The notes beneath the pieces were generated by a model. That model was not told the DNA's origin. It did not search any database and was given only the letters and a program-made list of their open reading frames with translations. This document shows, piece by piece, positions 1 to 64,000 of a stretch of DNA of 64,000 bases. Every line of letters begins with the position of its first letter. The first letter of the stretch is position 1. Position numbers and translations under genes: made by a program. This stretch comes from Cymodocea nodosa (lineage: Eukaryota > Streptophyta > Magnoliopsida > Alismatales > Cymodoceaceae), in assembly GCA_036874045.1 (NCBI GenBank), contig CM072337.1, positions 2,418,001 to 2,482,000 of the forward strand. The letters are read 5' to 3'.

Positions 1-667
1 TTTTGGTAACCGCTAAACCGATAAAGTTTCGTACGTGGTTAAAAGAATAATTGTTCTGCTTAATCCACGAACTAACCTCGTTGAGTTACAGAAAACTCAA
101 CAGAATACAGTTGGTTACTCTTGCTAACTCCATGGACTAACTTCGTTGAGTTACAGATAACGGAGTGACCTTATATTATATTACTGACCTCGTAGAGTTA
201 CGGTTAACTCAACGGACTTACTTCGTTGAGTTAACACTTAGCAACTACTAAGTTTTACTCTCGTAAGTTCTCTTTGTTCTTATTTTCTTTGTTTATTCTG
301 CTAACTGACATAAAGTTAAATCTATGTCATTAATGCATCATTTTGATTAAAATTCATTTAAATCTAAATCTTATATAAAGATTTAACTTGCAGGTCATTT
401 TATGTTATGCAGAATTTACATTTTACCTTATAACATGCAAAAATTTTTAAGCAGTTATCCTGTCATTCAGCAAATTGTAAATTTGTTACATATTCATTCA
501 TAAAGTTTCACAATATCATAATATTCAATAATTTCCATTCATTTCACATTCAAAACACGTATGAAAATTGCATTTGAAAAATTTACATTCATTAATATGA
601 ATCAATTACAATACAAGTACATCATACAATTTCATACAATTTTACATAAGTAGACAAACAATACAAT
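1..667 (-). other. E1 non-coding tract downstream of the env-position ORF
   Basis: There is no open frame of note. The tract matches 12198-12969 (E2) and 35600-36304 (N), which also follow the same ORF. It starts at the window edge inside that homology, so E1 continues leftwards. No polypurine tract or LTR terminus appears in these 667 bases, although a conventional element would be expected to end here. The distal half (about 300-667) is AT-rich and featureless. Positions 60-240 hold the palindrome array listed separately. Confidence 0.7.
60..240. repeat. Palindrome array, AGTTA/TAACT type (E1, after env-like ORF)
   Basis: Alternating arms GTTGAGTTA and TAACTCAAC, separated by 3-15 bases, allow several mutually exclusive hairpins. 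Examples start near 78, 139 and 220. The same array follows the env-like ORF of E2 (12246-12500) and N (35661-35855). Confidence 0.8.
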
Positions 668-3600
668 TTAATCTCTATTCCTAAGTTCATCTACTTCCTT
701 TTAGAGTTTTTCTAATTGAAGTTCTAATTGATTAATCCTCTCTACAGCTCCTATAATTCCTCTAGAAGGTACTGCTAGTTCTGCAGCTACAAAATTTCTG
801 TATTCTTTCACTGAAATGGTTCTTGATCTGATCCTTTTTGATGTCCATTTAGTGAAATCGATACAGTCCACCATCAGTAGTGGAATCAAATCTCCATAAA
901 ATAATTTCTTCTTCACTGCTTTCAGCTTGGAGACAAAAACTGCAAACCAATTTATTTGGATCTTATTTACAACTGCATACGTGGCCCATTTGACAAATTG
1001 ACTTAATTCTATGTCATGACCCTGTCGTTGATAGACATTCTTAATCAGAATGTTAGCTACCATGTGTGCTTTACCATTTAAATGCTTCAATCTGTTTAGT
1101 AATGGCACACCAGGATTGATAGCTAAATAATCCTTAATTTGCTGTTCAGTCCATTCAACTATAGTTGCATCTTCCAAAATTTTTGTTCCTTCATTCTTTA
1201 ACCCAAATATGTTGTGGAGAAGCTCTGGTGTTATCTATACATCAACTTCCTCCACGTTTGAAATTAATCCTCCTTCTCTTTCTCTCAAATTTGCATAGAA
1301 ATAGGGCACTAAATTTTCATATACTGCATGCCCTCTTTCTTGAGATATAAATTGCAATAGACCTTGGAATTCAAATAATTCTTTGATTTCTTGCATTCCA
1401 TACCAATTTACTGGTCTACTATAAATGATATCATAACCCCTTATTTCTTGGTATTTGGTATAAGCTTCCTGACTACAAAAATGTACTTCATTCAAAATTG
1501 TTGTTTCAGTCGGGTCAGGAAGGTGACTTTGTTACTCCTGAGGGGTTTGTTCTTGATCTTCCTTTAGCATAGGCTGCATTTGGACATTCTCTTCAGATTC
1601 CTGGATTTTTGCTTTTGCTTCTTGTTCAAGCTTTAATTTTGCCCATTTTTAATGAATTTTATAAGTAATTTTGCATGATATTATATATCTATGGTGGATA
1701 AATGATATTAATTATGGGTAATATAAGTCTTGAAATATAGTGCAATATAGAAATTTAATTAACAAGTGCATCCCCCATTGGATATAATTTTACATGGAAC
1801 ACATTGATTTATTTTGCATGTCCTATGTTGGCTAACGTCTCTTGGAGTTCAACTTCCATTAATTGTAGGTAACATATATATGGGAGGAGCTTAATGCAAA
1901 AGACCAAAGAAGATGTAAAGAATCAAAAGTTGGTGGACTAAACTTTAAAGAAGAGGACATGCCAACACCTTATAGGCCCTCCTAGATCTATGGCATCTTA
2001 TTGGCTTGGTGATAAAACCAAGGTGCCACATCAAAGAGAGAGAAGACAAAACAACATAAATACAAGGGGAGAGGAATTTCGTCCAAGACCTTGGTGCTTC
2101 CAACAAGAGAAAGAAGGAGGAGAAGAAGCTTGGAGGTGAGGCTTGTGCTTCCAAAGAGAGACCATCCATTCATGCTATTCACCATTCCAAGGGCTAAGGA
2201 GAAGACGTCCAAGCTTGGAGATGGATTTGCTGCCAAGTTCCATTGAATTCAAAGCTCTAGAGAAGAAGATAAGAAGCTCCTAAGGTAGTGACAACTCTTA
2301 GAGTTTATTATTTTCTTGTATAGAAGGAAGAATTGATGAGAAATGGTGGTGAACATCTCAATTATATGTCTTCTTAGCTAGATAGAGTTCAATGAATGTA
2401 TATGAATGTTTAATTCTTCTTTTCAACTTCTAATTTGCATCCTCTATTCACGTGTATTGTTGGGGCTGTTGGTGAGGCTTTCACACGAGTGAATGACACT
2501 CATCAATGGTGGCTTGGCGCATTTGAGAAGAAGGTGTGAATTGAAAGAAGAAGAAAATAAGTGTTGATGTTCATTTGAATGAAGAACCTATCACTTATAT
2601 CTAGTTGTTAATTTTAATTTCAGTAGTTAATTGAGTTTGTTATATCTTATATTGATCACATTTTGTCCTAATCAATCTCCAAAAAGAATTTCTAATGCAA
2701 GTAGTATAGTATAGTTTAGCTAGATTAGCAAATAGCATAATTGCATGCATTTAGTATAAATTAGAATAGAGTAGTATAGTCTATTGAACCTTGTTGTTTT
2801 ATTTTTCTTTCCTTAATATTGATGCATTGATATCACTTCTGAAATCACATGGAACTTGTGTGCATGTTATAATTGAATGAGTTGATAGATTTACAAGTAA
2901 AGAAATTGATTCACATCACCATTTTCCACTACAAATTGCCTTGAAATTGCATGATTTGTGAGCTTGTGTTAACTTTGATTATTCTACATTCACATGTCAT
3001 TAATTTACTGAAGTATACCTAAGAGCTTGAAGAACAAGTTGAGTAATAGTTGATTAAGTCATAAACACAATCCTTGTGGAAGAATGACCTGTATTTGCCA
3101 TGTACACCAAAAGAATTGTGCACTTGCAGTAAAGCTTGAGCTAAAAATATAGCTCAACACTTCTGTCTGTGGTGGTGATCCGGTAGAACTCTCCACTCTG
3201 TCTTGAATTCTCTCCATAAATTGCTGAAGAGTTTCCTGTTCTTCACTGGAATCTGTGAAATTATTTTTGTCCAAATGGCTTCTTTCAGCCTCATCATTTT
3301 CTTCACTTTCATGCTCCTCCTGACTACCAATCTGTTCTGTTAATGTTCTTTCTGATTTTGTAATAGATTGGGATGGAGTCACGGGCAATTCAGTTTCTAC
3401 CCTAATTTCTGTTTCTTCTTGTACAGGCTGCAGACTAATTTCAGCCTGATTTTCTTCTTTTCTTTGCTCCTCCTACTCTTCAAAATCAGATAGCAGGTTA
3501 ATAAAAATCTGCTCCACAGGCCTTGTAAAAATTGGTACTTCAGATTTAATTTCCTCAAATTCAAGCACTTTTTCTTTTCCTTTCTTTTTTCTGATTAGTT

Positions 3601-4262
3601 GTGTCTGTTCTTCCTCTTCATCTTTTGAAATTAAATCTACAAAAGTAGGCTCTGTAGGCCTTCGAGCCACAGGTATTGGCTCTTCCTGTTTAACTTTTCC
3701 TATAACTACTGGTCTCGAAGGACCAGCTTCATCTTCTTTTGCAGCAGATTTGGCAGCAGTTCTGGCAGTAGCTTCGTGATGCTGCTCCAATTTGATTTTA
3801 TATTGGGCTTTCAACTTTTCTACAGCCATCTTTTTGTAAAGTGCATCAAACACTAGGTGTGCTTTGGCCACTACCAAATCTTCTGATTCTCCTTGGTTCT
3901 TCCCAACTTGAACCAGTTCTGCAAATTCTCTTTTCTCAGCTTCCTCGTCCAGCAATACGTTTCTTAAACCACAATCTGGCTTTACGTTGAATTAGCTCTA
4001 GGGCTACTTCATTGTTTGGCCGGATTTTTCTTTCTTTACTTAATGCAATTTCAGTTGCCACTTTAATTCGTGTCTCCATTATCTATGGTATCTGTATTTC
4101 TAATTCAACCAAAATTTTTCTCAAGTTAAAGAGTTCTAATTCTACCTTTTGTAGCTCTTTCTCTCTTGTTGTATTTCTGATCTTCTGCCTCGTATGCCAT
4201 TCTTCAGATTCCTTCAAAAACTGTACAGTGTCAACTGCCTCTTCCCAGAATTCAGGCGTCAT
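668..4262 (-). pseudogene. E1 env-position ORF (Athila-type post-pol ORF), interrupted by a solo LTR
   Basis: Third coding block of E1, downstream of integrase. It reads from ATG at 4262 (an upstream in-frame ATG lies at 4292) to a TAA at 668-670. Excluding the insertion at 1623-3164, about 680 codons can be followed. The N-terminal part is charged and coiled-coil-like, with Glu/Lys-rich tracts. The C-terminal part is the conserved globular region: NEVHF, SQEAY and KYQEIRGY near 1495-1440, FYANLRE near 1285, and the end block with GDLIPLLMVD near 880. This C-terminal block resembles the family annotated as putative plant transposon protein found in Athila/Tat elements; that assignment is from memory of the family. 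In-frame stops occur (for example near 3475 and 701). No signal peptide or obvious transmembrane segment was seen, so an envelope function is only positional. Confidence 0.72.
1623..3159 (+). mobile_element. Solo LTR of an unrelated LTR retrotransposon, 1537 bp
   Basis: It starts TGTTCAAGC and ends GCTCAACA, giving TG...CA termini with a short terminal inverted repeat. It is flanked by a perfect 5-bp target duplication CTTCT (1618-1622 and 3160-3164). The uninterrupted form of the target is seen in E3 and N, where the same ORF reads straight through (around 17215-17235 and 37255-37280). The 3' end carries text typical of a U5 end (around 3070-3130, ending in a CTTGCAGT block), which suggests plus orientation and perhaps a copia-type origin. 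There is no internal region, so it is a solo LTR left by LTR-LTR recombination. Short ORFs inside (around 1945-2236) are not credible genes. Confidence 0.85.
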
Positions 4263-4451
4263 CTTCCTTATCGTGGAGTTACACAACAGCACGGAATCGC
4301 TCTGATTTCTACTGTTCTAGATTCTAAATGATTTGCCGAATAATGCCCCCAAAACCCTAGGTTTTAGTTTAAATAAGTCCTAAGTTTAGGCGGGTAATCG
4401 GGTCATTTCCCGAACCAACTATTACTATTTTATCTGCGGTCTTAACTACAG

Positions 4452-4550
4452 TACTCTGTTGAGTTACAGTTAACTCAACAGAATAAGCTCGTTGACTAAA
4501 TCAAGACTCAACGGAGTAAGCTCGTTGAGTTAAACGTAACTCAATGAACT
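4452..4550. repeat. Palindrome array, AGTTA/TAACT type (E1 integrase-ORF spacer)
   Basis: Arms TGTTGAGTTA, TAACTCAACA, ACTCAACGG and CGTTGAGTTA alternate. They are equivalent to 15327-15470 (E2), 38718-38870 (N) and 61540-61690 (P). Confidence 0.75.
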
Positions 4551-4642
4551 CCCCGTACAAGCAAATATAATAATAAAATATTACAGAGAATAGTTTTTCT
4601 CTTTTGTTACCGGTTTAACCGATACTATGTTTCGATCAAACC

Positions 4643-4645
<3 letters not shown>

Positions 4646-4687
<42 letters not shown>
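4646..4687. repeat. (TA)n microsatellite
   Basis: An uninterrupted alternating TA run of about 42 bases in the integrase-ORF spacer of E1. It is absent from the equivalent spacers of E2, N and P. Confidence 0.95.
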
Positions 4688-4697
<10 letters not shown>

Positions 4698-4883
4698 CTT
4701 TCGGTTGAACCGATACTATGTTTCAGTAAAACCAACATTTTTTTTTGAAAATTAATATTCATATTTTTTTATGTTCTAGTCATACCGATGGATCCAGTCA
4801 GTTGAACCACAACTATTTTTATATTTTATATATATTTTTAATGTTTTTTTTTTATAGAAATAAACATAAAAACTGATTTCTTA

Positions 4884-6200
4884 CTAAATAAAGCTCGAGT
4901 AGTACTCTACTTTGACTTCTTCTATAATTCCAAAGGAGCTTTTTGGTGTTTTCAGAATAGGTTTAAGTCTTTGTCCATTTACTTTAAATATATTTTGATT
5001 TTTTGGATTTTCAATTTCAATAGCTCCATAAGGATAAACATTTCGAACTATGTAAGGTCCTGCCCATCTAGATTTCAATTTTCTTAGATGGTTATGGAGT
5101 CTAGAAATATAAAGATATACTTCTTGTCCTATTTCAAAGCTTTTAGGAATAATTTTTCTATCATGCCAAAATTTAATTTTTTCTTTTTCTCTTATAGTCT
5201 TTAAATAAGCTTCATTTCTAAATTCTTCTAATTCAATTAATTGCATTTTTCTATTTTCAATAGCTTGATTTAAATTAGTGTTCAGAGTTTTTAATGCCCA
5301 ATAAGCTTTATGTTCTATTTCAGCAGGTAAATGACAACTTTTTCCATATACTAGCTTAAAAGGTGACATACCTAAGTTCGTTTTATAAGTAGTTCTATAA
5401 GCCCAAAGTGCATTTACTAATCTATTAGCCCAATCTGTCTTAGTAGAATTTACTACTTTTTCCAAGATTAATTTAATTTGTTTGTTTGCACTTTCTACTT
5501 GTCCACTTGTTTGCGGATGATATGATGTTGCAATTCTATGGTTTACTCCATATTTCTTCATTAAGGCTTCAAAACTTCTATTACAGAAATGAGTTCCTCT
5601 ATCACTGATAATAGCTTTAGGTATTCCAAATTTGGCAAATATATTTGTTCTTATAAATTGTATTACCACTTTGTTGTCATTAGTTTTTGTAGGAATAGCT
5701 TCTATCCATTTTGATACATAATCCACCTCCAACAAAATGTAATTAAATTGATTAGACATAGGAAATGGAGCCATAAAATCTATTCCCCACACATCAAAGA
5801 TTTCAACCTCAACAATAGGATTAAGAGGCATCATATTCCTCTTTGATATTCTTCCTATTTGTTGACATCTTAAACAACTTAAGCAATATTTATGAGCATA
5901 TTTGAATAGTGTTGGCCAATAAAACCCACATTACATAATTTTTGCAGTAGTTTTCCCTAAACCAAAATGTCCTCCACAAGCTTGGTCATGAAAGAAAGAT
6001 AATATGCTCGGATATTCAGTTTTTGGAACACACCTCCTTAAAACCAGATCAATACATTTCTTAAATAAGTATAGGTCTTCCCAATAGTAATATTTTACTC
6101 TTGAGAAAAATAATTTCTTATCCTGTCTATTCCAATCCTTAGGTGTTAAACCAGTAACTAAGTAATTAACTATGTCTACATATCAAGGCATTGTGTTGAT
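4884..6200 (-). pseudogene. E1 integrase
   Basis: Integrase domain at the end of the E1 pol frame. The zinc-binding N-terminal region (about 5835-6010) ends in LSCLRCQQIG. The catalytic core follows with the DDE residues visible as [18 protein letters not shown] and GQVESANKQ. The C-terminal part includes [19 protein letters not shown] and a final WAGPYIV motif that precedes the stop at 4884. The longest intact stretch is 316 aa (4884-5834). The wording of the core is characteristic of the Athila clade of Ty3/gypsy elements. Upstream, the zinc-finger part is broken by at least one stop (near 5935), so the copy cannot be functional as read. Confidence 0.88.
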
Positions 6201-6209
6201 GGTCATTAA

Positions 6210-6578
6210 CTATTCATCAGGAAAATTATCCTTAATTTCAATATTTGATTTTTCTATTTGTAATCTTGATAAATGATCTGCTACTACATTCTCACAACCT
6301 TTTTTATCTTTAATTTCTAGATCAAATTCTTGTAATAATAATATCCATCGGATCAATCTAGGTTTAGTTTCTTTTTTCTTTATTAGATGTTTTAGAGCTG
6401 AATGATCCGTGTATACTATTACTTTAGCTCCAATTAGATATGATCTAAACTTTTCTAAAGCAAACACAACAGCTAATAATTCTTTTTCAGTAGTTGTGTA
6501 ATTAACTTGAGCATCATTTAAGGTTTTGCTTGCAAAATGAACCACTCTAGGAGATTTTTCTATCTTCTGTCCTAACAT
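6210..6578 (-). pseudogene. E1 RNase H domain (part)
   Basis: A 122-aa open stretch holding the RNase H region of pol: [20 protein letters not shown], the [10 protein letters not shown] aspartate motif and VVADHLSRL at its end. The N-terminal RNase H aspartate (CDASDFAV) lies just upstream near 6590 and is separated by a stop codon. It degrades the RNA strand during reverse transcription. It sits between RT and integrase as in all Ty3/gypsy elements. Confidence 0.85.
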
Positions 6579-6579
6579 T

Positions 6580-7786
6580 GCTCATACAGCAAAATCAGAA
6601 GCATCGCACATTAATTCAAATGGATAGTTCCAATCAGGTTTTTGAATTATAGGAGTTGAAATTAAGCTAGTCTTAAGTCTGAAAAATGCTTCCTTGCAAT
6701 TTTTATCAAAGTTAAATAGAACATCTTTTAATAGATTAGTTAAAGGTCTAGCTATCTTACTAAAGTCTTTAATAAATCCTCTATAAAAACCAACATGTCC
6801 TAGAAATGATCTAATATCTTTTACTGATTTAGGTTCTAGTAGATTAGATATTAATTCTATTTTAGCTTTATCTACTTCTAACCCTTTTTAGAAACAACAT
6901 GCCCTAAGACTATTCCTTGTTTAACCATGAAGTGACATTTTTCCCAATTTAAAACCAGATTTTTTTCCACACAGTGTTTTAATATTTGGTCTAAATTGCT
7001 TAAACACACTTCATATGAGTTACCATATACAGTAAAATCATCCATAAATATTTCTAAAAAATCTTCAGTCATTCCAGTAAATATGCCCTATACACATATT
7101 TGAAAGGTAGCTAGCACATTGCATAATCTGAATGGCATTCTTTTAAAAGCATAAGTTCCATTAGGACAGGTAAAAGTTGTTTTCTCTTGATCCTCTAATG
7201 CTCTTGGAATTTGATTATACCCTGAATACCTGTCTAGGAAACAAAAATATTCTTGCCCTGCTAATCTTTCCAGCATTTGATCTATAAAAGGTAAGGGAAA
7301 ATGATCTTTCCTAGTCACAACATTCAACTTTCTATAGTCTATACATACTCTCCAGCCTGATTGAATTCTAGTAGGAATCAAGTCTTGACTTTCATTCCTA
7401 ATAACTGTTAATCCTGATTTCTTGGGAATTACATGGATTGGACTAACCCACGAGCTATCAGAAATCGGATAAATTATATCATTATCTAACTATTTAACTA
7501 TTTCCTTCCTGACTACTTCTTTAAGGTTTGAATTTAATCTCCTCTCAAGAATTCTAACAGGTTTAGCATTCTCTTCTAAATATATGTGGTGACAGCATAA
7601 AGTTGGACTTAACCCTTTAATATCAGTCATAGTCCATCCTATTGCTTTTTTATAACTTTTTACTACATCTTTTAATTTAACTATTTGATACTCTTTTAAA
7701 TCTGAAGCAATAATGATTGGACAGGTTTGTTTATCTTCCAGAAATATATAGGTTAATTCAGGAGGTAAAGGTTTTAATTCTAAATA
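6580..7786 (-). pseudogene. E1 reverse transcriptase
   Basis: RT spread over several open stretches with stops between. The fingers/palm include WVSPIHVIPKK (near 7430), WRVCIDYRKLN (near 7340), FCFLDRYSGYNQIP (near 7230) and FTCPNGTYAFKRMPF (near 7160). The catalytic centre FMDD lies near 7045. The thumb/connection includes SFLGHAGFYRRF-like text near 6790. Premature stops include codons near 7090, 7490 and 6890; several correspond to Gln or Trp in the other copies. The frame continues from the protease ORF without a separate start. Confidence 0.85.
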
Positions 7787-9115
7787 CTACCCATCAGAAG
7801 CTAGAGCTCCTAACTGAACATCATCATTTTTTAAATTAATTTCTTCCAGATCTCCTTCTATATTTATGCTTTCACTTTCTTCTAAAGTTTCAGAATTGAT
7901 TTGCCTATTTAATTCTTCTTGAATCACATCATCTAGCATATCTCCTTCATCCTCTAAAAAGTCTATGATATATAAGGACATTTCTAACTCCTCAAACCTT
8001 TCTGGTTTGAAAATATTTAATTGAGTATCCTCATTACCATATGCTAACTTCATTACTCCAGTTTTACAATTGATAACATCTCTTGATGTTGCTAAAAATG
8101 GCCTTCCCAAAATTAAAGATGTATCACTATTTTTATGCTTAATTTGTTGGGAATCCAAAATTACAATATCAATACGATATATAAAAATTTTGATTTTAAT
8201 TAAGATATCCTCTATTTTTCCTCTAAGGTATCTTATACTTCTATCAGCTAATTGAATAACCGTACTAGTAGGAGTTAAGCCTTCTAATCCAAAGGTTGCA
8301 AATATATCACTTGGCATAACATTTATACCTGCACCTAAGTCTACTAAAGTTCTTTCTAGAATGGTATTTCCTATGGTGCATGATATAACAGGGATTCCAA
8401 GATCAGATAACTTTTTAGGAATTTGTGGCAGAAATACGGAACTACTTTGCTTAGCTAAAAAGACCTTTCTAAGAACTTTTCGCTCTCTTTTCTTAGTACA
8501 CCAATCCTTCAGAAATTTAGCACAAGGTGGCATTTTCTGCAATAGATCTAACAAAGGAATGTTAACTTGTACTTTTTCAAAAATTTCTCTGATTTTTTCT
8601 TGTTTTTTAGGAATTGTCTGTTGTAATCTTTCAAGATAGGGTGCTAAAGATTTTGATTTCAAAGACTCTTTTTCTTTTAGTTGATTTGTTTGATCATTTT
8701 TAGCTTCATTCGCAGATTCAGATTGTTCTTCAGTGATTTCTAGATTTTCAACTATATTTTCATTATCATTTTGATTTTTACTATTGTCCACCTTCATATG
8801 ATTTTCATTTTGAGTTCTTGGTGGTATATCAGTTCCAGATCTTAATGTTACACATACATCTTCCAGATTTTCGTTACTTTCATGATGTTTTTGTATATCA
8901 TTTTCGTGATTATGATCTTCAATTGTTTTTAGTTTTAAAATGCATTCTTTAAATTCTCTTGCATTAGTCTTTTCTATTTGCTGTATATTTTGCAAGTTAT
9001 GCAGGTTTATAACATTATAATTTTCATTGTCCTGTTGCATAACTTGTATTTTCATTGCATTTTCGTTTAATGCTTTTAATTTTGTTTCTAGATCATCTAA
9101 GTTCATTGCATTCAC
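7787..9115 (-). pseudogene. E1 gag-pol linker and aspartic protease (442-aa open stretch)
   Basis: The longest intact reading frame in the window. Residues 1-150 are low-complexity, Asn/Glu/Lys-rich. Residues about 195-225 contain FLKDWCTKKRERK, equivalent to the FLKELCTHKRK-type block of Athila. The protease centre is D259-L-G-A in TLVDLGAGINVMPS, and the flap/end motif ILGRPF is at 335-340. DLGA in place of D-S/T-G is normal for Athila elements. The C-terminal acidic tail leads into RT. The start used here is the first Met after a stop, not a proven initiation site. The frame probably began upstream in the NC segment. Confidence 0.87.
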
Positions 9116-9604
9116 TTGTTAATCAATTTTCTTTATGGCTTTTTCTGTTTCGTAAATTATATCCTGTTTAGGTTCTGAATATGCCTCCTTATAGTTTAAT
9201 TGGTTGACTTCTTGTTGTTAACACACAAAGTATTCCAGTTTGTCCAGATTTTGCTCTATAGTATGCTCCAGTCTGTCATAGCTATCCCAAACTTTAGTGT
9301 CTCTCATCATATTACACATTCTATACTGACAATCAGTTGGGTAAACTATAGGATTCTCATACTTGGCTCTATTATATTGAGGATAATTCATTTGTTGTTC
9401 ATGGGATCTAACCGTCTATAAATGTCTCAATTTCAAACAGTCAGAAATGTCGTGTCCTTCAGAATTGCAGAATTCACATATGCTAATTACAGGTTTCAGA
9501 AATCTTTGAGCATAAGCATATGCCATATTCTCAATTACAGAAGAAAACACACAACTCTGGCTATTAAAACGAAACAGCTCTAACAGTTGCTTATATCTTT
9601 TCAA
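9116..9604 (-). pseudogene. E1 nucleocapsid zinc knuckle, first coding segment after the primer site
   Basis: The open stretch at 9416-9604 (62 aa) carries C43-x2-C46-x4-H51-x4-C56 in CEFCNSEGHDISDC, a retroviral CCHC knuckle that binds RNA. 9116-9415 continues the same region with stops. The striking point is position: the knuckle is coded about 60-130 bases after the PBS, with no capsid domain in front. E3 and P have the same organisation. A capsid-type gag is found instead far downstream in N (34001-35336). Confidence 0.8.
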
Positions 9605-9614
9605 TTCAATTCAA

Positions 9615-9633
9615 TTCCTCGGCAACGGCGCCA
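9615..9633 (-). promoter_or_regulatory. E1 primer binding site, tRNA-Asp type
   Basis: Minus strand TGGCGCCGTTGCCGAGGAA. It matches the 3' end of plant tRNA-Asp(GTC) except for one position. It lies 7 bases inside the LTR end, as expected for the start of minus-strand DNA synthesis. Confidence 0.88.
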
Positions 9634-9915
9634 TAAAACTTGTTTGAGTTTTCCCAGCACTACACTAGAAAAACTTGGATTTGTTACTTTTGTTTTTACT
9701 TAGTTAATTTATCTTTATGCCTATTCTCTCTTTTAGAAGTAAACAAAAAACCTTTAATACAATTTAGATATTAATTCCAATTTGTACTTTAACTGCAAGT
9801 GCACAGTGTCTCTTGTATCAGTGTGTAAGTACAAGTCGATCCCAAAGGGAATTGCTGACAAACTTGAGAACTATACGTCTGTAAAAAATCAAATTTATAT
9901 ATTCAATAAGCTCTC

Positions 9916-10006
9916 CGTTGAATTACAGCTAACTCAACGGACTAAGTTCGTTGAATTATGGATAACTCAACGAACTAACCTCGTGGACTTAAGTTAACTC
10001 CACGAG
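9916..10006. repeat. Palindrome array in LTR U5 (E1)
   Basis: Arms CGTTGAATTA, TAACTCAACG, CGTTGAATTA, TAACTCAACG, CGTGGACTTAA and TTAACTCCACG alternate. Both the TTG/CAA and the TGG/CCA stem variants occur side by side. Equivalent arrays are at 23191-23288, 29209-29275, 43885-43985 and 56065-56125. Confidence 0.8.
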
Positions 10007-11039
10007 ACTGCCTTTTCTTTTTAATATTGCTATTTACAGAGGAATTCGGCCAACCATTGGGCGATTCCACAGATTGTAAATAACATCAATTAAGCTCTTT
10101 AATGTTAGTTAACATTAGATTTATCATTGAGCAATACTAACATTTAGATAATTCAAACAGTAACCATTAAAATCTTTAAGTCTTTTGAACGAACCAATTT
10201 CAGTAAACTGTAAAACTAAAGTAAACATAAAACAATCACAACACTGACAAAGATAATATTAATCACGATACAACACAAATAATACAACACTCAAATACAA
10301 CATACAAACATAGATAAATTGTTTTTGGTATTTTTGTTTTAATATGAACATGGAAATGGGCGATAAGTGAAATGTAAAGTAATCTCACTTGACAGTAAAT
10401 ACTTCCGACACTACTTGCAACGCGATTACACCACTAAAAATTAAATTACTTACAATCCTGTCTCCTCTCCCTATAGAATCGTGAGTCTAGAATTGCAAGA
10501 TGATCTCCTCCTCAACATACAGGCATCAACCCGAAGCTAAGGCTAAAAGCTTTACAATCTCCTGAAATATGAGTCGACGCTTGGTGAAAATGGCTTCCCT
10601 TCCCCCAACGCGATCACTCCTCACAATGGTTGCCAAGCACTGTGTTTGGCTTGGAATCAACCCGACATCAGGCAAGTATCCTCACAGACCTCCGATGGTT
10701 GGTGATTATGGTGGTGATGATGGTGATGATGATGGTTGGTGTGGTACTTCAGAGAATTGCAACACCGATCCTCCTCTACACACACTGTTCGCCCATCAAT
10801 CACATACTTCTCTTTTTTTCTTCTTTTCTTTTATATTTCTTCAGTAGTAATTGCATCGGCTTGAATGGTCGGTTGGATTTCCTTCATTCGTATTAACGGT
10901 GATGATTTCTTTCCCTACGCGATACGTGCAAACGTGGTTTTTCTCTTCCAACTGTTTGTTCCTACAACTGCTACAGTGGCATATTAAAAAATATATAGTC
11001 TGTGGAGTTACAGATAACCCAACGGACTTTCTTCATTGA

Positions 11040-11510
11040 TTTAACTATAAAACACGTGCATAAATTTAACTATCCGATGCTCAAGTGCATTTCGAATACT
11101 TATAAACTTAATTATCCGATGCTCAGATGTATTTTGGATACTTACACATAACTCGTCGATATATAACTTAAGTAAATCTACCAGATCTCAACACGTGTCA
11201 GCAGCAGTTTAATCATAAAATAACATTTCGGAGAATTACAGGTCTATCTATCTGATACTCAGATGCATTTCGGATAGTTACACCTAACTCACCAAAAATC
11301 CACTTAAGTCAATTTCCCAAAACATGACACGTGTCCTCAGCTATTTTATAAATAAAAAGAGATTTCAGAGAGTTACAGGGATAACTATCCGATACCCAGC
11401 TGCAATTTCAGATAGTTATAGATAACTCACCGAAAGTTCACTTAAGTCATTCATTATGGTTTCGACACGTGTACTTCAGGAAATAATAAAATATTCTCTC
11501 AAAACATAAC
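11040..11510. repeat. Modular U3 repeats, about 138 bp each, with G-box and hairpin (E1 LTR)
   Basis: ACACGTG-type boxes lie at 11053, 11191, 11326 and 11465, spaced 135-139 bases apart. Between them, similar text recurs: a palindrome TAACTATCCGAT...TTCGGATAGTTA, then an ACTCACCGAAAATCCACTTAAG-like block. This looks like four diverged tandem units. CACGTG is the core of plant G-box/ABRE sites bound by bZIP and bHLH factors, so the modules may be promoter or enhancer units of the LTR. That role is inference. Confidence 0.65.
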
Positions 11511-11511
11511 T

Positions 11512-11640
11512 GTTTGGCAATTTAAACATAACTATCCGATACATATTCGGTCTGTTAAACATAACTGTCCGAATTTGTTCGGTATGTTAAACATAACTGT
11601 TTGAATATGTTCGATATGTTAAACATAACTGTCCAAATTT
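11512..11640. repeat. Tandem repeat of about 33 bp with palindromic units
   Basis: Four imperfect copies of a unit containing AAACATAACTGTCCGAA and TTCGGTATGTT. Each unit can fold on itself. It is present only in the E1 LTR; the other LTRs have a single CATAACTGTCCG block here. Confidence 0.7.
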
Positions 11641-11863
11641 ATTAGAAAATTCAGACACTAAAGAATTTCACACCCTGCAACTTACCGACAGTTCATAAAT
11701 GTACTAAATTAACATTAATTCCCCCAAATTAAGCAAATTCTTCAATTAAAATATATAACAGTGCAATTATAACATAATGGCTTAATTCTTATATAATAAG
11801 CTAAATATTATGCAATTAACCATCATTTAACCATTAATAATATGCACTTTTTCATTCTAAACA

Positions 11864-12110
11864 ACATGCAATATAACTCTCCGAAATAATAGAAAATTTG
11901 GATACTTAAGAATTTCAAAGTCTGTAACTTACTGACAATTTAGAAATGTACTTAATTAACACTAATTCCTTGAAATTATGCAGATTCCTTCATTAAAGCA
12001 TATAATAGTGTAATTATAACATAATGGCTTAATTCTCATATGATAAGCTAAATATTATGCAATTAACCATCATTTAACGGTTAATATTATGCACTTTTTC
12101 ATTTTAAACA
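11864..12110 (-). repeat. Terminal fragment (5' 247 bp) of a second LTR of the same family
   Basis: It repeats the last part of the preceding LTR: 11880-12110 parallels 11640-11863, each ending GCACTTTTTCATT(C/T)TAAACA. Its left end starts exactly where E1's LTR ends, so E1 appears to have inserted into this LTR. Its right end abuts E2 non-coding sequence with no polypurine tract. Confidence 0.7.
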
Positions 12111-12969
12111 CATTTCATTGCAATAATGTGTCTTGTAACGTGTGGTATGGTTCCTATATTTATGGATACATGCTCTACTTTTAAATTTAAATTTCAATAA
12201 TCGCTAAACACAAAGTCTCATTCGTGGAGAAAAGAATAACCATTTAGCTAATTCCACGAACTAACTTCATTGAGTTACAAATAACTCAACGGAGTGACCT
12301 TAGTTACTATTCCTAACTTAACAAACTAATCTCATTGAGTTACAGCTAACTCAATAGACTAGTTTCAGGCTTCTATTTGCTAACTCCATGGACTAACTTC
12401 GTTGAGTTACAAATAACTCAACAGAGTAACCTTATATTCTACTATTGACTTCATGGAGTTAAGGTTAACTCCACAAACTAATTACGTTGAGTTAACGTTT
12501 AGGCAAATTTTTCCTAAGAAACTTACTTCTCAATTTAACTTCTATATTTCTTTCCTACATATTATTTACATGAATATAGTTAAATACATAGAATTAATTC
12601 AGTATCTAGATTCAAAAACTCATTTAAATCCAAACATTATATGCATATTTAACTCAACATTAGTTACTATTTTGCAAAGATTAGAATTTTCTTCAATTTG
12701 TACACATATTAAGATATTTTCAAATCATCGTGCATTTAACTACATTATTTATAAAATTTTAAAAACTTGTTCTGCAAAGCTTTAAACAAATATATATATA
12801 TTAGAATTTCAATACACCTTTAAATCATTCATTCACCTTTATAAAATTTCAAAAGCATATTGATTCTCAAACAACATATATATATAAATTGTTTTGAACT
12901 ACAAATCTGTAATTACATCAATTACAAATTTCTACAAAAAATTACAAAACAAGTAGATGATTAATACAT
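12111..12969 (-). other. E2 non-coding tract after env-like ORF, with palindromes
   Basis: Homologous to 1-667 and to 35510-36304. The array of AGTTA/TAACT palindromes is at 12246-12500; the rest is AT-rich. The homology with N extends right up to the LTR edge at 12110, where a PPT would be expected but is missing. Confidence 0.7.
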
Positions 12970-15151
12970 TTAATCTCTATTCCTTAACTCATCTACTTCC
13001 TTTTGGAGTTTTTCTAATTGTTGCTTTAATTGATTTATATGTTCTAAAACTAATGCAGAATCTCTAAAAGGTTCAGTAATCCTAGAATCTGCAGTAGTAG
13101 CATAATTTCTATATTCTCTCACCAAGATGGCCCTTGATCTGATCTTCTTTAATGTCCATTTCATAAAATCAATACTTTCCACCATTATTACTGGTATCAA
13201 GTCTCCATAAAATAGCTTCTTCTTTACAGATCCGATTTTTGATAGGAGAACTTGGCACCAATTCACTTGAATCTTGTTTACAACTGCATATGTGGCCTAT
13301 TTGACAAATTGATTAAGTTCAATATCGTGGTCATGCCTCTAATAGACAATTTTTACTAAAATGTTAGCCACCATATGTGTCTTTCCTTTCAAATGCTTCA
13401 TTCTATTTAGTAGTGGCATATGAGGGTCGATGGCCAAACATTCCTTTATTTCCTGTTCTATCCATTTAGTTGCAGTTGTACTTTCTAGAATGTTTACTCC
13501 TTCATTTCTTAATCCAAATAAGTTGTGGAGAAGTTCAGGTGTTATCTGTATATTAACTTGCTCCACATTTGAAATTAAGTTCCCATTTTCCTCTCTTAAA
13601 TTAGCATAAAAGCTAGGCACCAAATTTTTGTAAATTGCATGCCCATTTGTCTTTGGAATTAATTCCAGTAGGCCCTAGAATTCAAATAGTTCTTTGATAT
13701 CCTATATTCTAGTCCAATCAACTGGCCTACTGTATATGATATCGTATTTCTTTATTTCTTGATATTTATTATAAGCTTCTTGACTCCAAAAATGAACTTC
13801 ATTCATCATTATTACTTTAGAAGAGTCAGAAATCTGAATTTGTTGCTCTAGAGGGGCTTGTTCTTCAAATTCTTCCTCAGTATGCTGAACTTGTTGTACT
13901 TGTTGAAAATAGTCTAAAAATTCCTACTCATCAGTCCTTAATTATGGTGGAGAGCCTATAGAACTTTTCACACTTTTATCTTTTAAGCCTTCCATAAATT
14001 GTTGAAGAGTCTCATTCTCTTTAGTGGAATCTATCGAATTATTTTCTTCTATTTTTGTACTTTTTTGTTCAGCTTCTTCTCTTTCTTTTTCTTCCTCCTT
14101 TTCTCCAATCTCTACTGTTAATTTTTCTTTTTGAATCAGTGGCTGATTGGGATGGAGTCTCGAGCACAATAGATTCTACCCTAATTTTTTTTTCTCCAAT
14201 TTCTTCAGGTTGTAGATTAATTTCAGCTTGTTTTTCTTCACCTCTTTGCTACTCTTGATCTTCTTCTTTTTCTGATAATAAATCCATATACACGGGCTCT
14301 TTATGTCCTACTATAAATATTATAAGTTCAGATTTTACTTCTTGAGCCTCAAGCATGATTTCCTTTCCTTTTCTTCTTCTAATTAATTGTGTTTGCTCTT
14401 CTTTCTCTTCCTCTAATACTAAATTTACAAAAATGAGCTCTTCAAGCCCTTGAGCCATAGGAACTGGCTCTTCTTCTTTGATAGTTATTGGTCTCGAAAG
14501 ACCAACCTCAAATTCTCTTGCAACTAGTGTTCTAGTTGCTTCTTGATGTTGTTCTAACTTAATTTTATATTTTTCTTTAACTCTTTCTTCAATCCTTCTC
14601 CTCTAGATTGCATTGAATAAAATGTGTGCTTTAGCTCTTGCCATAGATTCATCGACACTTTGTTCTTTCCAAAGTTTAACCAAATCTTCGAATTCTTTTT
14701 TCTCCTCCTCAAATCCTAGACCTACAAATACAATTTTTTCTATTGGTCGTGGCTGATCTAAGGGTTCCGGCTACTGCTCTACTTCTACAAATGCTTCTAT
14801 CTATTCTTGTTGTTGTTTCTCTTGTCGAATAGTCGCATGGGTAGCTATCTCTCTTACAAACCATAGTCTAGATTTTCATCTTATGAACTCTAGGACAACT
14901 TCGTTATTAGGTCTCATTCTTCTCTCCCTATTAATGACAATCTCTATTGCCACTTTTATCCTTGTTTCCATAATAATAGGTATTCTGACATTTAAATCTA
15001 CGAGCCTTTTTGTGAAATGAAAAATGTCAACCTCTACCTGTTGCAACTCTTTCTCTCTAGTTGTATTTCAGATTCTCTTCCTTGAATGCCAATCTTCTAA
15101 GCATCGAAGGAACTCTGTCATATCAATCTTATCCCACCAGTTCTGTGCCAT
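12970..15151 (-). pseudogene. E2 env-position ORF (diverged copy)
   Basis: Nearly full-length copy of the post-pol ORF, from ATG at 15151 to TAA at 12970, about 727 codons with several stops and shifts. The N-terminus differs clearly from E1, N and P (starting MAQNWW rather than MTPEFW). The acidic, Glu/Lys-rich middle (about 13940-14460) and the C-terminal conserved block keep the pattern: FYANLRE near 13610, LLHNLFGLRNEG near 13520, KKLFYGDLIPVIMVE near 13200. It is the most divergent copy here, so E2 probably belongs to an older subfamily. Function unknown; see the E1 copy for the family assignment. Confidence 0.72.
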
Positions 15152-15945
15152 CTTCAACTTCGTGGTGTTGTAGAATGGAATGGAACTAATTTTTACTATT
15201 CTAAGTGCTAAGTGATTTCTACGGATAATGCCCTAATTCCTAAGTTTAAGTTTAAATAAACCTTAAGTTCTTGGCGGGTAATTGGCTTGTTTCCCAAGCA
15301 ACCTTTTTGCTACTCTCACTTACCTCTTTGTGGAGTTACAGTTAACACCACGGACTAACTTTGTGGACTTACCTTTAATATTCCATTGAGCTACAGTTAA
15401 CTCAATAGAATAAGTTCATGGACTTATCCTTGACTCAACGGAGTAAGTTCGTTGAGTTAAGCTTAACAGACTTCACGAAAGGTTATATCTAATAAAATAA
15501 TGTAAATATAATCTTTTTTATTTGGTCAAAATTGAAAATTCTCCAATCTGATTGACTTTTGGTTTTCTAGTTTGCTTAATTTCGATCGAACTGATATTTT
15601 TCTTCGATCAAACAAGCACATTTTCTTAGACAATAGGTTAAATCAATACTATATTTCGGTTGAACCGAGAATTATACTTAATATAAAAAAAATTTCTATT
15701 AGCTTCGGTCAGATCGATGAATTTTTTTTGGTGTTGTTGAAATAATATTTTTCTTCTTTTTTTTCTAATTTTTTTCTACTTCGGTAAAACCATTAGTCTC
15801 TTTCGGTTTCACTAGACAAAAACACATAAATAAAAGTTCATATATTCCCTACTTTAGTTAGACCAATGCTTTCTCTCGGTCACATCGCAACAATATTAAA
15901 ATATAGATTTTTTTATATAAATATATATATTTATGTAATAAGGCC
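15152..15945 (-). other. E2 integrase-ORF spacer with two palindrome types
   Basis: 15327-15470 carries AGTTA/TAACT palindromes, including a TGG/CCA stem variant (near 15333-15385). About 15540-15900 carries dispersed TTCGGT/ACCGA palindromes in an AT-rich background. No coding potential was seen. Confidence 0.65.
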
Positions 15946-16385
15946 TTAGTAGTCCTCCACTCTTACTTCTTCAATTCCAAATGAACTTTTTGGAAATTTA
16001 AGAATAGGTCTAAGTCTTTGTCCATTTACTTTAAATATATTTTGATTTTTGGGATTTTCAATTTCAATTACTCCATAGAATAACTATTTCAAATTATATA
16101 TGGTCTTGCCCATCTAGATTTTAATTTTCTTAGATGGTTATGAAGTTTAGTCATGTAAAGATATACTTCTTGTCTTATTTCAAAGGTTTTTGGAATAATT
16201 TTCTTATCATGCCATAACTTCATCTTTTGTTTTACTTTTATAGTTCTCGAATAAGCTTCATTCCTAAATTCTTCTAACTTGATTAATTGTATCTTTCTAT
16301 TCCCAACAACTTGATGTAAATTAATGTTTAGAGTTCTTAATGCCCAATAAGCTCTATGTTCTAATTCAACAAGTAGGTAGCATAG
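15946..16385 (-). pseudogene. E2 integrase, C-terminal fragment
   Basis: It contains LEHRAYWALRTLN near 16340, the EFRNEAYS block near 16260, the SRWARPYI motif near 16105 and QRLRPIL near 16000. The catalytic core and everything upstream are gone: the sequence changes abruptly at about 16386 into the C-terminal part of another env-like ORF (E3). There is a frameshift near 16080. Confidence 0.8.
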
Positions 16386-18057
16386 CAATCTCTGCAGCTA
16401 CAAAATTTCTGTATTCTTTCATCGAAATGTTTCTTGATCTGATCCTTTTTTATGTCCATTTCATGAAATCAATACAGTCCACCATCAGTAGTAGAATCAA
16501 ATCTCCATAAAACAATTTCTTCTTCACTGTTCTCAGCTTGGAGATAAAAACTACAGACCAATTTATTTGACTTCTATTTACAACTGCATAAGTGGCCCAT
16601 TTGACTAATTGACTCAATTCAATGTCATGGCCCTGTCATTGGTAGACATTTTTAATCAAAATGTTAGCTATCATGTGTGCTTTACCATTTAAATGTTTCA
16701 GTCTATTTAATAAAGGCACACCAGGATTGATAGCCAAACTATCCTTGATTTCCTGCTCTGTCCATTCAACAGCAATTGTACTTTCCAAAATTTCCTGTCC
16801 TTCATTCTTCAATCCAAAAATGTTGTGGAGAAGCTCAAGTGTTATCTGTACATTAGCTTCCTCCACGTTGAAAATTAATTGTCCTTCTTCTTCTCTTAAG
16901 TTTGCATAAAAGCAGGGCACTAGATTTTCATACACTACATGCCCTCTTTCTTGAGAAATAAAATTCAATAGACCTTGGAATTCAAATAATTCTTTGATTT
17001 TTTGCATTCCGTCCGAATTTACTGGTCTACTATATATAATATCATAACCCCTAATCTCTTGATATTTATTATAAGCTTCCTGACTCTAAAAATGTACTTC
17101 ATTCAGAACTATTGCTTCAGTCGGGTTAGGAATATGACTTTGTTGTTCTAGAGGGATTTGTTCTTGATCTTCCTCTACCATAGGCTACACTTAAACATGT
17201 TCTACAGATTCCTAAACTTTTACTTCTGCTTTTTTCTGTGGTGGTGAGTTGGTAGAACTCTCCACTCTATCTTGAATTCTTTCCATAAATTGCTGAAGAG
17301 TTTCTTGCTATTCAATGGAATCTGCAAAGTCATTTTTGTCCAAATGACTTTGTTCAGCTTCTTGTTCATTTTCTGTTCTTTCTTCTTCCTCCTGACGACC
17401 AATCTGCTCTGTCACTATTCTTTCTAATTCTGTGGCAGATTGGGATGGAGTCACGGGCAATTTAGTTTCTGCCCTAATTTCTATTTCTTCTTCTTATACA
17501 AGCTGTAGACTAATTTCAGCCTGATTTTCTTCTTCTCTTTGCTCTTGCTGCTGCTACTCCTGCCCTTCCTTAGAATCGGATAACAGGTTTATAAAAATTG
17601 GCTCTACAGGCCCTTTTGATATTGGTACTTCAGATTTAATCTCCTTTTGACATTCAAACACTATCTCTTTTCCTTTCCTTCATGTGATTAATTGTGCCTG
17701 GTCTTCCTCTTCTTCTTCTGAGATTAAATCTAGAAACAAAGGCTCTGCACGCCTTTGAGCCACAGGTACTAGCTCTTCCTGTTTAATTTTTTCAATATTT
17801 GCTGGTCTCGAGGGACTAGCTTCAGCTTTTCCTCTTGCAGCAAATCTGACAGCAGTTCTGGTAGTAGCTTCTTGATGTTGTTCTACTTTAATTTTGTATT
17901 GGGCTTTCAACTTTTCTGCAGCCCTCCTCTTACGAAGTGCATCAAACACCAGATGTGCTTTGGCTACTTCTAAATCTTCTGGTTCTCCTTGGTTTTTCCC
18001 AACTTGAACTAGTCCTTGAAATTCTATTAATTCTTCTTTAGTCGAAGGCCCCAACAT
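16386..18057 (-). pseudogene. E3 env-position ORF, both ends missing
   Basis: An internal part of the post-pol ORF. It starts near MLGPSTKEELIEFQGLVQVG at 18057 and includes the acidic middle (17220-17760), NEVHF-type text near 17105, FYANLREEEGQL near 16905, LLHNIFGLKNEG near 16825 and KKLFYGDLI near 16510. About 100 N-terminal codons and the spacer palindromes are missing at 18058, where the frame joins integrase-spacer sequence. The last codons and 3' non-coding part are missing at 16386, where it joins E2 integrase. Both joins are deletions of this copy. Confidence 0.75.
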
Positions 18058-18191
18058 TTTTTTTAGTGAAAACTAATATAGATTTTTTTATGTTCCGGTC
18101 ATACCGATGGATTCAATCGATTGAACTCCAATGATTTTTATATTTTATAAATTTTTTTTTTTATAAAAATAAAATAAAAACTGATTTCTTA
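18058..18191 (-). other. E3 shortened integrase-ORF spacer
   Basis: Only the part next to integrase survives, with one ACCGATGG/ATCGATTGAA-type palindrome near 18100-18125. The equivalent E1 spacer is about 620 bases long. Confidence 0.6.
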
Positions 18192-19247
18192 CTAAGTAAA
18201 GCTCGAGTAGTCCTCTACTCTGACTTCTTCTATAATTTCAAAAGAACTTTTTGGTATTTTCAAAATAGGTCTAAGTCTTTGTCCATTTACTTTAAAGATA
18301 TTCTGATTTTTAGGATTTTCAATCTCAATAGCTCTATAGGGATAAATATTTCGAACTATGTAAGGTCCTGCCTATCTAGATCTTAATTTTCCTAGATGGT
18401 TATGGAGTCTAGCCATATAAAGATATACTTCTTGTCCTATTTCAAAGCTTTTTGGAATAATTTTCCTATCATGCTAGAATTTCATTTTCTCTTTTTCTCT
18501 TACAATCTTCGAATAAGCTTCATTTCTAAATTCTTTTAATTCAATTAATTGCATTTTCCTATTTTCAGCACCTTGATTTAAATTAGTGTTCAGAGTTTTT
18601 AATATCCAATAAGCTTTATGTTCTATTTCAGTTGGTAAATGACAACTTTTTCCATATACTAGCTTGAAAGGTGACATACCTAAGCTTGTCTTATAAGCAA
18701 TTCTATAAGCCCAAAGTGCATCTATCAATCTATTAGCCCAATCTGTTTTAGTAGGATTTACTACTTTTTCTAAGATTAACTTAATTTGTTTGTTAGCACT
18801 TTCTACTTGTCCACTTGTTTGCGGATGATATGATGTTGCAATTTTGTGGTTTACTCCATATTTCTTCATTAAGGCTTTAAAACTTCTAGTATAGAAATGA
18901 GTTCCTCTATCATTGATAATAGCTTTAGGTATTCCAAATCTGGCAAATATATTGGTTCTTATAAATTGTATTACCACTTTGCTGTCATTAGTTTTTGTAG
19001 GAATAGCTTCTATCCATTTAGATACATAGTCCACCCCCAACAATATGTAATTAAATTGATTAGACATAGGAAATGGAGCCATAAAATCTATTCCCCACAC
19101 ATCAAAGATTTCAACCTCAACAATAGGATTAAGAGGCATCATATTCCTCTTTGATATTCTTCCTATTTGTTCACATCGTAAACAACTTAAGCAATATTTA
19201 TGAGTATCTTTGAATAGTATTGGCCAATAAAATCCACATTGCAGCAA
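18192..19247 (-). pseudogene. E3 integrase
   Basis: The 257-aa open stretch (18474-19247) includes the zinc-binding end (YCLSCLRCEQIG; one of the later residues differs from E1) and the core motifs GIDFMAPF, INDRGTHFY (D kept, S changed to N) and GQVESANKQ, then [17 protein letters not shown]. The C-terminal tail (18192-18473) follows after a stop at Trp (KF*HD equivalent). Near-identical wording to E1 and P shows the same family. Confidence 0.86.
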
Positions 19248-19996
19248 TTTTCCCTAAGCCAAAATGCCCTCCACAATCTTGGTCATGATAGAAAGACAAT
19301 ATGCTCTGATATTCAGTTTCTGGAACACACCTCCTTAAAACCAGATCAGGACATTTCTTAAATAAGTATAAGTCTTCCCAATAGTAATATTTTACTCTTG
19401 AGAAAAATAATTTCTTATCCTGTCTATTCCAATCCTTAGGTGTTAAACTAGTAACTAAGTAATTAACTATGTCTACATACCAAGGTATTATGTTGATGAT
19501 CATTAATTGTTCATCAAGAAAATTATCCTTAATTTCAATATTTGATTTTTCTATTTGTAATCTTGATAAATGATCTGCTACTATATTCTCACAACCTTTT
19601 TTATCTTTAATTTCTAGATCAAATTCATGTAATAATAATATCCATCGAATCAATCTATGCTTAGTTTCTTTTTTTTTGCTATTAGATGTTTTAAAGCTGC
19701 ATGATCTATGTATACTACTACTTTAGCTCCAATCAGATATGATCTAAACTTTTCTAAGGCAAACACAACAACTAATAGTTCTTTTTAGTAGTTGTGTAAT
19801 TAACTTGAGCATCATTTAAGGTTTTGCTTGCATAATGAATCACTCTAGGAGATTTTTCTATTTTCTGTCCCAACACTGCTCCTACATCAAAATCAGATGC
19901 ATCACACATTAATTCAAATGGATGGCTCCAATCAGGTGCTTGAATTATAGGAGTTGAAATTAAGCTAGTTTTAAGTCTGAAAATGCTTCCTTGCAA
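19198..19996 (-). pseudogene. E3 RNase H and integrase zinc-finger linker
   Basis: Two open stretches. 19772-19996 starts the RNase H domain with MCDASDFDVGAVLGQ and [17 protein letters not shown], then shifts frame. 19198-19653 carries the end of RNase H ([15 protein letters not shown]) and the start of integrase with [15 protein letters not shown]. Between them (19654-19771) the DH-containing strand is readable but frameshifted. It overlaps the integrase frame by about 50 bases because of a local shift near 19245. Confidence 0.82.
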
Positions 19997-21228
19997 TTTT
20001 TATCAAAGTTGAATGAGACATTTTTTAATAGATTAGTTAAAGGTCTAGCTATTTTGCTAAAGTCTTTAATAAATCTTCTATAAAAACCAGCATGTCCTAG
20101 AAATGATCTAATATCTTTTACTGATTTAGGTTCTAGTAGATTAGAAGTTACTTCTATTTTAGCTTTATCTACTTCCAACTCTTTCTTAGAAACAACATGC
20201 CTTAAGACTATTCCTTGTTTAACCATGAAGTGACATTTTTCCCAATTTAAAACCAGATTTTTTTCCACACAACGTTTTAATATTTGGTCTAAATTTTTAA
20301 ACAAACTTCATATGAGTTGCCATATACAGTCAAATCATCCATAAATATTTCTAAGAAATCTTCAGTCATTCCAGTAAATATGTCTTGCATACACCTTTGA
20401 AAGGTAGCTGGTGCATTGCATAATCCGAATAGCATTCTCTTAAAAGCATAAGCTCCATTAGGACAGGTGAAAGTTGTTTTCTCTTGATCCTCTAATGCTA
20501 CTGGAATTTGATTATAACCTGAATACCGTCTAGGAAACAAAAATATTCTTGCCCTGCTAATCTTTCCAGCATTTGATCTATAAAGGGTAAGGGAAAATGA
20601 TTTTCCTAGTCACAACATTTAGCTTTCTATAGTCTATACATACTCTCCAGCCTGATTGAATTCTAGAAGGTATCAACTCTTGACTTTCATTCCTAATAAC
20701 TGTTAATCCTGATTTCTTGGGAACTACATAGATTGGGCTAACCCACGAGCTATCAAAAATCGAATAAATTATGTCATTATCTAACCATTTCACTATTTCC
20801 TTCCTAACTACTTCTTTAAGGTTTGGATTTAATCTCCTCTCAAGAATTCTAACAAGTTTAGCATTCTCTTCTAAATATATGTGGTGAAAGCATAAAGTTG
20901 AACTTAACCCTTTTATATCAGTCATAGTCCATCCTATTACTTCTTTATAACTTTTTACTACATCTTTTAATTTAGCTATTTGATCCTCTTTTAAATCTGA
21001 AGCAATAATGATTGGACATATTCGTTTCTCTTCCAGAAATATATAGGTTAATTCAAGAGTTAAAGGTTTTAATTCTAAATGTTGCCCATTAGAAGCTAGA
21101 GCTCCGAATTGAACATCATCATTTTCTAAATTAATTTCTTCTAGATCTCCTATATTTATGCTTTCACTTTCTAAAGTTTCAGAATTAATTTGCCTATTTA
21201 ATTCTTCTTGAATCACATCATCTAACAT
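19960..21228 (-). pseudogene. E3 reverse transcriptase
   Basis: Three open stretches. 20578-21228 holds the protease-RT linker and fingers, with WVSPIYVVPKKSGL and SGWRVCIDYRKLN. 20289-20540 holds the palm, with YSGYNQIPVALEDQEKTTF and the catalytic FMDD in EIFMDDLTVYGNS. 19960-20304 holds the thumb, with ILKRCVEKNLVLNWEKC and SFLGHAGFYRRFIKDFSK. One-base shifts near 20295 and 20545-20580 break the frame. All catalytic aspartates visible in E1 are kept. Confidence 0.85.
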
Positions 21229-21242
21229 ATCTCCTTCATCCT

Positions 21243-22515
21243 CTAAAAGTCTATGGTATGCAAGGACATTTCTAACTCCTTAAACCTTTCTAGTTTGAAA
21301 ATATTTAATTGAGTATCCTCATTACCATATGCTAACTTCATTACTCTAGTTTTACAATTTATAAGAGCCCTTGATGTTGCTAAAAATGGCATTCCCAAAA
21401 TTAAAGATGTATCACTATTTTTATGCTTAATTTGTTGGGAATCCAAAATTACAATATCAATAGGATATATAAAGTTTTTGATTTTAATTAAGACATCCTC
21501 TATTTTTCCTCTAGGGTATCTTATACTTCTATCAGCTAATTGAATAACCGTACTAGTAGGAGTTAAGCCTTCTAATCCTAAGGATGCAAATATATCACTT
21601 GGCATAACATTTATACCTACACGTAAGTCTATTAAGGTTCTTTCTAGAATGGTATTTCCTATGGTGCATGATATAACAGAGATTCCAGGATCAGATAACT
21701 TTTTAGGAATTTGTGGCAGAAATAGGGAACTACTTTGCTCAGCTAAAAAGACATTTCTAAGAACTTTTCTCTCTCTTTTCTTGGTATACCAATCCTATAG
21801 AAATTTAGCACAAGGTGGCATTTTTTGCAATAGTCTAACAAAGGAATGTTAACTTGTACTTTTTCAAAAATTTCTCTGATTTTTTCTTATTTTTCAGGTA
21901 TGGTTTGTTGTAATCTTTCAGGATAGGGTGCTAAAGATTGTGATTTAAAAGATTCTTTTTCTTTCAGTTGATTTGTTTGATCATTTTTAGCCTCATTAGC
22001 ATATTTAGATTGTTCTTCATTGATTCTAGATTTTCAGCTATTACATTTTCATTATCATTTTGATTTTTACTCTTATCCACCTTCATATTATTTTCATTTT
22101 AAGTTCTTGATGGTATATCAGTTCTAGATCTTAATGTTACACATACATCTTCTAGATTTTCGTTACTCTCATGATGTTTTTGTATATCATTTTCATGATT
22201 ATGATCTTCAATTGTTTTTAATTTTAAAGTGCATTATTTAAATTCTCTTGCATTAGTATTTTCTTTTGGCTGTATATTTTGCAAATTATGTAGATCTATA
22301 ACATTATAATTTTCATTGTCCTATTGCATAACTTGTATTTTCATTGTATATTCGTCCAATGCTTTTAGTTTTCTTTCCAAATCATCTAATCTCATTGCAT
22401 TCAATTTTTGATCAATTTTCATTATGGTTTTTTCAGTTTCGTAAATTATATCTATTTTAGGTTCTGAATATGCTTCCTTATAGTTTAATTGATTGACTTC
22501 TTGTTGCTGACACAT
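21243..22515 (-). pseudogene. E3 gag-pol linker and protease
   Basis: The protease part is at 21243-21605 and just above it (GINVMPSDIF equivalent, with LRVGIN-type text replacing LGAGIN at 21610-21625; ILGMPF in place of ILGRPF). The low-complexity Asn/Glu/Lys linker is at 21860-22515 with several stops. The 64-aa stretch at 22321-22515 covers the linker start. The active-site environment is damaged compared with E1. Confidence 0.75.
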
Positions 22516-22599
22516 AAAGTATACTATGCTCTAGTCTGTCTTACCTATCCCAAACTTCTATGTCTCTCAACATATTACACATTCTATACTGACCATCAG

Positions 22600-22830
22600 T
22601 TGGGTAAACTATAGGATTCTCATACTCGGCTCTATTATATTAAGGATAATTCATTTGTTGTTCATGGGATCTAGTCATCTGCAAATGTCTCAGTTTCAAA
22701 CTATCAAAAATGTCGTAACCTTCAGAATTGCAGAATTCACATATGCTAACTACAGGTTTCAGAAATCTTTGAGCATAAGCATATGCCATATTCTCAATTA
22801 CAGAAGAAAACACACAACACTCTGGCTATT
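22600..22830 (-). pseudogene. E3 nucleocapsid segment with a destroyed zinc knuckle
   Basis: It follows the PBS directly, as in E1 and P. It reads SICEFCNSEGYDIFDS, so the knuckle His is Tyr and the last Cys is Ser; both changes abolish zinc binding. The Met of MAYAYAQRFLK is near 22790. No capsid domain precedes it. Confidence 0.75.
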
Positions 22831-22864
22831 AAAACAAAACAGTTCTAACAGTTGCTTATATTAA

Positions 22865-22883
22865 TTCCCCAGCAACGGCGCCA
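22865..22883 (-). promoter_or_regulatory. E3 primer binding site, tRNA-Asp type
   Basis: Minus strand TGGCGCCGTTGCTGGGGAA has one mismatch to the tRNA-Asp 3' end. It starts 7 bases from the LTR end, with the same ...AAACA AGTTTTA leader as E1. Confidence 0.88.
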
Positions 22884-22890
22884 TAAAACT

Positions 22891-24909
22891 TGTTTGGTTA
22901 CCTAGCACGACACCAGAAAACTTGGTTGGATCTCCAGCAACGCACTAGAAAAACTTTGATTTGTTAACTTCTGTTTTTATTTAGTTAATTTTATCTTTAT
23001 GACTATTCCTTTTTTAGAAGTAAACAAATAACCTTTCACACAAATTAGATATTAATTCAAATTTGTATTTTAACTGCAAGTGCACAATGTATATTGTATT
23101 AGTGTGCAAGTATAGGTCGATCCCATAGGGAATTGCTTAAGAATTGAGAACTGTTCCGTTTTTAACAATCAAATTTATATATTCAATAAGCTCTTCGTTG
23201 AGTTACAGTTATCTCAACGGACTAAGTTCGTTGAGTTATGGCTAACTCAACGAACTAACCTCGTAGACTTAAGTTAACTCCACGAGCCTGCCTTTCCTAT
23301 TTAATACTACTATTTACAGAGGAATTTGACCAACCATTGGGTGGTTCCACATATTGTAAATAACATCAATTAAGCTCTTTAATGTTAGTAAACATTGGAT
23401 TTATCATTAGGCAATATTAACATTCAGATAATTCAAACAGTAACCATTAAAATCTTTAAGTCTTTTGAACGAACCAATTTCAGTAAACTGTAAAACTAAA
23501 ACAAACATAAAACAATCACCACATTGACAAAGATAATATTAATCACGATACAACACAAACAATATAACACTCAAATACAAAATATAAACACAGATAAGTT
23601 GTTTTTGGTATTTTTGTTTTGATATGAGCATGGAAATGGGTGAAAGGTGAAATGTAAAGTAATCTCAGTCAATAGTAAATACTTCTGTCACTACATGCGA
23701 CGCGATTACACCACTAAAAATTAAATCACTTACAATTCTGTCTCCTCTCCCTATAGAATCGCGAGTCTAGAATTGCAAGATGATCTCCTCTTTAGCATAC
23801 AAGCATCAACCCGAAACCAAGCCTAGAAACTTTACGATCTCCTGAAATATGAGTCGGCGCTTAGTGAAAATGGCTTCCCTTCCCACAACGCGATCACTCC
23901 TCACAGTAGTTGTCAGGCACTGTGTTTCCCACATCAGGAAAGTATCCTCACAGACCTTCGATGGTTGGTGATTATGGTAGTGGTGATAATGGTTGGTGTG
24001 GTACTTTAGAGAATTGCCGATGGTGATCCTTCTCTGCACACACTAGCCATACCCATCGATCATACACCTTCTACTTTTTTCTTCTTTTCTTTTATATTTC
24101 TTCAGTGGTAACTGCTTCTACTTGAATGGTCGGTTGGATTTCCTTCATTCATATCAACGACGATGATTTCTTCTCCCTTCGACGAATGAATTCCTACGTG
24201 ATACGTGCGATCGTGGTTTTTTTCTTCCAACTGTCCTGTTTCTACAACTGCTATAGTGACATATTAGAAAATAAATGGTCCATGGAGTTACAGATAACTC
24301 AACGGACTTACCTCGTTGATTCAACTATAAAACACGTGCATAAATTTAACTATCCGATGCTCAAGTGCATTTTGGATACTTACAGACATAACTATCTAAT
24401 GCTCATGTGCATTTCGGATAGTTATAGATAACTGACCGAAAATCTACTTAAGTCCTTCTCCCAAAACATGACACATGTCCACAGCTATTTTATAAATAAA
24501 AGGAGATTTCGGAGAGTTACACATATAACTATCCGATGCCTAGCTACAATTTTGGATAGTTAGAGATAACTCACCGAAAGTTCACTTAAGTCATGCATTA
24601 TGGTTTCGACACGTGTACTTCAGGAAATAATAAAATATTCTTTTAAAACATAACTGTTCAGTAATTTAAACATAGATGTCCGAAATAATAGAGAATTCGG
24701 ATACTTAAGAATTTCATAGACTGCAACTTACCGATAGTTCAGAAATGTACTAAAATAACATTAATTCCATGAAATTAAGTAGATAACTTAATTAAAGCTT
24801 ATAACAGTGCAATTATAACATAATGGCTTAATTCTCATATGATAAGCTAAATATTATGCAATTAACCATCATTTAACCGTTAATATTATGCACTTTTTTA
24901 TTCTAAATA
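22891..24909 (-). repeat. E3 5' LTR, about 2.0 kb
   Basis: It ends ...CCAAACA before the PBS leader. Its outer terminus reads TATTTAGAAT rather than TGTTTAGAATG. U5 has palindromes (23191-23288), and U3 has palindromes and G-box modules (24281-24740). The last 110 bases before the PBS contain two PBS-like units (AAGTTTT-CTAG-...-GCTGG type). The outer end lies inside copia element A gag. Confidence 0.8.
24281..24740. repeat. Modular U3 palindrome region (E3 LTR)
   Basis: TAACTATCCGATGC...TTTTGGATA and AACTATCCGATGCC...TTTTGGATAGTTA palindromes alternate with ACACGTG(T) or ACATGTC boxes (near 24332, 24470, 24609), again about 137-140 bases apart. It is one module shorter than in the E1 LTR. 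Confidence 0.62.
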
Positions 24910-24960
24910 GGCTCTCTCTTCTTCTTTCCATTCTAAATAGGCTCTCTCTTCTTCTTTCCA
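24901..24960. repeat. Exact 2 x 30-bp tandem duplication across the LTR/copia junction
   Basis: 24901-24930 and 24931-24960 are identical. The first nine bases of each unit, TTCTAAATA, are the E3 LTR terminus in the first copy and lie within copia gag reading frame in the second. Confidence 0.95.
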
Positions 24961-25576
24961 TTCTTTCATCTGAACTTCATGAGCAAGAAGATTTCCCAAT
25001 AGATCTTCTACTGAATAATTGTTTAGATCTTTTGAATCTTTTATGGAAGTAGACTTCTGTTTCCATTCAATTGTCAAGCTTCTTAGAATCTTTTGTACCT
25101 GTTCACGATTAGAAAAATCCCTTCCAAGGCCTCTTAATTCATTTACAATTTCAATGAATCTTGAAAACATTTCAATAATACTTTCTTTTCAAGCATTTTG
25201 AATAATTCATATTTTCTTAATAAAATGCTAATTTTGGTATCTTTCACTTGGTTGGTTCCTTCATATGTAATTTGAAGGGTCTTCCAAGCCTCATGAGAAG
25301 ATTAGAAGTAAATATTTTATTATACTGTTCACTAATTAGTGCATAGTAAATAGAATTTAGCCCACGAGCATCCATTTGGATGATTCTTTCATCTTCCTCA
25401 GTCTAGTCACTTTCATGACTAATTGGAAGTGGTGTACCATGTACAACTATTCTCTAGAGTTTTACATCTATACTCTTGAGAAAACACTCCATCCTATTTT
25501 TCCAATAGCTATAATTGCTACCATCAAAGAGGGGAGGTCGATGGATATTCTGTCCCTCTATAGTGTGGAAAGTCAT
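24910..25576 (-). pseudogene. Copia element A gag, N-terminal part
   Basis: Ty1/copia gag (capsid) starting at ATG 25576, about 40 bases after its primer site. It opens MTFHTIEGQNIHRPPLFDGS followed by NYSYWKNRMECFLKS, the standard start of this gag family. The better-preserved end is 24910-25170: MFSRFIEIVNELRGLG and the GNLLAHEVQMKEW block. Several stops lie between 25200 and 25450. Gag is cut at 24910 by the E3 LTR. The rest of this copy is not in the window at the expected place; a gag C-terminal part of a similar element is at 53839-54447. Confidence 0.85.
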
Positions 25577-25614
25577 GATCTCAGATGGTTAAATCTATTA
25601 ATAATATCAACATT

Positions 25615-25626
25615 GCTCTGATACCA
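25615..25626 (-). promoter_or_regulatory. Copia element A primer binding site, initiator tRNA-Met
   Basis: Minus strand TGGTATCAGAGC, the classic plant copia PBS complementary to the 3' half of initiator tRNA-Met, 2 bases from the LTR end. Confidence 0.9.
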
Positions 25627-25628
25627 AT

Positions 25629-26915
25629 TGTTAGGACCTAATGGCTTACCAGAGGGGGGGTGAATGGTAATATTTAGCTTCTTAACAAAAAACAATTAAT
25701 TGACAGTTTAATTTAGCAAGCACACAATAAAAGAAGATAATGCATACAAAGATTTTAAGTGGTTAACCACTAACAATTAGTCCACCCTCAAGAGATACTT
25801 AGGCTTCACTAATCTTTCAAGACTTACAAACACTTGCTTTAATGTCAAAGCAAGAACTAACCAATCGAACTGAGCTTTCTAGTTGTAGCTCCAACCTATC
25901 TTTGAAGTTTTCAGTTGGTGCACTTTAGTAAACCACTATCTTGAAGAAATCAGAGTTTATTTGCGTGGAGAGCTCTAGACTTGAGTTTTCCTTTTGTAGA
26001 AGATTTGATCTTGAGGATTTTCTACTATATGTGTGGAGCTTGGTGTATAGATTCATATATGCAAAAATCTATCAAACTTTCTTGTCTGTTGATTATATTT
26101 ATAACAATAAGTATAACGATCGCATTCACTTCTAACAGATGTATTCTGTTGTACTTACTGAAATTACAGAACCAAATATGTAAGTTACCGTTTAGGAAGG
26201 TGTTTCAAGATAACCTTTCGATTTCCTTTGACTTTCAGATTGTTAGTTGTGTAACACTTTGAAGAATGCTTGTAACTTACCGATAATCCACTCAAGTCTT
26301 TTTGTCACATGGGATTTTAAGTTGAACACATGAGGTGTCATAAGTTTAGATACTTGTAGCTATAACTTACCAAAACAATTTTTGACTATCGGATAATTAA
26401 CTACAGTAACTCTCTGATTTTCTTCAAAGCTTCCAATTAAAGTTAATCTATTTCAACACGTGTATAATAAAATGACTTAAGTTTCAGATAATTCATTCTG
26501 TAACCTTCAGAAACTTCCTATTTTTCAGATAGTTAGCTTTCTAACTTTCCGAAATTCCTTTTAAGCCTCCGTTTGAATTTCTGCACATGCATATTCTTCT
26601 AACTTAACTGTCTGGATTGTTCTTCCAAATAACTTTCCAACTTTCTTATATTTTCGGATGGTTAACCCTGTAACTTTCGGAAAAGCTTGCTACCTTTAAG
26701 TGATCTTTCGGATAATTAGACTTTTAACCTTCCGAAAAACTGCTCCTTTTGGATCCTTAGGCTAAAAATTATTCGATCCTTCTTATTTCATCTGTTAGCT
26801 TCAAATGATTTGTTTAAGACTGACGTTAAGTGCTAATCTGTCAATCTGAGAAATACAAGGGAATATTCCTCACATTGATTTTTGCATTATCAAAATCTAG
26901 AGGTCCTTTAAGACC
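25629..26915 (-). repeat. Copia element A 5' LTR (outer end uncertain, probably truncated)
   Basis: It begins (plus strand) TGTTAGGACCTAATGG next to the PBS. A G-rich run near 25655-25665 parallels the start of the copia B LTR. U3 (about 26280-26760) contains stems of the TTCGGATAGTTA/TAACTTTCCGAA kind, like those in the Athila LTRs. The outer end is not clear: F-box homology of O starts at about 26916, and no TG/CA terminus was identified there. Confidence 0.7.
26370..26760. repeat. Palindrome array in a copia LTR resembling the Athila U3 palindromes
   Basis: Successive imperfect hairpins: ACTATCGGATAATTA.../AGTAACTCTC..., TTCAGATAGTTA/TAACTTTCCGAA (near 26536), TTCGGATGGTTA/TAACTTTCGGAA (near 26653) and TTTCGGATAATTA/TTAACCTTCCGAAA (near 26706). 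The arms match the E1/E3 U3 stem apart from one to three bases. Confidence 0.65.
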
Positions 26916-26916
26916 T

Positions 26917-27067
26917 TATAGAAATATTACCTATACCTAATGATATAATTGAACCACCATCTGCAGAGCATGATAAAATTCAATTAGGAGTGTGGTATAA
27001 TGAATATGATGATCCTACTTTATGTTTAGTAAGATGGTGGGATGAATTGATGAAATTTCAAATATAG
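26917..27067 (+). pseudogene. O F-box protein gene, last 50 codons
   Basis: It reads EILPIPNDI-type text through KIQLGVWYNEYDDPTLCLVRWWDEL to the stop at 27065-27067. It corresponds to the C-terminal end of the N F-box gene (32938-33090), with only scattered replacements and no internal stop in this part. It shows that the F-box gene is a shared component of the family's 3' end and not a private insertion in N. The upstream part is lost at the junction with the copia LTR. Confidence 0.78.
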
Positions 27068-27861
27068 ATTACGAAAGACCTAAATGAATGGAAGTGAGAA
27101 GAGGAATATATTGAAATATATGTAGAAATAAAAACAACTACATTATATTGAAATAGAAAAATATCTTTTTCTGCATTTCAATTCATTAATGGTAATACAC
27201 TTATATTTAGTATCGATAACATACTACAAGTTTACAAGTTAAAAAGGAAAGCATACTGCATTAAAATGGAATTAATAATAAGAAGAATTATGCCTAAAAG
27301 TTTTACTTGGACTGACACGTTTATTCTATTTGTCACTACTTTTCAATCATGTTATTAAATTATGATTTTGTAATTTTAATGTTGTATGTACTCTGCATTT
27401 ATTTTTAAAAAAGAAAGAAAGAAAATTTTAGTTTTTGTTTTATTTATCTTACAACAAAAAAAAATAAACAAAATATCAATCCAGTTTATTGGTATTTGTT
27501 CTAAGAAACCAACTAGCTTACCTGTAAGCCACCTAAGGCATAGGAGCCTAAGTTTCACACAAGACACTGATTTAACAATTTATGTTTTATTGTTAAGTTA
27601 TTATTTTGTTACATATTCTACTTTTATTTATGAATGAAAAGTTTTTGAAAATCAAAAGTCAAAAGATATTGAAGGAGATACAAAAGAACAATGTATGTAA
27701 TTGATTACTTATCTTGAATTTATATTCAAGTACAGTTCATGGAGTTATTCATTAACTCAATGAATTAATTTGTTGAGTTAGGTGCTAAGTCAATCAAACA
27801 ATATTCATGCCTACTAACATTTAATGTAAATCTTTTACATTGAGGACAATGCAAAATGTAG

Positions 27862-27874
27862 GTATGGGGGGAGG
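27862..27874 (+). promoter_or_regulatory. Internal polypurine-tract-like signal (O)
   Basis: GTATGGGGGGAGG, preceded by TTGAGGACAATGC. That wording in plant Ty3/gypsy elements normally stands just before the 3' LTR. Here the LTR begins roughly 1.35 kb of element sequence later. N has the same (32184-32197). Confidence 0.6.
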
Positions 27875-28960
27875 TAATTAGATTAAAATCCAAGTAATCT
27901 TGTTAAATAGAGGAATTAGGATTATGCTGCAAAATTTCTATGGAAATTTAAAATCTTTTATGAATTTATTGTTACTAACCGAAACTTCCTATAACTATCT
28001 GATAATTAAAATTGTAAAAAAAAAAATTTGAGAACTGTAATTGCTTGAATGTTATAATTAAAATATTATATAAGACACTACACAATTTTACTATTAATAC
28101 AAATCTGGATATAGTATCTTATGTTTTTGCTGAATTTTATGAGTTTAATAGTTTCACGATTTTAAAAAGAAATTAGAATGCTTAACTATAACTCAGGAAA
28201 TTATTTGAAATCCTGAAAGAGTTGAAATGTTGATTTTTGGATTAAATAAAATACATATGATCAATGATACATTTAATTTGATTGATTAAACTTGTAGAAT
28301 GATTTATGTGTAAATCCTATTAAACTACAGAAAAAGTATAAGCTTATTGATATGGATTCATATTTTACAAGAAATTATAGAAGTAGAATTATATGAGATT
28401 TGTATTTTATTGCATCTATATTAATGAAATACATATATATACTATGTTGAAAAGAAAAAAGAAAAAAAAAAAAGAGAGAAAAACTTTGAGAGTTTGTTGA
28501 TTTGTTTGATCACGAGCCTTTTATACTAAAGCAAATAAGTATGTAAAGATTGTTGACCTGAAAAATGACTCTTTAAATTTGGCAACCTAAGATCCTGATC
28601 AAATCTGAAATTGTTGACTAAAAGCTTGATACATTGGTACACTAGAAAGCTTTTGTATGATTCAAACTTTTCAAATTAACTTTTAAAGTAAAAATATGCA
28701 TATACTGTTCTGAAAAGATAAAAGTGTTTTGTGAAAATAAAAATATCTTTTGAATCGAATATATTCTATATTATCTATGATTAATGAAGTATGAATCTAG
28801 ATTAGACTTTTGAAGTTATTTATTTGAGATACAATTCATTATTCTTCTTGTTTTAATCATATCGAGTTGAATTATGTTTTGATTCGTATATAGTTGAAAT
28901 TTATTCTAGAAATCATATTGGAAAATTCAGGATAACAGATGTTTGAAAAAGAAATATTTG

Positions 28961-28965
28961 ATAAC
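28961..28965. other. Target site duplication of N, left copy
   Basis: ATAAC, repeated at 41922-41926 on the other side of N. O sequence is continuous across the two copies. Confidence 0.9.
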
Positions 28966-29853
28966 TGTTTGGGTTTGTTAAATTCCGTTTGTAACTTAGT
29001 TAATTTATCTTTATGCTTATCAGTAATTCCTTTTTAGAAGTAACCAAACAATCTTTCACACAAATTAGATATTAATTCCAATTTGTATTTTAACTGCAAG
29101 TGCACAGTATATATTGTATTTGTATGCAAGTACAGGTTGATCCCATAGAGAATTGAGGTAGACTTGTGTATTGTTTCATTTTTAATAATGAAATTTATAT
29201 ATTCAGTAAGCACTTCGTTGAGTTATAGCTAACTCAACGGACTAACCTCGTGGAATTGAAGTAACTCAACAAAGCTATCTATCTAGTTTAATATTGCTAT
29301 TTACAGAGGAATTCGGCCAACCATTGGGTAGTTCCATAGATTGTAAATAACATCAATTAAGCTCTTTAATGCTAGTTAATATTAGATTTATCATTCAACA
29401 ACACTAACATTCAAATATTTCAAACAGTAACCATTAAAATCTTTAAGTATCAAGAACGATTTAATTCAATAAATTGTAAAACTATTTTCTATTTTCTAAA
29501 TTAAACAAACATGAAACATTCAAAACACTAACAATGATAACATTAATCACGATACAAAACAAACAATACAACACTCAAATACTAACTATAAACACAGATA
29601 AGTTGTTTTTGGTATTTTTGTTTTGATATGATCATGAAAATGGGTGAAAGGGGAAATGTAAAAGTAATCTTTATCAACAGTAAAAACTTCCGTCACTACA
29701 TGCGACATGATTACACCACTGAAAACTTAATCACTTACAATTCTACCTCCTCTCCCTATAGAATTGCGAGTCCAGAATTGCAAGATGATCTCCTCTTCAG
29801 CATACTGGCATCAACCCGAAACCAAGGCTAGAAACTTTACGTTCTCCTGAGAT

Positions 29854-30195
29854 ATGAGTCGGTGCTTGGTGAAAACAGCTTTCCTTCCTGCGACGCGATC
29901 ACTCCTCATAGTGGTTGTTAAGCACTGTGTTTGGCTCGAAATCGACCTAACATCAGAAAAGTATCCTCACATACCTCCGATGGTTGGTGATTATGGTGGT
30001 GATGGTTGTGGTTGTAGTGGTTGGTGTGGTACTTCAGGGAACTTCCAACGTTGCCTGCAGATAGCTTGGTTTGTCCTCCTCCACACACACTGGCCACCAC
30101 TCTTCTTCATCTTTTCTCCTTTTCTTTTATATTTCTTTAGTGGTAACTACTTTTGCTTGGATGATCGATTGGATTTCCTTCATTCATATCAATGA
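29854..30195 (+). other. Antisense open frame in LTR, recurrent in the family
   Basis: Antisense to the element. A frame starting MSRCLVKTAFLPATRSLL recurs in other LTRs: 10569-10847 (92 aa), 40905-41207 (100 aa) and 55293-55487 (64 aa). It is broken in the E3 and O LTRs. I do not recognise the product. Conservation may simply reflect a conserved, GC-richer LTR segment, so I do not call it a gene. Confidence 0.3.
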
Positions 30196-30308
30196 TGGTG
30201 ATTTCTTCTCCCTTCCACGAGTGAATTCCTGCATGATATGTGCAATCGTGGTTTTCCTTCGAATGTCCTGTTTCTATAACCGCTATAGTGGCATATTAGA
30301 AATTAAAT

Positions 30309-30600
30309 GGTCCATGGAGTTACAAATAACTCAACGGACTTACTTCGTTGATTTAACTATAAAACACGTGCAATAAAGAAATAAGCTGCTAACCTAACGC
30401 GTTACCTTAGTGTGTATTCATGTAACTCAACACGTACAGTTATGCTAACTTAACGAGTTAAACATGTGCATCTCACGTGACATAATAAAGCATTTAAATT
30501 CAATACGTGTGTAAATCTAACTTAACGAGTTTAGATATATAACTTAAGGTTTTTACTCGCTAACTCAACGAGTTGTTACTGTTCACCTAAATATTCTTTT
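30309..30600. repeat. U3 palindromes and G-boxes (N 3' LTR)
   Basis: GGAGTTACAAATAACTC and several AACGAGTTA/TAACTC stems, with CACGTG at about 30364 and 30475 and ACGTGT near 30503. Here the outer stem arm is often ACG/CGT rather than CGGAT. Confidence 0.6.
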
Positions 30601-30871
30601 AGCGTTTAAAACATAACTGTTCGGTACATGCAATATAACTCTCTGAAATAATAGAAAATTCGAATACTAAAGAATTAAAAACCAGCAACTTACCGACAGT
30701 TCAGAAATGTATTAAATTAACGCTAATTCCTTGAAATTATGCAGATTCTTTCATTAAAGCATATAATAGTGCAATTATAACATAATGGCTTAATTCTCAT
30801 ATGATAAGCTAAATATTATGCAATTAACCATCATTTAATCGTTAATATTATGCACTTTTTCATTCTAAACA

Positions 30872-30879
30872 CTTCCCCC
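30872..30879 (-). promoter_or_regulatory. N polypurine tract
   Basis: Minus strand GGGGGAAG directly before TGTTTAG of the 3' LTR; primes plus-strand DNA synthesis. The same text stands before the O LTR (42171-42177). Confidence 0.85.
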
Positions 30880-32937
30880 ATACTTAAATGTTGTTAGTCC
30901 CTTAGCAAACTAAGATCTAACTAATTGGTCTTTCTAAAGTGCTAGATTTAATTCTTCATTTCGATCTTCTTCAAAATAATAAATTAGATTACTATATAGA
31001 TATTCTGTATGCTTTAGTAATCTGTTTTAACTTTGTTTTTTTTTCCTCTTCAACCTGCAAATATATTTAGAATATATGTAAATTTCATACAAAATATATT
31101 AGCATCTCATAAGTGTTAATTATATTATCATTTTTTTTCTTTTCAGCATCTATCGTCCTAAATTTTCCAATATGATTTCCAGAATAAATTTCAAGTACAT
31201 TCGAATCAAAACACAATCCAATTCTATATGATTAAGACAAGTAGAATAAAGAATTGTATCTCAAATAAACAACTTCAAAAGTCTAATCTAGATTCATACT
31301 TCAGCAATTTTAGATAACAGAACATATACTCAATTCAAAAGATATCTGTATTTCACAAAACACTTGTATCTTTTCAAAACAGTATATGCATATTTGTACT
31401 TTTAAAAGTTAATTTGACAAGCTTGAATCATACAAGAGCTTTCTAGTGTACCCATGTATCGAGCTTTCAGTCAACAATCCTAGATCTGATTAGGATCTTA
31501 GGTTGCCAGATTTAAAGAGTCCTTTTTCAGGTCAACAATCCTTACATACCTATCTGCTCAAGTAAAAAAGGCACGTGATCAAATAAGTCAATAAACTCTC
31601 AAAATTTTTCTCTTTTTTCCTCTTTTTTTCTTTTTAACACAGTATATGAACGTATTTCATTAATACAGATGCAATAAAACACAAATCTCGTATATTCCTG
31701 CTCTTATTATTTACTGAAAATATGAATCCATATCAATAAGCTCATATTTTTTCTGTAATTTAATAAGATCTACACATAAATCATTCCACAAGTTTAATCA
31801 ATCAAATTAAATGTATCATTGATCATATGTATTTCCTTTAATGCAAAAATCAACATTTCAGCTCTTTCAGGATTTCAGATAATTTACTGAGTTTCAGTTA
31901 AACATTCTGATTTCTTTTTAAAATCATGAAATTGTTAAACTCATAAATTTCAGCAAAAACATAAGATACTATATCTAGATTTGTATGAGTAGTAAAATTG
32001 GTAGCATCTTATATAAGATTATAAATATAACATTTCAGCAGTTACAATTCTTTAAAAATTGTGTAGTTTCAATTATTGGATAGTTATAGCAACTTCATCA
32101 AAAAATTTCAACTTCCCTAGAACTTTTGTAGTACTATTTTAATTCTTCTAACTAACAAAATTACATGGCTGTTACTTTAATTACCTCCCCCCATACCTAC
32201 ATTTTGCATTGTCCTCAATGTAAAAGACTTTTCAATAAATATAGTAATTGCAGCAGGCATGAATATTATTTCATTGACTTAACACCTAACTCAACAAACT
32301 TAATTCGTTGAGTTAATGAATAACTCCACGAACTGAGTTTAAATGTAAATTTAGGATAAGTAATTAATTACATACCTTGTTCTTTTGTATCTCCTTCAAT
32401 ATCTTCTGATTTTTAAATCTAAAAAACTTTTCATTCACAATTCAAAGCAGAATATATAACAACAAAACATAACTTGTTAATCAGTGTCTTGTGTGGAACC
32501 CAGACTCCTATGCCTTTGGTGGCTCACAAGCAAGCCAATTGGTTTCCTAGAATAGATACCAACAAACTGGATTGATATTTTTATTTTTCTTTTTTTCTAA
32601 AAATAAGTGCAGACTACACACAACATTAAAAACATAGAATCACACTTTAAGAACATGACTGAAACGTAGTAACAAATCGAATAAACGTGTTAGTCCAAGC
32701 AAACTTTTTTGGCATAATTCTTCTTGCTTTCAATTCTATTTCAATGCAATCTATTTTCCTTTTTAATTTGTAAACTTGCAGTATGTTATCAATACTAAAT
32801 ATAAGTGTATTTCCATTAATGAAATGAAATGCAGAAAGAGATCCTCTTCTATTCCATTATAGTGTAATTGTTTTTATTTCTACAACTATCTCAATATATT
32901 CCTCTTCCCACTTCCTTTCATTTAGGTCTTTTATAAT
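30880..32937 (-). other. N 3' non-coding region between F-box gene and PPT
   Basis: About 2.06 kb, AT-rich, with no credible ORF. It holds a palindrome array (32275-32340) and an internal PPT-like block (32184-32197, minus GGTATGGGGGGAGG preceded by GAGGACAATGC). It is homologous to the 3' region of O throughout, so it is a family feature. Confidence 0.7.
32184..32197 (-). promoter_or_regulatory. Internal polypurine-tract-like signal (N)
   Basis: Same signal as at 27862-27874, about 1.3 kb upstream of the real PPT. It could act as a central PPT or be a relic of an earlier 3' end. Confidence 0.6.
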
Positions 32938-33849
32938 CTATATTTGAAATTTTTTCAATTCATCCCACCATCTTCTCAGACATAAAGTAGGATCATTATA
33001 TTCATTATACCACATTCCTAATTGAATTTTATCATATTCTACAGATGGTGGTTTAGCTATATCACTTGGTATAGGTAATATTTCTATAAAATCATCATAA
33101 TTGTCTATGCTTACTATGTATAAATCAAATCTAAATGCAACTGATATATCTGTGACTAGATATATATATCCATCAAGTATGACATGTATGTTGTTAATTA
33201 ATGTTTTTTGTCCTAGATATATCATATTATTTTCAGTCCAAGATCTATTCAAAAAATTATACATACTTAAGCATAAATCTTCATCCCAATTTCCAGTAGG
33301 TCTCCAATAATATAATTTTTCAGGAATGGTCAAATTTTTATCAGAAAATATTAAAGCTGACCCACAATTTTCAGTTGATACTTCATATCTATTAGGCCTT
33401 CCTATATTTCATTCTTCTCTTGTGAGAGGATTTCAAATTAAAATATCTGGTAACAGAATTGCATACCTTGGTTAGGTTCTGTATGTAATTAATCCTTCAT
33501 CCATCTCCAAAATATGATCTATTCATTCTAATGTATTGGGTGGAATTCTAGTTGTTTCTTCCATATTCAAATATTCATAGCTAATTGAACTACGATTAAA
33601 TGACTTCCATAAAAATCCATCTCTAATCTTAGTCATTTTTGCAGCTTGTAGTCCATGAAAATATTTTTTTCTGACACAGTCTTTAATATCCTTTGATACA
33701 CAACACAATCTGCACAGATCTTTAGCTGACAAGTTACTCAATACTTCCCTTAGTGCGTCTAGCGATAATTTCATTAATTCCATCTGTTGCGATTCTGTAT
33801 GACATAAACAAAAATTAATAGAGACAAAATTAACATAGCTACTACACAC
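32938..33849 (-). pseudogene. F-box protein gene carried by N
   Basis: F-box proteins are the substrate-recruiting subunits of SCF ubiquitin ligases and bind SKP1 through the F-box. The likely start is Met at 33789 (MELMKL), where an F-box begins at once: LSLDALREVLSNLSAKDLCR followed by CVSKDIKDCVRKKYF. An in-frame ATG lies further upstream at 33849. The rest (about 250 codons) resembles an F-box-associated region, with YYWRPTGNWDEDL and MWYNEYNDPTLCL. One frame runs the whole length with four in-frame stops (33523, 33472, 33433, 33409) and no frameshift or intron. A T-rich tract ending CATACAG just before the start could be a 3' splice site. It sits between capsid gag and the 3' LTR. The substrate cannot be guessed. 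Confidence 0.75.
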
Positions 33850-34000
33850 CCTCGTGGAGTTAGGTCATAACTCAACGGACTAAGTTCGTTGAGTTAAGTA
33901 ATAACTCTACGATACTATTAATTATAAGTAAACTTACATTTTTTTTTATATTTTTTTTTCTACTTACTATATTATACATAGTTACTTTAGTTATGATGTT
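33850..34000 (-). other. Gag/F-box intercistronic spacer with palindrome
   Basis: 33851-33915 holds CGTGGAGTTA/TAACTCAACGG/CGTTGAGTTA/TAACTCTACG arms. The block AACTCAACGGAC...AAGTTCGTTGAGTT at 33868-33894 is almost perfectly palindromic, with one G-T position. T-rich runs follow at 33940-33960. Confidence 0.75.
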
Positions 34001-35336
34001 TCATTCGGTTACCCTCCCAAAGGAGGTATCAATTTCATTAACAATTTTGTTAATAGGGTTAGGTACTGCTTGCATTGGCAATCCTCCAATAGGTCTAACT
34101 TCTATTGATTCTTTCTGTCTAGGGGGTATATTTCTATTTATATTTTGATTTTAAATTGCAGCATTTCCAAATACAAAATCTAGACGATTGTTTAATTGTT
34201 GAATTATCTTTTCTAACTTCTTTATTCTAGATCCTTGTTCAATTAATGCTTCATAATTATATTCTTGTTATTTATAGTTTCTCCTACCTGGAAATTATTG
34301 TTTCTCCAAGATAAATTTGGGTGATTTCTCTAATTAGGGTTATACGAATTTCCAAAGTTATCTTTTTGGTTTCTAGCATAAATAATATCTAAGTCATTAA
34401 CGTTTGCACTTTTTTCTACTACTTTCTGATTTAATGATAACTCTTCTATTTTCTTGGTTAATTCAGTTAATTTAACTTCAAGCATAGTGCTTGAATCCAT
34501 TTCATGCATTCCCCTTGGCAATATTCTTTTATTTGCAATAACTTCAGTTGAGTTCTCCCACTGTGCAATTCTTTTTGCAAAGTTTTCTAAGTATGCCCAT
34601 GCTTCTTCACTACAAATTTTAAAAATCCATTTTGATAAGTAGATTCTAATAAAGATTTCGTTGAAACATCTATGCCTTCATAAATTATACCTATCAATTG
34701 TGCTTTACTCATTGCATGATGTGGACATTGAGTCAGTAAATCTTTAAATCTTTCAAAATATTTCCAAAATGATTCTCCCTATTTTTGGCTACACATTAAT
34801 ATTTCCTTTTTCGTTTTAATTGTTTGATGTGTTGGATAATATTTTTCCAGAAAAATAGAGTAAAATTCAGTCCATGTAGAAATTGAATCAGGCAACAGAG
34901 TATATAATCATCTCTTAGCTGTGTTTTTTAAAACAAAAGGGATATATCTAAGTTTAATAGTATCTATACTCATGTTCAGTATTTTCATCATTTGACAAAC
35001 TTCGTTAAATTCTCTAAGGAAATAATAGGCATCCTCTCTTTCTAATCCATGAAAATGTGGCAATTGACTAATATAATTAGATTTCAGTTCAAACCTATCT
35101 CCCTCAAAGTTTGGCAATCGAATACATGAAGGTTCATCAACTAATTCAGGATACAGAATTTCCCCTAATGGTTTCTCTACTAGAGTAGTCATATCTTCGT
35201 TCTCTTTTAAAGAAAGGTTAGCTACACCCCTAAGGATTTCGTTAAAGTCTAGTTCAAAAAATTTTTCAATACATCTCTGTGTTGAATAATCCTATGTAGG
35301 TGTTCTTACTAATCGTTTAGTGCTAGGAGAACGAAT
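34001..35336 (-). pseudogene. N capsid-type gag, displaced downstream of pol and the env-like ORF
   Basis: Athila-type gag. The best stretch (34908-35192, 94 aa) contains CIRLPNFEGDRF, ISQLPHFHGLEREDAYY and the LREFNEVCQMM block. It continues through FWKYFERFKDLL, CPHHAMSKAQLIGIIYEG and EEAWAYLENFAK to SYNPN and RNHPNLSW. A C-terminal tail ends at TGA 34001. The frame is open from at least 35336 but has internal stops and two or three frameshifts. In ordinary Athila gag a CCHC knuckle lies before the YNPGWRNHPNF-type block; no CX2CX4HX4C is present here. The knuckle is instead at the start of the pol ORF of E1, E3 and P. This gag also has its own stop and no protease behind it, so gag is split in this family. 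Confidence 0.83.
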
Positions 35337-35364
35337 CTATAAGATAGTAGAAGATTAATTACAT

Positions 35365-35577
35365 ACCAGTCTGAAGCTTTATATTCAGTAAATAGTTGTT
35401 GACGGATGAAGTTGAATCAACTGCTTCTCCTTCTAGTTCCCCAACGAATTTTCTTTTCTCAAATGCTGGTAACTTGTAAACAACATTCTGTTCTATATTT
35501 ATAATGCACGTCCATAAAGCAACTGAATCTCGTTGCAAGAACGTGACTTGTAATGTGCAGTATGGTTCCTACTTTTA
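35365..35577 (-). other. Short open stretch upstream of the displaced gag
   Basis: About 65 codons read open, for example NVVYKLPAFEKRKFVGELEG, ending in a stop just before the gag frame. I do not recognise it. It may be the gag N-terminus (matrix-like) separated by a frameshift, or a chance frame. A TATAAATATAG sequence (minus strand, near 35484-35496) lies inside it. The text GTATGT...CTTATAG between it and gag has splice-site-like ends but is only about 30 bases, too short for a plant intron. Confidence 0.3.
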
Positions 35578-36304
35578 TGATACGAGTGCCACTTCTAATT
35601 TCAAATTTCAGTAACCGCTAAACCCACGAAGTTTCGTTCGTGGCTAAAAGAATAACTGTTTAGCTTAATTGACGAACTAACCTCGTTGAGTTACAGATAA
35701 CTCAACGGAATAGCTTCGGTTACTGTTGCTAACTCCACGGACTAACTTCGTTGAGTTACAAATAACTCAACGGAGTGACCTTATATTATATTATTGACCT
35801 CGTGGAGTTAAGGTTAACTCAATAAACTTACTTCGTTGAGTTAACACTTAGCAGATTTTCTAAACTTACTCCTCATATTAACTTCTATATATAAATTTCT
35901 CTCCTACATTCTTTTCAACTTAAATAAAGTTAAATACATGACATTAATGCAGTGTTCTAATTAAAACTCATTTAAATCTAAATATTATATAAATATTTAA
36001 CTTGTAGTTCATTTCATGTTATGCAGAATTTAAATTTTTCTTTGCACCATGCAGATATTTTCAGGCATTAATTAGTTAACGTGCCTTTAATCTTGTCATT
36101 TAGCAAATTTGCATATCTTTTAAACAATCTTGCATTTTGTTCAAACCATTATATAATATTCAATATAGTTCATCCATTTCATCATTCTCAAACACGAATG
36201 AAAAATACATCTAACAAACACACATTCATTAATATGAATAGTATACATTACAATAACTCAAATATTTTTCATACAAATGTACACAAGTAGACAAACTATA
36301 CAAT
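35578..36304 (-). other. N non-coding tract between env-like ORF and gag, with palindromes
   Basis: The palindrome array at 35661-35855 is the same as in E1 and E2 after the env-like ORF. The remainder is AT-rich. There is no PPT and no LTR remnant here, so the ORF and gag belong to one element as far as the sequence shows. Confidence 0.72.
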
Positions 36305-38554
36305 TTAATCTCTTCTCCTAAGTTCATCTACTTCCTTCTGGAGTCTTTCTACTTGTTGCTCTAATAGGTTAATTCTTTCTACAACTCCTGTAACTCCTCT
36401 AGAAGGTTCAGCAATTTCTGCAGTAGCATAATTTCTATACTCTTTCACTAAAATGGTTCTTGATCTTATCCTTTTATATGCCCATTTCGTGAAATCAATA
36501 CTATCCACCATCAGTAGTGGAATCAAATCTCCATAAAATAATTTCTTCTTTGCTACTTTCAGCTTGGAGATAAATACTTTGTACCAATTAACTTTAATTT
36601 TGTTTACAACTGCATAAGTAGCCCACTTGACAAATTGACTAAGTTCAATGTCGTGGCCTTGTCTTTGATAAACAGTTTTTACGAGTATGATTGAAACAAT
36701 GTGTGTATTTCCATTTAAATACTTTAGTCTATTCAGTAATGGCACACCAAGGTCGATGGCTATGCACTGTTTAATTTCCTATTCAGCCCATTCCACTATA
36801 GTTGTTTCTTCCAAAATTTCAATTCCTTCATTTCTCAGTCTGAAAATATTGTGCAGAAGATCTGGCGTTATCTGTACATCAACTTTCTCCACATTGGAAA
36901 TTAATCCTCTTTCTCCTTCTCTCAAATTTGCATAAAAGCAGGGCATTAAATTCTCATATACTGCATACCCTCTTTGTTGAGAAATAAACTGTAGTAGACC
37001 TTGGAACTCAAATAAATCTTTGATTTCTTGCATTCCGTCTCAATTTACTGGTCTACTGTAAATAATATCATAACTCCTAATCTCTTGGTATTTATTATAA
37101 GCTTCCTAACTCCAAAAGTATACTTCATTTAAAACTATTGCCTCAGCCGGGTCAGGAATATGAATTTGTTGCTCTAGAGGGGTTTGTTCTTGAACTTCCT
37201 CTTCCAAATGCTAAACTTGGACTTGTTGAAAATGCTCTGCGGATTCCTGAATATTTGCTTCTGCTTCTATCTGTGGTGGTGAGCCGGCAAAACTCTCCAC
37301 TCTGTCTTGAATACTTTCCATAAATTGCTAAAGAGTTTCTTACTCTTTAGTGGAATCTATAGAGTCATTTCTTTCCATATATACTTGTTCAGCTTCTTGT
37401 TCATTTTCTGTTCTTTCTTCTTCCTCCTGACTACCAATCTGTATTGTAACTGTTCTTTCTGATTCTGTGGCAGATTGGGATGGAGTTACGGGCAAATCAG
37501 CTTCTACCATAATTTCTATTTCTTCTTCTTGTACAAGCTATAGGCTAGTTTCAACCTATTTTTCTTCTTCTCTTTGTTCTTGCTGCTGCTCCTCCTCCTC
37601 CTCCTCAGAATCAGATAGCAGGTTTACAAAATTTGGCTTTGCAGGCTCTACTGACATTTGTATTTCAGATTTAATCTCATCGTGATATTCAGACACTATC
37701 TCTTTTCCTTTCCTTTTTCTAATTAATTGTGTCTGGTCTTCCTCTTCCTCGTCTGAAATTAAATCCACAAAAATAGGCTTTGTAGACCTTTGAGCCATAG
37801 GTATTGGCTCTTCCTATTTAACTTTTTCTATAATTACTAGTCTCAAAGGACCAACTTCATCTCCTTTTGCAGTAGGTTTGGCAGTAGCTTCACGATGTTA
37901 TTCCACTTTGATTCTATATTGGGCTTTCAGCTTTTCTACAGCCCTCTTTTTGCACCGTGCATCAAACACCAGATGTGCTATAGCTACTACCAGTTCTTTT
38001 GGTTCTCCTTAGTCTCTTCCTATTTGAACTAGTTATTGAAATTCTTTTTTTTCTTCTTCAGTAGTAGGCCCCAAAATTACTACTCGTTCCATCGGCCTTG
38101 GTGGTGGAACTGAAGGTCCTGGCTGCTATTCCTCAGGAACAGTTCTTTCAGCAATCAATTCCTCCTGTTCTTGAGTTACCTCTTCTTCTCTTTCTTTCCT
38201 TTCTTACTCCCAGATCGCCCATTTAGCTCATCCACATATTCGTCTTTTGAACCAAAGCTAGGACTTACGTTGGATTAATTCTAGGGCAACTTCGTTGTTT
38301 GGCCTTATTTTTCTTTCATTGCTTACAGCAATTTCCGTAGCAACCTTGATTCTTGTTTCTATTATTTAAGGTATTTGTATACCCAAATCTACTAAAACTC
38401 TTTTAAAGTTGAAAAGTTTAGATTCTACCTTCTGTAGTTCTTTTTCTCTTATTGTATTTTTGATTTTCTGCCTCGTCTGCCATTCCTCTAATTCTTTAAG
38501 AAATTCTAAAGTGTTAACCGCATCTTCCTAGAACTCAAGTGTCATCTTCCTCAT
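36305..38554 (-). pseudogene. N env-position ORF
   Basis: About 750 codons from ATG at 38554 (or 38545, matching the E1 start) to TAA at 36305, with several stops. The N-terminal coiled-coil-like part, the acidic middle (37400-37800, with Glu runs) and the C-terminal conserved block (FYANLREGERG near 36930, LLHNIFRLRNEG near 36850, KKLFYGDLIPLLMVD near 36540, WAYKRIRSRTILVKEYRNY near 36475) are all present. It is uninterrupted at the point where E1 carries the solo LTR, so it supplies the empty target site. It lies between integrase and capsid gag. Confidence 0.75.
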
Positions 38555-39252
38555 CGTGGAGTTACACAATGGCACGGAGTCGCTCCAATCTCTACTATTC
38601 TAAGTTCTAAATGATTCTGCGGATAATGCCCCCAAACACCCTAAGTTTAATATAAATAAGCCCTAAGTTTAGGCGAGTAATTGGATCATTTCCCACACCA
38701 ACTCTCGCTCTCTCATCCATGGAATTACGGTTAACTCCACGGACTAAGTCCGTGGACTTAACTACAATACTCCGTCGAGTTATAGTTAACTCAACCGGGT
38801 AAGTTCATTAACTTATCCTAGACTCAACGGAGTAAGTTCGTTGAGTTAAGCGTAACTCAACGAACTTCCTGTAAAGTTATATCTAATAAAAAAAATACTT
38901 AAGATAATAATTTTTTCTTCGATCAAGATCGAAGAGCTTCGATTTAACCGCTCTTACTTTTTCCATATTTTAAAAATTCTTCGGTCAAATCGTTATATAC
39001 CTCGGTTGAACTGAAATTAAATATTTTCTTTCTTTCTTCAATTTTTACCAGTTATGCTTCGGTAAAACCGACATTTTTACTAAATAATATATAGATTTTT
39101 TTATGTTTTTATGTTTCGGTCAGACCAATGGATCCTATCAGTTGAACTGCAACGATTTCTTTTGTGCTTCGGTAAAATCGATAACTCCTTTCGGTTTAAC
39201 CGTAACTATGTTTAATTTTATTTTATTTTTAATAAAATAAAATGATTTCTTA
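38555..39252 (-). other. N integrase-ORF spacer with two palindrome types
   Basis: 38718-38870 carries AGTTA/TAACT stems, including a 31-base near-perfect palindrome at 38731-38761 of the TGG/CCA variant (TTAACTCCACGGAC mirrored by GTCCGTGGACTTAA). 38915-39220 carries many TTCGGT/ACCGA stems. No ORF. Confidence 0.75.
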
Positions 39253-40277
39253 CTAAGTAAAGCTCGAGTAATCCTCTACTCTTACTTCTATAATTCCAAA
39301 AGAACTTTGTAGTATCTTCAAAATAGGTCTAAGTCTTTGTCCATTTACTTTAAATATGTTCTAATTTTTAGGGTTTTCAATTTCAATAGCTCCATAAGGA
39401 TAAATATTTCGAACTATGTAAGGCCATGCCCATCTAGATCTTAATTTTCCTAGATGGTTATGGAGTCTAGTCATATAAAGATATACTTCTTGTTCTATTT
39501 CAAAGGTTTTTGGAATAATTTTCTTATCATGCGAGAACTTCATTTTCTCTTTTTCCCTTACAGTTTTCGAATAAGCTTCATTCCTAAATTCTTCTAATTC
39601 AATCAATTGTAATTTCCTCTTTTCAGCAGCTTGATTCAAATTAGTGTTCAAAGTTTTTAATGCCCAATAAGCTTTATGTTCAATTTCAACTGGTAAATGA
39701 CAACTTTTTCCATATACTAGCCTAAAAGGTGGCATACCTAAGCTTGTCTTATAAGCAGTTCTATAAGCCCAAAGTGCATCTATCAATTTATTAGCCCAAT
39801 CTGTTCTAGTAGGATTTACTACTTTTTTAAGATTAACTTAATTTGTTTGTTTGCACTTTCTACTTGTCCATTGATTTACGGATGATATGATGTTGCAATT
39901 TTGTGATTTACTCCATATTTCTTCATTAAGGCTTTAAAACTTCTATTACAGAAATGAGTTCCTTTATCACTGATAATAGCTTTAGGTATTCCAAATCTAG
40001 CAATTATATTGGTTCTTATAAAATATATTACCACTTTGTTGTCATTAGTTCTTGTATGAATAGCTTCTATCCATTTAGATACATAATCCACCCCTAACAA
40101 TATGTAATTAAATTGATTAGACATAGGAAATGGACCTATAAAATCTATTCCCCACACATCAAATATTTCAACCTCAACAATAGGATTAAGAGGCATCATA
40201 TTCCTCTTTGATATTCTTCCTATTTGTTGACATCTTAAACAACTTAAGTAGTATTTATGAGCATCTTTGAATAGTAA
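39253..40277 (-). pseudogene. N integrase
   Basis: Nearly complete integrase domain. LSCLRCQQIG-type zinc-finger end near 40235, [15 protein letters not shown] near 40145, ISDKGTHFCN near 39970, then a frameshift near 39830-39870 close to the third catalytic residue. [19 protein letters not shown] lies near 39690, and the WAWPYIV motif near 39430 (Gly of WAGPYIV changed). The stop is at 39253. Sequence upstream of 40277 (rest of zinc finger, RNase H, RT, PR, NC, PBS) is deleted and replaced by LTR sequence. Confidence 0.85.
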
Positions 40278-40293
40278 TTAAATTCCTCTTTGA
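40278..40293. other. Deletion junction with templated filler in N
   Basis: Integrase homology ends at about 40277 and LTR homology starts at about 40294. The filler includes ATTCCTCTTTGA (40282-40293), identical to 40199-40210 about 80 bases away in integrase. This suggests repair by microhomology-mediated end joining with a copied patch. Confidence 0.6.
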
Positions 40294-41921
40294 CTAATCT
40301 TGTGGAATTGAAGTAACTCAACAAAGCTATCTATCCAGTGTAATACTACTATTTACAGAGGAATTTTGCCAACTATTGGGCGGTTCCACAGATTGTAAAT
40401 AACATCAATTAAACTCTTTAATGCTAGTTAATATTAGATTTATCATTCAACAACACTAACATTCAGATATTTAAAATAGTAACCATTAAAATCTTTAAGT
40501 ATCAGGAACGATTTAATTCAGTAAACTGTAAAACTATTTTTTATTTTCTAAATTAAACAAACATGAAACATTCAAAACACTAACAATGATAACATTAATC
40601 ACGATACAAAACAAACAATACAACACTCAAATACTAGCTATAAACACAGATAAGTTGTTTTTGGTATTTTTGTTTTGATATGATCATGAAATGGGCGAAA
40701 GGGGAAATGTAAAAGTAATCTCTATCGACAGTAAAAACTTCCGTCACTACATGCGACGCGATTACACCACTGAAAACTTAATCACTTACAATTCTGCCTG
40801 CTCTCCCTATAGAATTGCGAGTCCAGAATTGCAAGATGATCTCCTCTTCATCATACTAGCATCAACCCGAAACCAAGGCTAAAAGCTTTACATTCCCCTA
40901 AGATATGAGTTGGTGTTTGGTGAAAATGGCTTCCCTTCCCGCGACACGATCACTCCTCATAGTGGTTGTCAGGCACTGTGTTTGGCTCGGAATCGACCTG
41001 ACATCAGGAAAGTATCCTCACAGACCTTCGATGGTTGGTGATTATGGTGGTGATGGTTGTGGTTGTGGTGGTTGGTGTGGTACTTCAGGGAACTTCCGAC
41101 ACTACCTGCAGATAACTCAATTTGTCCTCCTCCACACACACTGGCCACCACACTTCTTTGTATTTTCTTCTTTTCTTTTATATTTCTTTAGTGGTAACTG
41201 CTTCTAATTAGATGATCGGTTGGATTTCCTTTATTCATATCAACGATGGTGATTTCTTCTCCCTTCCACAAGTGAATTCCTATGTGATACGTGCAATCGT
41301 GGTTTTCCTTCGAATGTCCTATTTCTATAACTACTATAGTGGCATATTAGAAATTAAATGGTCCATGGAGTTACAAATAACTCAACAAACTTACTTCGTT
41401 GATTTAACTATAAAACACGTGCAATAAAGAAATAAGCTGCTAACCTAACATGTTACCTTAGTGTGTATTCATATAACTCAACGCGTACAATTATGCTAAC
41501 TTAACGAGTTAAACATGTGCATCTCACGTGACATAATAAAGCATTTAAATTCAACATGTGCATAATCTAACTTAACGAGTTCAGATATATAACTTAAGGT
41601 TTTTACTTGCTAACTCAACAAGTTGTTATTGTTCACCTAAATATTCTTTTAGCGTTTAAAACATAACTGTCCGGTACATGCAATATAACTCTCCGAAATA
41701 ACAGAAAATTTGGATATTAAAGAATTAAAAACCAACAACTTACCAATAGTTCAGAAATGTATTAAATTAACGCTAATTCCTTGAAATTATGTAGATTCTT
41801 TCATTAAAGCATATAACAGTGCAATTATAACATAATGGCTTAATTCTCATATGATAAGCTAAATATTATGCAATTAACCATCATTTAACCGTTAATATTA
41901 TGCACTTTTTCATTCTAAACA
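40294..41921 (-). repeat. N 5' LTR, lacking its U5 end
   Basis: It matches the 3' LTR from the outer terminus (41921, TGTTTAGAATG on the minus strand) to within about 330 bases of the inner end. U3 palindromes are at 41365-41410 and 41450-41640. The antisense frame 40905-41207 corresponds to 29854-30195. Confidence 0.85.
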
Positions 41922-42170
41922 ATAACATAACTACCACCTATGTGATGCTAGTATATTTTGTATGTAATTTACATATGTTTTAAATATATTTGTAGGTTGG
42001 AGAGGAGAAAATAATGTTAAATTAGATTATTGAATTAATACAGAATATCTTTATATTAATCTAATCTTAGTATTCTGAAGATACAAAATGAAGAATTAGT
42101 TCTAGCACTTTAGAAAGACTAACTAGTTAGATCTTAGTAATTTGCTAAGGGACTAGCAAAAGTTAAGTAT
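41922..42170 (+). other. O 3' non-coding region, continuation after N
   Basis: It starts with the second ATAAC of the target duplication (41922-41926). It is homologous to 30880-31115 of N in opposite orientation, including CTAAGGGACTAGC before the PPT. Confidence 0.8.
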
Positions 42171-42177
42171 GGGGAAG
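42171..42177 (+). promoter_or_regulatory. O polypurine tract
   Basis: GGGGAAG immediately before TGTTTAGAATG of the O LTR. Confidence 0.83.
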
Positions 42178-44241
42178 TGTTTAGAATGAAAAGTGCATAA
42201 TATTAACAGTTAAATAACGGTTAATTGCATAATATTTAGCTTATGATATGACAATTAAGCCATTATGTTATAATTGCACTATTATATGCTTTAATGAAAA
42301 AATTTGCATAAATTTAGGGAATTAATGTTAATTAAGTATATTTCTGCACTATCAGTGAGTTACAGGTTTTGTAATTCTTAAGTATCTGAATTGTTTGTTA
42401 TTTTCAAGAGTTACATTTTATGTACCGGACAGTTATGTTTTAAATGCTTAAAGAATACTTTATTATTTCCCGAAGGACACGTGTTGTAACCTTAATACAT
42501 GACTTAAGTGGATTTCTGGTAAGTTAGATGATAACCATCTAAAATACGTCTAAGCATCGGATAGTTAGGTTTGCAAGTATCTAAAATATTCTTTTTCTTA
42601 TATAAATTATTGAGGACATGTGTTGCGATCTGAAAACTTGACTTAAGTTATCTTTCGAAAGGTTAGGTGCTAACTATCTAAAATGCATGTAAGTTTCAGA
42701 TACTTATAGTTGTAAGTATCCGAATTATCTTAACTCATTAAGTTAGCATGACTATACGTGTTGAGTTACTTAAATATACACTAAGGTAACGCGTTGAGTT
42801 AGTGTTATAAGCTTATAAGTTATTTCTTTATTACATGTGTTTTATAGTTAAGTCAACGAAGTAAGTTCGTTGAGTTACACTAACTCCACAAACCATTTAT
42901 TTTCTAATATGCCACTATAGCAGTTACAGAAATAGGAAATTCAAAGGAAAACAATGATTGCACATATCACACAGAAATTAACTCGTGGAATGAAGAAGAA
43001 ATCACCATCGTTGATATGAATGAAGGAAATCCAACTAATCATTAAGGTAGAAGTAGTTACTACTGAAAGAAATATAAAAGAAGAGGAGAAAGATGAAGTG
43101 GGGGAGAAGTGGAGGACCATACTAACTACAGGAAGCGTCGGAAATTCCTTGAAGCTCCACAATACCACCAAAATCACCATCCATCGGAGGTTTGTGACGA
43201 TACTTTCTGGATGTCAGGTCGATTCTGAGCCAAACACGGTGACTAATAACTACTATGAGGAGTGATCGCAGGAAGGGAAGTCATTTTCACCAAACATCGA
43301 TTCATATCTCAGGAGATCGTAAAGCTTCTAGCCTTAGTTTTATGTTGATGCTAATATACTGAAGAAGAGATCAACTTACAAGTCTTGGTTCATAATTCTA
43401 TATGGAGAGGAGGCAAGATTGTAAGTGATTAAGTTTTCAATGGTGTAATCGCATCACATGTAGTGATAGAAGTTTTTACTATCGATAGAGATTTTTATAT
43501 TTCACCTTTCGCTCATCTTTAGGAACATATTAAAACAAAAATACCAAAAACAATTAATTATCTGTGTTTACATTTAGTATTAAAGTGTTGTATTATTTGT
43601 TTTGTATCGAGATTAATGTTATCATTGTTAGTATTGTGAATGTTTTATGTTTGTTTGATTTACAAAATAGAAAATAGTTTTATAGTTTACTGAAATTGAT
43701 TCGTATAGAATACTCAAAATCTTAATAGTTACTGTTTGAAATATCTGAATGTTAGTGTTGCTTAATGACAAATCTTATATTAACTAGCATTAAAAAGTTT
43801 AATTGGTGTTATTTACATTCTGTGGAACCGCCCAATGGATGGCTGAATTCCTTTGTAAATAGCAATATTTAACTAGAAAGGTAGGCTCGTAGAGTTAACT
43901 TAAGTCCATGAGGTTAGTCCATTGAGTTAACCATAACTCCACGAACTAAGTCTGTTGAGTTAACAGTAACTCAACGAAGTACTTAATTGAACACATACAA
44001 ACTCTAGCAAAATAAAATAAAATAAAATAAAATAGTACACAATTCTTACTCAATCTCTTTGAGATCGACTTGTACTTGCACACAAATACAATATACATTG
44101 TACACTTGCAGTTAAAAATACAAATTAGACTTAATATCTAATTTGTGTGAAAAGTTGTTTATTTACTTCTAAAAGAATTTCTTAATATAAGCATAAACAC
44201 AAATCAAACAAGTTTTCTGATTTAACTTTTCACACCAAACA
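42178..44241 (+). repeat. O 3' LTR, about 2.06 kb
   Basis: It starts TGTTTAGAATG after the PPT and ends ...CCAAACA at 44241. U3 has GGATAGTTA-type stems and (A/T)ACGTG boxes (near 42478 and 42757), and AGTTA/TAACT stems at 42690-42900. U5 stems lie at 43885-43985, followed by a (AAAAT)n run near 44010-44032. The antisense frame found in other LTRs is broken here. The end is less certain than for LTRs next to a PBS. Confidence 0.75.
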
Positions 44242-46670
44242 ATTATGCTAAAAAGTTGTAGACTTAAGGAAAAACATGTGAAAGACTTAAAAACTCATGT
44301 GCACCTTTGAAAGTCTTATAAAACTTGTTGAGTTATGAACAAATGCTTAAAAAGTTGAAGGGTTATCCTTAAAAGGTTGAATAGTTATGCTTAAAAACTC
44401 ATAGGTTATTGAAAGTCATGTGAAACTTAAGTTTTTGTTGTGATTTCTCATCTCTTGTTTTATTTTTACAAAACCTTTGTTATAAAATGAAATATATTGC
44501 ATAACTACTTATTTATAGTTAGAAGACAAGAAAGGACACCTCTATTAGATGATTGGAGAATGTGGGATCATGGAGAAGAGTTACAAAAAGGACGATAGGC
44601 TCAAAGAATGGGAGAATTCTTGGAAATCTAAGAAACTAGGTTGTGAAGAGAACTTCTTGTGTTTGTGCAATAAGAATCAAGGATTCCTACATGAACAACA
44701 ACTTGATTCCAAATTCTAAAGGAGCAACAAACTCAGTAGCAGGCTTGCACTTCAACATCCAGCAAATTCAAGTATTCAGAGTGACGCTTGGATGTTGAAA
44801 TTGTTGGTACAATTTATATTGTTGTTAATGTGTATGTTAAACATGTTTGGATGAGTTTTAAAGTGTATTAAACTTTCTTGTAAGACTTTCTTAGTAATAG
44901 AAAACTTATAGACAAATTGTAAACTTTCTGAATTTATCTAAATTTGTTTAACAAGTTTATCTTAGTTATTTAATGTATGTTAAGTGGATTGAATGGTTAA
45001 AAGTAAATAAGGAAATCTTTACAAGACTTCTTTAGTAGTTTGAAACTTGTAAGAATTCTAAAAATATTTTCTGAAGTCATCCAAGTATTTAAGTGTGTTT
45101 TATGTATTTGCAATATTTAGTTAAGTATCGTGTATTATATATAAAGTCAATGCTTGTATTTCAGACAACTATCTAAAGGAATATATATATATATAGATAA
45201 ATTATCCAACCTTAAAATTTGCAAATTAATCATTAAAGATAAACCATTTCTAGAACTTTTCATTGCTACCAATTCTGTAAAATTTGAAATATTGTACTTA
45301 AACAATTAATTCATTAGAAGTTAATAGATGATTCTCTAGCCAAGTATCAACTATGAAGTTGTAACTTCATTATAAAATCTTAATTAAAGTCAATAAGTTT
45401 CTCTAATTAATCACTCAACAAAGTTTTTGAGACATATTTTGAAATTTAGTAAAATTGTTAAAACAATTAGAGAATAATTACACAATTTCTAAACTTAAAT
45501 TAAAAGAATTTCATGTAAGTATTGTTATAAGTTAATTAAGGGAATTAAATGCCATAAAGTTAAAATATCTTTAATTCCATGAGGAGATGACTTTTTAATC
45601 ATTTTAACTAAACTACAAACAATTGATTGTATAAATTACATCTATTCAATTTAAAGTACTTATAACTTAAACATTTAAGTGAACAACTATAAAATAATCT
45701 AAGAACATTAAAATTATTCAATCATACATCTTCTCTAACTTCTGTATTATCTTGAAGACCTCCACTAGTATTCCCTATAACCATATTAACTTTAAATAAC
45801 AACTGAAGTTGTTCATAAATAAGACATGACTTTTCTTTCAAGGAATGACAATCTAGATGTTTCTACATGATTGAAAAATTATTTAATATATAATTCAAAG
45901 GGAATTCTAATTATGTATATATAAAAAAAATGTTACCTTGACAAATTCATTCCAGACTTCATCTAGAATGTCTACATGTGTTAAAGCTAAGGTAGGTATG
46001 GAGTATGCCACAAGAATGCCAAAAGTTAGCTGAAGAATTCAAGTCTTTAAAGTTTGCTTTCATGGTAATGAATAGCAAGAGTTAAAGGATAAGCAAGATC
46101 CCAAGTGTCTAAGGTAGGTCAACATCACAAAAATTTAGACTTTCCATTTCTTCAATTTCTGAACTTTTCAATGTGCACAAACATCCCTTAAGTGTCTAAG
46201 TAGCAATTGGCAGTTGAATGATTATCCAACTAAGTAGTTGAAGATGTCGAATACTTAGCTAAAGATAGAAGAGGGAAATTGGCAACATGTGTTCACAGCC
46301 AGACACCTAAGTTGTTGAGTGACCGAAGGAGACAAACAACTATGGTGTCAAGTACCAAGTAAGTTAGGAAATAGAGACTTAAGACATTAAGTATTCGAGT
46401 TTGGCAAACAATTACACGACAAGTATCTGAGGATTGAACAAGGGAATGTTGAGTGTCTAAGCGAGTTGGTAGATTATGCATTAAGCAACTGAGGTTCGTA
46501 GAAGGTCCAATGGTGAGTTACTATCCTTAAGCAATCGAAATCTTCTTAAGTCTTATGTAACTAACGATTCATGTAATAGGGTTTTGCACACCTTAGGGTT
46601 TGGATATAAATATCCAATGCAATAGTATTATGTATGCTATTATTATAATGCTTGAAGAGACTCAAGAAAG
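44242..46670. other. About 2.4 kb without recognisable content
   Basis: AT-rich, no credible ORF on either strand. The first 200 bases have loosely repeated CTTAAAAAGTTG / CTTAAAAACTCAT text. A TATAAATATCC block lies near 46607. It could be flanking repeat DNA or the LTR of an element I cannot place. Confidence 0.4.
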
Positions 46671-48067
46671 TGTTGTGGATCAATGGCTCATTAGAGTGGG
46701 GGTGAATAGTGAGATTAATTAACTTTAATCAATTTTAATCTTACTCTAGTCTATATTTAGAGTATTTCAATTTTAATTTTTGTAGTTGGCAATTAATACT
46801 CAAGTATAAAAGATCTATAGTGGAAATAAAATAACATAGGAGAAGTTTTATAGTAGTTCACCCAAACATGCTAATCCACTTATCAAGGCTCCAACCTTGA
46901 GAATTCCACTAATTGGTATTTTTCAAGCTCAATATCAACCTATTATAGTGGTATTTTTCCAAGTTAGACACCTAACCTCAATGGCATTTTTCCAAGCTAC
47001 ACACTTAACCCCAAGTGGTGTTTTCTAGCTTGACACCCAACTAGGTACAAGGCCACAACCTTGTACACTCTTATATAGAGCACCAACTCTATGTACACAT
47101 GAGGCCCTAACCTCACAACATTCTCAAATCACCAAATTTGAGAACAACTCTCACCACACCTTGGTGAGATAGGTTTTTATTTGATAAAAACCTAAGGATC
47201 TAGTAGTTTAAGTACATAAGCATTAAATAAAAATTACACTAGTAATTCTACCTAAGAATACATAAGAATCAAACAACACATTCAACCAAAAAGACTTCTT
47301 GTGTTTCTCCTCGAATGCTCTAGAATCTTGACTCTACAATCCATGGTTGTAAAAGGAGACAAGTGCTCAAGAAATCTGACTATCTTTAGCTTGCTCCAAT
47401 CCACATGATGCACGACTTTGCACACTACTCGTCCTTCTCTATTATGCATGTGCTCTCTCTTTCAGTTTTGTTCTTCATTGATTTTTGATTTTGGGAACTT
47501 CAATTGATTCTATGATTTTCATCATTTCTTCTTGTCTCTAGTTGTTCCTTCTATGTTAATGTTTCCTTTCTTGAAATATATCCTACAATAAGGTAACCTA
47601 TAGATATGCAATAACTTCTAGATTTGAATTTCAATTAGTAAGTTAATATAAACCATCGATAATTATTCTGTTAAGTTGCCAGAATATGCTTTAAGATTCG
47701 ACAAATAAAATTTATTTGATCACTCACCTAAATGTCACAATGACTAAATTTCTTTACTTACCAAGCTTCGGAGAGTTACTTGAGTGAGTTGCTAATGCAA
47801 GTGTGTTCTTGAACTTACCATGTATAGGCAAGGTTAAGTTGCTAGCATCTATAGTTGTTTGCTACTTATCTTTTCGAGTCCTGCTTCATTTTTATATCCA
47901 TTCTCTTCTAAGTCATAAGTTTGATCTTAACTATTGATTAATAACCACTTATAATAAATATGTTAAATAAGGATTTTCAATTGAGTACCAAGGTTTTTCG
48001 TCATCAAAATAAAATGTTGGATATTGGGATTCATAAATATTGAGTTCAAATAATATTATTCTTAACA
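46671..48067 (-). repeat. Copia element B 3' LTR, about 1.4 kb
   Basis: On the plus strand it begins TGTTGTGGATCAATGG and ends ATTCTTAACA, TG...CA on both strands. Its inner end resembles the start of the copia A LTR (G-run followed by GTGAAT). It contains an ATTTTCAAG-type repeated stretch near 46920-47040. Left flank GAAAG (46666-46670) is the expected target duplication. The partner would be at the missing 5' LTR. Confidence 0.72.
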
Positions 48068-48414
48068 ATCTCCGCATTTTTTATGATGACAAAACTATTG
48101 AAAATTAGGCTCCTCCTACATGTAAGCTTATTGTTTAACTTTCAAAACCCATAGGAATTTCTACAAACATATTCTCCCCCTTTTTGTCATGATCAAACAA
48201 TATAAAAGAAGACTACAATAAACATAAAACATTTAGAGAAAAATAATGGTATAGAAGAAATTTTATTGAAGTAGTTCATATTGTTTTAATTTGTTACATA
48301 GAGAGATACACACTACGTCTAGTAAACATACAAGTAATAGTCAACATCCTTTATTTATTTAGGATCATTTAAGGAGAAAGTCGAGTAGAGAATATGATCA
48401 ATGACAACTCCAAA
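48068..48414 (-). other. Copia B, end of the 3' region before the LTR
   Basis: It contains TTTTGTCATCAT and CCCCCTTTTTGTCATGATC blocks (minus GATCATGACAAAAAGGGGG), a purine-rich signal common near copia 3' ends. No ORF. Confidence 0.5.
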
Positions 48415-48790
48415 CTATTTGTCATCTAAGTCACTAGATGAGATGTTGATATAAGGAATTTCTTCGACTTCATCATGACTAGAGGAGGCATCTCACATAA
48501 CCCTTTGAACATTCTCTTGGAGCATCGTGACCTGAGTTGGTGGTAAGAATGAAAGTTGATGTTTAAGCCACCAATGAGTTTCATTTCTTGAGGCCCTTTC
48601 ACTAAAAACCACATCTCTACAAACCTTCATTCTAGCATCGATAGCTTTCTAAAGGCTCTTCTTAGTTTTGAATATTGAGCGATTCACATGATGTACAAAA
48701 AGGGTGGAAATATAGTCTTTTGCTTCTTGATTTCCATTCGAAATTAGGGGTATTATATTCGAAAGAGGTAGTAAACAACTAGTCATCAAA
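48415..48790 (-). pseudogene. Copia B, broken ORF in the post-RNase H region
   Basis: A single minus frame readable for about 115 codons with two internal stops, ending in an acidic tail (EEIPYINISSSDLDD) and stop TAG at 48415. Internal text includes HHVNRSIFKTKK and THWWLKHQLSFLPPTQV. I do not recognise it. Sireviruses may carry an additional ORF at this position, so it may be its C-terminal part. A frameshift near 48800 hides any upstream portion. Confidence 0.45.
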
Positions 48791-50315
48791 GGAGTCGTTG
48801 GATGTCTAAGTTTCTAGAAGGTTTCCATGAGATTCAGACTTATTAAGGCTTGCATACAGGTAATCGACTAGATCAATTTACATAGAAATCACTCACACTT
48901 TTTCCAAAATTTTTCACAAAAGCAGTAGGTGCCAAAATAATGGTTAATGAGATGGATAACTATTAATTATTATATCTGAGAGTCATAATTACTTGGCAGT
49001 ATGACATATTGACTACCTTTTTGGTTTCAATAGTCTTATGAATAGACAGATAGAACAAAATAGCACAAACATCAAAAAGAGAGGCTCCTTGTTTAGAAAA
49101 AGAGGCTTAAAATGGTAAGTGATTGGAAGATAAATCATAACTCACCAAAAGGTCCAAAAGGTTTTATGGTAAAGATCCGATTGGAAACAAAGGGTTATAA
49201 ATATAGATAATGAGTTACCAACTAGAGTACCAAATATTCGAAAAAGATTTAGTGAGTTAAATGGTAAGGGACTAATTAGGAAGAATCCAAACAATAGGTC
49301 AAAGATATGTGATCCTACAAGATAGACCTAGGCTCTCCCTATTTCTATGTATAATAAATTTTTGTTTTTCAAAAAAATTTAAAACTTCTTAAAATCATAG
49401 AAAATTGAGAAAAACTTAAATTTCCAAAAAAAAATCTTTTTAAAACTTAAAACATTTAATTTCATGCTAAGAGTTTAGATTCTACATATTTAATCTAACT
49501 AACTCACTTGACTAAGAAGTAAAGAATAGAAATCTGTATTTTTCATTGAACTCATGTGAATTCTTAGATTTATTAGTCCTTGAATTATAATCTTGATTCA
49601 ATCAAATATATTTTAACTCTTCACTAGTTTTATACATACTAGTGAGACAACCTCAAGTATATTACCCTAAGTACATTGCCTCTTTCCACATATATATTTC
49701 TTTTTGCTACTTTTTCTTTTCTTTTTCTTTTCTCATATGTTCAAAATTACTTTTTTACATGATCACAATCCCTCATCTAAGGAAAGATTGATCAGTTACT
49801 CAATAACTTTAAACCATTTTTTTCTTTCCTTTTTTCTTGTTCAAAGACCACCTTAGGAATAACATCTTGAGTAAACATTATCTCCCACCACTTTTCCTTA
49901 TCTTTTTCGCAAAGATATATAGACATTCTCAATCTTATAATTCTTAGACTTCTAAGACTAAGAATTATCATATAAATAGAATTCTTGATCAATTTCAACT
50001 ATTTTTAGTCTCATAGTCTTTAGTTCTAAGTTTCATGAGATAATTTTCATAATTGTGCATTCACTTTAAGTCTTAATAGATTTTTCATTTTATAATAATT
50101 AATTTTAAAAAAAATTTGTAGTAATGAAAAATAAATAAGTTTAAACACATAAGTAACTACAAAACCAATAGATAAACAAGAAATAAGAAAACTTTTTGTA
50201 ATTTTCTTCTTTTATATTTTTTTTTTGTTTTGAAACTTTCATAAATAAGGCATAAATTAGAGAAATAGAGAGAAATAGATAGTGGGTCTTAATATAGATA
50301 AATAGATCAATAGGT
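48791..50315 (-). other. Copia B, 3' region without recognisable genes
   Basis: AT-rich. A frame with AFVKNFGKSVSDFY near 48930-48890 may be a shifted extension of the broken ORF. The remainder (49000-50315) has no coding signal I can support. Confidence 0.4.
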
Positions 50316-51065
50316 TCAAATACCATTTAAACAATATATGCCAAGATTACTTCTAAGTTTTATAAATTGAGATTCATCTAAGGGCTTGGTAAAGATATCG
50401 ACTAATTGCTCCTTAGTGGGTATATATTTTAGTTGGATATGACCTTTAGAAACATAGCTTCAAAGGAAATGATGTCTAATTTCAATATGTTTGGCTCTAG
50501 AGTGAAGTACTAGATTCTTAGAAAGATTAATAGCATTGTTATTGTCATAGTTAATAATTATTTCTTTGAACCTTAGTCCAAAATCTTTCATGGTCTATTT
50601 CATCCATAAGATTTGTGCACAACATAATGTAGTAGCTATATATTCTACTTTAGTGATGGATAGTGCAACGTAGTTCTATTTCTTACTGAACCATGAGACC
50701 AATGATGTACCAAGAAGTTGACAGATTCTACTAGTACTTTTTCTGTCAGATTTACATCCAACATAGTCAACATCACTAAGTCCTTGAAGTTCCAAACTAC
50801 TATCTCTAAAATACATTAATTCATAGTTTGGTATCCCTTGAAGATACTTAAATATTCTCTTAACTGTAGTAAGATATGATTCCTTGGGTTTTGCTTGGTA
50901 TCTTGCACAAACACTAAACATAATATCTAGCCTACTTGCAGCTAAGTATAGTAGAGATCTAATCATCCCACAATATTCAGTTATCTCTACATCTTTTCCA
51001 TCTTCATCTTTGTCTAACTTTGTACTTATACTGATAAGAGTACCAAATGATTTACTAGTGTTCAT
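50316..51065 (-). pseudogene. Copia B RNase H and RT C-terminal part
   Basis: The 129-aa open stretch 50676-51065 contains GMIRSLLYLAASRLDIMFSV and KRIFKYLQGIPNYEL, then the RNase H start GLSDVDYVGCKSDRKSTS (Asp kept, but in V-D-Y rather than the usual A-D-W/F). The end of pol, QLVDIFTKPLDESQF, lies near 50400-50350, followed by a stop at 50316. A stop near 50672 separates the two. Standard end of a copia polyprotein. Confidence 0.85.
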
Positions 51066-51960
51066 TCCAAATTTCTTTAATAGCTCTTTTGTGTATTTTT
51101 CTTAGGATATAAGTATGCCATTTTTCATCTATTTTACCTATAATCCAAGAAAATATTTTAACTCACCAATCATACTTATTTCAAATTGGCTCTTCATGAT
51201 TTCTGCAAGTTTCTTACACCAATTTTCTTTTTCTTTTATAGAGTCAAAGATAATATTATCCACATAAATTAGAACAAGTAGTAGATCCTTTTTATTTTTC
51301 TTAATGAATAGAGTGTTACCTGCTTGTCCCATAAAGGAATTATTATCTAGTAGGAAATCATTGAGTCTCTCATACCAAGCTCTTGGTACTTGTTTTAATT
51401 CATGCAAGGCTTTCTTCAACTTGAATACCTGATCTAAATGATGTGGATCTTCAAATCCAAGTAATTGTTTTATATACACTTCTTCTTTAATAACTCTATT
51501 TAGAAATGCACTTTTACATCCATCTAGTATAACTTAAAATCTATATGAGCAGCAAAGGCCAATAGTATTTTAATTGATACTAGCCTTGTTATAGGTTCAA
51601 AAGTCTCATTAAAGACTATTCCTTCTTCCTAGTTATGCCATTGGGCAATTAGTCTGTCCTTATTTCTAACTACCATTCCAGATTCATCTAATTTACTCTT
51701 GAAAATCCATTTTGTACCAATTACAGAATGTCTATCAAGCTTAGGTACAAGATCTCATACTTCATTTCTTATGAATTGATTCAATTCTTCCTGCATTGCA
51801 TTAATCCAAAATTCATCATTTACAGCTTCATTAACATTTTTGGGTTCCATTTCTAAATTAAATGCATAACACCTTAATAAAATTATTTTTGATATAGTCT
51901 ATACACCCTTGTGAATATCTCCAATGATTAAATCTCTAGGGTGATTTCTGTGATATCTAG
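51066..51960 (-). pseudogene. Copia B reverse transcriptase
   Basis: The N-terminal part at 51540-51750 reads VIGTKWIFKSKLDESGMVVR and EEGIVFNETFEPITRLVSI. The part at 51138-51479 carries LKKALHELKQVPRAWYERL and the catalytic box LIYVDNIIF, where YVDD has become YVDN: the second catalytic Asp is lost. GELKYFLGL closes it. Stops and a frameshift lie near 51480-51540. Confidence 0.86.
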
Positions 51961-52976
51961 GTTGACTAGTGTAAGGAAATTTTTTTTGAGGTTCTTATAT
52001 AATCTCTTCCTCACTATCAAAATCTTTAATTACTTCATCTATTTTTGTAGGGATATCTGATGAAGTTTTATCAAATGTGACATGCATAGATTCCTCCATA
52101 GTTTTACTAGTCATATTGAATGCCCTAAATGCCTTGCTTTTATGGGAATATCCAAGAAATATTCTTTCATCTGATTTTGCTTTAAATTTATTTTTGTTAT
52201 CCTTAGTATTCAAAATATAGTAATGACAACCAAAGTTCTTAAAATAAGAAATCTTGGGTATTCTACCATTCCAAATCTCATAGGGGGTTCTCTCTAAAAT
52301 GCTTCTTATTGATATTCTATTTAGTACATGGCAAGTAGTATTCACAACTTCTACCTAAAAGTAATTTGCAATATTATATTCATTAAGCATAGTTCTGGCC
52401 ATTTCTTAAAAAGATCTATTCTTCCTTTCTATATCTTCATTTTGTGAATATGCACTAGGAAATGAATATCTATAGTCAATTCTTACTTTTTCATAGAATT
52501 TGTCCATCTCTTTAGTTTCAAATTCACCACCGTAATCCCTGTTAATTCTTTGAATATTTAGTTCTTTTTCATTCTAAAATTTCTTATAGAATTTCTTAAA
52601 TTCTTCTACCACTACATTTTTATGAGCAAGAAAAATCACCCAAATGTTTCTAGAGTAATCATCTACTAAAACTAAAACATATATTTTTCCTCCAATGCTA
52701 GCAATCTTAGTAGGTGCAAACAAATCTATGTGAATTAATTCTACAATTCTCTTGGTAATCAATGTTTTTCCATATTTAAAAGAATTCTTCTACCACTTCA
52801 TTTTTATGAGCAAGAAAAATCACCCAAATGTTTCTAGAGTAATCATCTACTAAAACTAAAACATATATTTTTCCTCCAATGCTAGCAATCTTAGTAGGTG
52901 CAAACAAATCTATGTGAATTAATTCTACAATTCTCTTGGTAATCAATGTTTTTCCATATTTAAAAGAATTCTTCTT
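51961..52976 (-). pseudogene. Copia B integrase, with internal 184-bp tandem duplication
   Basis: The core starts with VELIHIDLFAPTKIAS and VLVDDYSRNIWVIF (first catalytic Asp region, 52574-52762 and again upstream). The C-terminal part 51995-52345 has NTTCHVLNRI, TPYEIWNGRIP and FGCHYYIL, IFLGYSHKSKAFRAFN. A 184-bp segment is present twice (about 52603-52786 and 52787-52970). 184 is not a multiple of three, so the duplication breaks the frame. Confidence 0.84.
52603..52970. repeat. Recent 184-bp tandem duplication in copia integrase
   Basis: The two copies look identical apart from one or two bases (CACTACA versus CACTTCA at the start). The copy boundary reads TTCTACCACT in both. Confidence 0.88.
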
Positions 52977-53264
52977 CTATTTTCCTAGTTCACATGCTCT
53001 GTAAGTCTTGTCTTTACTAAACTTGATTCTAAGCAAACCTTCAACTAAATTCTTACTAGATAACTTATTCAATTGTTTCATATTAGTATGACCAAGTCTG
53101 CTATACCAAGACCAAGCATTGTCATTTACATCTACAAGACAATCAAAGTTAAGTGCATCTTTAGGAAGATTCAGAAAGTATACATCTCCTTTTCTATAAG
53201 TAGTAAATTTAATATCATTTGAATTTTCATCAATAACTAGGCATTCATTAGATTTAAATAGCAC
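52977..53264 (-). pseudogene. Copia B GAG-pre-integrase / integrase zinc-binding domain
   Basis: 95-aa open stretch with WSWYSRLGHTNMKQLNKLSS, the HHCC-type start of copia integrases (LWHRRLGH in most elements), and RACELGK, where the usual CxxC is reduced to one Cys. Immediately downstream of protease. Confidence 0.83.
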
Positions 53265-53285
53265 AATATATCCATTATCAATTAA

Positions 53286-53504
53286 CTAAGACACACAAAT
53301 TAAATTATGCTCTAAACTAGAAATAAGTAAAACATTGCTAATAATAGTTTTATTTAAAACATTGACAAATCCTACTCCTACAATTGTACCTTTTTCATTG
53401 TTTTCAAATTTTACTATTCTTCTCTTTATTTCCTTTATATCTAACAGGATAGATCTATCTTTAGTCATGTGTCTTGAAGCTTCACTGTTTATTACCCATC
53501 TCAA
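53286..53504 (-). pseudogene. Copia B protease, active site lost
   Basis: Reads MRWVINSEASRHMTKD. The copia consensus is W-x-x-D-S-G-(A/C)-S-x-H-(M/I)-T; here D is N and G is E, so the catalytic triplet is destroyed. The remaining text (VLLISSLEHNLICVS) is typical. Confidence 0.84.
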
Positions 53505-54447
53505 CGCTTTAGTCCTTACCTACAAGACAAGTCGAGATCATTTGCTTTGATACCCATATTTGTTTGGGTCTAATTCTATTAGTTGCAATACTTCTATAAT
53601 AATCATCTTTAGGCATCTAGTATTTTGTTTTATATACTTTTCAATTTTTAACATATACACATTTATTTTTAGAAACAAATTTTAGACAACTATTTTAATA
53701 AGCAACTCTTTTGCCTATAAATGATTTGTTTTTAGCAATAAATGTAGATGTTGAAGCTATGTACCCTATTCTAGTTTTATCTCCAAACATCTTTTGATTG
53801 TTAATGATTTTAGCAAGAGTTTTATCTCATTTTGTAAACTACATTAACTTATATTTAAGATTTTCATTTTCTTGTTGTAGTTTAGATTTTTCATTCCTTA
53901 ATTTCTCTCTTTGATCATTTCTGTCTTTTAGAGTGCTTTCCAATACCATCATATCTCCTTGTAGCATTTTGTTTCTATCAAATTGTCTTTTAACTTCATT
54001 TACTAGTTCTACATTATCCTTTTTCATTTGTTCTACTTGATTTTCTAGTTCTTTGAATTTTTCACTACTATTAATATTGGTTAATTTTTTTATTTCAATT
54101 TTCAAATCAATAATTCTTTTGTGGTATTTAATATGGATTTTTGAATTATCTACAAATGTTAATTCTTTCAACTTTTCACTTCAACAATAAATTTTTCATT
54201 TTCTTTTTCTAACTTTTTAGCAAGTTTATTACTTCTTTTTAGTTTTTTATGTAAGGCTTTATTTTCTAAACCTAAGTTATTTAATTCTTTTAACAATTCA
54301 CTATAATTCTTTTCACTTATTTCAAAAACATTAGAATCACTATTAGAATTAAAAACAAACTTAGAGATAGAATTTACCTCTTTAGTGTGGGCCATAAAAT
54401 AGACATTGGCTAGTTCTTCTTTGTCATTTGAATCTAAATTTGAGTCA
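53505..54447 (-). pseudogene. Copia B gag, C-terminal part with coiled coil
   Basis: It starts at the P junction (54447) with YDSNLDSNDKEELANVYFMA, the acidic stretch before the usual ...FMA block. A long coiled-coil-like Lys/Glu/Leu region follows (54395-53839: ELNNLGLENKALHKKLKRS, QLENQVEQMKK-type heptads), with a frameshift near 54170. No clear CCHC knuckle was seen in 53505-53838. Such coiled coils are known for Sirevirus-type gag proteins. Confidence 0.75.
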
Positions 54448-54734
54448 TATTTAGAATGAAAAAGTACATAATATTAATAGTTAAATGATGGTTAATTGCA
54501 TAATATTTAGCTTATCATGTAAGAATTAAGCCATTATATTATAATTGCACTGTTAGATGATTTAACAAAAGAATCTACATAATTCCAGAGAATTAATATT
54601 AATTTAGTACATTTTTGAATTGTCGGTAAATTATAGGCTGTGAAATTTTTAAGTATCCGAATTTTCTATTATTTCAGAGAGTTATAATGCATGTACCGGA
54701 CAGTTATGTTTTAAATGCTAAAAGAATATTTAGG

Positions 54735-55060
54735 TGAACAGTAACAACTCGTTGAGTTACAGCTTTAAAGGTATAAAAAGATCACGTGAGAACTCGTTGA
54801 GTTAGCGAGTAAAAACCTTAAGTTATATGTCTGAACTCGTTAAGTTAGATTTGCACACGTGTTGAATTTAAATGCTTTATTATATCACGTGAGATGCACA
54901 TGTTTAACTCGTTAAGTTAGCATAATTGTATGCGTTGAGTTACATGAATACACACTAAGGTAACACGTTATGTTAGCAGCTTATTTCTTTATTGTACGTG
55001 TTTTATAGTTAAATCAATGAAGTAAGTCTGTTGAGTTATCTGTAACTCCACGGACCATTT
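54735..55060. repeat. U3 palindromes (P LTR)
   Basis: CTCGTTGAGTTA, AACTCGTTAAGTTA, GCGTTGAGTTA and TGTTGAGTTATCTGTAACTC arms recur, with CACGTG near 54783 and 54895. Confidence 0.65.
54772..54788 (+). promoter_or_regulatory. Possible LTR promoter: TATA box next to a G-box (P)
   Basis: TATAAAAA at 54772-54779 and CACGTG at 54783-54788. The distance to any transcription start is unknown; the match may be chance in AT-rich DNA. Confidence 0.3.
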
Positions 55061-56447
55061 ATTTTCTAATATGCCACTGTAATAGTTACAGAAACAGGAC
55101 ATTCGAAGGAAAACCACAATTGCACGTATCACATAGGAAATTGCTTATGGAAAGAAGAAGAAATCACCATCGTTGATATGAACAAAGGAAATCCAACTGA
55201 TCATTGAAGTAGAAGCAGTTACTACTAAGAAATATAAAGGAGGAGAAAAGAATATACGGGGGGTGGCCAGTGTGTGTGCAGAGGAGGAGGAACTAACTAC
55301 AGGCAGCGACGAAAGTTCCCTGAATTTCCACATTACCACCACCACCATAATCACCAACCATCGGAGGTCTGCAAGGATACTTTCCTGATGTCGGGTCGAT
55401 TCTGAGCCAAACACGGTGCCTGACAACCACTGTGAGGAGTGATCGCGTCGCGGGAAGGGAAACCATTTTCACCAAGCACCGACTCATATCTCAGGAGATC
55501 GTAAAGCTTCTAGCCTTGGTTTCGGGTTAATGCCAGTATGTTGAAGAGGAGATCAACTTGTAATTCTGGACTCGCGATTCTATAGGAAGAGGAGACAGAA
55601 TTGTAAGTGGTTAAATTTTCAGTGGTGTAATCGCGTCACATGTAGTGACGGAAGCTTTTACTGTCAATAGAGATTACTTTTACATTTCACCTTTTGCCCA
55701 TTTTCATGATCATATAAAAACAAAAATACCAAAAATAACTTATCTGTGTTTATAGTTAGTATTGGAGTGTTGTATTGTTTGTTTTGTATTGTGATTATTG
55801 TTATCATTGTCAGTGTTTAGAATGTTTCATGTTTGTTTAATTTAGGAAATAGAAAATAGTTTTACAGTTTATTGAAATTGAATTGTTCCTGATACTTAAA
55901 GATTTTAATGGTTACTGTTTGAAATATCTGAATGTTAGTGTTGCCAAATGATAAATTTAATATTGACTAGCATTAAAAATCTTAATTGATGTTATTTACA
56001 ATCTGTCGAACTACTCAATGGTTGACTGAATTCCTTTGTAAATAGTAGTATTAATCTGGATAGATAACTTCGTTGAGTTACTTCAATTTCACGAAGTTAG
56101 TTCGTTGAGTTAGGTATAACTCAACGAAGTGATTACTGAAGATATAAATTTCATTATTAAAAAGCAGAACAGTACACAATTCTTCCTCAATTCTCTGTGG
56201 GATCGACCTGTACTTGTACACAAATACAATATACACTGTGCACTTGCAGTTAAAATACAAATTGGAATTAATATCTAATTTGTGTGAAAGATGGTTTGTT
56301 GACTTCTAAAAAGGAATTAATGATAAGCATAAACATAAATTAACTAAGTTACAAACAGAAGTTAACAAGGCAATCAAGTTTTCTAGCGCTGTTGCTAGGG
56401 AACTAAATAAGTTCTCTAGTGTTGCCTAAAAATCCAACCAAGTTTTC

Positions 56448-56465
56448 TAGCGCCTTTGCCAAGGA
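56448..56465 (+). promoter_or_regulatory. P primer binding site, diverged tRNA-Asp type
   Basis: TAGCGCCTTTGCCAAGGA: four differences from TGGCGCCGTTGCCGGGGA, three of them G to A. The position 7 bases after the LTR end is as in E1 and E3. Confidence 0.75.
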
Positions 56466-56522
56466 AATTGAGTAGCTAAGAAACTATGAGTTCTGTTTTG
56501 TTTTAATTGCAAGAGGGGTCTT

Positions 56523-56906
56523 GTGTGTTTTCTTCTAATTGAGAATATGGCATATGCTTATGCTCAAAGATTTCTGAAACTTGTAATTAGTATATGTGAA
56601 TTCTGTAATTCTAAAGGTCACGACATTTCTGATTGTTTGAAACTGAGACGTCTGCAAATGGTTAGATCACATGGACAACAAATGAATTATCTTCAATATA
56701 ATAGAGCCGAGAATGAGAATCCTATGGTTTACCCAACTAATGGTTAGTATAAAATGTGTAATATGTTGAGAGACACAGAGTTTGGGATAGGTATGACAAA
56801 CTGGAGTGTAGTATAGAGTAAAACATGGACAAATTAGAACACTTTATGTGTCAGCAACAAGAAGTCAACCAATTAAACTATAAGGAAGCATATTCAGAAC
56901 CTAAAA
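56523..56906 (+). pseudogene. P nucleocapsid segment with intact zinc knuckle
   Basis: MAYAYAQRFLK starts at 56547, about 80 bases after the PBS. The knuckle CEFCNSKGHDISDC keeps all four ligands. The stretch 56523-56747 is open for 74 aa, then broken by a stop at 56745-56747. No capsid precedes it. Downstream text (VCQQQEVNQLNYKEAYSEP-like, 56840-56900) leads to the linker. Confidence 0.8.
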
Positions 56907-58061
56907 TTGATATCATTTATGAAATTGAAAAAAATCATAATGAAAATTGATCAAAAATTGAATGCAATGAGATTAAATAATCTAGAAAGAAAACTAAAAT
57001 CATTGGACAAATATACAATGAAATTACAAGTTATGCAACAATACAACACAAATGAAAATTATAATGTTATAGATTTGCATAATTTGCAAGATATGCAAAC
57101 AAAAGAGAATACCAATGCAATAGAATTTAAAGAAATTACTTTAAAACTAAAAACAATTGAAGATCATAATCACAAAAATAATATACAAGAACATCATGAG
57201 AGTAACGAAAATCTAGAAGATGTATGTATAACACTAAGATTTGGAATTGATATACCACCAAGAATTCAAAATGAAAATAATATGAAGGTGGATAAGAGTA
57301 AAAATCAAAATGATAATGAGAATGTAATATCCAAAAATACAGAAATCAATGAAGAAAAGTCTGAATCAAAAAATGAGACTAAGAATGATCAAACAAATCA
57401 AATGAAAGAAAAAGAATCTTTTAAATCACAATAATTAGCACCCTATCCTGAAAGATTACAACAAACATTTCCTGAAAAATAAGAAAAAATTAAAGAAATT
57501 TTTGAAAAAGTACAAGTTAACATTCCTTTGTTAGACTTATTGCAAACAATGCCACCTTATGCTAAATTTCTTAAGGATTGGTGTACTAAGAAAATAGAGC
57601 AAAAAGTTTTAAGGAAAATCTTTTTAGCTAAGCAAAGTAGTTCCTTATTTCTGCCACAAATTCCTAAAAAGTTATCTGATCTTGGAATCCCAGTTATATC
57701 ATGCACCATAAGAAATACCATTCTAGAAAGAACCTTAATAGACTTAGGTGTTGGTATAAATATTATATCAAGTGATATATTTGCATCCTTAGGATTAGAA
57801 GGCTTAACTCCTACTAGTACGGTTATTCAATTAGTTGATAAAAGTATAAGAAACCCTAGAGGAAAAATAGAGGATGTCTTAATTAAAATTAAAAACTTTA
57901 TATATCCTATTGGTATTGTAATTTTAAATTCCCAACAAATTAAGCATAAAAATAATGATTCATCTTTAATTTTGGGAAGACCATTTTTAGCAACATTAAG
58001 GGCGATTATAAATTATACAAGTGGAGTAATGAAGTTATCATATAGCAATGAGGATACTTAA
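56907..58061 (+). pseudogene. P gag-pol linker and protease
   Basis: Linker 56907-57434 (175 aa, Asn/Glu/Lys-rich) ends at a stop equivalent to a Ser codon in E1. The protease stretch 57528-58061 (177 aa) has FLKDWCTKKIEQK, the active site LIDLGVGINI (Ala of DLGA changed to Val) and ILGRPF. Ends at a Gln-to-stop change near 58059. Confidence 0.84.
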
Positions 58062-58142
58062 TTAAACATTTTCAAATCAGAAAAGTTCGAGGAGTTAGAA
58101 ACGTCCTTACATACCATAGACTTTTTAGAGGATGAAGGAGAT

Positions 58143-59450
58143 ATGATAGATGATGTGATTAAAGAAGAATTAAATAGGCAACTCAATTTTGAAACTTTAA
58201 AGGAAAGTGAAAGCATAAATATAAAAGGAGATCAAGAAGAAATTAATTTAGAAAATGAGGATGTTCAATTAGGAGCTCTTGCTTCTAATGGGCAACATTT
58301 AGAATTAAAACATTTACCTCCTAAATTAACCTATATATTTCTGGAAGAAAAACGAACATGTCCAATCATTATTGCTTTAGATTTAAAAGAGGATCAAATA
58401 GCTAAATTAAATGATGTAGTAAAAACATATAAAGAAGCAATAGGATGGATTATGACTGATATAAAAGGGTTAAGTCCAACTTTATGCTATCACCATATAT
58501 ATTTAGAGGAGAATGCTAAACCTGTTAGAATTCCTAAGAGGAGATTAAATCCAAACCTTAAAGAAGTAGTCAGGAAGGAAATAGTGAAATGGTTAGATAA
58601 TGACATAATTTATCCGATTTCTAATAGCTTATGGGTTAGTCCAATCCATGTAGTTCCTAAGAAATCAAGATTAACAGTAATTAGGAATGAAAGTCAGGAC
58701 TTGATACCTACTAGAATTCAGTCAGGCTAGAGAGTGTGTATAGATTATAGAAAGCTAAATGCTGTAACTAGGAAAGATCATTTTCCCTTACCTTTTATAG
58801 ATCAAATGCTAGAGAAATTAGCAGGGCAAGAATATTTTTGTTTCCTAGATGAGTATTCAGGATATAACTAAGTTCCAATAGCATTAGAGGATCAAGAGAA
58901 AACAACTTTCACCTGTCCTAATGGAACTTATGCTTTTAAGAGAATGCCATTTGGATTATGCAATGCACTAGTCACCTTTCAAAGGTGTATGTAGGGCATA
59001 TTCACTAGAATGACTGAAGATTTTTTAGAAATATTTATGAATGATTTTATTGTTTATGGAACTTCATATGAAGTGTGTTTAAACAATTTAGACCAAGTAT
59101 TAAAATGTTGTGTGGAAAAAAATCTAGTTCTAAATTGGGAAAAATGTCACTTCATGGTTAATCAAGGAATCGTCTTGGGTCATGTTGTTTCAAAGAAGGG
59201 GTTGGAAGTAGATAAAGCTAAAATAGAAGTAATTTCTAATCTACTAGAACCTAAATCAGTAAAAGATATTAGATCATTTCTAGGACATGCTGGATTTTAT
59301 AGAAGATTTATTAAAGATTTTAGCAAAATAGCTAGACCTTTAACTAATTTATTAAAAGATGTCCCATTCAACTTTGATAAAAATTGCAAAGAATCATTTT
59401 TCAAGCTTAAAACTAGCTTAATTTCAACTCCTATAATTCAAGCACCTGAT
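58143..59450 (+). pseudogene. P reverse transcriptase
   Basis: 58143-58730 holds the linker and fingers with WVSPIHVVPKKSRL; it stops where the Trp of SGWRVCIDY is TAG. The palm follows with FCFLDEYSGYN, a stop at Gln, and FTCPNGTYAFKRMPFGLCNA. The catalytic box at 59030-59045 reads FMND, the first Asp of FMDD lost. 59010-59600 also covers the thumb, with SFLGHAGFYRRFIKDFSK. Confidence 0.85.
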
Positions 59451-59900
59451 TGGAGCCATCCATTTGAATTAATGTGTGATGCATCTGATTTTGCTGTAAA
59501 AGCAATGCTCGGACAGAAGAAAGAAAAATCTCGAGTGATTCATTATGCAAGCAAAACCTTAAATGATGCTCAAGTTAATTACACAACTACTGAAAAATAG
59601 CTGTTAGCTGTTGTGTTTACCTTAGAGAAGTTTAGATCATATCTGATTGGAGCTAAAGTAATAGTATACACGGATCATTCAACTTTAAAACATCTAATTG
59701 CAAAGAAAGAGACTAAACCTAGATTGATCCGATAGATATTATTATTACAAGAATTTTATCTAGAAATTAAAGATAAAAAAGGTTGTGAGAATGTAGTAGC
59801 AGATCATTTATCAAGATTACAAATAGAAAAATCAAATATTGAAATTAAGGATAATTTTCCTGATGAACAGTTAATGACCATCAACACAATGACTTGATAT
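59451..59900 (+). pseudogene. P RNase H
   Basis: HPFELMCDASDFAVKAMLGQ near 59458, [16 protein letters not shown] near 59541, a stop replacing Glu of TEKELLA at 59598, then [11 protein letters not shown] near 59670 and [12 protein letters not shown] near 59785. A Trp-to-TAG stop is near 59735. Confidence 0.83.
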
Positions 59901-60077
59901 GCAGACATAGTTAATTACTTAGTTATTGGTTTAATACCTAAGGATTGGAATAGACAGGATAAGAAATTGTTTTTCTCAAGAGTAAAATATTACTATTGGA
60001 AAGACTCATACTTATTTAAGAAATGTCCTAACCTGGTTTTAAGGAGGTGTGTTCCAGAAACTGAATATTAGAACATA

Positions 60078-61184
60078 TTGTCTTTCTATCATGACCAAGC
60101 GTGTGGAGGGCATTTTGGTTCGAGGAAAACTGCTGCAAAAATTCTGCAATGTGGATTTTATTGGCCAACACTATTCAAAGATGCTCATAAATATTGCTTA
60201 AGTTGTTTAAGATGTCAACAAATAGGAAGAATATCAAAGAGGAATATGATGCCTCTTAGTCCTATTGTTGAGGTTGAAATCGTTGATGTATGAGGAATAA
60301 ATTTTATGGGTCCATTTCCTATGTCTAATCAATTTAATTATATATTGTTGGGGGTGGATTATGTATCTAAATGGATAGAAGTTATTCCTACAAAAACTAA
60401 TGACAACAAAGTGGTAATACATTTTATAAGAACCAATATAATTACCAGATTTGGAATACCTAAAGTCATTATCAGTGATAGAGGAACTCATTTCTGTAAT
60501 AGAAGTTTTGAAGCCTTAATGAAGAAATATAGAGTGAACCACAAAATTACAACATCATATCATTTGCAAATAAGTGGACAAGTAGAAAGTGCCAACAAAC
60601 AAATTAAGTTAATCTTAGAAAAAGTAGTAAATCCTACTAGAACAAATTGGGCTAATAGATTGATAGATGCACTTTGGGCTTATAAGACAAGCTTAGGTAT
60701 GTCACCTTTTAAGCTAGTATATGGAAAAAGTTGTCATTTACTAGTTGAAATTGAACATAAAGCTTATTGGGCATTAAAAACTCTGAACACTAACTTAAAT
60801 CAAGCTGCTGAAAATAGGAAATTACAATTGATTGAATTAAAAGAATTTAGGAATGAAGCTTATTCAAAAAATGTAACAGAAAAAGAGAAAACGAAGTTCT
60901 AGCATGATAGGAAAATTATTTCAAAAACCTTTAAAATAAGACAAGAAGTATATCTTTATATGACTAGACTCCATAACCATCTAGAAAAATTAAGATCTAG
61001 ATGGGCAAGACCTTACATAGTTCGAAATATTTATCCCTATGGAGTTATTGAGATTGAAAATCCTAAAAATCAGAATATATTTAAAGTAAATAGACAAAGA
61101 CTTAAACCTATTTTAAAGATATCAAAAGGTTCTTTTGGAATTGTAGAAGAAGTAAGAGTAGAAGACTACTCAAGCTTTACTTAG
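60078..61184 (+). pseudogene. P integrase
   Basis: Three open stretches in register. 60078-60293 holds the zinc finger (FYHDQACGGHFGSRK, YCLSCLRCQQIG), ending where Trp of DVWGI is TGA. 60306-60902 holds the core with [21 protein letters not shown] and [10 protein letters not shown], ending where Trp of KFWHD is TAG. 60960-61184 holds the C-terminus with SRWARPYIV and RLKPILK. All three catalytic acidic residues are readable. Confidence 0.87.
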
Positions 61185-61851
61185 TAAGGAAGTTCTAAGT
61201 ATATAGCCAAAAAAAAAAAAATCGTTGTGATTCAACCGACAAGATCCATCGGTCCAACCGAAACATAAAAACATAAAATTTTCTATATATTATTTAGTAA
61301 AAACGTCAATTTTACCGAAGTATAGTATCGATTCAACCGATAAAAAAAAAAAATGTAATTTTGGTTTAACCAAGGAATGTAACGGTTTGACCGAAAACTT
61401 TTAAAGTGTTAAAAAATTAAGAATCGGTTAGACCGAAAATTCTTCAATCTTGACAGAAAAAAACAAAATTAAGAATCGGTTTTGACAAAAGAAAAAAATT
61501 ATTATCTTAAGTATTTTTATTAGATATAACTTTACGAGAAGTCCGTTGAGTTATGCTTAACTCAACGTACTTACTCCATTAAGTCTAGAATTAGTTAATG
61601 AACTTACCCCGTTGAGTTAACTATAACTCAATGGAGTATTGTAGTTAAGTCCACGGACTTAGTCCATGGAGTTAATCATAATTCCACGGATGAGAGAGTG
61701 AGAGTTTTGTATGGGAAATGACCCGATTACCCACCTAAACTTAGGGCTTATTTATATTAAACTTGGAGTTTTAAGGGCATTATCCACAGAATCATTTAGA
61801 ACTTAGAACAGTAAAGATCAAAGCAACTCTGTTCCGTTACATAACTCCACG
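61185..61851 (+). other. P integrase-ORF spacer with two palindrome types
   Basis: 61215-61500 carries TTCGGT/ACCGA type stems in various states of decay. 61540-61690 carries AGTTA/TAACT stems, including GTCCACGGACT/AGTCCATGGAGTTAA. Mirror arrangement of E1, E2 and N. Confidence 0.75.
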
Positions 61852-64000
61852 ATGAGGAAGATGACACCTGAGTTCTGGGAAAAGGCAGTAGACACTTTAG
61901 AATTTCTTAAAGACTCAGAGGAATGGCACACGAGGCAGAAAATCAAGAATACGACAAGAGAAAAAGAACTACAAAAGGTAGAATCTGAACTTTTCAACTA
62001 GAGAAGAGTTTAGTAGATTTGGGTATACAAATACCTCAAATAATGGAAACAAGAATAAAGGTTTCTATGGAAATTGCTGTAAGCAAAGAGAGAAAAATCA
62101 AGCCAAACAACAAAGTTGCCCTAGAATTAATCCAGCGTAAGTCTCAGCTCTGGTTCAAAAGACGAATAGGTAGACGAGCTCAATGGGCGATCTAGGAACA
62201 AGAAAGGAAAGAAAATGAAGAAGAGGCAATTGAAGGACAAGAGGAACCGACTGTTGGAAGACCTGTTCCTGAGGAACAGTAGCCAGGACCTTCAAATCCA
62301 CTTCCTAAACCATTAGAAAGGGTGGTAGTTATGGGGCCTTCAAATGAAGAAGAATTAAGAGAATTTGAAGAATTGGTTCAAGTTAGGAAAAACCAAGGAG
62401 AATCAGAAGATTTGGCAGTGGCTAAAGCACACCTAGTGTTTGATGCACTTTACAAAAAGAGGGTTGTAGAAAAGTTGAAAGCCCAATATAAAATCAAAGT
62501 GGAACAGCATCAAGAAGCTATTGTCAGACTTACTGAAAAAGGAGATGAAGCTGGTCAGTCGAGACCAATAATTACTGAAAAAGTTAAATAGGAAGAGCTA
62601 GTACTTGTGGCTCAAAGGCGTGCAGAGCTTATTTTTGTGGATTTAATTTCAGATGAGGAAGAAGAAGACCAGACACAATTAATTAGAAAAATGAAAGGAA
62701 AGGAGATAGTGTCTGAATATCAAGAGGAGATTAAATCTAAAAGACAAATGTTAGTAGGGCCTATAAAGCCAAATTTTGTAAACCTGCTATCCGATTCTGA
62801 AGAAGAGTAGGAGCAACAGCAAAAAGAGCAAAGAGAAGAAGAAAAACAAGCTGAAACTAGTCTGCAGCCTGTACAAATAGAAGAAATAGCAATTAGGGTA
62901 GAAATTGATTTGCCCGGAACTCCATCCCAATCTGCCACAAAATCAGAAAGAACAGTGACAATGCAGATTGGTAGTCAGGAAGAAGAAAAAAAAAAATGAA
63001 CAAGAAGCTGAACAAGTATATATGGAAAGAGAGGACTCAACAGATTCCACTAAAGAGCAAGAAAATCTTCAGCAATTTATGGAAAGAATTCAAGATAGAG
63101 TAGAGAGTTCTGTCGACTCACCACTATAGACAAAAGCAGAAGCAAAAATGCTGGAATCTATGGAGCAATTTCAACAAGTACAAGTTTAACATTTGGAAGA
63201 GGAAGTTCAAGAACAAACCCCTCAGGAGCAACAAATGCATATTCCTAATCCTTCAGAAGCAATAGTTTTAAATGAAGTACATTTTTGGAGTCAAGAAGCT
63301 TATGACAAATACCAAGAGATTAGGGGTTATACTATCATTTACAGTAGACTAGTAAATTGGGACGAAATGCAAGAAATCAAAGAATTATTTGAATTTCAAG
63401 GTCTACTGAAGTTTATTTCTCAAGAAAGAGGGCATGCAGTATATGAGAATCTAGTGCCCTACTTTTATGCAAACTTAAGGGAAGATGAAGGAGGATTAAT
63501 TTCTAATGTGGAGGAAGCTGATGTACAAATAACACCAGAGCTTCTCCACAACATTTTAAGATTGAAAAATGAAGGGAAAGAAATTTTGGAAAGCACAACT
63601 GCTGTTGAGTGGATAGAAGAGGAAATCAAGGATTGTTTAGCTATCAATCCTGGTGTATCGTTATTAAATAGACTAAAGTAGTTAAATGGTACAGCACACA
63701 TGATAGCAAACATTCTAATTAAGAATGTCTATCAAAGACAAGGCCATGATATAGAACTGAGTCAATTTGTAAAGTGGGTCACATATGCAGTTGTAAATAA
63801 AATTCAAATAAATTGGTCTACAGTTTTTATCTCCAAGCTGAGAATAGTAAAAAAGAAATTGTTTTATGGAGATTTGATTCCACTATTGATGGTGGATTGT
63901 ATCGATTTCACTAAATGGGCATCCAAAAGGATCAGATCAAGAACCATTTCAGTGAAAGAGTACAAAAATTATGTAGTTGTAGAGATTGTTGAACCTTCTA
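61852..64000 (+). pseudogene. P env-position ORF, cut by the window end
   Basis: Starts MRKMTPEFW at 61852. Open stretches: 62322-62591, 62607-62810 and 63193-63681. The coiled-coil-like N-terminus, acidic middle, NEVHFWSQEAYDKYQEIRGY near 63265, FYANLREDEGGLI near 63465, LLHNILRLKNEG near 63543 and KKLFYGDLIPLLMVD near 63853 match the other copies. Stops lie near 62000, 62250, 62588, 62808 and 63679; the frame shifts near 62000 and 62990. Ends about 40 codons before the expected stop. Confidence 0.76.

Follow-up and report, generated by a model that had tools for sequence, protein, structure and literature searches.

The retrotransposon copies in a 64,000-nt stretch of Cymodocea nodosa DNA (assembly GCA_036874045.1, contig CM072337.1, positions 2,418,001–2,482,000; hereafter the window) form one family within a putatively Athila-type Ty3/gypsy group in which gag lies behind pol. 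We read copies P and E1 past the window edges, using neighbouring sequence pieces (L011 and L012), and both have the order LTR–zinc knuckle–PR–RT–RH–INT–extra ORF–capsid gag–F-box–LTR. Another copy of the same order, partly deleted, lies in L009–L011, and the same gene order is present on many chromosomes. A first-pass annotation of the window had placed capsid in the 3′ half with pol first; this is borne out, since gag and the F-box gene were found ahead of the 3′ LTR both to the right of P and to the left of E1. The lineage name Athila is our assumption, taken from motifs that include a primer-binding site (PBS) motif typical of Athila.

The LTR of E1, E3 and P is followed first by an ORF with a MAYAYAQRFLK..CEFCNSEGHDISDC-type sequence and a CX2CX4HX4C knuckle (altered by S and D changes in E3), which continues into protease. 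Capsid pieces compared with the LTR–knuckle interval of these three copies gave no match, in keeping with the earlier description of them as opening with a CCHC knuckle and lacking capsid. The distance from LTR to knuckle is 133–187 bp, with capsid absent, at all of the 10 5′ ends that were readable in total; in five of ten sampled copies, a 5′ end could not be read where one was expected. The elements have TG..CA LTRs, a 5-bp target duplication, a PBS, a polypurine tract (PPT) and the Ty3/gypsy-type Pol domain order PR-RT-RH-INT; the rule that gag precedes pol does not hold in them. The PBS TGGCGCCGTTGC is present in E1, E3 and family A (described below) and degenerate in P. N, P and family A each have a PPT ahead of the 3′ LTR.

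The outer ends of element N were also read correctly in the first-pass annotation. Its LTR starts with TGTTTAG at 41921 and ends with CCCAAACA at 28966, GTTAT flanks both ends, and its LTR pair agrees at 1524 of 1630 compared positions. The order integrase, extra ORF, knuckle-less gag also stood (on the minus strand), although the label "env-like" for the extra ORF gained no support. We sought LTR matches of any length between the integrase, extra ORF, gag and F-box of N and found only short hairpin matches; the PPT-like stretch at 32226–32183 lies past the F-box, not between the extra ORF and gag. This agrees with the claim that these genes are not separated by an LTR or PPT. In N, P and E1, gag and F-box are not marked off as a separate insertion by any LTR or target duplication. 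Because the 5′ LTR of N breaks off at 40292 and integrase begins at 40277, N has lost its PBS, knuckle, protease and RT. It therefore cannot show the full order alone, which P and E1 do. The region is crowded with nested and truncated copies, E2/E3 and N being recombinants or deletion derivatives, and each of the four window-family copies has at least one gene interrupted by stop codons.

Table 1. Features of the retrotransposon copies, in window coordinates.
Feature	Positions	Strand	Remarks
E1 5′ LTR	9675..12111	-	
E1 zinc knuckle, start of pol ORF	9419..9526	-	
E1 protease, RT, RNase H, integrase	4887..9118	-	
E1 extra ORF	671..3991	-	gag and F-box next, in L011 (9672-7059)
E3 zinc knuckle	22682..22789	-	170 bp past LTR 24907-22960
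Sibling element hosting N insertion: F-box end and 3′ non-coding segment	26912..28954	+	
N, deletion derivative, both outer LTR ends	28966..41921	-	GTTAT target duplication
N 3′ LTR	28966..30871	-	
N segment ahead of 3′ LTR	30872..31128	-	PPT AAGTATGGGGGAAG at its end
N 3′ non-coding segment	31129..32600	-	hairpins; PPT-like stretch 32226-32183
N F-box gene, broken	32650..33864	-	F-box PF00646
N capsid gag without CCHC, end ..FGRVTE*, interrupted by stops	34004..35291	-	Retrotrans_gag PF03732
N pre-gag spacer	35292..36305	-	hairpins, TATA-like GCATTATAAATATAG, GTATGT site
N extra ("env-like") ORF, broken	36308..38059	-	sub-threshold PF20167 similarity in sister copies
N integrase pieces	39364..40277	-	Pfam rve
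N 5′ LTR, 3′ end missing, adjoins integrase	40292..41921	-	
Sibling element hosting N, continued: pre-LTR segment and LTR	41922..44214	+	
P 5′ LTR	54450..56368	+	3′ LTR is L012 5474-7362; 1761/1876 identical
P zinc knuckle	56547..56654	+	
P protease, RT, RNase H, integrase	56955..61070	+	
P extra ORF	62376..64000	+	gag, F-box, 3′ LTR next, in L012

Genome-wide, a first look yielded 5006 gag and 8365 protease candidates, which are unconfirmed matches and not copy numbers. At the best 30 gag loci the extra ORF lies upstream in 26 and the F-box downstream in 26, with both in 24. One of the 30 (L029) has an LTR piece ahead of the gag spacer and no knuckle, and is taken for a deletion product. Among the families compared, only the window family was seen with an F-box (after gag) and an extra ORF (between integrase and gag), and its gag has no knuckle. 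For the extra ORF, the only Pfam similarity was a sub-threshold one (E 0.00018 and 0.07) to PF20167, the "putative plant transposon protein" family; PF03078 (Athila ORF-1) was not among the Pfam matches of its pieces. Pfam lent no support to an env identity. No F-box homologues at E ≤ 0.001 were found among 309 protein-database candidates, and structure prediction for the F-box was uninformative (mean pLDDT 33).

Four sister families in the same genome, A–D, also have gag behind pol. Gag follows integrase directly in 6/6 stretches read, as it does in 11 of 12 additional matches. It begins about 0.2–0.6 kb past integrase, and a search of that interval for LTR matches found none. We read gag's own CCHC in five of the six stretches; families A, C and D have it, as does a member almost identical to B. 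The pol ORFs of A, B and C were seen to carry a CCHC of their own near the start. The earlier proposal that gag was split into nucleocapsid and capsid as the basic event does not survive this, since sister gags behind integrase keep their knuckle; the "split" is a later loss of the gag knuckle in the window family. The two halves had been called complementary, and hence unlikely to reflect random deletion. They look so because the window-family gag lacks CCHC, and what stands is that the arrangement is a family property.

Family A has LTRs 96.9% identical over 1629 bp, a PBS, two knuckles, pol, gag and a PPT. It is flanked by the 5-bp duplication ATGCT (+ strand) inside the gag of another element; when the flanks are joined without the element, they give one unbroken 131-aa match to window-family gag. 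At least one element of pol-then-gag order has thus transposed as a unit. The LTRs of family B are about 99.8% identical (99.74% across 1542 bp, 100% across 265 bp), and the part of its pol that was read is an uninterrupted frame of 1153 aa. The LTR match of family C stops 850 bp ahead of the knuckle, and no PBS was recognised when we looked for one there.

Gag and pol both have relatives among plant polyproteins. Of the best 120 database homologues 91 are canonical, and capsid follows protease in none. A Tasmannia gag-protease protein spans the two: its front portion matches the 3′ gag, its rear portion the 5′ ORF. The 16 gag relatives are 26–51% identical, and an alignment of window-family gag with a Citrus gag (P0006) has a 30-column gap at the knuckle position. 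Gag had no match at E ≤ 1 among sequences of solved structures, and no relative was found in viral contigs. In both the RT tree and the capsid tree these families group together, the window family standing beside family A, in a comparison with 16 canonical polyproteins that do not include named Athila references. Group supports are moderate (RT 82/80, capsid 84/51), so a single origin is compatible with the trees but not demonstrated by them.

We consider it probable that this group arose when a canonical Athila gag was moved, that Gag comes from its own 3′ message and that the Pol knuckle brings Pol in. In a canonical Athila gag-pol, the break would have fallen where gag ends and before the protease segment begins. 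Gag would have shifted 3′ a single time, in a common ancestor of the families, with pol retaining or acquiring an N-terminal knuckle. Pol would be translated directly from genomic RNA. We infer the route of gag expression from sequence: Gag would come from a separate 3′ message, and the likeliest form of it would be a subgenomic RNA spliced to an acceptor immediately ahead of the gag ATG. Shell and enzymes are thus probably made from separate messages. With a Gag-Pol fusion absent, the Pol knuckle probably binds genomic RNA and would so recruit Pol into the particle. We lean, less firmly, towards a general reading in which Gag is uncoupled from Pol, pol standing first with its own knuckle and gag last with its own message; in one branch RNA binding would have passed wholly from Gag to Pol, with capsid and nucleocapsid not joined in a single polyprotein any more.

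A possible but less likely alternative to splicing of an LTR transcript is that an internal promoter in the spacer drives the 3′ message, and the window family is where this may apply. There the TATA-like GCATTATAAATATAG, about 180 bp ahead of the gag ATG, is conserved across 32 aligned copies, and hairpins of the LTRs also occur in spacers. Families A, B and D speak for splicing instead: read by eye, an AG stands 3–4 bases ahead of their gag ATG. Family C and the window family show no equally clear AG.

Gag-less plant elements exist, BARE-2 reportedly among them. It is nonetheless improbable that these are pol parasites of that kind, taking Gag from other elements and carrying the 3′ gag as a captured passenger of another lineage. 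Gag lies inside the element in family after family, and dN/dS, as a point estimate, is below 1 for both halves. The knuckle side gives 0.08–0.21 over 35–36 codons, and E1 gag against the L009 copy gives 0.12 (dS 0.63, 257 codons). Values are 0.59 for the first capsid piece of N against P and E1, 0.77–0.88 for two short gag pieces and 0.27–0.79 for the F-box. The gag and RT trees also agree on the window family and family A. The best 76 genome places for P0008 (an apple-relative gag-plus-protease-linker protein, 577 aa) all stop at residues 392–419, and the best 81 for P0006 (531 aa) all stop by residue 474. None extends toward protease, so the canonical fusion is absent from these best places, although rarer or more distant ones are possible. 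Very improbable is a mimicry of this order by nesting, tandem LTR recombination or misassembly: the crowding of the region with nested, truncated and recombinant copies, E2/E3 and N among them, is in its favour, but family A sits with its LTRs and duplication in a gene that reads across the empty site, the integrase–gag interval is free of LTR matches, the order recurs on many chromosomes, and element boundaries speak against nesting or permutation as its source.

In retroviruses and LTR retrotransposons, gag-pol order is regarded as near-universal, and so is a Gag:Pol ratio that depends on frameshift, readthrough or proteolysis. Searches of the open-access literature gave no report of gag behind pol. 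A group with the reverse order that includes a copy with LTRs about 99.8% identical suggests that gag-pol order is dispensable. It offers natural tests of Pol packaging without a Gag-Pol fusion, of how a plant retroelement produces its chief structural protein when the gene lies 3′, and of capsid assembly with the zinc knuckle on another protein. Pipelines that expect GAG-PROT-RT-RH-INT, the order of 8453 elements classed as Ty3/gypsy (PMC6317226), may label such copies gag-less or broken.

Compared with known systems, these elements share with the Athila lineage (Ty3/gypsy, Metaviridae, OTA superclade of REXdb) the PR-RT-RH-INT order, the PF03732 gag type, the PBS motif, and gag and pol relatives that both fall among plant polyproteins. 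They differ in having gag after pol as a separate ORF and a pol that opens with its own zinc knuckle. Like BARE-2 and the gag-less Retand elements (9 of 63 Retand clusters lack a GAG domain, according to PMC11963269), they have a 5′ end without capsid; unlike them, they carry their own gag farther 3′, and its dN/dS is below 1. Retand elements also have a long gene-bearing region between pol and the 3′ LTR, but the extra ORFs described there in the same paper are antisense to gag and pol, whereas here gag itself occupies the region in sense orientation. The proposed separate messages and the lack of a Gag-Pol fusion recall the foamy viruses. In these viruses (Spumaretrovirinae) Pol is made apart from Gag, from a spliced RNA. 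They keep the gag-pol order and splice for Pol, whereas in the Cymodocea elements it is Gag that would come from spliced RNA.

The window (C5:2418001-2482000 of a 374.6-Mb genome in 28 contigs) compared with itself shows several related LTR elements, nested, truncated and in both orientations. We mapped its protein pieces by tblastn across the window and 30 kb on either side. In copy P, the knuckle is followed by protease, RT, RNase H, integrase and the extra ORF (formerly called env-like), which reaches the window edge. The element continues in L012, the right-hand neighbouring stretch, with a spacer, capsid gag, F-box, 3' non-coding segment and 3' LTR, and its two LTRs are identical at 1761 of 1876 compared positions. 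Copy E1 resembles P in order and runs leftwards into the left-hand neighbour, L011; a third copy, with integrase partly missing, spans L009-L011. The first-pass annotation had proposed a split gag, knuckle-pol first and capsid last, and extension past P and E1 bore out this order, with gag, F-box and 3' LTR found beyond both edges. Between E1 and E3 lies E2, the same kind of fragment but more diverged (~71% DNA identity). The start of the E1 LTR holds a 240-bp segment in two tandem copies, and elsewhere a 193-bp direct repeat is nearly tandem and 99.5% identical.

Positions of features in the window, its neighbours (L011, L012) and sister families
Feature	Location	Remarks
P 5' LTR	54450-56368	
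P zinc knuckle	56547	178 bp past LTR
P capsid gag	L012 1063-2023	tblastn matches
P 3' LTR	L012 5474-7362	
F-box gene	32650-33864; L011 7059-8225; L012 2528-3700	L012 copy belongs to P
N ends	41921; 28966	TGTTTAG; CCCAAACA
Sibling around N, F-box end and 3' segment	26912-28954	
Sibling around N, pre-LTR segment and LTR	41922-44214	
GTTGAGTTA-loop-TAACTCAAC hairpins outside LTRs	38719-38861, 35685-35823, 33854-33910, 32273-32329	
GTTGAGTTA-loop-TAACTCAAC hairpins in LTRs	9917-10003, 29217-29270	examples
Tandem segment, E1 LTR start	11622-12110	
E2	12112-16384	
Direct repeat	52599-52975	
Family A	C6	LTR, PBS TGGCGCCGTTGCCGGGGA, two CCHC, pol, gag, PPT, LTR
Family B	C11	LTRs 99.74% over 1542 bp, 100% over 265 bp
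Family C	C16	LTRs 94.9% over 1182 bp; knuckle, pol, gag with knuckle

The knuckle comes after the opening ATG of the pol ORF in E1, E3 and P. The absence of capsid at this end held in all ten 5' ends read (E1, E3, P, L011, L014, L047-L050 and L054), where only 133-187 bp separate the LTR match from the knuckle match. The last five of these come from ten sampled gag loci (L045-L054; every sixth row, 31 to 85, of the scored list; 2.6-kb stretches); in the other five (L045, L046, L051-L053) the expected place showed no LTR-knuckle start. Element N, flanked by GTTAT on both sides, is inserted in a sibling element of opposite orientation. N passes from the end of its left LTR (40292) to integrase (40277) and has lost PBS, knuckle, protease and RT.

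Genome-wide, a 127-aa capsid piece gave 150 scored places, 86-100% identical, out of 5006 unscored first-look candidates; the sole 100% match is N itself. Among the best 30 loci, examined with 1.5 kb either side, the extra ORF lies upstream of gag in 26 (absent in L019, L021, L029 and L036), the F-box downstream in 26 (absent in L020, L022, L029 and L036), and both together in 24. L029 has an LTR piece ahead of the spacer and L032 a cut F-box followed by protease; we take both as products of deletion or recombination. The E1 protease region matched 95 scored places among 8365 candidates, including itself, the others at 90-92%. Many of the best RT matches lie within ~60 kb of contig starts (e.g. 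C7:10449, C8:17692, C10:21223-25559, C21:5965, C22:9221), a position that telomere-associated elements might show. RT places of equal frame length recur at C2:8.76-9.73 Mb and C6:15.83-15.98 Mb, the latter being three places at ~73-kb spacing, which suggests large tandem duplications.

Canonical copies were sought with a Citrus gag (P0006) and a Malus gag-plus-linker protein (P0008). None of the best 81 places for P0006 or the best 76 for P0008 continues from gag towards protease; the last residue matched is at most 474 of 531 and 419 of 577, respectively. In all six P0006 places of the first set, gag has integrase immediately ahead of it, 0.2-0.6 kb away in the same orientation, and the gap contains no LTR match. 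A plain pattern found CCHC in gag in five; it gave no match in the sixth, L055, and L059, 98.4% identical to L055, has the motif. Among lower-ranked places, integrase lies ~0.25-0.45 kb upstream of gag in 11 of 12, with nothing recognised upstream in L077. No capsid match precedes protease in the extended copies of sister families A, B and C; for family D (L058) the reading covered the INT-gag part. The family A copy has LTRs 96.9% identical over 1629 bp and ATGCT on either side, and its flanks, with the element removed, hold one 131-aa match (88.5%) to E1's gag. In family B the frame with knuckle and pol is open for 1153 aa, ~66 bp of the 5' LTR start is probably missing, and a search for a target duplication found none. 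The family C knuckle lies 850 bp beyond the LTR match, and no PBS was recognised.

The Tasmannia gag-protease protein P0003 matches the 3' gag over residues 9-250, and the 5' ORF from residue 197 or 309 to 487. The gag start M..W.R...RL.R is common to P0001, P0002 (database proteins), the sister families and the window-family copy in L012. From this split match and shared start, the 3' gag looks like a whole gene severed just before its protease part. Aligned with the Citrus gag, both the window's gag and that of E1 show the same 30-column gap at the position of the knuckle.

Pairwise dN/dS was 0.07-0.59 for gag (0.12 for E1 against L009, with dS 0.63 over 257 codons), the 0.59 values coming from comparison of N's first capsid piece with P and E1; 0.77 and 0.88 were obtained for two pieces, 34 and 52 codons long. 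Values were 0.08-0.21 for the knuckle (35-36 codons), 0.27-0.79 for the F-box and 0.09-0.73 for the extra ORF, whose centre and C-terminal parts fall below 0.3 save one 29-codon piece. A protein database search with the F-box gene found no relative.

Families A, B and D have a T-rich stretch plus AG 3-4 bases before the gag ATG, and the spacers of A and C hold AG/GT-bounded, mini-exon-like pieces, read by eye. Ahead of gag in the window family stand a conserved TATA-like word and a GTATGT site. We infer from these spacer signals a possible route for gag expression. The window contains 53 copies of a hairpin with arms like GTTGAGTTA/TAACTCAAC (106 when both strands are counted); five Markov-shuffled windows contain 1-7 each (2-14 by the two-strand count), and each sister-family stretch 0-4 (two-strand count). 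The hairpin sits in LTRs and in the spacers on either side of the extra ORF, gag and F-box, apart from one case inside P's gag (L012 1910). Counted on both strands across the window and its near flanks, 1490 pair cells show no change, 45 are paired after change on both sides, 53 are G-T and 230 are broken. The hairpin may serve to mark or regulate the message of each gene.

With midpoint roots, the gag-last families group in each tree (support 82/80 for RT, 84/51 for capsid), and the window family joins family A (86/69 and 100/99). This agreement is as expected if gag had moved once and been inherited with pol. Of 865 database homologues of the family B pol start, the best 120 comprise 91 with capsid ahead of protease and 29 that show no capsid, many of which look partial; in none does capsid follow protease. 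Searches of the open-access literature turned up no account of gag placed behind pol. Genes behind pol are described for Retand elements as antisense (PMC11963269).
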